Positions 1 to 64,000 of a stretch of 64,000 nucleotides of DNA are shown one piece after another. The position numbers and the translations under genes were made by a program. Below the pieces are notes generated by a model, which was not told the DNA's origin, searched no databases, and was given only the letters and a program-made list of their open reading frames with translations. The stretch spans positions 38,392,656 to 38,456,655 of the forward strand of contig CM069445.1 in NCBI GenBank assembly GCA_035610835.1, written 5' to 3'. Source of the stretch: Ophiura sarsii. Lineage: Eukaryota > Echinodermata > Ophiuroidea > Amphilepidida > Ophiuridae. Numbering within the stretch: the first letter of the stretch is position 1; every line of letters begins with the position of its first letter.

Positions 1-719
1 TGAAGGTTTCCATGTTGCATCTATGCCTGAAGTTTGGTTGCAATTGGTCATTGTATGGAAAAGAAATGGACAATACAAAAAGTGTGCACTAAATTTTACA
101 TCTTGACCTCAGATGACCTTTGACCTTGGTATGTGACCTTTGACCTCATTAACATATGAAGGTTTCCATGTTGCATCTATGACCGAAGTTTGGTTGCAAT
201 TGGTCATTGTATGGAAAAGAAATGGACAATACAAAAAGTGTATACTAAATTTTACATCTTGACCTCAGATGACCTTTGACCTTGGTATGTGACCTTTGAC
301 CTCATTAACATATGAAGGTTTCCATGTTGCATCTATGACCGAAGTTTGATTGCAATTGGTCATTGTATGGAAAAGAAATGGACAAAACAAAAAGTGTATA
401 CTAAATTTTACATCTTGACCTCAGATGACCTTTGACCTTGGTATGTGACCTTTGACCTCATTAACATATGAAGGTTTCCATGTTGCATCTATGACCGAAG
501 TTTGATTGCAATTGGTCATTGTATGGAAAAGAAATGGACAAAACAAAAAGTGTATACTAAATTTTACATCTTGACCTCAGATGACCTTTGACCTTGGTAT
601 GTGACCTTTGACCTCATTAACATATGAAGGTTTCCATGTTGCATCTATGACCGAAGTTTGATTGCAATTGGTCATTGTATGGAAAAGAAATGGACAAAAC
701 AAAAAGTGTATACCAAATT
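1..719. repeat. 156 bp minisatellite with DR1-type motifs
   Basis: Units begin at 1, 157, 313, 469 and 625, so the period is exactly 156 bp. The array is cut off by the window at its left side and decays near 719. Units differ by only a few bases. Each full unit carries TGACCT half-sites arranged as TGACCT-4 bp-TGACCT-1 bp-TGACCT, then 7 bp, then TGACCT-1 bp-TGACCT. In unit 1 the two perfect direct repeats spaced by one base are at 114-126 and 134-146. On the minus strand these read AGGTCAAAGGTCA, the DR1 consensus of HNF4/RXR/COUP-TF-type receptors. Any regulatory role is inference. Confidence 0.93.
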
Positions 720-726
720 GTAACAA

Positions 727-940
727 AAAGTGTATACCAAATTGTTGACACACACACGGACACACACCCAGACAGACTACATACACGAAGGATGCTGCCA
801 TAAGGTCTCTCTCCTACGGACGACCTAAAAATCAAAGTGTATACCAAATTGTTGACACACACACGGACACACACACAGACAGACTACATACACGAAGGAT
901 GCTGCCATAAGGTCTCTCTCCTACGGACGACCTAAAAATC
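727..940. repeat. 107 bp tandem duplication, two units
   Basis: Copies at 727-833 and 834-940 are nearly identical and share a CA-rich stretch followed by an ACTACATACACGAAGG segment. The first unit begins with the same AAAGTGTATACCAAATTG text that ends the preceding 156 bp array, so the two repeats are joined through a shared word. Open frames here are simply translations of the repeat. Confidence 0.9.
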
Positions 941-2343
941 ATATTTTCCCATTTTTTTATTCGGAACAAATCTGGAAAACGACATACTGTCGTCTGCAGT
1001 CGCCTGCCGCGTGGAAAGTATGAACAACTATCACAAAACCATCACAATATGAGTACAGTAAAATCTCGTTTTTGAACAAACTACCTTGACTCTTTCCACG
1101 CAAATTAATGATATGGATATTTTTGAAACATTTTGTCAACTTTTGCGCCTGTCGCGTGGGAAGTATTAACCATCACAATATGAGTAAACCTCGTTTTTAA
1201 CAAACTACCTTAACTCTTTCCATGCAAATTAATGATATGGATATTTTTGAAACATTGGCCGACCGAGTATCGCAACTTCAGGCCGTGGTCAGTGGGACCA
1301 TTTTCCGAATAATTGCCGACTTTCGGCCGACTTAAGCTATGGTCAGTTGAACCATTCTCCGACTAATTGCCGACTTTAGCTATGGTCAGTTGAACCATCT
1401 CCGACTAATTGCCGACCGTTCTGCCGACTTTAGCTATGGTTATTTTAATGAAAAAGAAAACGTACCGTACCGAAACAAATCTCATCTCTTTTTGATTACT
1501 CCCAGCTATTCAGAATCTATTTTGATGCAAAAGAAAACGTACCCAAACAAATCTCATCTCCTTGGATGATTCTCAGCTATTCCTCACGATTCATTATCTG
1601 ATGACTTGCAATTTTCAATTCCAATGACATCTATAGGTCTAAAAATCACAATGTACAACAAATAACCGCGATTTCTGATAGAATATAACACCGGAAATCG
1701 CGGGTATCCCATGCAACATCGTAAAATGCACTTGAAGTGTTGAATATATTGCGATGCTGCATTATTTCCCCATCAAAATCTACCATCAAATACCATCATC
1801 TTCGCTGAATTGACATATAATTTCTTCAATTCATTTGAGAACAACACGAAGTATCGCTAACGTGTCTACAAAATGGCGACCAACTGCACGTGGTAAAGTG
1901 AGTGTATGATTTGATACGCGTAATTCGTTAATTTTAATATTTATTCAATCATCAATTTGAACTTAAAATTGTTGCAGATGAAAACATCTATATCTAAATC
2001 ATCAGTAATTTATTTATTACAATTATATCTTTCTCAATTATGTAGGCGACAAAATTATTACAATTTTGAATTATTGAATATTTGTCTTTATAAAAAAAAA
2101 TATGTATAGCAAGTTAACCTATCGTTGGACGTAGTTCCGACGTCGGCAAAACGTCAGTACCCCGACGAGACTTTCAGTGTATTTTTGCAACGTCGGTTCA
2201 ACGTCCATATGACGGCTTAATGTGGATGTCCTTTTCAAACCGTCCACCCGACGTCCAGCCGACTTCAACATAAGGACGCCGACCTTTCCCCGACGTCGAC
2301 TACCATTCCCCGACGTCGGGCCGACTTCAGTGTGCTATCAGGG
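935..2343 (-). mobile_element. Truncated inverted copy of the 2 kb CCCTGATAGC element
   Basis: This stretch is the reverse complement of the element at 8961-10960. Its intact terminus is at 2343 (reading outward, ...ACTTCAGTGTGCTATCAGGG). It then matches backwards through the CGACGTCGG-rich subterminal zone, an AT-rich middle and the AGTCGGCAATTAGTCGG repeats, and stops at about 935, where it abuts the 107 bp minisatellite. It lacks the last roughly 410 bp of the complete element and has only one copy of the 326 bp segment that is doubled there. Between 990 and 1255 a segment holding TTTCCACGC-type termini is duplicated. No coding capacity. Confidence 0.85.
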
Positions 2344-3790
2344 ATATTATTGACAGCCACCAAGTCCCAAGATTCAGTTTGAAGAGACTGATAAGTTCGC
2401 TATATACATTTTTTTCCTCTACATAAATTCCACCCAAATTAATGTCACTGCAAACTTTTAAAAAAATTCACCCAATTTATACACAATTATACTTCATTGG
2501 AAAGACATTACAATTAGGACTTTAACGTAAAAGCAGATCATGAAATTTACACAGATGAGCATTTTTACAATAAACTAACGAAGCTGTCCCGTTTTGCTAT
2601 GCTTGTCTCAATTGCTCATTATTTGCAAGAACGATGAGAAGCGATCTATGCAATTTATTTTCTGATCAGCAGGGACTGTTGAAATCAAGAATGGACAAAT
2701 ATTTGATTTATATACTTTAAGCAATAACCACAGAATCCGCACTTCGGTCCGATTTCTCTCAACACGATTCTAATAACGCCTCGGCTTGCAACGGAAAACC
2801 AGCACACTTCTAGATGAATAACGTAAAAGTGATTACATTTTGCACGCTTACATTTTTCACACACACAAATGTTTAAACAATTCCACTTGAGTTTTAAAAT
2901 TTATAAAACTACATTTCCTATATACCCACATATACTTGAAGAATAAATTTGTGGAATTATACGTTAGCGCAAATATTTTGGTGTGTAAAAAGCGTAAATA
3001 CTAATGTAGCGTGAAAAAATGTACACTTTCATATTATTAGTGTCTTACGCATGCAAACACAACATTACACGATCATGGCATAATGATTTCATCTCGAGCT
3101 GTCGAAACCCATCTAGGTAAAATACAGGGTGTCTCAAACATATGCTTCTATTCAGTTTTTTAAAGAGCTAACAGCCTTTTGAAATTATAAGTTGGTTGGT
3201 CTGATGGGTATGCTAGCTCCCTGGGTACTCAGTTGTCATTACAAGGGAGGTATCAGAGGTGTCCAAAACAATCACATAATTAGGGTAGTTTTTCAAGCCG
3301 GGGCTTGATTAGTAACTTTTGCTCAATTTGCATCCGTCCCATAAGTGATCTGATTGACCAGCTCGGCATTTGTTTCATAAATACTTTTAGGGAAGGAAAA
3401 AGGATTTGAAATGTATCATACTCCGTAATAGGTTTAAACTACACAAATTACTTGCTGAGGGCATCCAAATATTTTGACTACTTGTTTAGGGTATCAAAAT
3501 AATTTTGTCTACTTATTTAGGGTATTGGAAATACTGATATTACTTGCTTAGTGCATGTTTAATATTGTCCATACATGTTTAGGGGGTGCTTTTTCACATT
3601 AATGCAATTACTTATTTAGGGTACTTTTTGAAAGTCCTTGGATGTGGCTGATATTTCCCCTTTGTAATGATGACCACTGAGCATCCAGGGGTATGTTTTA
3701 CTTTTATAACATAAAATTCATATTCTGAAAGTTGATATTGTTCATGCTACAAAGGGTTTTTTTTAAACTGTTTTCTTAATTTTTTGAAGA
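2344..3790. other. Intergenic, no gene seen
   Basis: AT-rich DNA without credible frames. At about 3430-3620 there is a degenerate run of four to five units sharing TACTTATTTAGGGTA-like text about every 45 bp. A CAGGGTGTCTCA word at 3125 resembles a lone transposon terminus, but no partner was found. Confidence 0.5.
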
Positions 3791-3856
3791 CATTTCTTGT
3801 TTGACCACTGTAAGAATCACTTGCATTTCTTGTTTGACCACTGTAAGAATCACTTG
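3791..3856. repeat. 33 bp tandem duplication
   Basis: CATTTCTTGTTTGACCACTG and the 13 bases after it occur twice in exact tandem. Because 33 is a multiple of three, both strands keep open frames across it, which explains the repetitive short frames here. No evidence of a gene. Confidence 0.9.
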
Positions 3857-4017
3857 CAGCACCCTAATGATATAAATCCTTTTATTGGACCACCAGTAAA
3901 TTGCACTGTAACGGCATACAAGATATTGTTGGCACATTTCACACATCATAACGAAAATGAAAATGCCCACATGTTTTATAAGTAAATTAAATCAATGTAA
4001 AGAGACACAAAAAGCAC

Positions 4018-4370
4018 AAAATCAACAGGTAAAATTGTTTAAATTTGGCAGGCCACAAAAAATTTAAGGATACAAACAATAACCACTTATTATAGTACTG
4101 TAAAGGTGAATATTTTTACATGCTTAATTTTTCCCATAGTTTTAGATTTTGAACATTTTGCATGTTTGATTTATATTGTCTTATAAGTGTATAAATTAAT
4201 GTAATAATATGCAAAAGCACACAATTGAACAGGCAAAGTTGTTTAAATTGGCAGAACACAAAAATATTGAGCGAACAAACAATAACTACTTTATCCTGTA
4301 AAGGCGAATATTTTGCATGCTTAACTTGAGTGCTTTCTTTAGATTTGGAACATTTTGCATGTTTTTAAAT
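4018..4370. repeat. About 200 bp diverged tandem duplication
   Basis: The segment from about 4018 (AACAGGTAAAATTGTTTAAA...) to 4170 recurs from about 4217 to 4370 with scattered substitutions. Shared landmarks are the ACAAACAATAAC word, the CTGTAAAGG word and ACATTTTGCATGTTT. Old and noncoding. Confidence 0.75.
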
Positions 4371-6830
4371 TTGACATTTTGACAAAAGTTCAGTGTAACA
4401 TAATTTTCGAGAAACTTATATGGTTCGTGGGATAGAGGGTAAAAAATAAGTGTGGTGCAAAAACGGATGTACCCGCAAACATTTCCATTTTCCAACAGTG
4501 TATATGTAACGCATAACCGCTTGCCATCTTCACTCATGTGCATACTACTTAGAGAGTATAAGTCTCCGCACAAAATGATGACATTGCATGGCAGATACGG
4601 TGTTTTAAGAGGAACAAGACTATAGTTTCTGTAGGGGCCAACGAGGGAGAACTTATATTATCGTAAAAAAAGAAGAGTAGACTCCTCGACCAAATCTAAT
4701 CCGGCTTTTACAATACTGCCGCCTTTGACTGCCGTTAAGAGCGAACAATATTACGGTAGATCTTTATGATAATATTACAGGCAAATCTAAGTCAAGTATG
4801 TGGAAACAAGGTTTTATCAGGATTATTAAGTACAGGAGAGGCCTCAAGGAATGGATCAAATTGTACAAAATTGTATCAATTAATTCTCCGACTCCCACCA
4901 TTTTTTTGCCTCCAGCTTGGATTAAACCAATTTATTTTGATAACATTGTGTACCAGACACAATGTATTGTAGATATGATATTATCAACCAATTTTGACCC
5001 GCTTAGGATTGTTATAATCTGAGACGTCAAGACTTTTTGTTCAATATAAGAACCAAGACCGACGGTTCTTACACAACATACTTTTTTTTTCCAAAACAGA
5101 TTAAATTTATTGAAAATAGTTACATTGAATAGATCCAATAGTGTAATAGGTATTTTCAAGTGAGGGGGCAGTATGGGAAAAACTAGTTATTTGAGGGGTC
5201 AACCATGGAAATTCTGTCGTTGACATATTGTGAGCAGGGTTCAACACATTCAGCCTACAAGTTCATCTATACGTTTTACACCCATATAGAATCGTAACTA
5301 TAGGAACCACTTGAAACCACCCACAATACCAGCATAGACAAATGTCATGGAATTGGTCGTCAAGGATACAAAACATAAATAAACAAATGTGGGCAAAAAA
5401 TCATCAGAAAATCAATTACCCAAGAATGATTATTACACTGTGTGGGCATACAATTATTTGCGATGTATATAAGCAAGTTATCCAACATCAAAATGGGGAA
5501 AAACCCACTCAAACTTTTTATATGACTGTTGGTTGTCATCCCTAAACATTGTCGGTAAAACAATAAGACTGTTATTTTTAATGAAATCTTCAAACGAGCC
5601 ATGATCACAGAGCACTAATTAACGGATCCCTTTATGTTCTTTTTCATTTTCATTGTTATGTTTTATTAGCCCATTAGGTTGAGAGGAGTCGTGATGTACC
5701 GCTGCGGAATTGGCAGTGCAACCAATCAAGCAATCCTCGTAAATACTAAGAAATTAATGTTGCCTGCTCGATGCAGGATGTATATCGGTTACGGTCATAT
5801 ACATTTCATGTTTATAGCCCTTCCAGACATCGGCAGTTTCAAAATGAGGCTGGTGTTATGAGCTGAGAGTCTATACTTAATCAATGACAGGCTTAACATA
5901 TTTCTATATGCATTAGAACTCCGAATATGTGACAGTATCGTCCCACCCTGTTGAGTTTTCACATCATTCATAGGGCAATGTTTTGATACAAAAGAACTGA
6001 CACCTGCAAACAATCCTATTTTTTTGGTTCTAACACATAGGTCTACTATAACTACCCTGAACCTTGTACTGTCTGTGCAAAAATATACTGAGAACCGCTA
6101 CTAATCCGGAAATCCAAGAACACCCTATTTCCTGAACAATAAAGGCTTATATTAGCATTCGGTATTTCTATATCTAATCTTAGCATTTTCCATGACAGTC
6201 TGGTTTTTAATAACATCCCTACCCTACTAATACCATTCATTTGAGATCTAAAAATGGATGTTAAAAGCCATGCAATCCCACGTTTCTAACAGATTAATAA
6301 ATATCAGAAAGTTGATTTCTCATAAGACTGATATTTTTCAGCTGAAAATATTTTCATTATACATTTTGGGTAGAATTACCTTCTTTTTAACGAGTTTATC
6401 AATTATTCATTACAAAATATACAAATACTAATCCACAGTGTGAATATTACGAAAGATATATCACTTTGTGATACTAGTGGATCATGTTAAACTTGAGAAG
6501 GCTTTACAGCTTTAAATAATATTAGTACTCGGTTTTTATCAATTAATATTACCTGATGCTATCTTCAGTAGACAGCAGCTGTGGATCGTGTGCAACAAAA
6601 TGTCTGTAAAGTTTATACTATGTGACGGCATACAATATTACCAGTATGGTGATTTACATCATGGCTGATCCTTTAATCATGACGCTATTGGATGATGGAT
6701 TGCCACTGTTGGCTTTAATGTGACATGCAATGTGCACAGATATGAGATAGATTTTAATGCTCACCAGTCAATGGAGATTTGGTATGTTTGTTACATGGTA
6801 AATCATGAACATCATAAGACTATTTAATAG
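4371..6830. other. Intergenic, no gene seen
   Basis: Only short frames of under 100 codons occur on both strands, without domains, conserved motifs or convincing splice sites. No repeat structure stood out. Confidence 0.5.
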
Positions 6831-7059
6831 TTAGACGGAGGGGGAAACACCCTGTTCTACGGGCCCAACCAACCCATTTGTTTTTATTGGTTTTAAATTT
6901 GAAAATGTTAGAATTTTTCTGGAATTTCTTTTTGGACACATTTTGATTTTTTTTTTCTTTCAAAAATTGTTGAAAATTTATCAAAAATGCCCGCCCGACC
7001 TACCCTACAGGAGAGGTTGGTTTGCGCGTAGAGCAGGGCGTTTTTTCCTGTCTCCTTAA
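6831..7059. mobile_element. MITE, TTTTACGGGC family, copy 1
   Basis: Left end TTAGACGGAGGGGGAAACAC and right end (reverse complement) TTAAGGAGACAGG with shared CCCTG/ACGGGC subterminal text. The middle is A/T-rich. Two relatives lie at 32222-32512 and 36267-36517, all with a TTTTACGGGCCCGACC-like word beside the terminus. Noncoding; superfamily not assigned. Confidence 0.6.
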
Positions 7060-7171
7060 CACTTTTTGTATATTGTTTGATGAATAAAGGCAAACAATTA
7101 TAAATCTTCTTTGTGAGCACTGAGTTCTCTTTGGAAGTATTAGTTGATACTATCTTCAGTAGACATCGTTT

Positions 7172-7416
7172 TAACACTATCCACGCGGCTATTATATTTA
7201 CCATGCACAAAAAAGATTTTTCAGAAACCTTTCACAATTTTCAAAGTCTATCTCAAGGATTACTGAACCAATAGTAGGCATTTTGTACTTATTTCAATGC
7301 ATTTCTCATGGTGATTCCAAATATGGTAATGAAATTCAATACTTTTGACATTTTTGAAACATGTTTGTGAAATTTTGGAATGTCGTCTGCAGCCGCCTGC
7401 CGCGTGGAAAGCGTTG
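7172..7416 (+). mobile_element. MITE, TTAA-CACTTTCCACGCGG family, full copy
   Basis: Starts TTAACACTATCCACGCGG and ends CCGCGTGGAAAGCGTTGA, terminal inverted repeats of about 18 bp that include a TTAA-like outer tetranucleotide. The 245 bp body is shared with copies at 29118-29362, 38633-38846, 57409-57668 and 60893-61132, and with truncated copies in the 2.2 kb array. TTAA flanks are the signature of piggyBac-type target duplication in known families; that assignment is inference. Confidence 0.8.
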
Positions 7417-7985
7417 ACTATGTCTGTCTTCTGAAGATAGCATAAACTAATAAAATATCCTATCAAAGACAAATTATAAAAATTGACAGTTTTTCCAAGT
7501 GATTTAATAAATAAAAAAGACAAACAATTAGCTTTAACTTTTAAAAGAACATTTGTTTTCAATTGTATGAAGTGTTGTTGTGTGTTGTGTGCTATCTTCA
7601 GTAGACAGCAGTAGATCCTGTACATTATACACTAATATATTTACAATTGACAGTTTTGCATGCAATGTGATTTAATGAATCAGAGATCTTTTAAGAACAG
7701 GATTTTTTCAGTTGTATTAAGTGTTATTTAATGCTATCTTCAATAGACAGTAGTAGAATATGTACAGGCAAATGGTTGTACCATTTAATACTGAGCTTCA
7801 TTTGTATTTGATGATGCAATCTCCTTCAGCAGACAACAGTCCATTGTGTACAAATCATAAAATAATTTGAAATTATCCCTGACGATTGGCATTTATTGCA
7901 AGTGATAATAAAGTGTTATGAAATTAGTTGCATATTTCAGTTTGAGTGGGCATCAACCGCGGTGCAATAAATTCAGAGTGTATCC

Positions 7986-8072
7986 CTACCAGAGGAAGTT
8001 AGGCGTCTGCAGTCTCTGAACAGCTTCAAGTCAGCCCTGAAAACATTTGTATTCAAACAATACTACGGTTAA
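7986..8072 (+). pseudogene. LINE reverse transcriptase C-terminal remnant
   Basis: Codons 7986-8072 translate to 28 residues beginning LPEEVRRLQSLNSFKSALKT, then F-V-F-K-Q-Y-Y-G and a TAA stop. The pattern L-P-x-x-[IV]-R-x-x-x-S-L-x-S-F-K-x-x-L-K-T-x-[LV]-F at the very end of a frame is typical of the reverse transcriptase C-terminus of L2/CR1/Jockey-like non-LTR retrotransposons. An in-frame stop lies a few codons upstream, so nothing else of the protein survives. The sequence downstream behaves like a LINE 3' tail, which supports the call. Clade not assigned. Confidence 0.75.
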
Positions 8073-8304
8073 CATTTTAATTATCATCATTCTCTATACG
8101 GCCATTTTTTATTGACCGTTATATTTTATTACTGCGCTGGTCGTTTCTTTAAATACTGTATTTTAATTCACTATGGACGCTATTGATATTTTTATACGGT
8201 ACCTTCATTTATCTATTTTATGTCTTTTAAAGTTGTCAAGCGCCCAGAGGCTTTTTTGCATTCGGCACTATATAAATTTCTTATATTATTAATATTAATA
8301 TTAT
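7986..8304 (+). mobile_element. 5'-truncated LINE 3' end
   Basis: The RT C-terminus (7986-8072) is followed by about 150 bp of AT-rich 3' UTR, then AAGCGCCCAGAGG...GGCACTATATAAATT (about 8237-8280), a layout typical of L2/CR1-like 3' ends. It finishes in an imperfect TTA/ATT microsatellite at 8281-8304. The 5' truncation and short-repeat tail fit target-primed reverse transcription. Surrounding DNA belongs to the interval between the two inverted foldback copies. Confidence 0.7.
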
Positions 8305-8960
8305 CCCTGGACCTTACATCACCATTTATGTACAGGTATATACCAGCTCATTACAATCATGTACCCTATGATAAGGACAATAAGGTGCCATGCATGGAAT
8401 ACACACTAATGTCATTACACAGAGGTAGACAGGTGTATTAGGCTTAGGGTAAATCTGTGTCAACTAATTAATGTTTCAAGGCAAGCTGTCAGTTTAAATG
8501 ATGCATATATCAGATACCATCTATTATTAAAAAGCATACTATCGAGGCCAATCTCTCACCTTAGACATACACAACCAATACAAAAAGCTCATGTGTTATA
8601 TGACACAACATTATACATTGAGTATGTTTGAGTTTGATGATACATTATATTACATTGTGATCAATGAGCAAATGAAGGCCAGATGCCAGGACATTTAGGT
8701 AATGTTGATATTTTGAATAAAAAAGTAAGCCTTCTCAAATAAAAGGTGTACTCTTTGAAAACTTCAAGCCTTTAGAAGATAGAAAGTGGCACTTTCCAAG
8801 GCACTTGAGCTACATAAAGCTTGATGGGTCTGGAAGTGGGGAAAATTAATCTTTCAATATTACAAAATTGTTGGGTGGAACTAAAGCCAGAAATTACATA
8901 TTTTGCAGATAGCTTTTTATAGAGCACACTTTGAATAAGCATACCCGTGATCACAAGCAT
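8305..8960. other. Intergenic, no gene seen
   Basis: No credible frame or repeat until the outer terminus of the 2 kb element at 8961. Confidence 0.5.
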
Positions 8961-10960
8961 CCCTGATAGCACACTGAAGTCGGCCCGACGTCGGGGAATG
9001 GTAGTCGTCGTCGGGGAAAGGTCGGCGTCCTTATGTTGAAGTCGGCTGGACGTCGGGTGAACTGTTTGAAAAGGACGTCCACATTAAGACGTCATATGGA
9101 CGTTGAGCCGACGTTGCAAAAATACACTGACGTCTCGTCGGGGTACTGACGTTTTGCCGACGTCGGAACTACCTCCAACGATAGGTTAACTTGCTATAGG
9201 CCTACGTATTATTTTTGTATAAAGACAAATATTCAATTATTCAAAATTGTAATAATTGTGTCGCCTACATAATTGAGAAAGATATAATTGTAATAAATAA
9301 ATTACTGATGATTTAGATAATCATTGTTTTCATCTGCAACAATTTTAAGATCAATTTGATGATTGAATAAATATTAAAATTAACGAATTACGTGTATAAA
9401 ATCATACACTCACTTTACCACGTGCAGTTGGTCGCCACGTTGCAAAAATACACTGAAAGTCTCGTCGGGGTACTGACGTTTTGCCGACGTCGGAACTACG
9501 TCCAACGATAGGTGAACTTGCTATACGTATTTTTTTTATAAAGACAAATATTCAATAATTCAAAATTGTAATAATGTTGTCACCTACATAATTGAGAAAG
9601 ATATAATTGAAATAAATAAATTACTGATGATTTAGATATAGATGTTTTCATCTGCAACAATTTTAAGTTCAAATTGATGATTGAATAAATATTAAAATTA
9701 ACGAATTACGCGTATCAAATCATACACTCACTTTACCACGTGCAGTTGGTCGCCATTTTGTAGACACGTTAGGGATACTTCGTGTTGTTCTCAAATGAAT
9801 TGAAGGAATTATATGTCAATTCAGCGAAGATGATGGTATTTGATGGTAGATTTTGATGGGGAAATAATGCAGCATCGCAATATATTCAACACATGAAGTG
9901 CATTTTCCGATGTTGCATGGGATACCCGCGATTTCCGGTGTGTTATATTCTATCAGAAATCGCGGATATGTCTTGTACATCGTGATTTTTCAGCATACCG
10001 GCACTGGTCACAGATGTCATTGGAATTGAATTGCAAGTCATGAATCGTGAGGAATAGCTGAGAATCATCCAAGGAGATGAGATTTGTTTCGGTACGTTTT
10101 GCATCAAAATAGATTCTGAATAGCTGGGAATAATTAAAAGAGATGAGATTTGTTACGGTATGGTACGTTTTCTTTTTCAATAAAAATAACTATAGCTAAA
10201 GTCGGCAGAACGGTCGGCAATTAGTCGGAGATGGTTCAACTGACCATAGCTAAAGTCGGCAGAAAGTCGGCAATAAGTCGGAGAATGGTTCAACTGACCA
10301 TAGCTTAAGTCGGCCGAAAGTCGGCAATTAGTCGGAAAATGGTCGGGCCAATGTTTCAAAAATATCCATCATTAATTTGCGTGGAAAGAGTCAAGGTAGT
10401 TTGTTCAAAAACGAGATTTTACGTTACTCATATTGTGATAGTTTTTTGATAGTTGTTCATACTTTCCACGCGGAAGACGACTGCAGACGACAGTATGTCG
10501 TTTTTCCAGATTTGTTCCGAATAAAAAAATGGGAAAATATGATTTTGTTAGTATATTTGTAGTGTCGATTTATAGATGTACATTTTCTTTTGTGTCAAAA
10601 TAACTGTAGGAAACAAGTCGGCCCGAAGTTGGCAATAAGTCGGAAGTACGTCCAACGGACCGCGCGCGTAGCTTAAAACCTTAAAACCGTAGGAAAATAG
10701 TCGGCCCGAAGTCGGCAATTAGTCGGAGGTACGTCCAACGGACCGCGGCCTGACGTTGCTTATATATGGTCGGGCCGACGGTGCATTGCAGTCGGCAGGT
10801 CAGCGTCAGCTGGAAGTCGGCCCGAGGTCGGCACAACCTCCATTGGACGTCGTCGGCCCGACGTAGGCCGCGTGAGCAGCCGACTGTAGAGCCAACGTCC
10901 GGCCGACTTCAACTGCCGACTATATCGCGACGTCGGGCCGACTTCAGTGTGCTATCAGGG
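8961..10960 (+). mobile_element. Complete 2,000 bp inverted-terminus (foldback-like) element
   Basis: Begins CCCTGATAGCACACTGAAGT and ends with its reverse complement at 10960. The terminal repeats continue into CGACGTCGG-rich palindromic text on both sides. Inside are a doubled 326 bp AT-rich segment (9111-9754), inverted CACTTTCCACGC-like words and a run of AAGTCGGCAATTAGTCGGAG units (about 10195-10345). The distal GC-rich part (10600-10960) contains an 83 bp direct repeat with ACGTCCAACGGACCGCG. Only the dinucleotide AT is shared by both outer flanks, so a target duplication is uncertain. There is no transposase frame; it is a nonautonomous element of unassigned superfamily. Confidence 0.85.
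9111..9754. repeat. 326 bp tandem duplication inside the 2 kb element
   Basis: ACGTTGCAAAAATACACTGA occurs at 9111 and, with one inserted base, at 9437. The following 310 bp are matched almost base for base, ending GTGCAGTTGGTCGCC at 9436 and 9754. The truncated copy at 935-2343 has this segment once, so the duplication is specific to this copy or subfamily. Confidence 0.88.
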
Positions 10961-11144
10961 ATATCCCACAATAAAATACCTGTGCACCATACCAAATCAA
11001 GGATTCCAAGGATATCTGTAGCATGGAGAAGGTTGGGTGCCATGTGAACATTTTAAAACAAAGTATCAAGTTGAGTGGCTCACAAACAATAATGATCAAA
11101 TGGCAGTGATAGGGGTGGGAAGTAACAGTTTATTGGCATGGACT

Positions 11145-11298
11145 ACACTCTTAAAATAACAGGGTCAAATTATGCACACAACCTAAAAAATACGGTCAAT
11201 GCATGCAACCAAAAAAGTTTCAACTGACTCTATTTTCTAGGTTGTGTGCATATTTTACTCTGTCTTTATTCAATTTGATCCTGTCTTTTTAAGAGTGT
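11145..11298. mobile_element. 154 bp MITE, ACACTCTTAAAA termini
   Basis: Left ACACTCTTAAAATAACAGGG and right (reverse complement) ACACTCTTAAAAAGACAGGA form inverted termini of about 27 bp. A second internal inverted pair, ACACAACCTA / TAGGTTGTGT, lies inside. The whole sequence folds into one hairpin. Noncoding. Confidence 0.75.
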
Positions 11299-11783
11299 GA
11301 TATCATGTAAATGAAGTAAATATAGTTACTTTTGCACTACATTAATTTTCCCATATCTGAGCTTCAAACAGCTAACACGAAAATAACATTTCCAAATCAA
11401 GAATTGAAAAAAACAAGAACAATTGTTAAAGGGCACTAATACCATATGAAACCATATAACTTAATTCGCCGTCTATCATGTAAAATTTCTTGATTTGGTA
11501 ATTTTGATGTAGATCACATTACCAGCACTCCCCACATAAATCGCTTCAACCAAATTTCAATCTAGCGCCATTATTCAACCGTTTTCCCATAAATCATTAC
11601 AATTCAGGGTTTGCTCCTATGTACCTTATCTATTGAAATAATTCCTTTTCCCCAAATTTCGTTTTTCTCGGCAATCTCTCAATACCCCTTTAAGTCAGCT
11701 CTATCTTATTTCACAATTCAAAACTAAACAAATTATTTCGGGTTTATTCTTTATTAAACTAAATAAAGTAATAATATTTAACC

Positions 11784-12138
11784 TTAAAGGTATATTATGT
11801 GATCTTCCAGGGAACGCCCTCAATTGCAAGCAGATTTTCTTGCAGATTTACATTTCTGATCATATTCCAAGTACATTCCAAGTTACAGGGTGATATGAAT
11901 ACGATTCTTAATTACTACAAAATCATGGTTTTAAAGTGAAAATAAACTGTCGGAGTCTGCGCCGACAACTTATTTTTACTCTAAATTCACTATAAGACCA
12001 TGATTTTGAGGTTATATTGCTCTGTAACTTGGAATATAATTATTCATGATTTATGTAAATCTGCAATAAAATCTGCTTCCAATTTTATTTGGAGGATTGA
12101 GGGCGTCCCCTGGAAAAGATCACATAATAAACTTTTAA
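11784..12138. mobile_element. MITE, TTAAAGG family, copy 1
   Basis: 355 bp element with inverted arms of about 85 bp. Left end is TTAAAGGTATATTATGTGAT and the right end is its imperfect complement ending CTTTTAA. The internal text GAGGGCGT.CC...GGAA and TCTGCTTGCA is shared with 58089-58451. TTAA occurs at both outer ends. A GTCGG/CCGAC pair marks the centre. A 62-codon frame inside the right arm is not a gene. Confidence 0.82.
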
Positions 12139-12632
12139 CTTCACTTTCCAAATATACAAAACAACAGAAGATTATTAAACTATTTTAATCCTCTATCTTG
12201 TTGCAACCCCTTTTCACAGGAAGTATTTCCCCCATGCTTACATCAAATTTGATACCCCTATTTTTCTATTTTCGCCTTCCCTATAGTAAACTCAAGTTGA
12301 CACGGTTCTTTCAGACCCTACTTTCTGAAGGAATGTCGACCCTATCGACGAAGGGTTATGTCAGTGTTAATGTAATGGTTCAACAACACTGACCCTCCCA
12401 ACCCTGCTACAGTATCCACTCTTTCAACAATTTATCAACGATAGGTATTCATCTCTTCCTTCAAGCTCTCAGTCAAGAGAAAGTCCAGTGACATTGGATG
12501 AAATTGCCAAAGGCAGAGGTAGATGTTGGGTGGTCATCCTTAAATAGCTCAGCCAGGTTCTGTTCAGATTTTGATCTATATTGAATGAATGAAGGTTCAT
12601 TGATAATACCCTTCCTCTTTTATGGGGGAATA

Positions 12633-12831
12633 TACTGTAAAACACTGTTATTTCGTGGATACTTTATTTTGTGACTTCGTGAGCGGGCACTTAATTTTGT
12701 GAATCTGAAAGTTTTACTCTTACTTTCAATGCAAAATTATCAGTTTTACGGTTATTTAAATTTCGCAAATCTACATCCCTCTCGAAATTCACAAAATAAA
12801 ATCCTTTGCGAAATTAAGTGGTTTTACAGTA
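12633..12831. mobile_element. MITE, TACTGTAAAA family, copy 1
   Basis: Left TACTGTAAAACACTGTTATT and right (reverse complement) TACTGTAAAACCACTTAATT. The subterminal TTTCG/CGAAA words are inverted across the centre. 199 bp; relatives at 38026-38236 and 57068-57264. Noncoding. Confidence 0.75.
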
Positions 12832-13027
12832 ACGCACACAAAATAGGAAAATACTGAACAGAATAACAAGAACATAATATCACACACATGGTTTCAAAAG
12901 TAATCCAAGCCAAATGCACCCATTTGAAAAATATTTACACCAATTTGCTATACTACTACTACTAGTAATGTTAGTTCGGAAAAAGACTTGTGAAATTTGA
13001 TACTAACTTCACAAAATGTGTGTTGTA

Positions 13028-13578
13028 ATGCACTTATCAATTGCAAGTCTGGCCCCCGGGGACCCAGGTCATGACAGGGACCATACGGGGACTGTACATG
13101 AATGTACAAACAAAAAGGGTGCCCTGCTATGTGGGGGAGGGTACTGTACACGGACATACAAACTGTGCCCCCGCTAGCCAGGGGCGTGTAGTGGGGACGT
13201 ACGCTAGGGTACACAAATGTACACCCCGGGCGTAGTACATAAGGTAGAGATGCGATGCGCTTGACAGAATAAACCTAACGGAACACAGGGAATATATGGA
13301 AATGCATCCCATTATGGATGCAGATAGAAATGAACGACTTGCGGACTGAAGCCGGGGCGTACACTTTGTCCTGGGTAAGGGTGGCCGGGACTGTACACTT
13401 TTCCCCTGTCAGTAGGGGCCCTGTAGCGGGGATGTACACAAAATGGTGCCCCGCTCTGCGGGGACCGATACGACTGTACCCGGGACGTCACATCTGCAAT
13501 GTGTACGTCCCGGCCCTAATGCCCGCTATCCCCGGGTCCAGGGATGCGGGGGACCCGGGATGGAATTGATAAGTGCAT
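13028..13578. mobile_element. 551 bp GC-rich foldback element, GTACA-rich
   Basis: Both ends carry ATGCACTTATCAATT in inverted orientation (13028 and 13578), followed by CCCGGGGACCC-type palindromic text. The interior is far richer in G+C than its surroundings and repeats GTACA, GGGGAC and CCCGGG words at irregular intervals on both strands. Several short frames exist on both strands because stop codons are rare in GC-rich DNA; none looks like a gene. Confidence 0.72.
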
Positions 13579-13979
13579 AAGGACAGAGACTGGAGACAGA
13601 GACTGGGAACTGATGATGACAACAGCTTTATGGTAAAAAATGTCTCAATAACAGGACTCAAAATCACATCATGGGAAACATCTCATGACTTATCATAATA
13701 TTGCTAGTATGATAAATCAGTGTCAATATGATTGATATATATTAGGCCTACAAAGATTACATACTTTAACAATTCAGCATTATCAATTCAAGATACATTT
13801 TCCTGGACAAAGCTAACCTTTATTTTCAGATATCATTTGTAACATAATGTTACACATTGTGTAAAATATATAATTATATCCAGCTATAAAACATTTGAAA
13901 CCCATTTTATCAATCCTCACTGAGCACTCACAATTTATCAGTATGCGAGTCCAAATCTCAAGCATTTTAAATCTATAGA

Positions 13980-14845
13980 AGGCACGTTCAGACATGGCTA
14001 TTTAACTCGAGCTAAAGGTCAAGTTAAGGGCGAGTCGAGGTAAATTCGCGAAAATGGTCGAGTTAGTGCCCGTGTGGACAAGAGTCGAGTTAACTTAACC
14101 CGACCTTAACTCGACCTTAACTCGACCAATTTACCTCTGACAAAAGTCAGAGGTAAAGTCTTATCTCGACCAGTTGACTCGAGTTAACGTACTGTCTGGA
14201 CAGCGCCGTGCGATAGCTCGAGGTAAATGTGACCTTTCGCAAATGTAATTGACCTGCTGCTGAAGACTTCTGGCTCAATATTGTTTATTTCACACTTGTG
14301 CCTTGTTTTTACGCATAACTCGCTTACTTGCTATCCTTGTACATATACATATACCACGCGTGTATAATATTTTATATTAGCATACCAAAATAATGGTCGT
14401 GCTACTATCTCTTCTTAATAAACATTAACTATATGTTTCGACACTTCTTTTAGGATTGACTCCCAGCTCACTTTTTACTTTAAACATTGGTATTTTAAAC
14501 ATTTTATTACCGACTGGTCTCACTTTTCTTAAAATTGCGCATGCTATGGTTTAAATTTGAGCCAAACATGTCGGAAATAGTGAGTTTCCATTACCCAACG
14601 TGTTTAATGCCATACAAACATTAATACTAGATTTGTGTAACACGTGCACCCCCTCTTATTTAACATCTGGAACTTAACTCTAGGGGCAGGCGGTCGAGTT
14701 AAATTCGACGGGTTAATTTGGTCGTGATAACGACGTGTTGCCTGTGTGTGGACAATCGATCGAGTTAGCGAAAATATTTCAGGTATTTTATCACGGGTCA
14801 TAAAATATTTAACTCGAGTTAAAAGCCAGGTCTGAACGCAGCTAG
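13980..14845. mobile_element. TAGCTGCGTTCAGAC-terminus element, TCGAGTTAA type
   Basis: Right end read inward on the minus strand is CTAGCTGCGTTCAGACCTGG, and the left end is GGCACGTTCAGACATGG. Both are followed by TTTAACTCGAG. TCGAGTTAA-like words recur many times in both subterminal zones (13998-14230 and 14690-14820). A GTGTGGACA word lies inside each end. The unique middle (about 14230-14680) has no coding frame. The same termini flank elements at 17211-17870 and 34790-35871 that carry different internal words. Confidence 0.75.
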
Positions 14846-14868
14846 AGAGAGACTGACTTTTATATATA

Positions 14869-17166
14869 CTAGCGGGCACCAGCGCTTCGCGCTGGACCCG
14901 CTAGAAGATTTCACGGGGAATAAGTAAACAAAGCGTAAGAAAATTTTGATACAATAATATCAAGAACATGTCCTACATGTATACATAATCCAGACGGGGC
15001 CCTAAATAATCCGAATATCGCAGGTGCTTTTGATAATCCAGGTATACATTGCCTTAATCTAGGTAGGCTTTGTGTTTCCAGATACCTGTAGGCCTCCCAT
15101 GAGACCTGAAATGCAGGTACCCGTTGTCCCATTATATCCAGGGACCCCATAGGCCAAAGCCCTACCCCCTAATCCAGTTACCCTAGGTGCCCTTAATAAT
15201 GCACCGGATACCACATAATCAAGGTAGGCCCACTGCAGTGTGCCGTTATCTCGAGATACCCAGGTGCCCATACTTTATCATAGTCAAGTAAATTAAACGC
15301 GGGTGCCGAAGATAGCGGACAGTAAAAGTCATATCACAATAGGCAGAGGTGAGTAATATCAAAGCGTTATAAATGTTTATATAAATATCAAGAGTATGTC
15401 CTTAAATAATTCAGGTACTAAAGTGCCCTTGATATAATGTAAGTGACATGGTGCCCTTAATACACCATGAGCCTAGGCCCAATGTGCTCTTAAATAATAC
15501 AGATACCCAAGTTCCTAATCCAAGTAGGCCTACTCCATCAACGTGTTCTTAATACCCCAAGTTATACTCCTGTCAGCGCATGTCTCTACCTATTTTGTAC
15601 CCCAAATAATAAAAAGTTGAATTTTAATGTCAAAATTGAAAGTTACTTAAAATTAGCTTTTAAATGTCTCCCCCGATTCTTTTATTGCCCCGCCACCCCG
15701 TTTTCCTCCTTTAACATTTTGGTGCTGGTGCAAGTGTCGCCACTGCCCATATGCACATACTGTATCCAGGTAATTCAGTAGGCCTACGTTCTGAGCGTTA
15801 TAGTTTTATAGTCGGTCGTTTAGTTTTATGGTCGGCGGAGTCTATCATCAAGATCACTTGTACCATTCCACGCTTGTACTTGAGCACAATGTGTGCCATC
15901 CGGGTTTTGTTTGGCCTATTTACATTAAATACATTATTCCTCCGATAGGCATGTGGGGCCTTAACGTATAGTATGTATAGTCCCTTTATCATGTTTTTGC
16001 TGTGTTCTATAAAGAGTGTTTTACACCCGTTAAAATCCAGTTATCACTGGTGGCCCACCTGCGCATAGTATATCCAGGTAATTTGAGACTAGTTTTACAG
16101 TGAACCCCGTAATCCAAATACCACGGATGCCCTTAATAATCCAGACACTCTATAATGATCATGATAATGTACCACACGTTCCGTTTATCCAGATGCCCCA
16201 TGTGCCCTTATATCCAGATTATCAAGTAAGGGGAGGGAAGTTCGGAGAGGAGGAGGTGGCTTTAGGGTATACACTATTAGAAAAAAAGGGTGCTTCAGAG
16301 GGGTTCTTGGCTGTCCCGTATATGGTTTAAAGGTTCTTTTATTTTAAAGGCCCCAAAAGGTTCTCTTTAGAGGTTCTAAAGACCAATGTTTGCCCATATT
16401 TTGCCCATTTTGAACCTTAAAATGGTTCTTTTTGGAACCTTTTAAGGTGATATAAAGGGTTCCATACGGGACAGCCAAGAACCCCTGAAGCCTGAAGCAT
16501 CCTTTTTCTAAGAGTGTACGGACTGCCTGCTTTCACCCTGCCACGTTACAATGTGCAGTTTGTGCCACAAACGCGTACACACTTTGTCTGCGTCATTACG
16601 TGTGCGCCGAAACGCGTGCGCCATGTTAAACGCGGTCGCGCAGCACAACATACGGTTGGTATGGTACCGCCAGTTTCTTTATCGTTAGCAAACTCCGCGT
16701 TCATCTATGTTATTAATGTGAAAGTGTCACTTTAAGATCTGCGTAAGAGTTTTTGTTTACATTTAGAAAATGTCGTAAAATATTTTAATTTGTTGACCGT
16801 ATAGTCCCGTAAAATGCTTGTTACTATGCGTTCTTTAAGAATAACAAACAGCCGCATATACAGAAATGTTGCTATATCCCTGAAGAAAATATTTTGGGTG
16901 AAGACCATATGTCATCACTCACTCCGAAAACCATAATATTTGTCCGTACAGTAGCTACCCGAGTAAAAGAATTTCAACATTTCGGATTATCATCTGGGAT
17001 CCTTTCTGCGCATGTCTGAAAACGGGAAAAAACGGGCATTGAACTATCTAATTAGCTCGTGTATTAGAGGCGCAATTTCCACGCTTTTTCAGTTGAAGAG
17101 GGACGCGAGTGTAAAATTATTATTGAACTATCTAATCAGGCGAGGGACCGAAAATTAGTATATAGA
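14869..17166 (-). mobile_element. Helitron-like nonautonomous element, copy 1
   Basis: On the minus strand the element begins TCTATATACTAATTTTCGG (ending at plus position 17166, preceded by A) and ends with a hairpin and CTAG (14869), followed by T. This fits the known Helitron pattern A|TC...CTRR|T with a 3' stem-loop. The hairpin is 14879-14895 (CCAGCGC-TTC-GCGCTGG on plus), framed by CTAGCGGG/CCCGCTAG. It matches 41956-45230 in inverted orientation along most of its length. Inside are many degenerate GGATTATTAAGGGCACATGG-like units. No helicase or Rep frame, so it would be mobilised in trans. A MITE (16270-16518) is nested within. Confidence 0.8.
16270..16518. mobile_element. 249 bp MITE nested in the Helitron-like element
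   Basis: Inverted termini of about 50 bp: left TACACTATTAGAAAAAAAGG, right (reverse complement) TACACTCTTAGAAAAAGGAT, then matching GGTTCTTGGCTGTCCCGTAT arms. Sequence on either side (GGCTTTAGGGTA and CGGACTGCCTGC) is found without this insert in the second Helitron copy near 43160 and 42600, so this copy inserted after the Helitron. Confidence 0.85.
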
Positions 17167-17210
17167 TTCCAAGGTTAGCTAACAATTCAATTGTAGGTAA
17201 TAAGGAACAG

Positions 17211-17870
17211 TAGGTACTTTCAGACGGGCGTAATTTATCGGAGTAAATTTAGACCCTGCAGCAATCAAAATTCCACTACAGTTGTCCACACTAAACACAA
17301 TGTTACTCCAAAGTTTTCAGACAAAGTTAACACGACCATCGCAGGGGGCCTAGGAGTAAATATCGAAAGTACACACACCACGCCCTTTCACCTTTGACCG
17401 ATGAAAACCACGCGAGTGCTGATTATTTCAGCCAGGTTTATTTATCGCTTGATTGTAAACATGAATTCAAGATCGAAATTTCTCTTGTTGCTACTAATTT
17501 TTCGCCTCTTTACAGATATGGTGGTAAACAAGATTTAATACACTATGCTGATGACAACAGCGGTATTTTTTCAAGGCAGGCGATCTGATAGGGATGGGCA
17601 ACATCGGATGCGTTTTTGGCATCGTCACATCATTGGCGAAGGTTTACGCCAGAGATCAGTGTTAAGTGCATCAACACGGGCGTGCTACTCCGACCTGCAG
17701 GTCGTGTAAGCGCCGTTACTCCTAAGAAATCTCAGGATTAAATCGGGTCGGAGTAAGGTCGGATTAGTTAACACGAGTGCTGTACACCGTCACTACTCCG
17801 ACCTTTAACATGACCAATCTTTACTCCGACCTTACTGCGACCCAATTTAGGCCTGTCTGAACTGCAGCTA
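17211..17870. mobile_element. TAGCTGCGTTCAGAC-terminus element, CGGAGTAA type
   Basis: Left TAGGTACTTTCAGACGGGCG and right (reverse complement) TAGCTGCAGTTCAGACAGGC. Subterminal words TCGGAGTAA / TTACTCCGA are repeated near both ends (17240-17310 and 17690-17840). Same outer terminus as 13980-14845 and 34790-35871. A 64-codon frame in the middle (17394-17588) is not recognisable and I do not call it a gene. Confidence 0.7.
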
Positions 17871-18670
17871 GTGTAATGAACTGTTGATAGAAACTGAAGT
17901 ACTTTCGCTACTAATAATAGCCTTGTTATATTATGTGTCCATATTCATGTGACTTGTTGGTTACTGACTTTAGGATTAAGCTCAGTAGATCTCAGATTTA
18001 CATTACCAGGTTACAACATGGATTAGGCTCATAGAATGCCCGACCATTTTGGTTGTTCAATCAGCATGTTTCTACAGAGCCTCCGCTATTTACTGACGAA
18101 AAAGTTATCTGGCTAGACAGGTGGATGCACTTAAGCGGTACTATAGAAATTGTCTACAGACACCCAAAAGACGGCTAATATTATAAAAAGCCGGCAAGTG
18201 AAAGTCTAGGGTTATGAACGCAATGTTTTGTGCCTATTTTAGAGTCGTAAAATGTGTGCAAAAGACAAAAATCCATGATGATGAAGACACAATAATACTT
18301 ACGTAATTAATATCCCACAGAAATAATTCAGAATGTACTGTGATTCTTCAATATATGATCGTATGCCTATACGGCCTACGTAGCTAACATTCTTTTTCGT
18401 TCAGGATCAGGATCGGCCTTAAATATTCCTAGTTTTATCATTGTCCCTGATTGCCGATCATTAGCTTCAGATGCAAATAAGCCCATGAATGGTGTACATG
18501 ATATAACAAGTAGGAGACTAAAATACTAATATAAAATGTAAATCTATGGACTGAATCAAAACAATTGTGCTAGAAATCAACGCTATCCTAATCAATCCCA
18601 CCGTAAATCATCTAATAATTGATGCCTCATGTGGTCATAGCAATTTCCAGTTAGCTGTCTTATCTGGCAG
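17871..18670. other. Intergenic, no gene seen
   Basis: No frames of note and no inverted or tandem repeats recognised. Confidence 0.45.
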
Positions 18671-18674
18671 AACG

Positions 18675-18960
18675 GTTTCTCACTTAAGATAGCTCCAAAC
18701 ACATTTTAGGGTTACGACTATTCGGTGGTTGCTGTGCCCAAGATAGCTCCAAACACATTTATTTATACAGCATTCATTGTGACATGACTGGTACGGCGGT
18801 TGCTATCTACTGAAGATAGCACCAAACACATTTTGCCTTTAGATATGTCTGATACGGCGGTTGCTATCTACTAGAGATATAGTACCACACACATTATACA
18901 ATTTTACATAACTGACTTGGTGGTTGCCATCTACAGAAACTAGCACCTAACACATTATCA
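18675..18960. repeat. Four-unit satellite with GATAGC...CCAAACACATTT
   Basis: Four diverged units of about 70-80 bp, each reading GGTGGTTGC.ATCTACTGAAGATAGCNCCAAACACATT or a decayed version. The GCTATCTACTGAAGATAGC core is an imperfect palindrome related to the array at 23107-24351. Confidence 0.7.
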
Positions 18961-18973
18961 TTATCCTTACACA

Positions 18974-19092
18974 TTATGCTAGACACTTCGCCTCCAGTAA
19001 ATTCCGCCTCCTGTAATTTTCGCCTCTCGTTAATTTTGCCCACTGTTAATTTTGCCCATCGTTAATTTCGCCTAAAAGGAATCTCGCCTCCT
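18974..19092. repeat. Short degenerate repeat, CGCCTCC-GTTAATTT
   Basis: Six or seven units of 16-18 bp of the form TTCGCCTCCNGTTAATTT. Old and irregular. Confidence 0.6.
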
Positions 19093-19255
19093 TATTTATT
19101 CTGCGTTCTTGGTTAATCATCTCGCTGTATCGCCGCAGTCTGGCCTCTATGTAAGCCCACGTGGTGCTGTTGCAAATAGACCTACTTGAAATTAGTTAGC
19201 GTACTTGGCTGAACAATAGTAACTGAACAAGTAGCCAAGATTACAGCGTAGCGGT

Positions 19256-19497
19256 TGGCCCTGGTTAAAGGGTGTATCTCAAGATACACCCTTTTTTAGT
19301 TTGAATATTTGTTTTGGGTAAATTGAGGGCACTGTTTCCATTTATCAAAGTATTAGAATCCCATGATGCTTTGTTTTAAAGATAGCCGGTGCTATCTCAA
19401 GATCATTTTATCATTTTACATTATGTTTCAACTTTAACGGTCGTTTTCTCAAAATGCGATATTTGAAGATACACCCTTTTGCCGGATCAGGGCCGAT
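19256..19497. mobile_element. Possible MITE with GGGTGTATCT hairpins
   Basis: Left GGCCCTGGTTAAAGGGTGTATC and right (reverse complement) GGCCCTGATCCGGCAAAAGGG plus TGTATCTTC are inverted. A tight hairpin AAAGGGTGTATCT-CA-AGATACACCCTTT lies at the left arm. The core GATAGCCGGTGCTATC is also palindromic. Boundaries are uncertain. Confidence 0.5.
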
Positions 19498-21315
19498 CTC
19501 TCGTCATGCCCCGATAGTGTCCGACCGCGTATCATGTGCGCGGGAGATGAGCAAGGTTACTTTGTCAATTGGGAAGTTATTCAAAGAGATTGTGACTGAT
19601 TAGAGTACAACCACCTAAACCAGGTATGTTATGAAGGAAGCGATAAGGCCATGGCATGTGTTTTGAAGTTGCATGTCCACATTTTTACATTTTACACCAT
19701 CTGGGATTCGAATTATCATATCGCTGTAACTACTTTTTTCTTTCTTTTTTTCTTTCTTTTTTGTTTTGTCTTTGCAATAACTACTTGTTCTACCCCATTA
19801 TAAGTATATATGTTCTGAAAGTAAATCTCACAAGGAATTCAAATATGATATTGGAATTTAGATAGGACCTAATGCTAACTTGTTGTGAATAAGAATGTTC
19901 AATTTTCTTCTTCATATTTTGATTAAACCTCAAATAATTTTTTGATACCTATCCCAATCATAATTGTACTGTGCATATTATTTATTTCCTCATGCAAATA
20001 CCCATCAGAACATAATGGTTGTCAAGGGTAACTTGTTGAAATATACTATATTGGTGAATGAGCACAAATGTTTAAATTTCATATTTACTAGAATTTACAA
20101 TTTTTATTTTTTTAATTTATTTTTTTATTATTTTTATTTTTTTGGGGGTATGCACCCTATCCTGATTTAAACATGATTTTTCATTCCCTATTTGAGAGCT
20201 TTCCAAAAATGTATCATTTTGCTATCATCGGTTGAATACATTTTTTGTTATAGTCATGTATGTAAAACTGATATATTAGGGCAAGTTCACTGTGTGATTA
20301 TTACATAATAGTTGACAAGTTTGTTGAAACAGAAACTTATAGAATATACAACAATCTATAAAATGAGAGCAAAATCATGTTTGTGCCAAACAGGGATGAG
20401 GAGTTATTATAAAGTTAACATAGAATTGGGAACTTTTTTATATATTACCCATAGAGATTGTACACAGCGCCACCGCCGCCACCCCTGACTTTCGAAATAT
20501 AATCAATCATATCTCAGCCAAACAGTTATAGAAATACCTGATTTATTCACACAATGTAGCTAGATAAATAGGCTTTCAAATGACACCTAAACCATAGCTC
20601 TTCCGCATTTAGTTGTTTAGTTAATAGAGAGAGATGGATGATTCGTCACCAAAAATGCAACGCCACCACCCTTTTTGGATGGTGAGCTCAAAACACATGG
20701 CCATAAGAATCATATAATTGTCAGCCTTTCAACTTTGGTCAACAAGGTGATCATGTGGGGGAGGGGGTAATCAGTTCTATGTTACACACCATGTGCCATC
20801 AAACAGACCACTCTTTTCAAGCCCACTGTCTCTCAATGACCCCTAACTGTAAAATGTGTAACTCAATGGCCCACCCCCTTACAATGCAGTGTCTGTCACT
20901 CATAGAATTGTTTGTTACTTGTTATCCAGTTATCCAAAAACCAAACTATTGTGTGTAAAACAAAACAAATATATCTTGCCTTTTTTCCTGTGAAATCAAC
21001 TTTAATATGAGCCATCTCTTACATTTGTTACCTGTTTGATATTAGCCTTTAGGGATGATTTGCCAATTATTCCAAATGTTTAAAAGGAGTATGTTTTTCC
21101 TGTCATAAAGTTGAGATTTGGATATCAGGGGAAAGCCTGCTGATAGCAAGAAATCTCAAAAAGTGGTGTTTTTCAGACTTTGTTGCTTTTAACACTCTTT
21201 TTATGACACAACAAAAAATCAGATCATAAGAATTTAAACTGCGAAAGACCTCCTTTTCTCTAATCTGTTTTTATGAAACGACTCCTCCATACTTTAATGT
21301 CACACATCAAGTAAG
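19498..21315. other. Intergenic; T-rich tracts, no gene seen
   Basis: Pyrimidine tract at about 19735-19770 (CTTTCTTTTTTT repeats) and T-rich run at 20100-20145. Small frames only. Confidence 0.5.
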
Positions 21316-21584
21316 TACCTACAATCTTGGAAAAAAGTCCTTGGAACGTGAACGCTGAGCACATTGGGTATTGTGTGCATGTAGTGATACTTAGTGTCTT
21401 CTGTTATAAACGGAGATTGTTAAAATTAGATTTTTCCTTCCCCACCCCATCGATCAATGTTGGGACACTCTGGCAATCTGCAGGAGCCACTGGCCTTGGT
21501 CAACATTGTACGGGGGAGTGGGGATGACACTTTTCCGTTAATCACACGCAAGTGTTCCAAGACTTTTTTCCAGGATTGTAGCTA
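21316..21584. mobile_element. 269 bp MITE, TACAATCNTGGAAAAAAGTC termini
   Basis: Left TACCTACAATCTTGGAAAAA and right (reverse complement) TAGCTACAATCCTGGAAAAA continue through AGTC.TTGGAAC, giving inverted arms of about 33 bp. The 66-codon frame at 21327-21527 is internal to the element and not a gene. Confidence 0.75.
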
Positions 21585-23106
21585 GAGGTCACAGGTGCTC
21601 GATGGCACTATTGTTAGCCATATAGATGTTATGTGTGCATCCCCTTGCTGACGGTAAAGGAAAATAGGTTGTGGTTTTTTTTAAGGAAGTTTGTATTTAG
21701 TTTCGATCACCTTGTTATTGTGGTGGTGCCATGCTTAATTATCAAAGCATGAAGTGAATTAAATGAGTGAAATGTTACCAGCAATAACCAATGAGATTTC
21801 AAATAAACTACATCATTTTTATTTTAGGTGCAAGTTACTGGGTGGATTGTACCCATAGTTGTGCAATTGCATCGCAAGTCTTCAAAAGTGTGTCGCATCA
21901 TCGGTAGGGACATAAAACTCGGATTGAAAATAATTACTATAGTGACTCGATCAGCTGTTCGTATTTGATTCACTTAAAGCTTGCACAACTTCCAAAATCG
22001 GCATGTTTGTTGACTGATGGACGATGTTTCATTCAAGTGAATCCAACTGGAATTCTACCCCTGCTGATCTATATGGGTCTATGTGTCTCTTTTCCATAGA
22101 TAACATATTTTTTGGTAGGGTATAGAAACTAAAAGAATTTTGATGTGTTTCAAGTCATAATTTGTTGGTATAGAGTGAGGGGTGTTGGAAATCTTAAATA
22201 TTTCACAAATGAAAAAAAGTCTGCCTTTTCTGATAAAAGAGTGGTTAGCCAACAAGTAGGCAAGTATAGGCTATAACTGAACTTTCACTGGCCTTACATC
22301 AAATGAAAGATGTAGACCTATAAAAGACATAACAATCTAATCTTACAGAAGATAATTGGGAAAAAATATTTGTGTCCATGTTCAGCATAACCATCTCAGA
22401 GATAGATAAATTAAAAATAATATGTGCCTGTTCATACATACAATGACAGTTTATAAATTGTAATCAAAAAAAAAATCTTGCGGCATAGCTTTCAAAAATT
22501 CAAATGAACCGTTATATAGCAAAATCATCATAGTCTGCCATTATCATCGCAGTCCAGTTTTCAATCCATTACCATATCATCATAGTCTGACATTATCATC
22601 GCAGTCCAGTTTTCAATCCATTACCATACTGGTTTTCTTTCTTTGTGTTCATGACAGAGTTTTCTTCATATTAAAAAAACAAATCCAGTTCTAAATCATG
22701 AATGACAGATATCGTCTCAAAGTAGGCCATCAGGCATTTTCCTAAAAGCAAAGCTTAAATTGCAGCACTGATGGTCTGTACACACTGCAGTCGTCAACTA
22801 AATTTGACATATCGTTTCAACAGTGGACTCCTTTATACACCTTATTAAGTTAGCCTAAAAAGAGCTGGTACGATAATGCATTGAGGGGACAGTTTCATGT
22901 CGCACTCAGAACTACTCAGGGAACTCATTTTAAGTGTCCTATTTTTTTTCTAAATCAAGACATGAATGGTCTTTTTGCTCTAGGTAAAACTAATATTTGA
23001 CAATATATCCATCAGTCACTGCAATATCGGTACATCACCTTATGGAAAAACAGCAGTTATACAGCAATAATAAATGGCCAACATAGAAAACATTGTCAAG
23101 ATGCAA
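21585..23106. other. Intergenic with one 52 bp tandem duplication
   Basis: Apart from the duplication at 22524-22627 (ATCATCATAGTCTGNCATTA and the 32 bases after it, twice, one substitution seen) no feature was recognised. Confidence 0.5.
22524..22627. repeat. 52 bp tandem duplication
   Basis: Units at 22524-22575 and 22576-22627 are nearly identical and noncoding. Confidence 0.88.
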
Positions 23107-24351
23107 ATACTATCATCAGTAGATAGTATCACAAAAAAATTAATGCTATCACCAATAGATATCAACACATGAGTGAATGCTATCACCAGTAGATAGCAAC
23201 ATATAAGTTAATGCTATCATCAGTAGATAGCAACACACGAAATGAATGCTATCATCAGTAGATAGCAACACAAGAAATAAATACTATCATCAGTAGATAG
23301 CAACATATTAGTGAATGCTATCACCAGTAGATAGCACCACAAGAAATAAATACTATCATCAGTAGATAGCAACACAATAAATGAATGCTATCATCAGTAG
23401 ATAGCAACACAAGAAATAAATACTATCATCAGTAGATAGCAACATATTAGTGAATGCTATCACCAGTAGATATCAACTCAAGAACTAAATACTATCATCA
23501 GTAGATAGCAACACAAGAAATGAATGCTATCATCAGTAGATAGCAACATATAAGTTAATGCTATCATCAGTAGATAGCAACACAAGAAATGAATGCTATC
23601 ATCAGTAGATAGCAACACAAGAAATGAATACTATCATCAGTAGATAGTAACACAAGAAGTGAATGCTATCATCAGTAGATAGCAACACAAGAAGTGAATG
23701 CTATCACCAGTAGATAGCATAACAAGAAATGAATGCTATTATCAGTAGATAGCAACACAAGAAATAAATGCTATCATCAGTAGATAGCAACACAAGAAAT
23801 AAACGCTATCATCAGTAGATAGCAACACAAGAAATGAATTATATCACCAGTAGATAGCATCACAAGAATAGAATGCTATCATCAGAAGATAGCATCACAA
23901 GAAACAAGTGAATGCTATAATTAGTAGATAGCATCATAAGCAGTGAACGCTATCATCTGTAGATAGCATCACAAGAATTAAATGCTATCATCACAGGAAG
24001 TGAATGCTATCATCAGTAGATAGCAACACAAGCAATTAAACAATTAATGTAATCATCAGTGGATATCAACGCAAGAAGTGAATGCTCTCATAAGGGATAG
24101 CATCGTAAGAAGTGAATTCTATCATCAGTAGATAGTGTCACAATTGAATGTTATCATCAGTAAATAGCGCCTCAAGGAGTTAATGCTATCATCAGTAGAT
24201 AACAACATAAGAAATGAATGCTATCATCAGTAGAAAGCGTCACAAAAAGTGAATGCTTTCATCAGTAGATAGCATCACAAGTGAATGCTATCAACAGTAG
24301 ATAGCAACACAAGAAGTGATCGCTATCATCTGTAGATAGCAACACAATAAG
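23107..24351. repeat. About 36-unit hairpin satellite, period about 35 bp
   Basis: Each unit is GCTATCATCAGTAGATAGC followed by AACACAAGAAATGAAT or a variant. The 19 bp core can pair GCTATC with GATAGC around a 7-base loop. Many units are identical across the core. The linker varies between AACACAAGAA, ATCACAAGAA and AACATATTAG. Units decay toward the right end (23870-24350), while the left and middle are more uniform, as expected of a minisatellite homogenised in its centre. No associated genes. Confidence 0.92.
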
Positions 24352-24369
24352 CTACTTCTATCGTAGTAC

Positions 24370-24567
24370 TCAGAACATCACAAGACTGCCACTTTTGACC
24401 TCTGTAAAATCCGGGATAGAGTCCAACATATCAGACTGAGCACTTTTATAGCAGTCCAGGGTCGATGTCAGATCAGTATTTTTGCAAAGTTGTTCCCATT
24501 TCTCCTTTTTAATTTTTGCTTGAAGGGAGAGGTGATTGACATTGTCTTGACAATAAATTTGTATCAC
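24370..24567 (-). other. Unrecognised 65-codon frame, possible coding remnant
   Basis: This minus-strand frame is more balanced in composition than most in the window. Residues 16-40 include a K-I-K-K-E-K-W-E-Q-L-C-K-N-T-D run that loosely recalls the W-x-x-[FL]-C segment between endonuclease and reverse transcriptase in Jockey/CR1-type LINEs. A pyrimidine-rich stretch ending in AAG (complement of about 24521-24534) could be a splice acceptor. Neither reading is secure, and chance is quite possible. Confidence 0.15.
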
Positions 24568-26535
24568 TAATCAAAAGCAGTAAAATAAAAACCTGCGCTA
24601 ATCCTAAACCAAACCTTCCCCAGCGTAAATAAACAGCCAGTCATAACAGTACTAATTGATCAAAAAGCTAGTCTAGAGGCGGTATATAGCAGCGAGGGAG
24701 GGAAGATCAAAGACAAATAATTATGGGGCGCCCGTTTCAAAAATGCCGCTAAAAATTAAGACAAATTTAAGTTTGTACATGCCCAAATTTGCCGTCATCA
24801 AATTTAACATTTTGCCAACGATTTCTCAGCATCTAGAGAATTTGTCTTTAAACGTTACCAAGAATGGAGCGCAGGCCATTGATTTGTGATTCGGAAGGTA
24901 CAAAATAAAATTGTAATTGCTGCACATCGCAGTAGCCCCTTCTACACTGAGTACCTTTCCCCTTCCCATGACCCCTCCCCATGCCCTTGCTTGGTGAAAT
25001 TACACACTACTCCCAAGACCCTTGCATTCAGGAATACTAAATGTAGGTGATTCTGCTGAGAATACCTATATAAATATCATTTTTCCTTTCTCCCATCGTC
25101 CCTCCCTCCAACAAGAAATTATTTCACAGAGACTCAGCAGAGGTATGTATCAATACAAATCCAGTGAATATGCGACGACGGTGGAGCCAACGGAACAGGA
25201 TTGAAAAACAAGATTGTTTGTTTTCATGGCGCTGAGATAATTTAAACGATTCATGTCGCTGAAGCATAACGTCCCCCTGACAGGCTTGTGCATTGGCATT
25301 AATATTTAAGTTAATCGCTGGTCTAGACTCCCTCCTTGAAATAGCAAAAGATCTCATCGAAGTGCCATCAGTAATCAATGTTAAAACCAACAAACAATAG
25401 TTAATTATTCATAGCCAGGGACTTAATGTGACTTATTCACTGATTTGTTTAAAGGTATATATCGTCATCCAAGAACATCTTCATCATACAGTACATCGTC
25501 GATCATTCATAGGGATTTAGCACTTATCAAAGTCCCACTGAATAAAACATTCTCTACTATGATCCCAGCCAGTTCAATATACTTGTTTTCATACAATCAG
25601 TCTAATTTTCCAGGAATGGGGCACTATTCCTACCTACCTACCTGTCCTCAACTTAAACCATTCATAGGGGTTTATCATTAAGTTTAACAGTAACAAAAAT
25701 TCATCTGATGGCCAGGTTGTTTATCTAACTTTGACTTAGATTCTGCAACCAATATTCTTGGAAACAGGGTATTTTACCTTTCCCGAACCAGAGGACTAAA
25801 ACAGAATTATCACTGATTTCCTAAAATAAAGGACAAATTATTGAGTTGCCATCCAGTTTGTACAGAATGAAGAATTCCATCTTCTTTTTGACAAGACCCC
25901 TGAATAAGGCTAATCATGCTCTAAATTTGCAATTTATTTAGATAATCTGCAATTTTATGTATAGATAATTGGCCGAGATGATGTATTCTCTTCACAATTT
26001 CCTCAAATCAAAGTCGCAAAACAAGGAGTGTTTTTATAGGCATATTATCAGCTAAGGAAAGAAAAGTTATGTGATATTGGGAAATTAGATTCTGACTTGT
26101 TACTTTTAAGTAAACACACCCACAGTTTTTGATACATGAGATATAATGGAACACAAATATTCCATAACTATTATATGCGCCATGAGACATTTTATTTACA
26201 TGGTACTGTTTTCCTGCATGTAATCGATACCAAATAATTTATCAGACCAAATGTTTTCCATGTGAGGGAAGACTTTGCCAATGGCTTCCTTCTAACCTTA
26301 ACCTTTAATGCAATATAATCATTTACTGAAACAAAGAATTCAAATATCGTATCATTTGCAGGCTGTATCTGTTCAGTTTATTGAGGCATTGGCCAAGGGG
26401 GAAAAACGAGTATGTCCCAGTATCAAAATCACAACTTGAAAATTACTGGGGGTTTCTTGCTCGCTATCTCTTACACATCAATAATGTTGTCATAAAGTTA
26501 AGATTTGTTAAAGAAAAACAGCCCTCTCCTTCATT
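24568..26535. other. Intergenic, no gene seen
   Basis: Short frames on both strands, none with recognisable features. No repeats noticed. Confidence 0.45.
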
Positions 26536-26962
26536 AGGCAAAAAAATAGTTGTGTTGCCCTTATTCCGGCCGGGTCAACATTCTGAGAATGTGGGCCGGG
26601 TTTTTAAATTAAAAAAAGTGAGAATTTCTTCTCTTTTTAAGACTTTTTTCAAGGGGGGTTTTTTTCTGGTTTTTTCAAGATTTTTTTTCAAGATTTTTTT
26701 TATTTCAAGATTTTTTTCTCAAGATTTTTTTTCTCAAGATCTTCCAATCTGTGAAAATTGCACAGAGATGGGCAAGAAACCAAAATATTCACCATTGGGT
26801 TGAAAATACATCCAGTAAGCGTTTTCCTTAGTATCTTCACACATGTTGACTGAAATAATAGGTATAAAATCGTTGATTTGGTAAAAAAAAATTAAAAATC
26901 CGGCCGGCCGTCCTTCCCGATTTTAGGCTTGTGAGGGCAACACAACTATTTTTTTTTGGCCT
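26536..26962. mobile_element. 427 bp inverted-repeat element, ATAGTTGTGTTGCCCT termini
   Basis: Left AGGCAAAAAAATAGTTGTGT and right (reverse complement) AGGCCAAAAAAAAATAGTTG, both continuing into TGTTGCCCT and then CCGGCCGG text. The centre holds a minisatellite of TCAAGATTTTTTT units (about 26650-26745). A 140-codon plus frame spans it but is only a translation of the T-rich repeat. Confidence 0.72.
26650..26745. repeat. TCAAGATTTTTT minisatellite
   Basis: Five to six units of 14-18 bp, differing in the length of the T run. Confidence 0.75.
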
Positions 26963-29117
26963 TACATGAACATCAATTTATTAATTTGTTTATCAGTAAA
27001 ATAAAAAGAGATTTAAAATAAAGAAGAAGGGAAAAAAGAAAAAAGAAAATAAATCCTTCCACATTATTCAAAAAAGTTCTTTTTTTAAACCTATTAATTC
27101 AATTAGCCTTACCAAAACATGTTAAAGATAAAGACTTACAATGACACACAACAAATTACAAATTGGTAGTATTGAAATTGATTAATCCTTGGTAATCCCT
27201 GCCTAAATCCAATCCCAGGGTCTTCTAATAGTCTATTCAGATATCTTAACAATTGCCTGTGTTTTGATAATATTGAATAGCGATTTAAAGGTTTACAAGA
27301 TTTTACAGACAATATGTGACAACCAGTTAAAATAACATGGATTTCCATTATTTGCCAAACCCTTGACCTCCTTGTATACAAGTATAAACCTTGGACAGGG
27401 CTATAACATTCAAAACCTAAACAATATAGAGCAACACCAGGGCGTAAATCCACATAATTAAACAAGATATTTGGTAAACAAAAGAATAAATCCTGTCCAT
27501 CATTAGTATAGTGTTATTGTTAACATTTCTCAACAACATTTTACAGGTAAATATTATTATTAGAGACTTACAAGGCCAACTAAAGACAACAAATTGGTTG
27601 TTAGCAGCCCTTGAAGAGTTACATGTTATTTCCAACTTTTGTTCAATACAAAACAGCCATAGTTCGCTTGATATCATTATATAGTTTGATCAGTTCCAAA
27701 ATGACAAAGCCTCCTTACAGCAGCGAATGAACACAGAAGGACGTGGGTGTGCATGAAGACAACAAGCGCACTGTGCATCATATGCGTGACTCATGTGTGC
27801 GGCCCAAACCGCGTTTGTGTAGCCATAAGTGCGCGTGTACGCTTGGATTACTTTGCTCGCGGAAAATTAAGAACCGCATATTTCTTGCCAATTTGGAACT
27901 GATTAAACTATAGTACAAAATCAGTATTAAATTTTGATATGGACAGGAGACGTGGGATTAAGTGCTCTTAACATGATTAAAATAGCAGCTCATTCTCTAT
28001 ATCTTACGTATGTATATTTTCTTGTAGGATACATATAAGAAACATTTTAATTTTCTGAGAATTTGAAGAAACCATTAAGGGTGTCTTTTTCAACCTGAAT
28101 CCGCACCAAGGAGTGATCGGGCCGATAGACAGATGGTTATATCCAACCAGTTCAGAAATGTGCATGGGTGGCTAAATATTTGTCAAGCTGGTATGAAGTA
28201 TTATGTATAACCGCTAAATTTGAAAAAGTGTTTTTCACGATTTTGATATTCAGAGTTTCACACTAAATGTACTAAATCCACAAACATTTCAGCTTTTCCA
28301 GTAATATCATTTGTGGTGATTACGACATAAAATGTGATAGACTTATTGATACATGAAGTTCCAATGACAATAAAAGGATATCTGACTCTTTATGTGAGTT
28401 CCCTATGGCCTCGCAATCGTCAAAAAGTCACAAAATAGGACTTTCAAAAGCTGCACACATAATAAAACAATATTAACAATCTATAATGGCCTATAAAGCA
28501 TGATTCTAGCAGAATCTATGACAAGCGAAACTCAACAAAATACATGCGAGGATCGAGCAAATGATACCAGCCGAGTAAGTGAAACGAATAAATAATATAT
28601 AGACTCGGACAAAATAAAACAAGTCAAAGTTCCTTACATTTGTCAACCATTTTGATATTCGTTAGTTACCATACATAACCGATTCTGAATAATTTTTTTC
28701 AATTTTATTTATGCTTTATTTATTAAGGGTAAAATACTTCAGTGTACAAACACTGCTTTCCAAGTAGGCCCTCATTTTATGCATACATAAACAGATTATT
28801 TACAAAGAAGAAAGAAAATGTATACACATAAATATATATAAATGACATGTACAATAACGTAAATAAAAATATATATAAATGACATGTATGTGTTTCAAAT
28901 ATGATACACTCTACATAGACACAATTCTTTGAACTCATCAAAATAATCATGATGGCTCAATGCTCTCAGCCGCACACGTGTTATCGTGACGCTTATAAAA
29001 GGGTAAATTAAACAGTGTGAAAAAGCTCAAATTTAATATTTGACGTTTAACTCAATCTTCTTATATCTCATCACTTTATTAATGTTTCTCTTTTAAGGAC
29101 TCGCTGTTCAAGTTTTC
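26963..29117. other. Intergenic, no gene seen
   Basis: A small duplication of AAATATATATAAATGACATG occurs at about 28830 and 28868. Nothing else recognised. Confidence 0.45.
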
Positions 29118-29362
29118 TTAACACTTTCCACACGGCTATTAGTTTTACCATACAAAACAGATTTTTAAGAAACCTTTCCCAACTTTTTAAGTCTATGTCA
29201 AGGATTACTGAACCAGCTACTAGGCATGTTTGTACTCATTTCAATGCATTTCTCATGGAGATTCCAAATATGGTAATGAAATTCAATAATGTTGACATTT
29301 TTGAAACATTTTGTGAAATGTTGGAATGTCGTCTGCAAACGCCGCTGTGTGGAAAGTGTTAA
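29118..29362 (+). mobile_element. MITE, TTAA-CACTTTCCACGCGG family, best-preserved termini
   Basis: Begins TTAACACTTTCCACACGG and ends CGCTGTGTGGAAAGTGTTAA, so both outer tetranucleotides are TTAA. The body matches 7172-7416 over its whole length, including TTTCTCATGG.GATTCCAAAT and GGAATGTCGTCTGCA. Overlapping short frames are shadows of the element. Confidence 0.85.
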
Positions 29363-29593
29363 GGAATCAAAGCTGGCTTTCACTACCAGACACATCAACA
29401 AAATCATATGCGTCATGCATCAGGGGCTGAAAACAGCAACCAAAATGGGTTTATTTTACACACAAAAAAGTGGACCGGGGAGTTTTCTGCCATGTGTCTC
29501 TCCCCGGTGGTTTCAGTCAACATTGACTTTGGGTATGCATGATCGTTCCAAAAATCGCGGAAAAGGTGGTTTTTTCATACCATGCCCGCGATT

Positions 29594-29720
29594 ATGTCCG
29601 CGATTTCCCCAAATTAGGAGTGTTTTTGGAAGCTTTGTCTGCAATTTCCAAAAATATAGGGGTCATTTTGGAAGCTTTGTCCGCTATTTCCCCAAATTAG
29701 GGTGTTTTTGGAGGGTATGT
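29594..29720. repeat. Three-unit degenerate repeat, period about 48 bp
   Basis: Units share GTCCGCNATTTCCCCAAATT followed by AGG.GTNTTTTTGGAAGCTTT. The 153-codon plus frame at 29289-29750 runs through this repeat and the preceding MITE and is not a gene. More diverged GTCC...AAA text continues to about 29950. Confidence 0.65.
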
Positions 29721-30655
29721 TGGCGGGGGAAAAAAAAGAAATTAGAATGAGAGTTGTGTCGTATATAAAAATTGTCCTGGGAATAGGAAAAAGGGGTAGT
29801 TTGAGCCAAATGTGTCCTCGTTTTTGCGCAAAAAGAGGGACTTCTTAGAAAGTGTCCTTGAAATGGTGGAAAAAGGAGGGTTATTTTCAGACAAAATGTC
29901 CCCAGTTTTGGGCGAAATAGGGGGTAAAATTATCCAAATTGTCCTCGAATCGCTGTCAAATACAGCGGAGGTATCATAATGATTAGGGGGAGGGGTCATG
30001 GATATATTTAATACACATGTTCTATGGGAGACTTTGCAAAGGATGGGGGGGGGGGGAGTTGGAGAGGGGGTCGTAAAATTTAGAGGTCACAACCCACACC
30101 CCCATCCAACCTCCTCGTGATGCCTATGTTTGTCATTAAATATGCTGACATGCAAAAGGCTTTTACTTTGATTTAATTTCTTGTATCAAACCAATCTCCT
30201 AGCCTTAAATACAAAACCTACCTGATATTGTAACAGTTTTTCATAACAGAAAAGCTTTCGATATAATCAGTCATTTAGGCACCTGAAGGTAGATTAAAAT
30301 AAGAAATGGAAGTGAAGTTAAGAGAAAGTGCTGACATTTACATTAATGCCAACAGTACATGATGATATCTTGACTGAGTATGCAGGCTTGTAGCTACAAT
30401 TTTATTTTATGGTGGTCGATTTTCAGAAAAAGTGACTTTTCATGGCTGAATAATCCAAATAAGGGGTAGTGCCTACAGTTGAGTACCGGTATATCACATT
30501 AAAAAATTATCAAACTAACATAATTTTTTCATTGAAAGAGTTGAGGCATTTTAGGACATACTTCTTTAGATTTTCAAACCAAAACAGGATCATGACTGCA
30601 ATGATATCTTGCCATAGATGCCCATAGAGCAGAAACTCCTACCCCAACACCCACT

Positions 30656-31114
30656 GTCAACCTTTTTTTATGAAATTTATCAAGCACTGTAACTTTTAAA
30701 CTAATAATGTAATGTACATAAAAATATACAATTGTTTAAATGAAGTTAGTCGTAGAATCCATTTTTGGTATCGAATTTCACAACAACAAAAGGTGATTTT
30801 TACATTTTTGCCCAAAAATCGTTTTTTTGGCACCAACATTTTTTCAGACAACCTATCAAAATCAGTTTTTGATTAAAAATTCCAAAATTTCACCAAAATC
30901 ATCTAAAGTCAATTATGTCGGAGCTCTTTTTTTTGGGGGGGGGGGCTTAACATTTGCTTGTTTTGAAAATATTGACCAAAAAGTGCCAAAAATGTGATAC
31001 CAAAAATGGTTTCTTTCACTCATTTCATTAAAAAAAATGTATACTTTTATGTACATCACATTTATAGTTTAAAAGTTACAGTGCTTGATAAAGTTGGCGC
31101 CAAACAGGGTTGAC
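30656..31114. mobile_element. 459 bp inverted-repeat element, GTCAACC termini
   Basis: Left arm runs GTCAACCTTTTT...ATTTATCAAGCACTGTAACT and the right arm is its complement, ending CAGGGTTGAC. Arms are about 100 bp with small mismatches, including the shared TTTTAAACTA and ATGTACAT words. The loop contains a G run at 30938-30949 and CCAAAAATG words. Noncoding. Confidence 0.75.
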
Positions 31115-31220
31115 ACTTCCTTAAACTGCTTAAATCAAAAGTGCTATCACTCCTTGTAGGCCTAACCACAGAGGCACCTTTTTCAAAAAGAAATTTTTGC
31201 GGCCAAAGGAGGTGGAAAAT

Positions 31221-31289
31221 GGCCCCCATGCCCGAACCCCGGACCTCTGGATTCAGAGGCAGACGATCTACCGCTAGGCCACGGGGGTC
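31221..31289 (-). tRNA. tRNA-like sequence (pseudogene or SINE head)
   Basis: The minus strand reads as a 69-base tRNA-like molecule. Its 5' end GACCCCC can pair with the 3' GGGGGCC apart from one A-C mismatch. GGCCTAGCGGTAGATC forms a D-arm with a good A-box, and CCTCTGAATCCAGAGG forms an anticodon-type hairpin, though its loop is one base short for a canonical 7-base loop. TCCGGGGTTCGGGCATGG gives a damaged T-arm/B-box. I cannot fix an anticodon. A tRNA-derived SINE head or decayed tRNA is more likely than a working gene. Confidence 0.5.
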
Positions 31290-32221
31290 AACCATACATG
31301 GCTCAGTATACTTCGCCATGTATATACCCTGGGGCCATTATTTCATCGAAGAACTGCCGAGCCAGGTGACACAAGCACACCGCATCGTAGTAATTTGTAG
31401 TACTCAAGAGTGTTAGAGTTAATTAATGTGTGATAGGCCAACAAAAAGGGATGGCAGGCAGTTATCAACAGAGGACGTAGGACTGAAATTCATAATCGAT
31501 TGAACCGCCTTGCAAAGCTGTCACTAATATGCTTTTTACCCCGAATGACAATTTCGGTTCCACCCAAGTACCTCAAACAATTCGTCCATCCAACATACAC
31601 TACCCATGCTGACACCTCACTGGAAGAAACAGATCAGACGTCACATAGGCCTGTATCGCTCACCTCCAAAGTGTAATCTTGTGAAACCAATTTAAATTTT
31701 AGTGTTAACAAATCATCCTTTCCTTGTCAAATTAAATTCAAAATAGATAGTCAAGTTACTCATAAAGGTATACAACCCGTCACAATGTTCACAGCCCGGT
31801 TATTTTATGATGTATGGAGTGTGTCTTGTTAGTGCGCAACCAAGTGATCCAAGATGTGACAATGTAATTGAAAACCTGAAGTTCAAGAATTAATATATCA
31901 CTTGAATATGTGCAGGGCAATTCGTGACCCGATTTCATTTGTTGATTGGTCAGTTTCCTAGTTGTTTCTTTTCATTGTAGGCAGTGGCGACATCAGCATA
32001 CACAAAAATGTGTTGGGGTGGAAGGGGGTGGGGGGGGGGGGGTAAACAGGGGGCAAGAAAAAATCTGGAGTGGACAAGACACCTTTTGGGGGAATGTGTG
32101 CAAAGTGCACCAACATTTTGGCTTTTAAAATTGCCGAAATTAGCTTAATTTGTTCTAAATTAGAAATGTCAGACCAAATTTAAGTAATTTTGACATTAGA
32201 ACTCAACATTTTTCGATTGTT
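31290..32221. other. Intergenic, no gene seen
   Basis: Contains CAGTGGCGACATCAGC at 31982, which resembles a hAT-type MITE end, followed by a 13-base G run (32030-32042). No partner terminus was found. Confidence 0.4.
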
Positions 32222-32512
32222 TTGAGGACGAAAGGGGTGGGGTTTGCCTGACTGGGGGAAAAGGTTGTGAGTCGTGTTTTACGGGCCCGACCGACCCACT
32301 TTTTGCGTTTTTCGAGAGATTTTTTCTTCTTCTCAAGTCATGTAAAATCAGCCTTTTTTTGGCCGAAAATCTGTCGATTTTTTTTCTCACACATTTTAAA
32401 CAAAATCCAGATTTTTGCAGATTTTGGTGACAATTTAGGTGGTTAAAAAAAATAAATAAAAAAACCGAGGTCCAACCGCCCGTAAAACGGGGTTGTGGGG
32501 TTCGTCGCCTTA
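32222..32512. mobile_element. MITE, TTTTACGGGC family, copy 2
   Basis: Right end read inward is TAAGGCGACGAACCCCACAA, then CGTTTTACGGGC. The left end carries GTGTTTTACGGGCCCGACCG in the opposite sense. The middle is T/A-rich. The left boundary is approximate. Confidence 0.6.
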
Positions 32513-33155
32513 TTACACATTTTCTTGGGTAGGGCATGCTTACAGTCTAATTGTTGACTGTTATAACTCAAAACCCAAAACTGTGGGTATTTCATTTAGA
32601 AAATGGAATTTGACATTTAGAAAACTGAAAACTTGTGTCTCTAGGTTATCTCCTCCTTCCCCTCCCTTGCAGTTATGCAACCCGGGATGCAACCATGCTA
32701 TAATTTATCACATTCACAAGCTTCAGGCTGAGTGCATCGGTCAGTCCAAGAAGTAAGCTATTTTGTGGGTCAAATTTTAATCATAAAGCTCCCGCATACC
32801 AAGTGGGACCTTACTTCTTAATAGCACAGCGCAACTATAACCCAGGTTTTCAACACAGTCAATATCGAGCAAATTTAGTCAAGGATTGAGCTATGATGAA
32901 ATTGGAAATCAAGAAAATGGACAGGTTTCCACAGAGAGGCCCCGGGCAGAACGCAATCTATTTTTCTCGAACGGTTTATATGCATTGCACGGTGGTAAAT
33001 AGTGCATCTACATCTGATGTTACGACACTTTAGATCGCTCTAAATAGTCCCTGTGGATTGCAAACACTTTCGAAAAGGTAGAGTCACAGAATTGAAAACA
33101 CTCTTTAAAAGGGAAAAGTTGATCAATTAAAAACACTTTAAAAAGGGAAAACCTT

Positions 33156-33448
33156 CAGTGGCGTAGCTAGGATCTTTTTCAGGGGGTTGGGGGTCAAGAG
33201 TACGAAAATATCGTTAAAGGGTGCATTCTGCTCACGAAACTTGAGAGCGGGGAGGGGGGGAGGGCATGTTTTCTCCAAAACCCAGGCGAAAAATGATTCT
33301 TGTAAATGGTTATAATGCATATACGCACTACATCCGGAGAATGGGGCAGGGGCACAAATAGGGCTGGGGGGGGGGGGGGGGGGGGGGCACAAAGGCTTTT
33401 TCTGTCAGGGGGGCATTTTCCCCCCTGCCCCCGGTAGTTATGCCACTG
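33156..33448. mobile_element. hAT-type MITE with perfect 8 bp target duplication
   Basis: Inverted ends CAGTGGCGTAGCTAGG and (reverse complement) CAGTGGCATAACTACC, with flanking direct repeats AAAACCTT at 33148-33155 and 33449-33456. CAGTGGCGTAGC-like ends with 8 bp duplications are typical of hAT-derived MITEs. The interior holds a 22-base G run (33366-33387) and no gene. Confidence 0.9.
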
Positions 33449-33456
33449 AAAACCTT

Positions 33457-34789
33457 GTATGAGAGATATTGTATCTCAGATGATGATATTCCTTTAGTTT
33501 AATAAGTTTAAAAAGCACAGCTTTTCGATTGTAAAAGTGATAATTTCAAATATCAGTGGTGGCAGAGGACAAATCCCTCCTCCCACGCCCATCCCCCTGT
33601 TGAACTCCCCATCCACCCAAGCTGAACCAAGAAGGATGCCTGGGGAAGACAAATTTACAAAAATACTGAATCACACAATTACTTCATACGTTCATTTCAG
33701 TCTAAAAACTCCATAATATAAACAGGCATCCATCTTGAGGAGGACCAGTATTCTTTGCTATGAGTATGATTTGTATCCTTGTTATGGGTCACTTTTTCCT
33801 TCTTTGAAAAGCCTTGTTACAGGTAGTATTTAAGAGTGGATTCACAAGGATGATTACAACTTTTATGCACGAGTGACCCCCCCCCCCCCCCCCTCGGAAG
33901 GGTGTATGCTCATTATTATTTATAAAAAAAACATCTCTTTTGAAAATCCTGGCACCAATGCCTACTACTGTACACTATATTCCCCTTAGACACAATACAA
34001 TCTTTACTCATACTCACTTTCATCTTGTATCATATTTTGTTTGATCGTATCAATTCCCCAAACCGCCCCACCGACAAGACTCACCGAGATGATAACACCA
34101 TCAAAGACGTCATTCGCCATCATCATAACAAACCCACCACAAAAAGTATGCATTGCATCCGTTCTCATACACTCGTCATCATCATCATCATCTTTGGCAA
34201 TAACATAACATTATTCTCCTCCCTGCTTCCGTAAATACATACATGGTTACTAATCTGACATTTGCTTGTCTCAAATTCTTTTATCTTCCTCCCTATCCGG
34301 GGAATGTAAACCATCAGGAGATAAGCCACGGATCACCGCCATTCGGATTCACACGGTATATATACACAGATAATCTATATCTGACCGAAATGTCAGACCC
34401 AATAGTGTCTCATCATTTTATCTTTATACATACCGGTAGTGCCCATCTTTCGTTAGGTACAGACATACACACAAAAAATTGTCATATAGGATATCATAAC
34501 AGCTCAGTAATTTCAGATATTTGCTAACGGTGTAATTGTAATTACTATAGGATTTGTATCGCTGATCTCAATGTGATGAAGATGAAACCATTTAAAAGAG
34601 GTTAAAACTTCATGAGCATCGCCACAGGGATAGAAATCGATCTGAATGTTTCAAAAATGAACATTTTTATGCTATTTGTAGTCTGATACTAAGGAAGATT
34701 GCCGTCTCCATTTTGATATGCAATTACATTCGCGATTCCATTTTTATTCTTTACCTGCTAGACATCGGGCATTCAGCCCCAAAACACTC
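33457..34789. other. Intergenic, no gene seen
   Basis: A 17-base C run (33877-33893) follows GGATGATTACAACTTTTATG, text that recurs beside a C run near 61665-61712. Two plus frames at 34025-34527 have no recognisable feature. Confidence 0.45.
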
Positions 34790-35871
34790 TAGCTATACGT
34801 TCACACGAGGAAGAGTAAGAGCAGTGTAGAGCAGTGTAAAGATGAGTAGCGGTGGTTTGGAGTAGCGATCGAGTAACTGATGGAGTAATGACCGTGTGGA
34901 CGGTGGCTTGCGTAAGTAATGCCACCTTACACCGATCGATTTACTCCCCGGATTTACTCCTACTAAAAAGCAGGAGTAAGTAGTTACTCCTAATATAAAG
35001 CAGGAGTAAGTAGTTTCCCCTACTTAAAAACAGGAGTAAGTAGTAACTCCTACTAAATAGCAGGAGTAAGTAGTCACTCCTACTAAAAAGCAGGAGTAAG
35101 TAGTTACTCCTACTAAAAAGCAGGTGTTATTATTTACTCCTACTAAAAGCAGGAGTAAGTAGTTACTCCTACTAAAAAGCAGGTGTTATTATTTACTCCT
35201 ACTAAAAGCAGGAGTAAGTAGTTACTCCTACTAAAAAGCAGGAGTAAGTAGGATAAGGGAGCTCCGTGTAGTTTCACCGTGGAGTAGCTGACGGTGTAGA
35301 TGCACTTACGCTTTCCATCGCGCATAAGTTTGACCTTTGGGACCTTGCTGTGCACTTCCTGGCAACGGTTGTGCACACCTTTTATTTACGATATATGAAA
35401 TGTATGATCAAATCCCGATAATTTTTTCGATATACATCCAGGGAAAAACAAAGACCAAAACATTTTTATAACATATAAACATGATTGAAGATGTTGTTTG
35501 AGCAGATTATGGAATGTTTTTCAGAAACTTTATGTTTTGCTACGCAAACAGTATATTGAACATAATTATTACCAAAATATCAGGATAAACATCAGCACAT
35601 GAAAACTGGAAGGAACTATTTTGATTGATACTGGTAGAGTGATTTTGAAGATTTTTTACATCATATTTTGCACGATTTTAATTACAACGGTCAACACAAG
35701 CAAAGCTGGCTGTACACCACTTACTCTTGCTGCTGATGAGCGTAAGTTATGGAACGTAGCGATACGAGTAAGGTGGGGGTGGACACGCGGTCTGAATAAC
35801 AAAAATATTTGTGGAATTTGTATTGCTGTTAGCATAAGTTACGCCTCCGAGTAACCGTAGCGAACGTAGCT
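34790..35871. mobile_element. TAGCTGCGTTCAGAC-terminus element, GGAGTAAG type
   Basis: Left TAGCTATACGTTCACACGAG and right (reverse complement) AGCTACGTTCGCTACGG form degenerate inverted ends resembling those of 13980-14845 and 17211-17870. GAGTAA/TTACTC words recur in both subterminal zones. GTGTGGACGGTGG on the left and GTGGACACGCGG on the right mirror each other. A 30 bp hairpin minisatellite fills part of the interior. A 77-codon frame on each strand is not a gene. Confidence 0.65.
34951..35250. repeat. 30 bp self-complementary minisatellite, about ten units
   Basis: Units read TTACTCCTACTAAAAAGC followed by AGGAGTAAGTAG. TTACTCCT pairs with AGGAGTAA in every unit, so each forms an 8 bp stem. 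The period is exactly 30 in most units and 29 in two. Two units carry GGTGTTATTATT in place of the second arm. Confidence 0.9.
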
Positions 35872-36266
35872 TCTGTCAAAAAAGAAAATCACTGTGCATT
35901 GCCACTAATTTAAATTACATGAAGTAATAAGGCATTACTGGAGAACACTCCTACAGATCTTATGGGGAAAACATGTTCAGTGACAAAAAAACAACACTTT
36001 CAAATATTCTTGGAATGTGATTTGATCTTTACTGAGTGGCAAATAATAAAATTGGGAGGTTTTCAGGGGGAAATGGTGTGAAAAAAGTGAGGATAGACAT
36101 AGAGGGAGTGTACTTTAGGTCCCAGAAATGTATAAACTACAAGGTAAAATAAAGTCTCCTATAATAACCAAAAGGTTCGTTTTATGACTTGAAACAAATG
36201 TGTGGGACCTAACGTACGCTATTTCCAAAAGTGAAGAAAAAATATTAATTTTGACAATTTGACATT
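35872..36266. other. Intergenic, no gene seen
   Basis: No frame or repeat recognised. Confidence 0.45.
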
Positions 36267-36517
36267 TAGGCGACGAAAAAACAACACCCTGTTTTACGGG
36301 CTGACGGACCTGTTAAGTAGGGTTGGTTGGTCAGGCATTTTTGTTGTTGTTGTTTTTACCTTAAAATTTCACAAAAATCTGCATAAATCAGGATTTTTTT
36401 GGACAAAAAATGGCTGATTTTACATTATTTGAGAAACAAATATCTAAAAAAAATCTTGAAAAACGCAAAAAGTGTGTTGGTCGGGCCCGTAACACAGGTT
36501 TTTTTTTCCTCGCCTTA
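36267..36517. mobile_element. MITE, TTTTACGGGC family, copy 3
   Basis: Left TAGGCGACGAAAAAACAACA then CCCTGTTTTACGGGC; right (reverse complement) TAAGGCGAGGAAAAAAAAAC then CTGTGTTACGGGCCCGACC. 251 bp, A/T-rich core. Best-preserved of the three copies. Confidence 0.72.
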
Positions 36518-36798
36518 GGCCCCTTCTAGACTTAAAATCTGCCAGTGATGAGCAATATTAAAGTAGAAAGCGTTCACCGACCTCCAGTTTTTGATTTTCA
36601 GGATTAATAAAAGCAATTTTTTGAGAGTTTTCAAGTATTCTTCATTGGATTGTGAAGGCTGCTGCTGCTGCTGCTTGGTTAGAGCCACAAGGTCCTATAT
36701 CTCCAATAGCTGCCAGCTGTTACATAAATAAATGTAACTCAGAGCAGCTATTACAGATATGGTCCTTTTGCACTATCCTCTTCTGATGTGAGCAGGTG

Positions 36799-37000
36799 TA
36801 ATAGCTGCCATATGTTACATACTTCTGGTGCTATACGGTATATCCTTGTAAAAACTCAATCTAGTAAAGGGCAGCCATTGTACATAAATTCTCTTATGAT
36901 TATCTGAGTAATAGCTTCCATATGTTACATACGTCTGGTGCTATACGGTGTATCCTTGTAAAAAAACCAATCTAACAAAGGGCAGCCATTTTATATAAGA
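36799..37000. repeat. 110 bp diverged tandem duplication
   Basis: TAATAGCTNCCATATGTTAC at 36799 and 36909, followed in both by CTGGTGCTATACGGTNTATC and AAAGGGCAGCCATT. An inverted relative (GTAACTCAGAGCAGCTATTA) lies just upstream at about 36730-36755. A short CTG run precedes it at 36658-36675. Confidence 0.8.
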
Positions 37001-37521
37001 CTTTGTGGCACTAAAAAACCCTCAAAATGTACAATTGTGGTTGTGATGAGAAATGTTAACATTTTGATCTCAACACATATAAAGTAGAAAATAAATACCT
37101 GAAACTTCCATGGCAGCCTTAGGGAGTGTTCAGAAATACTTTGGTGTGGGGGGGGGGGGGGGGGGGGGGGGGGTGGGGGGTGGCCAAAAAAAAATTGTCA
37201 GTGTCTAAACCTTTTTGACCCCCCCCCCCCCTTTACAGGGGCAATCAATTTGCAACACTTCAAATTCACTTGAAACATATCTTTCAAGCCTCCGAATTGT
37301 ATTTTTCGGTGATTTGTATTTATCATGTTATAGCCTTTTTAAAAACGGTTTCTTTTTTCCAATTGTAAAAAGTTACTCTTCGTATACAAGTCCTTCTATC
37401 TACACAATACTTTCACAAAGATATGCACGGAGAACGAAAAATTTGGTCAACTTGCTATGTAAAATGTAAAAAATCACGCCCCGAATCACGCGTAGCGGGC
37501 ACAAATTTGTATCCTGTTGTT

Positions 37522-38025
37522 GATCACCCTTACCAACAGTTCTGAAGTAAAAATTGTGGACACTGGTTAGTCACATTTTGTATAACAAATCCTGCTGTCT
37601 GCACGTTGTTTTCACAAAGACACGCGCGGAGCGTGCGGAAATCTGTATAATTTGTTACAGAAATGTAAATATTGCAGTATTTACTTGCGCGTAGCGCAGA
37701 CAATTTTTGTATTTTTCCCGTTAACGACTACTTATTTGGCCTAACTTTTTGGACCCCACGCTCAGAAATTTCAAAATAATGTGTAGCGCGGAAATGTGTA
37801 TTTAACCCTGTTGACGATCACCCTTATCAACAGTTCTCAAGTAAAAATTGTGGACACTGGTTAGCCACATTTTGTATAACAAATTCTGCTGTCGGCACAA
37901 TGTTTTTACAAAGATTTGCGCGGAGCGTGCGGAAATCTGTTTAATTTGTTATAGAAATGTCAATATTGCAGTATTTACTTGCGCGTAGCGCAGAAAATTT
38001 TGGTATTTTTCCCGTTAACGACTAG
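37522..38025. repeat. 294 bp tandem block inside the 1.24 kb element
   Basis: GATCACCCTTANCAACAGTT occurs at 37522 and 37816, followed in each by GTGGACACTGGTTAGNCACA, GCGCGGAGCGTGCGGAAATC and TTACTTGCGCGTAGCGCAGA. The first copy continues CGACTACTTATTTGGCCTAA. The second is interrupted after CGACTAG by the MITE at 38026 and resumes TTTGGCCTAA. Confidence 0.85.
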
Positions 38026-38236
38026 TACTGTAAAAGCCAATATTTTCGCGTACAGATATTTTCGCGGATTTTGATATCAAAGACATTTCGCGAATTGTTT
38101 TTTTCGCGGGCGACCGTCTGAAAGCATTGCATGAATGCGTAAAGCAATATTTTCGCGTGTTATAATTTTCGCGGAAAAAGATTTTGCGCGAAAAGCGCGA
38201 AAATAAAACCACCGCGAATATTTCAGCTTTTACAGT
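38026..38236. mobile_element. MITE, TACTGTAAAA family, copy 2 (nested)
   Basis: Left TACTGTAAAAGCCAATATTT and right (reverse complement) TACTGTAAAAGCTGAAATAT, with TTCGCG words inverted throughout. The adjacent unmutated block copy gives an empty-site comparison showing this is an insertion. Confidence 0.85.
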
Positions 38237-38632
38237 ATTTGGCCTAACTTTTTTGACCCCCCCCCTCTTGAGTAGGTAAAACTTTTTAGTCCCCCCCTTT
38301 TTGAGACTTCAAACTTTTTAGACCCCCCCCCCCACCAAAGTATTTCTGAACACTCCCTTAGAACATGATTTGACATTCGTGACCTTCTACTTTTTTTTGA
38401 GAAATAAGGTTGAATTTGTAATCATACTTATTTTCTACAAACACAGATGAATTTTCATTTCATTTCATTTCTGCGGTTTTGTTGTCATTTTGTACGTACT
38501 CCGGTAATAGCAATTGTTTCAACTTTTTCAAGATGTCACATGTCTTCATTTGATGAATAAAAAACTCATTTTTTCCCAGTTTACAAAATCAGGAGTGGGC
38601 GGTGATGGACAACCAATCTCAGGCTTACATAG

Positions 38633-38846
38633 TTAACACTTTCCACGCGGCGGTCGTCTGCATATGACAGTTCCAAAATGTCACAAAATGTTTCAAAAAT
38701 GTCAACATTATTAAATGTCATCACCATATTTGGAATCACCATAAGAAAATCATTAAAATAAGTAAAAACATGCGAAAGTTGGGAAATATTTCTGAAAAAT
38801 CTGTTTTGTATAATGTTAAAACTAATAGCCGTGTGGAAAGTGTTAC
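38633..38846 (-). mobile_element. MITE, TTAA-CACTTTCCACGCGG family, reverse copy
   Basis: TTAACACTTTCCACGCGGCG at the left and CCGTGTGGAAAGTGTTA at the right. The body is the reverse complement of 7172-7416 with a short internal deletion. Confidence 0.8.
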
Positions 38847-40468
38847 CAGTGAAAATAAACTTTCCTTTTAGCCCATTCTTGAACTTTTACTTCTCTACCA
38901 CTGAACCTGAACCTAATTTTCAAACTAAAAATAAACTTCATTTTTGACAATAATGACAGCTAGTGCTGAAAGTGATTCAAGGGATCGCAATGCCAGCAAT
39001 TCTGCTTCAGCTCTGGGGATCACTCAACCCAAACGCATTAAGTGTAGATTAGCCTAAATTTGGCAAGACCCAGTGAATGGCAAGACTGACAATTGACTGA
39101 CATAAAGTGACAACAAACAATCGCCCCTATTTGGTCGGGAAATATTGTGGCATTCATTGTTGAATAAATACCAACAAATCACAATGACCTTCGATTTGTA
39201 TTTCTCTATAGCTATCAACAATATTTTGCAAATTGTTGACATTTTGTTAGTACAACTGTATATAAACACAAATTTGCAATTAAAATTGACAGCCAGCCAT
39301 TTCAATACAGCGTTGGGCATCACCAAGGATATTTTTCAGGGGAGATGCAAACTAAGTTTGGTTGGGGGCACTAACCGACTGCAAGGTCCCCCAAAATGGA
39401 CAGGAATTTGTCAGATTTTGCAATATGATTTTTTTTCAAATTCCACACCCCCAACCTAACTCAATCAGCTAAACATGACCAGCAATTTATAGGCCTATTG
39501 ACTTCTACTAAATTATAGAATAAGTAATTTTCTATGATCAAAAAGACCACATTTGTTAATCCTAATAGCAATATAGACCAGATAGGACATTGTGACCTGT
39601 CACAATCAAAATGGACATATTGGAGGCCAGAGTCAAATCTGAGTTACTGGTATGTCAAGAGCACATTTTAAGCTTTGAAATGATACCATGTTGAAGGTCA
39701 TAAGACTTTGTAATCACATGATATGATTTCAGAGAAGCATATTTCTTTCTATTATTTTCTTAATATTTCAGCAAATATATTGGTCTCTATCCCAAAATTT
39801 GTCTGCTGACAATATGCCTTTTTTGATGTGACTGGCCCATTTACCAGAAAAGTTAAATTTGTTATGCAAATTTCGTTCCGTTCATGGACTCACCCGGCTT
39901 GTTTGGTCCGATGAGAAGAAACAATGCACCTATACCTTTATCAAATCAAAAGCGCAGCAGACAACAACATGAAGATAATGATCAAAGAAATTCAGGAAAT
40001 GACAAACAATCCCATTGTTTTATTTGTCTTTTATCCTATTGACCAAAGAATTCAATTACAATTGTGTGCAGTGAATAGTGTAGTATGTGGGTTGGCCAGT
40101 GGAGAATAGAATCGCTCAATTGGAAATCTAAAGACAAAAGACTTGAATGGGTGACTTGTCTTGCTGGCTCCGGCCATCCATGGATATCAGAGGAGACTCT
40201 TATCCCAGAGACACTGGACCTATTCTTTTGTCACTGAAATGACTAAATCTATACCGGAGACAACCAAGTAATTGGGGTAATTGGGAAAGTATAGCTTCTA
40301 TATTCACCAAAATGTTAATCCGGAATAAATGGCTGCTCAATTTCTGAATCGGAGACAAATCACTCAAAATATTGTTAAAAGGCAATTTGTCGTCTAGCAT
40401 TTTCAAATTCATACAACGAAAAACATGCTCTTTTAAGGAGGCTTAATTTATGGTTAGTTGTATGTTAT
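38847..40468. other. Intergenic, no gene seen
   Basis: Frames up to 104 codons on either strand, none with recognisable features. Confidence 0.45.
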
Positions 40469-40588
40469 GGAGCAATTTTTTTTACTATTTTTTATTTGTC
40501 ATTTCTTTTCTAATTTTTGTCTCATTAAGGAGCAACTTTTTTTGCTATTATTCATTTTTCATTTCTTTTCTAATTTTGGTCTCATTAA
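40469..40588. repeat. 60 bp tandem duplication
   Basis: GGAGCAANTTTTTTT at 40469 and 40529, each followed by CATTTCTTTTCTAATTTTNG and TCTCATTAA. Confidence 0.85.
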
Positions 40589-40714
40589 AGATCTATTGAA
40601 AATGAAGAAAATATTCAACACCCATATTGGCTAGTATATAGTCAGGTATGGGGTGTTTTGTATCCCTGTCACTGCCAGATATCCTTGAATACCACTGTCC
40701 ACAGCACCCATGAT

Positions 40715-41387
40715 CTAAAGACATCAAAAAAAGTAACGCGGCTGTTGTAAAAGCACCTATAATTTTAAAATTGTTACTCATATTCTAAAAATGAAAATAC
40801 CAGGAGACGGACAATTTAATTACGGTGATTTTGACACCTTGTTTGTTAAAATCGATAAAGTATTGTTGTCGCGGTATGTGCTTACAGATAAAAAGTGCCA
40901 TTTCCATTGTTGCATTAACTCCTATTGAACTTTCTGATTCAGCGTGAAGATAATAGCGGGAATTTTGATTAGCTGTTCTTGTTGTGCTGTAAACTTGATT
41001 AGCATAATCCGGGACAAATTTAATGGGGATGACAGGCGTACTTCTTTACAATTAAAAAGGATGAATTTAAAACTCCAAATGCTCAGAAGGTCCGAAAAGA
41101 CAGACAGGACAGGTCATCGCCATGGACAAACTATCAAAATTCCCCCTATTATCTTCACGCTGAATCAGAGAGATCAATAGGAGTTAATGCAACAATGGAA
41201 ATGGCACTTTTCATCTGTAAGCACATACCGCGACAACAATACTTTATCGATTTTAACAAACAAGGTGTCAAAATCACCGTAATTAAATTGTCCGTCTCCT
41301 GGTATTTTCATTTTTAGAATATGAGTAACAATTTTAAAATTATAGGTGCTTTTACAACAGCCGCGTTACTTTTTTTGATGTCTTTAG
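40715..41387. repeat. 255 bp near-perfect inverted duplication with 163 bp loop
   Basis: Left arm 40715-40969 and right arm 41133-41387 are reverse complements of equal length. I see about four mismatches and no indel. Outer text is CTAAAGACATCAAAAAAAGT and inner text ends GGGAATTTTGAT. Loop 40970-41132 has no special features. Short minus and plus frames in the arms mirror each other and are not genes. No known transposon terminus or target duplication is obvious, so it may be a recent inverted duplication or an unfamiliar foldback element. A transcript through it would form a long hairpin RNA. Confidence 0.93.
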
Positions 41388-41955
41388 TATCTCATTGTGC
41401 AATCAAGACGGGTCATATATGGTGATGAAAAACTTGTTTTGAGGAGCACAACTGACATGGTGTAGAGGCGTATAACTTGATTTCTTACTCCAGTAACCCC
41501 CAGCAATATCTCAGGTGTGAAATTATTATTAGACCCATTTTTCCTTCTGATACAATATTCATGTCGTGACATTACCCCTTGGGTGTCAGGTTAAACAAAA
41601 TCCGAACGTGATGTAGTTCTGTCACTTCCTTTAAATGTCATACTATCATGTATCTACATCCCTTGTCAATGGCAGTGCCCTTTGGACATTACCCTGCTAT
41701 ATCTATCATAATACTTTACTCATGTAAACCAAACATGGTCCAGGCTTCTGATTAAACAGAGACAAATGACTATTGACTCAACACTCAATACAGTGAAATG
41801 TTCTACAAGGTAAACATAATTTCGATTTTGTATAGAACTTTAACAGAATAGCTAGGGATTCACCCTCATTTTGGTACAACCTGTTTGAGACCATGGAATA
41901 ACTTCCATGGTGAGACAATGTTACAGTATATTCAAAGTGGGGCTCAGAGGAGGCT
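41388..41955. other. Intergenic, no gene seen
   Basis: No supported feature. Confidence 0.45.
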
Positions 41956-44900
41956 TCTATATACTAATTTTCGGAACATGGCTTTATTAGATAGTTCAAT
42001 ATAATTTTACACTCGCGTCCCTCTTCAACTGAAAAAGTGTGGTAATTGCGCCTCTAATACACGAGCTAATTAGATAGTTCAATGTCCGTTTTTTCCCGTT
42101 TTCAGACATGCGCAGAAAGGATCACATGTGAAAATCCGAAATGTTGAATTTCTTTTACTCGGGTAGTTACTGTTCGGACACAAATTGTGGTTTTCAGAAT
42201 GAGTGATGACATATGGTCTTCACCCAAAATATTTTCTTCAGGGATATAGCTACATTTCTGTATATGCGGCTGTTTGTTATTCTTAAAGAACGCATAGTAA
42301 CAAGCATTTATACGGGACTATACGTCCAACAAATTAAAATATTTTACGACATTTTCGAAATGTAAACAAAAACTCTTACGCAGATCTTAAAGTGACACTT
42401 TCACATTAATAACATAGATGAACGCGGAGTTTGCTGACGATAAAGAAACTGGCGGTACCATACCAACCGTTGTTGTTGCGCCGCGTTTAACATGGCGCAC
42501 GCGATTCGGCGCACACGTAATGACGCAGACAAAGTGTGTACGCGTTTGTGGCGCAAACTGTACATTGTAAACGGGGCATGCAGTGAAAGCAGGCAGTCCG
42601 TACGGTTGCTCCGCGGTGCATACCGTACATACACAGTACAATAAAATGTAACGAGAGCAAGACACAAACAAAACTTTAATCATAAAGCCAAGACCTTTTT
42701 TTTATAAGAAACTGTGAGCAAGGCGCAAACCGTATCCAGGATAACATATTTAAAGTGACTGAAGTGGCTGAAGGAAAATACATTTGATGGAGTCACTCAT
42801 GCAGTTGTAACCCCATGGCTGGTCATGAAGCTATGGGCTGGTGGATCATGGTTGACCACCCCCCCCCCCCCCCCCCCACCCCCACACTCATCCCCCCACA
42901 CACCCCTTTCATTTTCTTTGTGCGACTTATTATACAGCGGTGCGGCTTACTGTATACGATGAGGTCTGAATCTTAATTTGAGGTGCTGCGGCTTATTCGC
43001 CGTGCGGCTTATATAGCACGTAAATTACGGGATTGTCACATCATACCCTAAGGTCTAAGCCCTCTTCCCCCGCACTTCCCTTACTTGATAATATGGATAT
43101 AGTAAGGCGGCCTTACTAAGGCCACATGGGTATCTGGATAAACGGAACGTGCGGTATTGTCCCATCATACCCTAAAGCCACCTCCTCCTAACCCGCACTT
43201 CACTTACTTGATAATCTGGATATAAGGGCACATGGGCATCTGGATAAACAGAACGTGTAGTATATTATCATGATTATTATAGAGTGTCTGGATTAGTAAG
43301 GGCACCAGTGGTATCTGGATTACGGGTTCACTATAAAACGCAGATAGTCTCAAATTACCTGGATATACTATGCGCAGGTGTGGCACCTGTGATAACTGGA
43401 TTTAAAGGGTGTATTAGGTAGTATCTCGGAAGGCCTTATTTAGAACACAACAAACATGACAAAAGGGACTACATACGTTTAGGCCCTACATGCCTATTGG
43501 AGGAATGATGTATTTAAGTAAATAAGCCAAACCAAACCCGGATGGCACACATATCAACATTTTAAAGGAGGACAACGGGGTGGCGGGGCAATAAAAGAAT
43601 CGGGGGAGACATTTTAAAGCTAATTTTAAGTTACTTTCCGTTTTGACATTAAAATACAACTTTTGTATTATTTCGGTAAGGACATGAGCTGACAGGGGGT
43701 AACTGGGGGAGGGGATATTAAGGTAATCCAGATACTCTGAATATTTTAAGTATTCCTACACATTCAGGTGTCCTTATTAATCCACGTAGGCCCTAATAGC
43801 CGCATACACAGTTATCACACGGGTGCACTTAATATTCGATTCAAGATCAACCATATACGGTAGTCCTTGGAGGACCTATATTGGATCACTAATACACAAT
43901 CTTGATTATTAAAGTACATGGGGTGGTACCTGAATAATCAAGGGTACCATGTGTTATACATGCATGGTATACATGGATTTATTAAGGGCACATGGTATAT
44001 ATGGATTATTAAGGGCACTGTGGTACCAATGTCAGTATTAAGGGCACCTAGGATACATGGAGTATCAACGACATACTCTTGCTGTTTTACAATACCCTCA
44101 TCTTTATACGTTTTGATGTGACTAACCACCCGCTATTATAGCTTCGGCACCTATAGGCCTACCTGCGCTTTCCATTATAAACTGGATATAATACGGGTAC
44201 AATGGTATGGATATAATGCTGGCAAATGCGGTACCTGGGTTATTAAGGCCATCTGTGAGGGGTAGGGCCTAGGCCTATGGGCAACCGGTGTATTAAGAAC
44301 ACGTGGAGTACTTGGATTATCAACGACATACTCTTGCTGTTTTACAGTACCCTCATCTTTATACGTTTTGATGTGACTAACCACCCGTTATTATAGCTTC
44401 GGCACCTATACCTGCGCTTTCCATTATAAACTGGATATAATACGGGTACATTGGTATGGATATAATGCCGGCAAATGCGGTACCTGGGTTATTAAGGCCA
44501 TCTGTGAGGGGTAGGGCCTAGGCCTATGGGCAACCGGTGTATTACGAACACGTAGAGTACTTGGATTAGGAACATGGGTATCTGTATTATTTAAGAGCAC
44601 ATTGGGCCTACATAGGCGCATGGTGTATTAAGGGTACCATGTCACTTACATTATATCAAGGGCACTTTAGGTACCTGCCCTGGGTCCCTGAATAAGGACA
44701 TACTCTTGATATTTATATAAACATTTATAACACTTTGATATTACTCACCTCTGCCTATTGTGGTATGACTATTACTGCCCGCTATCTTCGGCACCCGCGA
44801 TTAATTCAAGTTACTTGAATGATACACATGATACAGTAAGGCACCTGGGTATCTCGATATAACGGCACACTGCAGTACCTGGATCATGTGGTATCCGGTG

Positions 44901-45230
44901 CCATTAAGGGCACCTGTGGTAACGGGATTAGGGGTAGGGCTAGGCCTATGGAGTCCCTGGATATAATGGGACAACGGGTACCTGTATTTCAGATCACATG
45001 GGAGGCCTCCATAGGTATCTGGAAAGACAAAGGTAGGCCTACCTACTTTAAGGCACATATACCTGGATTATCAATAGCCCCTGCGGTATTCGGATTATTT
45101 GGGGCCCGTCTGGATTATGTATACATGTAGGACATGTTTTTGATATTGTATCACATTTGCTTCCGCTTTGTTTACTTACCTCCCCGTGAAATCTTCTAGC
45201 GGGTCCGCGCGAAGCGCGGATGCCCGCTAG
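41956..45230 (+). mobile_element. Helitron-like nonautonomous element, copy 2
   Basis: Begins TCTATATACTAATTTTCGG (preceded by T) and ends GCCCGCTAG at 45230, followed by T. The 3' hairpin at 45205-45219 is CCGCGC-GAA-GCGCGG. It aligns in inverted orientation with 14869-17166 at both ends and through the GTGCGCCG.NACGCGTGCG region and the GGATTATTAAGGGCAC repeats. It is about 1 kb longer, owing to extra sequence around 42603-43000 (with a 19-base C run at 42859-42877 and GCGGCTTATA words) and a 255 bp tandem duplication at 44066-44566. No Rep/helicase frame. Confidence 0.8.
44066..44566. repeat. 255 bp tandem duplication inside Helitron copy 2
   Basis: CAACGACATACTCTTGCTGT at 44066 and 44321. 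The second unit lacks 9 bases (GGCCTACCT region) but otherwise follows the first closely. The other Helitron copy has no such duplication. Confidence 0.9.
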
Positions 45231-45656
45231 TCTATATAATTATGTATGTCACAAGGGGGAAGTGCTTAAAGTTGCGCAAAGTCCCCAAAATCGTATAGTA
45301 AAATAGTTTAAGGGATTTGAAAAAATGTGTGAAATTTTCAGCCAAATTACAACTACTTTGGGAAACGTTGGTAACCTACTGCAACTTTGCATATTTCTAC
45401 ACAAAAAATTAACTCAACTTTGCAAAACTTCGGAAATATTTGGGATTTTTAAAAACATTTTAAATTTCCGGCAAATGAGCGAAACTTTTGATATTTTAAA
45501 AAAAACTTGACACAAAAAATAGTGTAAGTTATCAAACCTGTGTGGATTTTGGTCTATTTTGGGCACTACTTCAGGTATTTCCTCCTTTGACATGAGGCCT
45601 GCTCAGGAAGTGATCCTTGTGGAAAAGGGTCTTCCCAAATTTATAGGACAGCCCTT

Positions 45657-46604
45657 AAAGGTCAACCAAAATGGTGATTCATGTATGTTTTATTCATGGA
45701 GGATATTGTAAAAAAAAAAAATTCCAAAGAGAATTACCATTTAATATTGCCCAGGAAACAAATTAAAGAGTTTCTAAGCTTGTATAATTTGTATCATACT
45801 GACGATGGCAGGTTACTACCATGCAGGCCTATACGTCACAGGTGTTACTCAGACTCGCACACGGAACCTCAATAGGTCGATAGTGTAGGCATTCACTGAT
45901 TAACTTTTTTTTCAGACGGACTTATCAACCGAGTACCAGACGGATACCGAGTTGGGAGTTACCCTGTTATGTAGTAATGCGTCATTCACATATCATCAGC
46001 CTGCTTCGATAATTCCCTAACTCATTTTTTCTAGTTTTTAGAAAACAACAAAAATATGAAAAGTGAGTTAGGCAATTATCGAAGCAGGCTGATGATATAA
46101 TGTTGAATAGCACTATGAACAGTGCAGGTGAATTCCAACAGGACCAGTAACTAACTGTTGGATAGATTTGGTTGGAGATATACAGGAGTGAATTGTGGCT
46201 TGTTATAGGCCTAATATGAATTAATATGACCCCTTTTAAACATTTTACATCATTATTACAAACTGCCTAACTCACAAGGCTGACTTAGGCAGAATTGAAA
46301 TTGTGCATTTATCAACCTTTTGATTGGTCAATGACTTAGGCATTATTACAGCAAGTGCATAATGTAATGAAATCATGATTTTTGCAAAAAGCTCAAATTC
46401 ACTGGAAAGTGAGTTAGGCAATTATCGAAGCAGGCTGACGAATTATAGTTCATCCCACACTAAAAAAACCACTGCCAATTATGATTGATTTTATGTGTAT
46501 CTTTTTCCCTGGACAATATTTAAGAGTAATTATTTTTACATTATATTTTTCTGAAAATGCTCCATCGAGTAAAGCACACTTGAATCACCATTTTGATTGA
46601 CCTT
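45657..46604. mobile_element. 948 bp inverted-terminus element with nested inverted segments
   Basis: Ends AAGGTCAACCAAAATGGTGA(TTCA) at 45658-45681 and the complement at 46581-46604, with 23 of 24 bases matching. A second, weaker inverted zone (AATATTGCCCAGG / CCTGGACAATATT) lies inside each end. The centre carries the word AGTTAGGCAATTATCGAAGC and the ten bases after it three times, as an inverted pair at 45991-46098 and a further copy ending at 46440. Noncoding. Confidence 0.75.
45991..46440. repeat. Inverted TCATCAGCCTGCTTCGATAA segments
   Basis: The left copy at 45991-46024 faces two right copies (about 46063-46098 and 46409-46440). The first pair alone makes a 33 bp stem with a loop of about 38 bp; the outer pair encloses 450 bp. 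This suggests an insertion of one short inverted element whose right end was later duplicated. Confidence 0.75.
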
Positions 46605-48213
46605 GAAGAGTAGCGGATGAAGCTAAAAAGAGGGTCTACAGACTGAGCAGCAAATCCTATCCCTACATGTACCTACACCAATTTTCTATATCAGTGCAGA
46701 CCCCTACAGGGTGAGTCCAAAAAAAAGTGTACTCAGAGTAAAATAATTATTAAAAATATTTGTTATCAGAATATGAAGGCAACCAATGTATGCGCAACCT
46801 TCCAACGGCTAAAAAAAACCCATTCTGCGTGACCCAAACTTCCATGCCCCCACCCTGAAAATCTAATGTTGCGTCCCTCAGCAGCAGTCACTCTTTGACA
46901 GCAGCAGTTCAAGCCTACTATACGATTATGAAGGCAAAATATAGTGAAACCAAAAACAGTTGAGTGAACTTAACCAGAACATTCCATTTACTTATCATGC
47001 TTATGTTATTTTGTTATTATTTACAGTTTATGACCCTCAACCAAGTCTGGGCAATTTCCCCCCTTATATCCTGTTTACACGAGAGCCGTAACACCCAGCG
47101 CTCAACCGTAACTGATTGCCATATATATGTATACAAACCGCAACAACCCCCACTAAATTCAGTTGTATTTGTTTACTGGACTTCACTGAACAAACTCAGA
47201 AAAAGTAATGATCCAACACGTCAAATTCAATAGACAAAATGCAAAATCAATACAACAAATGAACAAATAAAACACATGGTACAGACAGGACCAATCCTAC
47301 ACTTGACCCCTACATATTTGCCTGTATTATTTAGATAACACTGATATAAATTGGGACCAAACTTATTATTTGCTTGAGCTCACACAAGTGTGTAATTTGT
47401 ACCATGCAAATTATGTCATATCCTGTCAAATTGTCAATACAAATTTTAATGGGACTACTATGATTATGTCAAAAATCTTTGGAAACGAGCAGTAAAACCG
47501 GTCAAATATTAGCGGTAATAACACACAATAGAAATGTTGGCATAAATAAGATGAAAGACTTTTCAGAGTCTGGGAATCATGAAGAACTTTTATTTTTGCA
47601 GTAGACCAAAATAGTAGGAATTTAGGAATGAAAACTTATCAAATGAAAATGAAAATGAAAATCTTTCATGATCTTTCATGCCCTTTGAAAGTTAAAAGTT
47701 TGGCATGCTGACTGATTTGGGAAAAGTTCACATAAGGCTGGGTAACATTGAGGGGGTACTCACCACATATGTGCCTGCAGAATGATGATGTCTTTTAACC
47801 CTAACCCCTGTACGGCGTGATTTGGGAATAACATGGGACGGGTGAAAGTCCGGCTGTGCCCGTGCCGCATATTATACCGAGTCTTCTGCATGGAAGTCCT
47901 GCACCTACTTGATCGTGCCACAGAGTCAGTTTAGAAAAATCTTACGATTTTCCTCAACATATGATAGCCCATCTGATTGCACCATGAGGTACATTGTAGA
48001 CTGGGGAAGCACACGCTACAAGCAGTGTTTTGTATTGATGAGAAAGGTTAGGGTTATTAAACCTGTTTAACTTGAAATGCAACATTTTACAGCGCAGACT
48101 TAAAAGTTATGACAAAACCCCTAAATGTTTATCCTCTGCTGACCCCAAATGGACCAGTTTTATCCTACTCCTACCAGTAGGACAGTAGTAAATGTAATCT
48201 AAGGTGACTAACC
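46605..48213. other. Intergenic, no gene seen
   Basis: An 89-codon plus frame at 46964-47233 has no recognisable feature. The GAAAATGAAAAT run at 47640 is trivial. Confidence 0.45.
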
Positions 48214-48214
48214 A

Positions 48215-48488
48215 CAATGTTAGAAAAAGTGTTCGAACACTTAGTAGGCCTAATGTAAAGTCATCCCCCTTTCCCCCCTGATCAATGTTGAGTCGCCCAA
48301 CTTGCCAAACATCAGCCCGTGGCCTAGCAACATTGATTGGTGGGGGAAGGGGAGGGGTATATTGAAGGGGGGCTTTCAGGCTAGCAGATGCAAATTGGTA
48401 TTTTCACATGACTCTAAAAATGCGTACTATAGGGTAATTAAACGGTGCAAACAATGGTCAGTGTTCGAACACCATTTTTCTATGATTG
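48215..48488. mobile_element. Array-boundary inverted-terminus element, copy 1
   Basis: Left CAATGTTAGAAAAAGTGTTC and right (reverse complement) CAATCATAGAAAAATGGTGT, followed in both by TCGAACACT. The arms include perfect palindromes AAGTGTTCGAACACTT and GTGTTCGAACAC. The inner arms CCCCTTTCCCCCCTGATCAA and TTGATTGGTGGGGGAAGGGG pair again, so the element is a double hairpin. Noncoding; superfamily unknown. Confidence 0.82.
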
Positions 48489-48870
48489 TGTATAAAATCG
48501 CTTCCTTATAAAAGGAAATCATCTAAATTTGGTTTTTGGCGTGTATCTCCAAAAGACTATAAGCTATTCTTCTGAGATTTGGCATGATTATCAGGATGGT
48601 TTAGGCCCGTCATCGTGTGTAATATGAATGGGAACGGTGAATGTTAAGGAATTGTTCGTACGATTGAATTGTTGAATATATCTAAATGTGTGTAAATGTA
48701 AAGGTCATTATGATTATGTATCTTGTCATATACTTGAAATGTATAGCATTACCGACACCAAATACATAGTGAATAAATTATTGTGACTGTTAAATTCTGA
48801 GGTGTTTGTATTTAATTTAATTAATGTGACGACTTAATCCAAACACATTTCAACTCTGAAGAGGGACGAT

Positions 48871-48991
48871 TTAACGCTTTCCACGCGGTATACGCAAAGC
48901 AGATTTTTCAAAAACATTTCAACTTTCAAAGTCTATCTCAAGGATTACTGGACCAATACTAGGCACGTTTGTACTTATTTCAATGCATTTC
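48871..48991 (+). mobile_element. Truncated TTAA-CACTTTCCACGCGG MITE in array unit 1
   Basis: Starts TTAACGCTTTCCACGCGG and matches 7172-7416 through TACTTATTTCAATGCATTTC, then stops. Present at the same place in units 2 (51108-51228) and 3 (53335-53455), so the insertion and truncation predate amplification. Confidence 0.8.
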
Positions 48992-49780
48992 AGTAAAGTA
49001 GGGCATGATCTAACTAATAAAGGTCAAGAACATTGTTCATGTCAAGTGCTAACTATAACAAATTGATGGATTTCTAAACATTCAATTGATGTTTTACTAT
49101 GTGTTAATTATTATATGGTTTTAGCATGAGTTAGGCCTAATCGAACTTTTATTAATATGCGTAATAATTGAGCGTGTCACTACATCTTTTCTGCAATACT
49201 ATTTTTCCGACAACAAATTATGGTCAGTAATCATCTCTTACATTATTAAAATAATGTTCTCTCAGACTGATGACGCAAAACTATAGCCTACATTGATCAA
49301 ACGGGTTCTATTGATGATTTTGGTAAATGGTCAACCGTTAACGTTTTACCATCATCATGCTCATAGACAAACACGCACTTTGAACGATTCACCAACAAGT
49401 AAAATTATATACTATAGTTTCTTTTTTTAAAAGACGGAGAATCGTTGCAGTGTGTGTTATGCCAATGAGAAATCGCCAACGTTTTACCTTTACCATCACC
49501 TTTCAGCTTTCCGTGCATTGCATTTGTAGATATGTTGTTGCTCTCACTAAACTTTGTTCAGTCTTTTAAGACTCAAGGTGTTCCTATTGGATGTGTATCT
49601 GATAGGCTAATCCAAACAAGTCATTGATGTCATGTATCAATTCAATGGAATGTAGAATAGGTGAGTGCCAATCATGTTACAAACACCTTAGTAGTCCGTT
49701 CCGCTCTGTTTTACGGATACACTTCATATATTCCATCGAATGCAATAGTATCTTTTCTGAAAACCTTTCACTATCAACAC

Positions 49781-49895
49781 CTCGTTTAGCTCAGTCGATA
49801 GATCGCTCGCTTGTTACCAAACCTATATTTAATGGTAGTGGGTTCGAATCTGTCATTGGCCTATCTTACTTTTATTACTTATTCTTTTTTTTTTA
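49781..49895 (+). tRNA. tRNA-like Pol III module, array unit 1
   Basis: TTTAGCTCAGTCGATAGA fits an A-box and GGTTCGAATC (49841-49850) an excellent B-box about 50 bp later. A ten-T run at about 49885-49894 would end Pol III transcription. The acceptor arms do not pair and the anticodon arm is disrupted, so this is a tRNA-derived (SINE-like) or pseudo-tRNA module, not a working tRNA. Confidence 0.55.
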
Positions 49896-50056
49896 AATTC
49901 TCTTCTAGATCTTATTTTCATTCATGTATTTTTATTTATTCTTTTTATTCATTTCTTTTTCTTTTTTCTTTTTATGCTATGACGTGATGCTAATTAATGT
50001 TCATAACAATATATTCTATCATTGTGGCGTGGGCATTTGGTGCTATAGTGGTTATT

Positions 50057-50075
50057 GCTATCTACCGTAGATAGC
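50057..50075. repeat. Perfect palindrome GCTATCTACCGTAGATAGC
   Basis: Nine-base arms around a single C. Repeated at 52294-52312 and 54521-54539. The arms are the same word as in the 23107-24351 satellite core. Confidence 0.85.
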
Positions 50076-50450
50076 AGTTAGGGCCTATATGCTATATAGT
50101 ATGTACATGACTTAGATATTACCCATGAACTCGCATTCGAGTTTGTATCAACGTTTAGATGAAATTGGTTGTCATTAATACCAAAATATTACATGTGTGT
50201 TCCATTTATTTAACCGTTACCTGTACATATACGAATTGCGCCATTCTAAATATGTTGAAATTTGAAGGAAATATTGGTTGAAAATCATCATTTTGTAAAA
50301 AGTACTTAATATTTATTAATAATATTAAGTGGTCTTATTGCGCATTGTATACGCTACAATGTGTGAAAATCACATTGATATCGATTGAGTGGTTCTCAAG
50401 TTATGATGTAAAACGTGAGGCATGACAGCGCGTGTTTTCAATAGCTCAGA

Positions 50451-50725
50451 CAATGTTAGAAAAAAGTGTTCGAACACTTAGTAGGCCTAACATAAAGTCA
50501 TCCCCCTTTCCCCCCTGATCAATGTTGAGTCGCCCAACTTGCCAAACATCAGCCCGTGGCCTAGCAACATTGATTGGTGGGGGAAGGGGAGGGGTATATT
50601 GAAGGGGGGCTTTCAGGCTAGCAGATGCAAATTGGTATTTTCACATGACTCTAAAAATGCGTACTATAGGGTAATTAAACGGTGCAAACAATGGTCAGTG
50701 TTCGAACACCATTTTTCTATGATTG
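50451..50725. mobile_element. Array-boundary element, copy 2
   Basis: Same structure as 48215-48488, with one more A in the left arm. Lies at the junction of array units 1 and 2. Confidence 0.82.
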
Positions 50726-51107
50726 TGTATAAAATCGCTTCCTTATAAAAGGAAATCATCTAAATTTGGTTTTTGGCGTGTATCTCCAAAAGACTATAAG
50801 CTATTCTTCTGAGATTTGGCATGATTATCAGGATGGTTTAGGCCCGTCATCGTGTGTAATATGAATGGGAACGGTGAATGTTAAGGAATTGTTCGTACGA
50901 TTGAATTGTTGAATATATCTAAATGTGTGTAAATGTAAAGGTCATTATGATTATGTATCTTGTCATATACTTGAAATGTATAGCATTACCGACACCAAAT
51001 ACATAGTGAATAAATTATTGTGACTGTTAAATTCTGAGGTGTTTGTATTTAATTTAATTAATGTGACGACTTAATCCAAACACATTTCAACTCTGAAGAG
51101 GGACGAT

Positions 51108-51228
51108 TTAACGCTTTCCACGCGGTATACGCAAAGCAGATTTTTCAAAAACATTTCAACTTTCAAAGTCTATCTCAAGGATTACTGGACCAATACTAGG
51201 CACGTTTGTACTTATTTCAATGCATTTC
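51108..51228 (+). mobile_element. Truncated TTAA MITE in array unit 2
   Basis: Same truncated copy as 48871-48991. Confidence 0.8.
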
Positions 51229-52017
51229 AGTAAAGTAGGGCATGATCTAACTAATAAAGGTCAAGAACATTGTTCATGTCAAGTGCTAACTATAACAAAT
51301 TGATGGATTTCTAAACATTCAATTGATGTTTTACTATGTGTTAATTATTATATGGTTTTAGCATGAGTTAGGCCTAATCGAACTTTTATTAATATGCGTA
51401 ATAATTGAGCGTGTCACTACATCTTTTCTGCAATACTATTTTTCCGACAACAAATTATGGTCAGTAATCATCTCTTACATTATTAAAATAATGTTCTCTC
51501 AGACTGATGACGCAAAACTATAGCCTACATTGATCAAACGGGTTCTATTGATGATTTTGGTAAATGGTCAACCGTTAACGTTTTACCATCATCATGCTCA
51601 TAGACAAACACGCACTTTGAACGATTCACCAACAAGTAAAATTATATACTATAGTTTCTTTTTTTAAAAGACGGAGAATCGTTGCAGTGTGTGTTATGCC
51701 AATGAGAAATCGCCAACGTTTTACCTTTACCATCACCTTTCAGCTTTCCGTGCATTGCATTTGTAGATATGTTGTTGCTCTCACTAAACTTTGTTCAGTC
51801 TTTTAAGACTCAAGGTGTTCCTATTGGATGTGTATCTGATAGGCTAATCCAAACAAGTCATTGATGTCATGTATCAATTCAATGGAATGTAGAATAGGTG
51901 AGTGCCAATCATGTTACAAACACCTTAGTAGTCCGTTCCGCTCTGTTTTACGGATACACTTCATATATTCCATCGAATGCAATAGTATCTTTTCTGAAAA
52001 CCTTTCACTATCAACAC

Positions 52018-52132
52018 CTCGTTTAGCTCAGTCGATAGATCGCTCGCTTGTTACCAAACCTATATTTAATGGTAGTGGGTTCGAATCTGTCATTGGCCTA
52101 TCTTACTTTTATTACTTATTCTTTTTTTTTTA
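52018..52132 (+). tRNA. tRNA-like Pol III module, array unit 2
   Basis: Identical module to 49781-49895 in the second tandem unit, T run included. Confidence 0.55.
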
Positions 52133-52687
52133 AATTCTCTTCTAGATCTTATTTTCATTCATGTATTTTTATTTATTCTTTTTATTCATTTCTTTTTCTT
52201 TTTTCTTTTTATGCTATGACGTGATGCTAATTAATGTTCATAACAATATATTCTATCATTGTGGCGTGGGCATTTGGTGCTATAGTGGTTATTGCTATCT
52301 ACCGTAGATAGCAGTTAGGGCCTATATGCTATATAGTATGTACATGACTTAGATATTACCCATGAACTCGCATTCGAGTTTGTATCAACGTTTAGATGAA
52401 ATTGGTTGTCATTAATACCAAAATATTACATGTGTGTTCCATTTATTTAACCGTTACCTGTACATATACGAATTGCGCCATTCTAAATATGTTGAAATTT
52501 GAAGGAAATATTGGTTGAAAATCATCATTTTGTAAAAAGTACTTAATATTTATTAATAATATTAAGTGGTCTTATTGCGCATTGTATACGCTACAATGTG
52601 TGAAAATCACATTGATATCGATTGAGTGGTTCTCAAGTTATGATGTAAAACGTGAGGCATGACAGCGCGTGTTTTCAATAGCTCAGA

Positions 52688-52962
52688 CAATGTTAGAAAA
52701 AAGTGTTCGAACACTTAGTAGGCCTAACATAAAGTCATCCCCCTTTCCCCCCTGATCAATGTTGAGTCGCCCAACTTGCCAAACATCAGCCCGTGGCCTA
52801 GCAACATTGATTGGTGGGGGAAGGGGAGGGGTATATTGAAGGGGGGCTTTCAGGCTAGCAGATGCAAATTGGTATTTTCACATGACTCTAAAAATGCGTA
52901 CTATAGGGTAATTAAACGGTGCAAACAATGGTCAGTGTTCGAACACCATTTTTCTATGATTG
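52688..52962. mobile_element. Array-boundary element, copy 3
   Basis: Junction of units 2 and 3. The 10-base loss of unit 3 lies just outside its right end (GTGTATAATCGCTTAAGG). Confidence 0.82.
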
Positions 52963-53334
52963 TGTATAATCGCTTAAGGAAATCATCTAAATTTGGTTTT
53001 TGGCGTGTATCTCCAAAAGACTATAAGCTATTCTTCTGAGATTTGGCATGATTATCAGGATGGTTTAGGCCCGTCATCGTGTGTAATATGAATGGGAACG
53101 GTGAATGTTAAGGAATTGTTCGTACGATTGAATTGTTGAATATATCTAAATGTGTGTAAATGTAAAGGTCATTATGATTATGTATCTTGTCATATACTTG
53201 AAATGTATAGCATTACCGACACCAAATACATAGTGAATAAATTATTGTGACTGTTAAATTCTGAGGTGTTTGTATTTAATTTAATTAATGTGACGACTTA
53301 ATCCAAACACATTTCAACTCTGAAGAGGGACGAT

Positions 53335-53455
53335 TTAACGCTTTCCACGCGGTATACGCAAAGCAGATTTTTCAAAAACATTTCAACTTTCAAAGTCTAT
53401 CTCAAGGATTACTGGACCAATACTAGGCACGTTTGTACTTATTTCAATGCATTTC
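53335..53455 (+). mobile_element. Truncated TTAA MITE in array unit 3
   Basis: Same truncated copy as 48871-48991. Confidence 0.8.
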
Positions 53456-54244
53456 AGTAAAGTAGGGCATGATCTAACTAATAAAGGTCAAGAACATTGT
53501 TCATGTCAAGTGCTAACTATAACAAATTGATGGATTTCTAAACATTCAATTGATGTTTTACTATGTGTTAATTATTATATGGTTTTAGCATGAGTTAGGC
53601 CTAATCGAACTTTTATTAATATGCGTAATAATTGAGCGTGTCACTACATCTTTTCTGCAATACTATTTTTCCGACAACAAATTATGGTCAGTAATCATCT
53701 CTTACATTATTAAAATAATGTTCTCTCAGACTGATGACGCAAAACTATAGCCTACATTGATCAAACGGGTTCTATTGATGATTTTGGTAAATGGTCAACC
53801 GTTAACGTTTTACCATCATCATGCTCATAGACAAACACGCACTTTGAACGATTCACCAACAAGTAAAATTATATACTATAGTTTCTTTTTTTAAAAGACG
53901 GAGAATCGTTGCAGTGTGTGTTATGCCAATGAGAAATCGCCAACGTTTTACCTTTACCATCACCTTTCAGCTTTCCGTGCATTGCATTTGTAGATATGTT
54001 GTTGCTCTCACTAAACTTTGTTCAGTCTTTTAAGACTCAAGGTGTTCCTATTGGATGTGTATCTGATAGGCTAATCCAAACAAGTCATTGATGTCATGTA
54101 TCAATTCAATGGAATGTAGAATAGGTGAGTGCCAATCATGTTACAAACACCTTAGTAGTCCGTTCCGCTCTGTTTTACGGATACACTTCATATATTCCAT
54201 CGAATGCAATAGTATCTTTTCTGAAAACCTTACACTATCAACAC

Positions 54245-54359
54245 CTCGTTTAGCTCAGTCGATAGATCGCTCGCTTGTTACCAAACCTATATTTAATGGT
54301 AGTGGGTTCGAATCTGTCATTGGCCTATCTTACTTTTATTACTTATTCTTTCTTTTTTT
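54245..54359 (+). tRNA. tRNA-like Pol III module, array unit 3
   Basis: Same A-box and B-box as the other units. The T run is interrupted by a C (TTTCTTTTTTT), the clearest difference between units at this module. Confidence 0.55.
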
Positions 54360-54914
54360 AATTCTCTTCTAGATCTTATTTTCATTCATGTATTTTTATT
54401 TATTCTTTTTATTCATTTCTTTTTCTTTTTTCTTTTTATGCTATGACGTGATGCTAATTAATGTTCATAACAATATATTCTATCATTGTGGCGTGGGCAT
54501 TTGGTGCTATAGTGGTTATTGCTATCTACCGTAGATAGCAGTTAGGGCCTATATGCTATATAGTATGTACATGACTTAGATATTACCCATGAACTCGCAT
54601 TCGAGTTTGTATCAACGTTTAGATGAAATTGGTTGTCATTAATACCAAAATATTACATGTGTGTTCCATTTATTTAACCGTTACCTGTACATATACGAAT
54701 TGCGCCATTCTAAATATGTTGAAATTTGAAGGAAATATTGGTTGAAAATCATCATTTTGTAAAAAGTACTTAATATTTATTAATAATATTAAGTGGTCTT
54801 ATTGCGCATTGTATACGCTACAATGTGTGAAAATCACATTGATATCGATTGAGTGGTTCTCAAGTTATGATGTAAAACGTGAGGCATGACAGCGCGTGTT
54901 TTCAATAGCTCAGA

Positions 54915-55189
54915 CAATGTTAGAAAAAAGTGTTCGAACACTTAGTAGGCCTAACATAAAGTCATCCCCCTTTCCCCCCTGATCAATGTTGAGTCGCCCA
55001 ACTTGCCAAACATCAGCCCGTGGCCTAGCAACATTGATTGGTGGGGGAAGGGGAGGGGTATATTGAAGGGGGGCTTTCAGGCTAGCAGATGCAAATTGGT
55101 ATTTTCACATGACTCTAAAAATGCGTACTATAGGGTAATTAAACGGTGCAAACAATGGTCAGTGTTCGAACACCTTTTTTCTATGATTG
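54915..55189. mobile_element. Array-boundary element, copy 4 (end of array)
   Basis: Homology to the array stops at 55189, exactly at the terminal CTATGATTG of the element; the next base begins unrelated sequence (CAGGTAGG). Confidence 0.85.
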
Positions 55190-55636
55190 CAGGTAGGTTA
55201 TGGTGAGGATTGAGAATGGTGTTCAAAGACAGGGCTCAAGGTCAAAGTTTAATGTCCAATGGTGCCCTGAATGACCGGTTCAATGATAAAGGTTAACGAT
55301 ATCGTATGGTTTCAAAATCAAGAATTAGTTGTCCATTGCTTAATTGCGGGATAATGAATGAGAATCTATAGTAATTACACATTTTCTCTGGCTATATTTT
55401 TCATTCTTTTTAAAAGTTGTGTATCGATGTGTTTACTTATAGGATATGGAGGTATCCTTTTGGCTTCATGAGCCAATGAGCCAATGAGTCAATGAGCCAA
55501 TGAGTCAATGAGTCAAAAAACTTAAGAGGTGATTAAAATATTTAACAGTAAATATCATTATTTCAAATAGCGTTAACTTTCCAGAGCCTTAGTAGAATAC
55601 GCTCCATGAGACAGATCATTACCCTGCCCAGGCTGC
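55190..55636. other. Intergenic with a 10 bp microsatellite
   Basis: GAGCCAATGA/GAGTCAATGA units repeat about five times at 55470-55515. No gene. Confidence 0.7.
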
Positions 55637-56330
55637 CTAGCTGCATCCTCAACCGATAGCAGATGCCGACTGGTTTACACCCTCATCAAACATGGAAAGC
55701 TGGGATAGACCAAGATGGTACCTTTTTACCGTCTATGGATAGACACACACAATGACCATCACATCGGTTGGGATTCTAATCATTATCAATCACACGTATC
55801 AGAATGTGAGATTGCCTTCTCTGAAAATAAATCCACGTAGAAAGATCATTAAACCCTATGCCATTAAGACGGTATACGGGGGTGTGCCGCTCTAATGGGT
55901 AGCTTTGTTGGCACAAAATCGCTAAACATGGGGTATGATTTTGTGCTGGTAATCCCTAATAATGGGGTCACTTTTTACAAATGGGTCTATTTTCGCGATT
56001 TTTGTGTCTATTTTCGCGAAAATGTGCAAAAATTAGGTATATTTTTCCGAAAATGTGCGAAAATTGGGTCTAAAATGAAGCAAAACCCCTAAAAATAGGT
56101 ATATTTTTTTCCAAAATCACCCCTAAAAATGGGTAGGGGTTTTGAATCTCCAGCGGCACACCCCGACCAAACTAAATCCCCCCCCCCCCCCCGGGCATTT
56201 CCTCAGCAGATGGCAGATTGACCAGGTTTATCCCCTCATCAAACATGGATAGCTGGGATAGGCACAAAATGACCATCACATTCACATTCGGTGGATTTCT
56301 AATTATCATTCATCTCCTACTGACTGAATG
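55637..56330. repeat. Diverged direct repeats around a MITE
   Basis: CCTCATCAAACATGGANAGC plus TGGGATAG and ATGACCATCACAT occur at about 55640-55800 and again at about 56195-56325, flanking the element at 55877-56165 and a 15-base C run (56178-56192). Confidence 0.7.
55877..56165. mobile_element. 289 bp MITE, CGGGGGTGTGCCGCT termini
   Basis: Left CGGGGGTGTGCCGCT and right AGCGGCACACCCCG are inverted. Inside, TTTTCGCGA and AAAATGTGCGAAAA words and GGGTNTATTTT units recur. A 65-codon frame within is not a gene. Confidence 0.78.
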
Positions 56331-57067
56331 AATTGGCTTTTAAATTCTGTTGTAAGTACAACGTACACAGTAACTTTCTGAGCTTGTGTTATGTGTTGTT
56401 AGTGTGTACATAATTATTAGGTATAGTTACCTAGGCTGGTCAACTCAACTGGTGGAGTCACGAGGGCTTTCCTTTATAAGGAAGCAAAATTGTGGTTTTG
56501 GGCAATTTTTTTTCCTCAAAGCCAGGACAAAAAAGGACTAATTTAGTCAAAACAAATTCCTTCTTCGTGTGAAAAAACACCATCCTCTTCTGTGTTATGG
56601 TATTTCACAAAGAACATTTTGAAACTAACATTAAATCAAAATTCAGGTTTATTAATGAAAGAGAAATATTTTAAAGTTGGAACAAACTTATGAACTACCA
56701 GACAAATTATTTGATGCCTTACATCAAGTAACTATCAATATAATATAGTGTACAATTTTCTCTCCATCTATCAGTCTCAAGACGCCCACACCATCATCAT
56801 AATCTTGTCCGTTTATTTGCGTAACTATACACAACAGATAAGATGCCACACTTTGACATCCTTATATCAGTAACAGATACGTCATCTTGATACAGGGTGT
56901 CCCAATGCCATAAAAGTGATCAATGGTAAAACATACACTGTTTATAATGAAATGAAAAGGCCAAAGGTTTAATAAAGTTAACCTATCTTTTGTATCATAA
57001 GTCAATCATCTAAATTATATGCTATATATTTGCATGTCCAATGCTATCCAATGATCTGCTAGTTACA
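56331..57067. other. Intergenic, no gene seen
   Basis: A CAGGGTGTCCCA word at 56895 resembles a transposon terminus without a partner. Confidence 0.45.
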
Positions 57068-57264
57068 TACTGTAAAACAATTTGATTTCACAGCAAGTTA
57101 ATTAAGCGAATTCAGCAAAAATTTAGCAACTTTTGCTGCAATTTGATGTCACTAATTTGTATCGTCTTCCCAAAACCATTACAAATAATTTAATTTGCCG
57201 AATTGGATCTCCAAGCGAAATTAGCTAAATTAAATTGCTAGGGAAATTAAGTTGTTTTACAGTA
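57068..57264. mobile_element. MITE, TACTGTAAAA family, copy 3
   Basis: Left TACTGTAAAACAATTTGATT and right (reverse complement) TACTGTAAAACAACTTAATT, with AATTTAGC/GCTAAATT words inverted inside. 197 bp. Confidence 0.78.
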
Positions 57265-57408
57265 ATATAACTGTCTGCCACTGTCATGCCCTTCACAGGT
57301 AATGTTAGCAAATGGTCTTTTATGAAATAAAGTGCAATGTCAAATGGCTGCGAAGGGTATATTCAGTTAGTTTTTAGGCAAGACCTTCACAGAATTTGAT
57401 TATCATTC

Positions 57409-57668
57409 TTAGCACTTTCCACGCGGTTTTTAGTTTTACCATACAAAACAGATTTGTCAGAAACCTTTCCCAACTTTCAAGGTCCATCTCCAGGATTACT
57501 GAACCAAAGCATATTCAACCTTATTTGAATGCACTATCCAATGCTCCAATGATCTGCTAATAATAGTGCATTTCTCATGGTGATTCCAAATATGGTAATA
57601 AAAGTAATAATTTTGACATTTTTGAAACATTTTGTGAAAATGTGGAATGTCGTCTGCAGATGCCTATC
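57409..57668 (+). mobile_element. MITE, TTAA-CACTTTCCACGCGG family, right end degraded
   Basis: Starts TTAGCACTTTCCACGCGG and ends soon after GTCGTCTGCAGATGCC, where the right terminus is lost. It carries a short insertion around 57530-57565 that repeats GATCTGCTAATAAT-like text present near 57050. Confidence 0.75.
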
Positions 57669-58088
57669 AAATAGTTTTCTAAATCACCAAGAAACAGGAA
57701 GCCAATGTATGGTACGAAAACATCGTAACTGACAAGAAATGCTACTATCTCAGTTAATCAGTAGTGTATCCTATACACTGTATTGATAACTGTCTTCTTA
57801 TCTCCATCTCTAGTCTATGGGCCATATGGATCTTCTGTATTTATTATTATATGGATAATGTGTTTGTGTTACTTTGTGTCAGTCAAATAAGAGCGGAGTC
57901 GGAATAATATCAACCAATCATTGCGACTTAAACATAGATGAGAGAATATTATCTGCTCACATAATAATCATGCATTTATCGCCAGCTTAATAAACTTGGG
58001 TTACAAAATCCAGGGATAATGTGCTCAAACTTGCTGGATATGAACATTCATGTTATACAACTGGAACGAAAACACCGTCGTGCACCAG

Positions 58089-58451
58089 TTTAAAGGCATA
58101 TTATGCGATCTTTCCATGGGACACCCTCTATCCTTGGGGTTTTTTTTAAAGCAGAATTTCTTGCAGATTTACATTTCTGATCATAAATCATAAATATGTT
58201 CGGAGTTACATAGCGATACGCTTCCAATTCATGGTTTAATTGATATTGTCCTGCTGCAGGACAGTTTATTTTCATTCTAAATTCACTCTAAAACTACAAT
58301 TTTGAAGTAATTAGGAATCGTATCACCCTGTAACTCAGAATGTATTTATGATTTATGATCAGAAATGTAAATCTGCAAGAAAATCTGCTTTCAAAAAAAA
58401 AAATCAAGGATAGAGGGCGTCCCATGGAAAGATCGCGCAATATGCCTTTAA
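58089..58451. mobile_element. MITE, TTAAAGG family, copy 2
   Basis: Left TTAAAGGCATATTATGCGAT and the complement ending ATGCCTTTAA at 58451; inverted arms of about 120 bp. Centre GTCCTG/CAGGAC is palindromic. Related to 11784-12138 over its full length. Frames on the minus strand are shadows. Confidence 0.87.
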
Positions 58452-59028
58452 TTTTGTGGAACCTAATCACGAGTAAAGTCAAATCAGTGCTCTTATAATA
58501 TAACTAGAAGTCTAGTAAAGTGACAGATGTGATATCAAACCATTTTTTCAATTCTAAATCTAAGCAACAACATTTCAGTTTTCAAATTTATGTAACCCGA
58601 ATATTATCGCAGAGGGTTCGTTATACGAAAACAAAAGACATTTGAGACGAACCTTTCTCCTTCATGTATGACTCTTTTATATCAGCACTCATCTCATCTC
58701 AGATCAATACCATCAGCTGTATTAGTATAACCCCAATTATCAGATTTCTTTCCCCGTTAATTTTGACAAAAGGAAACCTGGGGGGCAACTGTTGGAGCAG
58801 GTGTTACGAGAGATGTATCTCTTTATTATCGTAAATAACTTTACATAGAGAACTGAAATATAGCTTTGCTATTTGGATTTTGCTGCTTTACTTACTTAAC
58901 TGCTGCTGTAGTGCTTATTTTGGTAAAAGTGGAATTGTTTACGTTATGCAATTGTTTGCGCTTTTTGCCAACCGTAACGGTTTCCGGTGGGGGGGGGGGG
59001 GGGGGGGGGGGGGGTTGCACTAATTTCT
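58452..59028. other. Intergenic with a 26-base G run
   Basis: G run at 58989-59014 immediately before the hairpin at 59029. No gene. Confidence 0.6.
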
Positions 59029-59110
59029 TATCGTCGCTGTTCTGACATACCGGCACATCACAACAGAAATAAGTAAAGAGATGTGCCGGTATGTCAGAAC
59101 AGCGACGATA
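59029..59110. repeat. Perfect 31 bp hairpin with 20-base loop
   Basis: Arms 59029-59059 (TATCGTCGCTGTTCTGACAT...) and 59080-59110 are exact reverse complements with no mismatch. Total size of 82 bases is in the range of animal pre-miRNAs, but the absence of bulges is atypical of them and fits a recent inverted duplication or a sequencing/assembly foldback next to the G run. Confidence 0.92.
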
Positions 59111-59333
59111 TGTAAGCATTCAAGTGAATGGGCTCTTTTACCACTTCCAACATAAACATGATTTTGATACCCTTCCTTAGCATGAGGCCCACGCCATATT
59201 TGGAAAAAGCGCCCCTTATCCACATTTTTAACAACGTCAATGCTTGTATCTTTATATCTCGGTTCTCCCCTGAAACAGCTGCTCAAAAATTAAAAGAAAC
59301 ACATTTTGTGGTATAATAATTATTGATTCCATG

Positions 59334-60049
59334 CAGGGTTGTAGCAACTTCTAGGGTCAATGGTTGTAGCTACGGCGGCGGCCGGCCCGGGACTAGTAAT
59401 TTGCGCCGGCACTCGCAGTCAATGAAAGCGCTCCCGCCCGGCACTAATTCACCGAAGTTGTAGTAAATATGCTTTAAAAATACGATTGTAACTAGTGTGG
59501 AAGGAACTTGGAAGTAAAACTGAATATTTGATGGCATTTTCCCCGTTTTGTTCGATAAATTCAGTAAGCTTTCGTTGTAATACCCAGGCCCGTAGCCAGG
59601 GGGGGTTCGAGGGGTTTGATCGAACCCCCTAAATTTTTCAACGGTAAAAAAAAAAAAGTAAGAGAAGAGAAGAGAAGCTTATATGCGTTATAACCATAGT
59701 AAAATGACCAATCTGCTCGTGGTTTTTATAAATAAATGATTTTTTTTTGTAAAAAATTGTTTAAAACCCTACGAAATGACCATTATATGTTCACTGAGCT
59801 GCTTTTTGGACTGTGCGATTTTATGACAGTGCGAAATTTTGTGACCGTGCGATTTTTTTTTGACCTAACCCCCCCCCACTTACGTGAAATTCACGAGGTG
59901 ACTGACTGGGAAAAAAGTTGGGTCAACTTTTTACGAAAATTTTAGAAATCGAACCCCCTAATTGAAAAGGCTGGCTACGGGCCTGATACCCCTGGCCGGG
60001 AAATTAGAGCCCGGCACTAAAATAGCTCTACAATGTAGCTACAACCCTG
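59334..60049. mobile_element. hAT-like element (outer), 8 bp target duplication
   Basis: Inverted ends CAGGGTTGTAGC and GCTACAACCCTG, followed by GGCCGGCCCGGG-type text. Flanks ATTCCATG (59326-59333) and ATACCATG (60050-60057) agree at 7 of 8 bases, as expected for a hAT duplication with one later mutation. Split by the inner element at 59585-59985. About 310 bp without the insert; noncoding. Confidence 0.85.
59585..59985. mobile_element. Nested MITE, CAGGCCCGTAGCCAG termini
   Basis: Inverted ends CAGGCCCGTAGCCAG and CTGGCTACGGGCCTG with arms continuing into GGTTCGA/TCGAACCCCC. Directly flanked by ATACC on both sides (59580-59584, 59986-59990), a 5 bp target duplication. No gene; a 69-codon frame inside is ignored. 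Confidence 0.87.
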
Positions 60050-60057
60050 ATACCATG

Positions 60058-60892
60058 TAAAGGAACATAAGATCATGATATAGCCAGGCCTTTAATAAAC
60101 AACATCAGAATTGGTTTAAAATTGACACAGCGTGAAATAATTATGCTGCGAAAATAACCTTTCTTTCAATTTTATTATACCATTTAGCCGCTAGTTAGTA
60201 TTACAACATGTCGGAAACGGCAGCGAGTCTAACTTTTAGTTTGACTTTGTATGATCATACAAATACATAATTAATTACTTTACTCGCTGAAATATTAAAT
60301 CGATTGTATAAGAAGATTATTTCAGTTGAGATTTCTCTTGAAATGATGTAATACCAACTATAATCTGATGCTAAACGCGAGGCAACTGGGAGCATAAAGT
60401 GGTTTTCTATCAATCATTATCAATGAATAATGATACGATTGCTTAATATGGCATCAATAATTAAACGTGACATATTGCGATTCATGCTAAATGCTTTCAA
60501 ATCTGAATAAAGCCTTTAATACCATTTTTGAAAACATCATTGTAGGTAGATATTTTCAGATAATTGTAAAACAAATATTTCTAAATATTTGTTTAAAAGT
60601 GAATTGTTATTTAATATTATCACTGATATTTCCAACTGTATAACCAAGTGCCCAAATAAATACCCTATCTCTTCCACCTCGAACAGGGAAAATGTATACC
60701 CAAACCATCTCTCTTAAATAACAATTGCCCGGTTAGTTTTTCAATCTTCTGGACTCTAACTAGGGACATATCGCTAAAAATTGTGAATATTCAATCAAAA
60801 TATAGTCAAATCGTTTACAATTCAATATTCAAACTTTTAACCGATTTGTCCCTTAATATACAGTCTGAAAGATTGAAAATCCAATCGTGCAA
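60058..60892. other. Intergenic, no gene seen
   Basis: AT-rich, nothing recognised. Confidence 0.45.
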
Positions 60893-61132
60893 TTGAACGC
60901 TTTCCATGCGGCAGGCGTCTGCAGACAATATTCCAAAATGTTTCAAAAATGTCAAAATTATTGAACCTCATTGCCATATTTGGAATCACCATGAGAAATG
61001 CATTGAAATAAGTACAAACATGCCTAGTATTGGTTCTGTAATCCTTGGGATCGACCTTGAGAGTTGGGAAAGCTTTATGAATAATCTGTTTTGTATGGTA
61101 AAACCAAAAGCCGCATGGAAATTAGTGTTAAG
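60893..61132 (-). mobile_element. MITE, TTAA-CACTTTCCACGCGG family, reverse copy
   Basis: TTGAACGCTTTCCATGCGGC at the left and GCCGCATGGAAATTAGTGTT followed by AA at the right. The body is the reverse complement of 7172-7416. An 85-codon frame overlapping it is a shadow. Confidence 0.8.
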
Positions 61133-63238
61133 AGAGATTGCCTCTTCTGACAGGTCACCTTGATTCCCCTTGCAACTTAGTTCAAATCCAATATCAAAAC
61201 TAAATATAATAATAGGACAATATAAATTACAATGCATATTCCAGTTATAATTCAACAGGTGACAGTTATTCACACTTATAATTTCTTTTTAGACCATATA
61301 AAAAGTGCTGCTTTTGTCAGATTTATTTGCTCCAAAGAATGGGCTTTACTTGAGTCAATAAATGTCAATGTAAGACAAATACAACCCAGTGCAATGAATC
61401 GTGCTAAACTCTCTCAACTGGTTAATAGAAATAAATAGATCAAGTTTTATTATTATTTTTTCCAATTTTTATTAATAATTCTTGACAATGTGTTCGATCA
61501 ACTCAGTACCATTCGGTGTTGACCTCTAGATTACAAAGATATTTAGGACTGTTTTATGATCTGGCCCTGGGAGGGGGGGGGGGGGAGTAAGGTATAATGT
61601 TGTAATCATTGCATGAAGGAAAACATGGATTAAGGGTGCTTTTTTCGACCACAACACGGATGATTACACCGATGATTACAACTTTTATACATGAGTGCCG
61701 CCCCCCCCCCCCGGATCTGACACTGCAGATCAGAAGGAATGGGTTCTTTATCATGTTTATTTTACTAAGGAACCTGTTGAGGGTGATACCCTTCCGCCAC
61801 CCCCAGTCCGGGTACAAGCTCTTTAGCTATTCAGTGTTCATCTACCTCTGTGTAGTGACACCAGAGCATATCATAATGGTCGGGACTAACTATTTTGCAC
61901 ATTATCCTAATCACTAGCGTTTGTACCTATGCAATCAGAGACAGATCCTGGTACTTGTGCAAATGCTGAGCCGATCACGGATCTACACTCCCGATATCAC
62001 TGGCTTAGGTTTAGATTTAGGGGTAAGGTTAGGGTTAAAGGTTATAATAAGGGTATAGATTTAGGTTTAGAGTTAGGGAGGGGTTAGGCCTTGATAAGAT
62101 TAGGCATGGCTGGTCGAGAATTTTAGAAAACTCTAGTACAACTTTAGCATCACCTACCCTCTTTAAAGGTTGTGTGTACCCCTTCCTATGTATATACAGG
62201 GTGTGCTATCCAACCAATATTAAAATGAGCTAGTTTATACCATCCATACAAACACTGTAGTATGAAAAACAGTACAATTGTGCTCTCAGTTTTTATTGAG
62301 CCACCCTATACTACAGGTGTGCTGAAAGTAGTTATCAGCCATTTTGACTGCAACAATATAATATCCAGGTACAAGTATAAATAGTTATCACACTCAATAT
62401 TTTCATTCATTTTCAAATCCAATCCACTCTTTCTTTATTTTCCATTTCTCTTGATCCCCCATGAGCCTCTTACAATTATTATGTTCACATTTTTTTCACA
62501 ATCACATCCCAACAGCAACGGCGAACACCTCAGCTCCAAACACACAATCCAAATGCCCGGCAGGCAAATACAACTCGCACATCAAGCACCTTACCTACAT
62601 AGAGCAGTTGTTGTTCGGTTTGACAACACTGACTCCAAAGGTTACACAGCAAAAGTTAGGGTGAACGGATAAGCCCCCTTCATAAGCCCTTTCAAACGTG
62701 TTAAATGGGTCAGAGAAGGGGTCAATTTGAAATGTCTCGGAATTTGGCACCTAGGAATAGAGACAAGCACACAAACCACTCATTTGGTACAATTGGATTG
62801 CTTACAAGTTTAAAAATACAGACCTACAAAATTTACACAAGGTTTAAATAGAGTTCAAATTGAGATAAAATATTAAGCCTTTTTCTGATATTGATATATA
62901 TCATGATTTTTAAGAGAGATTTGTTTATTCTTTGCAATGTATATTGGATAGCAGATTGGTGATGATGATGCACTCTAATTCCTAAGAGGAACACTTGTTG
63001 ATCAACTAATATTCAAACACTCTTAGTAACCAATCAGAAAGCAGGAAACTAAAAATAATATGCGGAGTGCATTGAAAGTGTCTATGCGTGTGCGCCGATC
63101 AATGTTCAGAATTTGTAGTTCGCTGATTTTCATTGCGGGTGTTAGCATACTTATTTGTTTTTATTCGTTTTTACATAGATCAAAATTATGCTCAAATTGT
63201 GAATTTTGATTTGTATTGTATCGTGTATGAATTAGGTC
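61133..63238. other. Intergenic, no gene seen; degenerate TTAGGG-like patch
   Basis: 62005-62092 contains irregular GGTTAGGGTTAAAGG and GATTTAGGTTTAGAGTTAGG text that resembles telomeric TTAGGG but is too degenerate to be a telomere. G and C runs at 61573-61585 and 61701-61712 face each other. An AGGGTGTGCT/AGCCACCCT pair at about 62199 and 62310 may mark another small element. Confidence 0.4.
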
Positions 63239-63413
63239 AATACATGCGTATGTTTTGTTTCTTGAACAATTAGAAAAATCAATGCACTTGCGCAAATGTT
63301 GATATGCTCACAATAGCACTCCCCTGCGGGGCCGTGCCATTATTCACACACATTAACATCAGAGCGCGTGCATTGATGTCTCATTTCTCTCGAAACAACA
63401 CATACGCATTTAT
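63239..63413. repeat. Imperfect inverted repeat, GCGTATGT arms
   Basis: AATACATGCGTATGTTTTGT ... TCAATGCACTTGCGC (63239-63298) pairs with GCGCGTGCATTGA ... ACACATACGCATTT (63365-63413). Arms of about 50 bp with mismatches; loop about 65 bp. Possibly a small MITE. Confidence 0.6.
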
Positions 63414-64000
63414 TGACCTATAAACATCATAACATAGGGTAAAAACTGATATTGTAAGGCGCTATTCCATCTAGAACATAAATTAGCATGGCAAAAGGTG
63501 AGTCTTACGAAACTGAGAGATAGGTGATGGGATGCTTAATTTTAAATTATGGCATGTGTTACTGTATTTCTACTTGCCAAAACTAAATGAACTTGATGGA
63601 ATATTATATGGACATGCAAGATAAAAAGTTAATTTGAAGAGGTAAAAACTCAATCTCAAAGCCAAAGGCCAATATATAAAAATTGAAGTAATTGCTGAAA
63701 AAAATTCTTCAGACATTTTCAACGTCTTTTGTCCAAGCATGGTCCGAGCAAGCAGAGCAAACAAAACCCTACATCAGTCTATCATTGTAAAGTTCCAGCA
63801 CTTGGCAAACCGCCAATCTATATAAGACTTTTGCATCTGGTTAGACTAAAAACTCAAGTGCAAGTTTATTGAGTGAAATTATCAGTAAAAGTACCGAAGT
63901 CATGCCAATTTGACTTCTAAAAGCTTAGAGAAATGTACAATAACAAGAGGCTTATTGTTTCCTCCTAAATCGAGGGGGTCTCAAGTCCATGGGTGTTATA
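63414..64000. other. Intergenic, no gene seen
   Basis: No supported feature to the end of the window. Confidence 0.45.

Follow-up and report, generated by a model that had tools for sequence, protein, structure and literature searches.

A tandem array at positions 48214–55189 of the analysed window, a 64,000-nucleotide stretch of Ophiura sarsii DNA, is best explained as a tandem duplication generated by non-allelic homologous recombination (NAHR) between two same-facing copies of a MITE-like element. We put the probability of this reading at roughly 0.7. The array would then be a small, readable case of the birth of a satellite-like array, in which variants at the element ends record the exchange.

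Array architecture

The array has the order element–spacer–element–spacer–element–spacer–element, with three spacers and four elements (Table 1). Its periods are 2236, 2237 and 2227 bp. In a BLASTN comparison of the array with the window, identity is 99.64% across 4750 aligned positions for a shift of one unit, 99.3% across 2513 for two units and 98.6% across 276 for three. Chance can be excluded as the source of this match. Both array edges fall where homology between the elements stops (ACAATG at the left and GATTG at the right). These identities and edges bear out the original prediction of near-identical tandem units with an element at each end of the array. The element's inverted termini also stand, and its length is corrected from 274 bp to 275–276 bp by the present boundaries.

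Table 1. Positions of the array components and related features in the window
Feature	Position	Strand	Remarks
Element 1 (L), outer-left MITE-like copy	48214..48488	+	BLASTN and alignment; left variants
Spacer 1	48489..50449	+	1961 bp; no coding signal detected; identical to spacer 2
Element 2, apparent chimera (left end R-type, right end L-type)	50450..50725	+	Alignment
Spacer 2	50726..52686	+	1961 bp; spacer comparison
Element 3, apparent chimera (left end R-type, right end L-type)	52687..52962	+	Alignment
Spacer 3	52963..54913	+	1951 bp; differs from spacer 2
Element 4 (R), outer-right MITE-like copy	54914..55189	+	BLASTN and alignment; right variant T
Diverged lone relative of the element	21322..21579	-	142/254 identical to element 4 (56%); TA on both sides
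TA left of L	48209..48210	.	Same offset as the lone copy's outer TA
TA right of L	48493..48494	.	Same offset as the lone copy's outer TA
TA right of R	55194..55195	.	Same offset as the lone copy's outer TA
Piece of dispersed repeat in spacer	48867..48991	+	Other copies at 7167-7305, 29118-29252, 57409-57533 and 60995-61093
tRNA-like A-box and B-box motifs	49787..49850	+	Starts 54 nt apart; T run follows at 49885

Terminal variants and the proposed exchange

The four elements are identical over their central 218 bp, and all differences lie within the outer 58 bp. The chance of this confinement is 0.009 if the differences are counted as three events and 0.002 if counted as four; for an identical run of 218 bp at any location, the corresponding values are 0.035 and 0.009. 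At its left end, element 1 has one A fewer than the other elements and carries TG where they have CA (alignment columns 42–43), in line with the original prediction. At its right end, element 4 has T in place of A (column 262). Elements 2 and 3 combine the left variants of R (the extra A and CA) with the right variant of L (A). Judged by these variants, both internal elements are R-left/L-right chimeras, which supports the earlier suggestion that element 1 was the original left flank.

Taken at two columns, the combinations are (G,A) in element 1, (A,A) in elements 2 and 3, (A,T) in element 4 and (G,T) in the lone relative found elsewhere in the window. When this relative serves as outgroup, each of four MAFFT settings shows the full set of four gametes, as a crossover of L with R would produce. 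Its identity to element 4 is no more than 56% (142/254), and polarity is accordingly uncertain. NAHR implies n+1 elements for n spacers and chimeric elements at the junctions, and the array matches on both counts: the internal junctions carry chimeras and the outer repeats are parental, a signature that comprises four variable columns, the right-hand one being a single base. The TG of L and the CA of R look like independent decay products of a CG, which the lone copy has at this position; this would make L and R distinct, old copies.

The proposed course begins with two copies of one MITE-like, probably TA-targeting element, both facing the same way and some 2 kb from each other within a non-coding region. 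If chromatids or homologues misaligned and the left copy recombined with the right one, the intervening DNA would be duplicated, and each new junction would receive a chimeric element (R-left, L-right). The initial exchange would have produced two units that then diverged slightly, and a later exchange or conversion would have re-duplicated one of them, giving two identical spacers and a differing third. Crossing over between chromosomes would be the agent, and the array presumably has no selected function. By this ordinary route of repeat growth, two same-facing short transposon copies duplicate whatever lies between them, and such cases bear on satellite origin and copy-number change.

The element and its flanking TA dinucleotides

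The element is short and non-coding and has imperfect inverted termini that are 87% identical over 30–31 aligned positions, with an ungapped core of 18 nt at 89%. These are features of a MITE, and the element is probably a MITE-like, non-autonomous inverted-repeat transposon. As single-stranded DNA, it is predicted to fold more stably than its shuffles (z = -4.82, with 0 of 200 equally stable). The left half accounts for this stability (z = -4.27), the right half on its own showing no advantage over shuffles (z = +1.56). An nhmmer search of the window recovered one lone relative, the next, unrelated place having E = 0.32. A single lone relative in the window is little for a MITE family.

A Tc1/mariner-type TA duplication is clear at the lone copy only. 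A boundary model in which TA directly abuts CAATG fits both ends of this copy and fails at all four ends of L and R, where none of the directly adjoining dinucleotides is TA (CA/TG and GA/CA). This failure led to a second model, chosen after seeing the data, in which the TA stands at the outer offset of the lone copy. Three of the four L and R ends have a TA there, with a chance of about 0.002 that doubles once both boundary models are counted; at the left end of R, the TA lies three bases away from this offset. The element may belong to the transposons moved by a TA-specific transposase. A Transib-like reading of the CACAATG at element 1 was dropped: the left ends of elements 2–4 lack this motif, and no 5-bp duplication was seen by eye in the flanks.

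Spacer sequences

Spacers 1 and 2 show no difference over 1961 bp. Relative to spacer 2, spacer 3 has one mismatch, deletions of 2 bp and 8 bp (scored as one 10-bp gap plus mismatches in an alternative alignment) and two further single-base changes, which appear as 1-bp indels in one alignment and as substitutions in a poly-T tract in another. Both deletions sit just after element 3 and distinguish unit 3 from units 1 and 2. The identity of spacers 1 and 2, together with the difference in spacer 3, indicates at least two amplification steps. The unit 3 deletions and the right-end variant of element 4 were absent from the original prediction.

The fragment of a dispersed repeat within the spacer makes it look like ordinary host DNA. 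A six-frame Pfam scan of unit 1 for coding function gave three sub-threshold matches (12.7–14 bits against curated cut-offs of 25–27). Around the tRNA-like motifs, ARAGORN at standard thresholds found no tRNA gene in the spacer and Rfam gave no match; with lowered thresholds, ARAGORN returned 8 candidates in 2512 bases, which we take as noise. Pattern scans of viral and genome contigs found 0 copies, a translated search of viral contigs gave 12 pattern matches with 0 confirmed, and a protein search found no words in common; these collections are unlikely to hold such genomes and the results carry little weight.

Alternative origins

An assembler that looped through the identical 218-bp element cores of a single L–spacer–R locus, for instance by entering the spacer of one haplotype twice and that of the other once, would yield exactly such chimeric internal elements. 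The identity of spacers 1 and 2 over 1961 bp would fit this walk, and the differences in spacer 3 could be allelic. We nevertheless consider an artefact of this kind unlikely, as the window contains no N and spells out further tandem arrays with diverged copies elsewhere, and short-read assembly tends to merge near-identical 2.2-kb units rather than multiply them. Somewhat less probable still is an extrachromosomal circle of spacer plus one element, formed by L × R recombination or rolling-circle replication and reintegrated into an element by homologous recombination. This route predicts the n+1 pattern and the chimeras equally well, and one report describes an anomalous rolling-circle origin for the Bari1 clusters of Drosophila (PMC9659126), which speaks in its favour. 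However, it needs more steps than unequal exchange, and the departure of spacer 3 from the sequence of spacers 1–2 argues against a single recent multimeric insertion, unless the spacers diverged later. Of the two amplification routes in the original prediction, unequal exchange between flanking elements is the better supported, with rolling-circle amplification predicting the same chimeras.

The original prediction also raised movement of a composite unit, either the whole array or one L–spacer–R unit mobilized by the outermost L and R ends. TA occurs at equal offset at the outer ends of L (left) and R (right), a slight hint of such movement; the dinucleotides directly at these ends also form a CA/CA pair, and the bases just outside resemble, by eye, the ends of the lone copy. 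Yet a TA at this offset is also present at the inner right end of L, and that left of R is three bases off, the inner-end pattern expected from independent insertions; a two-base duplication is in any case poor proof. We regard composite transposition as very improbable, and give an equally small chance to a composite mobile unit in which two MITEs serve as ends for a 2-kb piece of host DNA that includes a Pol III-like promoter, moving or multiplying as element–spacer concatemers. Virtually no credence attaches to a tandem LTR retroelement, with the element as LTR and the spacer as a TRIM-like internal region. The model here is Cassandra of plants, an LTR retroelement whose LTR contains a promoter derived from 5S; amplification yielded arrays with as many as 13 LTRs, arrays identified in silico tended towards some three LTRs, and unequal crossing-over was proposed for copy-number fluctuation (PMC7215508). 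The array shares with it the repeat–internal–repeat–internal–repeat layout, and the unit carries a Pol III-like promoter motif; unlike Cassandra, the present element ends in inverted repeats, and none of the LTR features looked for was found. Among LTR/TRIM hallmarks, there are no TG…CA termini (the inverted termini are long and shared homology runs from ACAATG to GATTG), no PPT (no run of six or more purines in the 60 bp ahead of the next element), no PBS seen by eye at the internal start and, again by eye, no 4–6 bp duplication flanking the array. An unrelated dispersed-repeat piece inside the spacer also counts against the LTR reading.

Comparison with known systems

Bacterial translocatable-unit arrays of the IS26 type have the same element–segment–element–segment–element layout. 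They involve an active bacterial transposase, whereas no coding sequence was found in the element of the present array.

Duplication by NAHR, the preferred reading, is a known kind of event, the process itself being already described in two reports as tandem duplication between transposable-element copies (PMC9659126, PMC12628747). Like these duplications, the array has direct repeats at both ends; it differs in that a 276-bp MITE-like element serves as the flanking repeat for a non-coding duplicated segment, the type of event being the same. The same reports describe tandem repeats seeded by short inverted-repeat elements, namely Xstir and miDNA4 in Xenopus and the Pearl-derived repeats of bivalves, and the array resembles them in having such an element as its probable seed (PMC9659126, PMC12628747). 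In the Xenopus cases described there, the repeat is internal to the MITE (PMC9659126, PMC12628747), whereas the unit of the present array takes in 1.96 kb of adjoining DNA along with the MITE.

Array organization and spacer content

The array consists of three near-identical 2.2 kb units, each an element followed by a spacer, and a terminal 276 bp piece that is a fourth element copy. Unit starts, including that of the terminal piece, are spaced 2236, 2237 and 2227 bp apart. The original prediction of a three-unit array closed by a final element is borne out: at a one-unit shift, 4750 aligned positions are 99.64% identical, and the limits of element-to-element homology coincide with the array edges on both sides. 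The 64,000 bases of the window are free of N.

The spacer looks like ordinary non-coding host DNA, and none of the features observed hints that the array was selected for. Six-frame translation of unit 1 gave no Pfam family above the curated cut-off, and the spacer has no match in Rfam. Each spacer carries a fragment of a dispersed repeat with other copies elsewhere in the window. Unit 1 also contains a tRNA-like A-box and B-box that begin 54 nt from each other and precede a T run (49787–49885); judged by motif, they form a possible Pol III promoter.

Features of the array and related repeats in the window
Feature	Position	Strand	Length or period
Element 1 (L, outer-left)	48214–48488		
Element 2	50450–50725		
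Element 3	52687–52962		
Element 4 (R, outer-right)	54914–55189		
Lone diverged relative of the element	21322–21579	minus	
Dispersed repeat, at least 5 copies	7171–7415, 29118–29360, 57409–57665, 38627–38845, 60896–61131		~245 bp
Other tandem array	1–719		period 156 bp
Other tandem array	9111–9755		period 318 bp
Other tandem array	23106–24347		period 35 or 139 bp
Other tandem array	34954–35251		period 30 bp
Other tandem array	44035–44568		period 249 bp

The element and its lone relative

The element is 275–276 bp long, with imperfect inverted termini (87% over 30–31 aligned positions, around GTGTTCGAACAC) and a second, inner inverted pair of 25 nt (84%). Folded as single-stranded DNA, the whole element is far more stable than its shuffles (z = -4.82, with 0 of 200 shuffles as stable). 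The left 150 bases alone give z = -4.27 (1 of 200 shuffles as stable) and the right 150 bases z = +1.56, no better than shuffles. The element reads as a candidate short non-autonomous DNA transposon, MITE-like and probably TA-targeting.

The lone relative has a local score of 397 with element 4, and 142 of 254 aligned bases are identical between the two. A scan of the remaining window, cut into segments of 500 bp, gave 286 and 283 as the next-highest scores, the first from this same locus on the opposite strand and the second from a different site; the top-scoring of 300 two-base-block shuffles reached 285. The nhmmer E-value of the lone copy is 6.5e-61, from a model that includes this copy and hence not independent; the search picked up no further relative in the window at E < 0.3. 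TA directly adjoins the lone copy on both sides and recurs four bases further out on each. At the outer offset, L and R have TA at three of their four ends (chance of at least three ~0.002 at the window TA frequency of 0.084, before doubling for two boundary models), with TA three bases further off at the fourth; at the inner, directly adjoining position it occurs at none of the four.

Differences among elements and spacers

Four columns vary among the array elements. Element 1 has one A fewer, and TG where elements 2–4 have CA (two columns); element 4 has T where elements 1–3 have A. When the lone copy is used as outgroup, the second position of the TG/CA pair and the right-hand base read (G,A) in element 1, (A,A) in elements 2 and 3, (A,T) in element 4 and (G,T) in the lone copy, under all four MAFFT settings. 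Because all four combinations are present, the internal elements read as recombinants whose left end would come from the right-hand element and right end from the left-hand element; the alternative is repeated mutation at one of the two diagnostic sites. At the TG/CA columns the lone copy has CG, a pattern that fits L and R being two separate old copies that each lost one CpG independently.

All four elements share an identical 218 bp core between the variable sites. If differences fell at random, the chance of all lying in the outer 58 bp would be 0.009 for three differences and 0.002 for four, and that of any 218 bp identical run 0.035 and 0.009, respectively. The identical core and outer differences give moderate support to exchange or conversion across this core.

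Spacer 1 and spacer 2 match at all 1961 bp. Relative to spacer 2, spacer 3 shows one mismatch, deletions of 2 bp and 8 bp beside element 3, and two 1-bp indels, which a second alignment scores as two base substitutions within a poly-T tract. This pattern implies either that duplication took two or more steps, with a recent later step, or that conversion homogenized two of the three units.

Origin of the array

Unequal exchange between two MITE copies in the same orientation, which would duplicate the segment between them, is our preferred origin for the array (probability about 0.7), since it covers the edges, chimeric elements and stepwise divergence with the fewest assumptions. An assembler that looped through the identical element cores would yield the same sequence; this artefact is improbable, and it requires two haplotype versions of the spacer. 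Reintegration of an extrachromosomal circle by homologous recombination would also leave an identical sequence and is somewhat less probable again. For composite transposition there is a weak hint, and we regard it as very unlikely; that the array is an LTR retroelement is hardly credible.

Read as a product of unequal exchange, the array is a further case of a process already described. Passages of PMC9659126 and PMC12628747 describe tandem repeats arising through non-allelic homologous recombination or unequal exchange between transposable-element copies, and put MITE-derived satellites on record. Copy-number change by unequal crossing-over is proposed, in the relevant part of PMC7215508, for Cassandra arrays, which share the repeat–internal–repeat layout seen here.

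Surrounding sequence

The window is repeat-rich, and its longest stop-to-stop frame is at most 157 codons, features that suggest a eukaryotic origin. Several other tandem arrays are present, indicating that tandem duplication is common in the region. The viral and prokaryotic collections and proteins scanned gave no matches, which is weak evidence. Protein-family scans covered unit 1 and 41950–45250; the latter, in six frames, yielded no Pfam match with E ≤ 0.1. This stretch holds one arm of an inverted collinear pair of a 2–3 kb repeat (14860–17166 and 41956–45239; blocks 82–94% identical). A second inverted pair, of ~1.2–1.5 kb, lies at 1168–2345 and 8959–10443 (blocks 89–94% identical). An imperfect palindrome of 362 bp (77%) at 58090–58451, with a diverged relative (68%) at 11784–12138, is possibly another inverted-repeat transposon.
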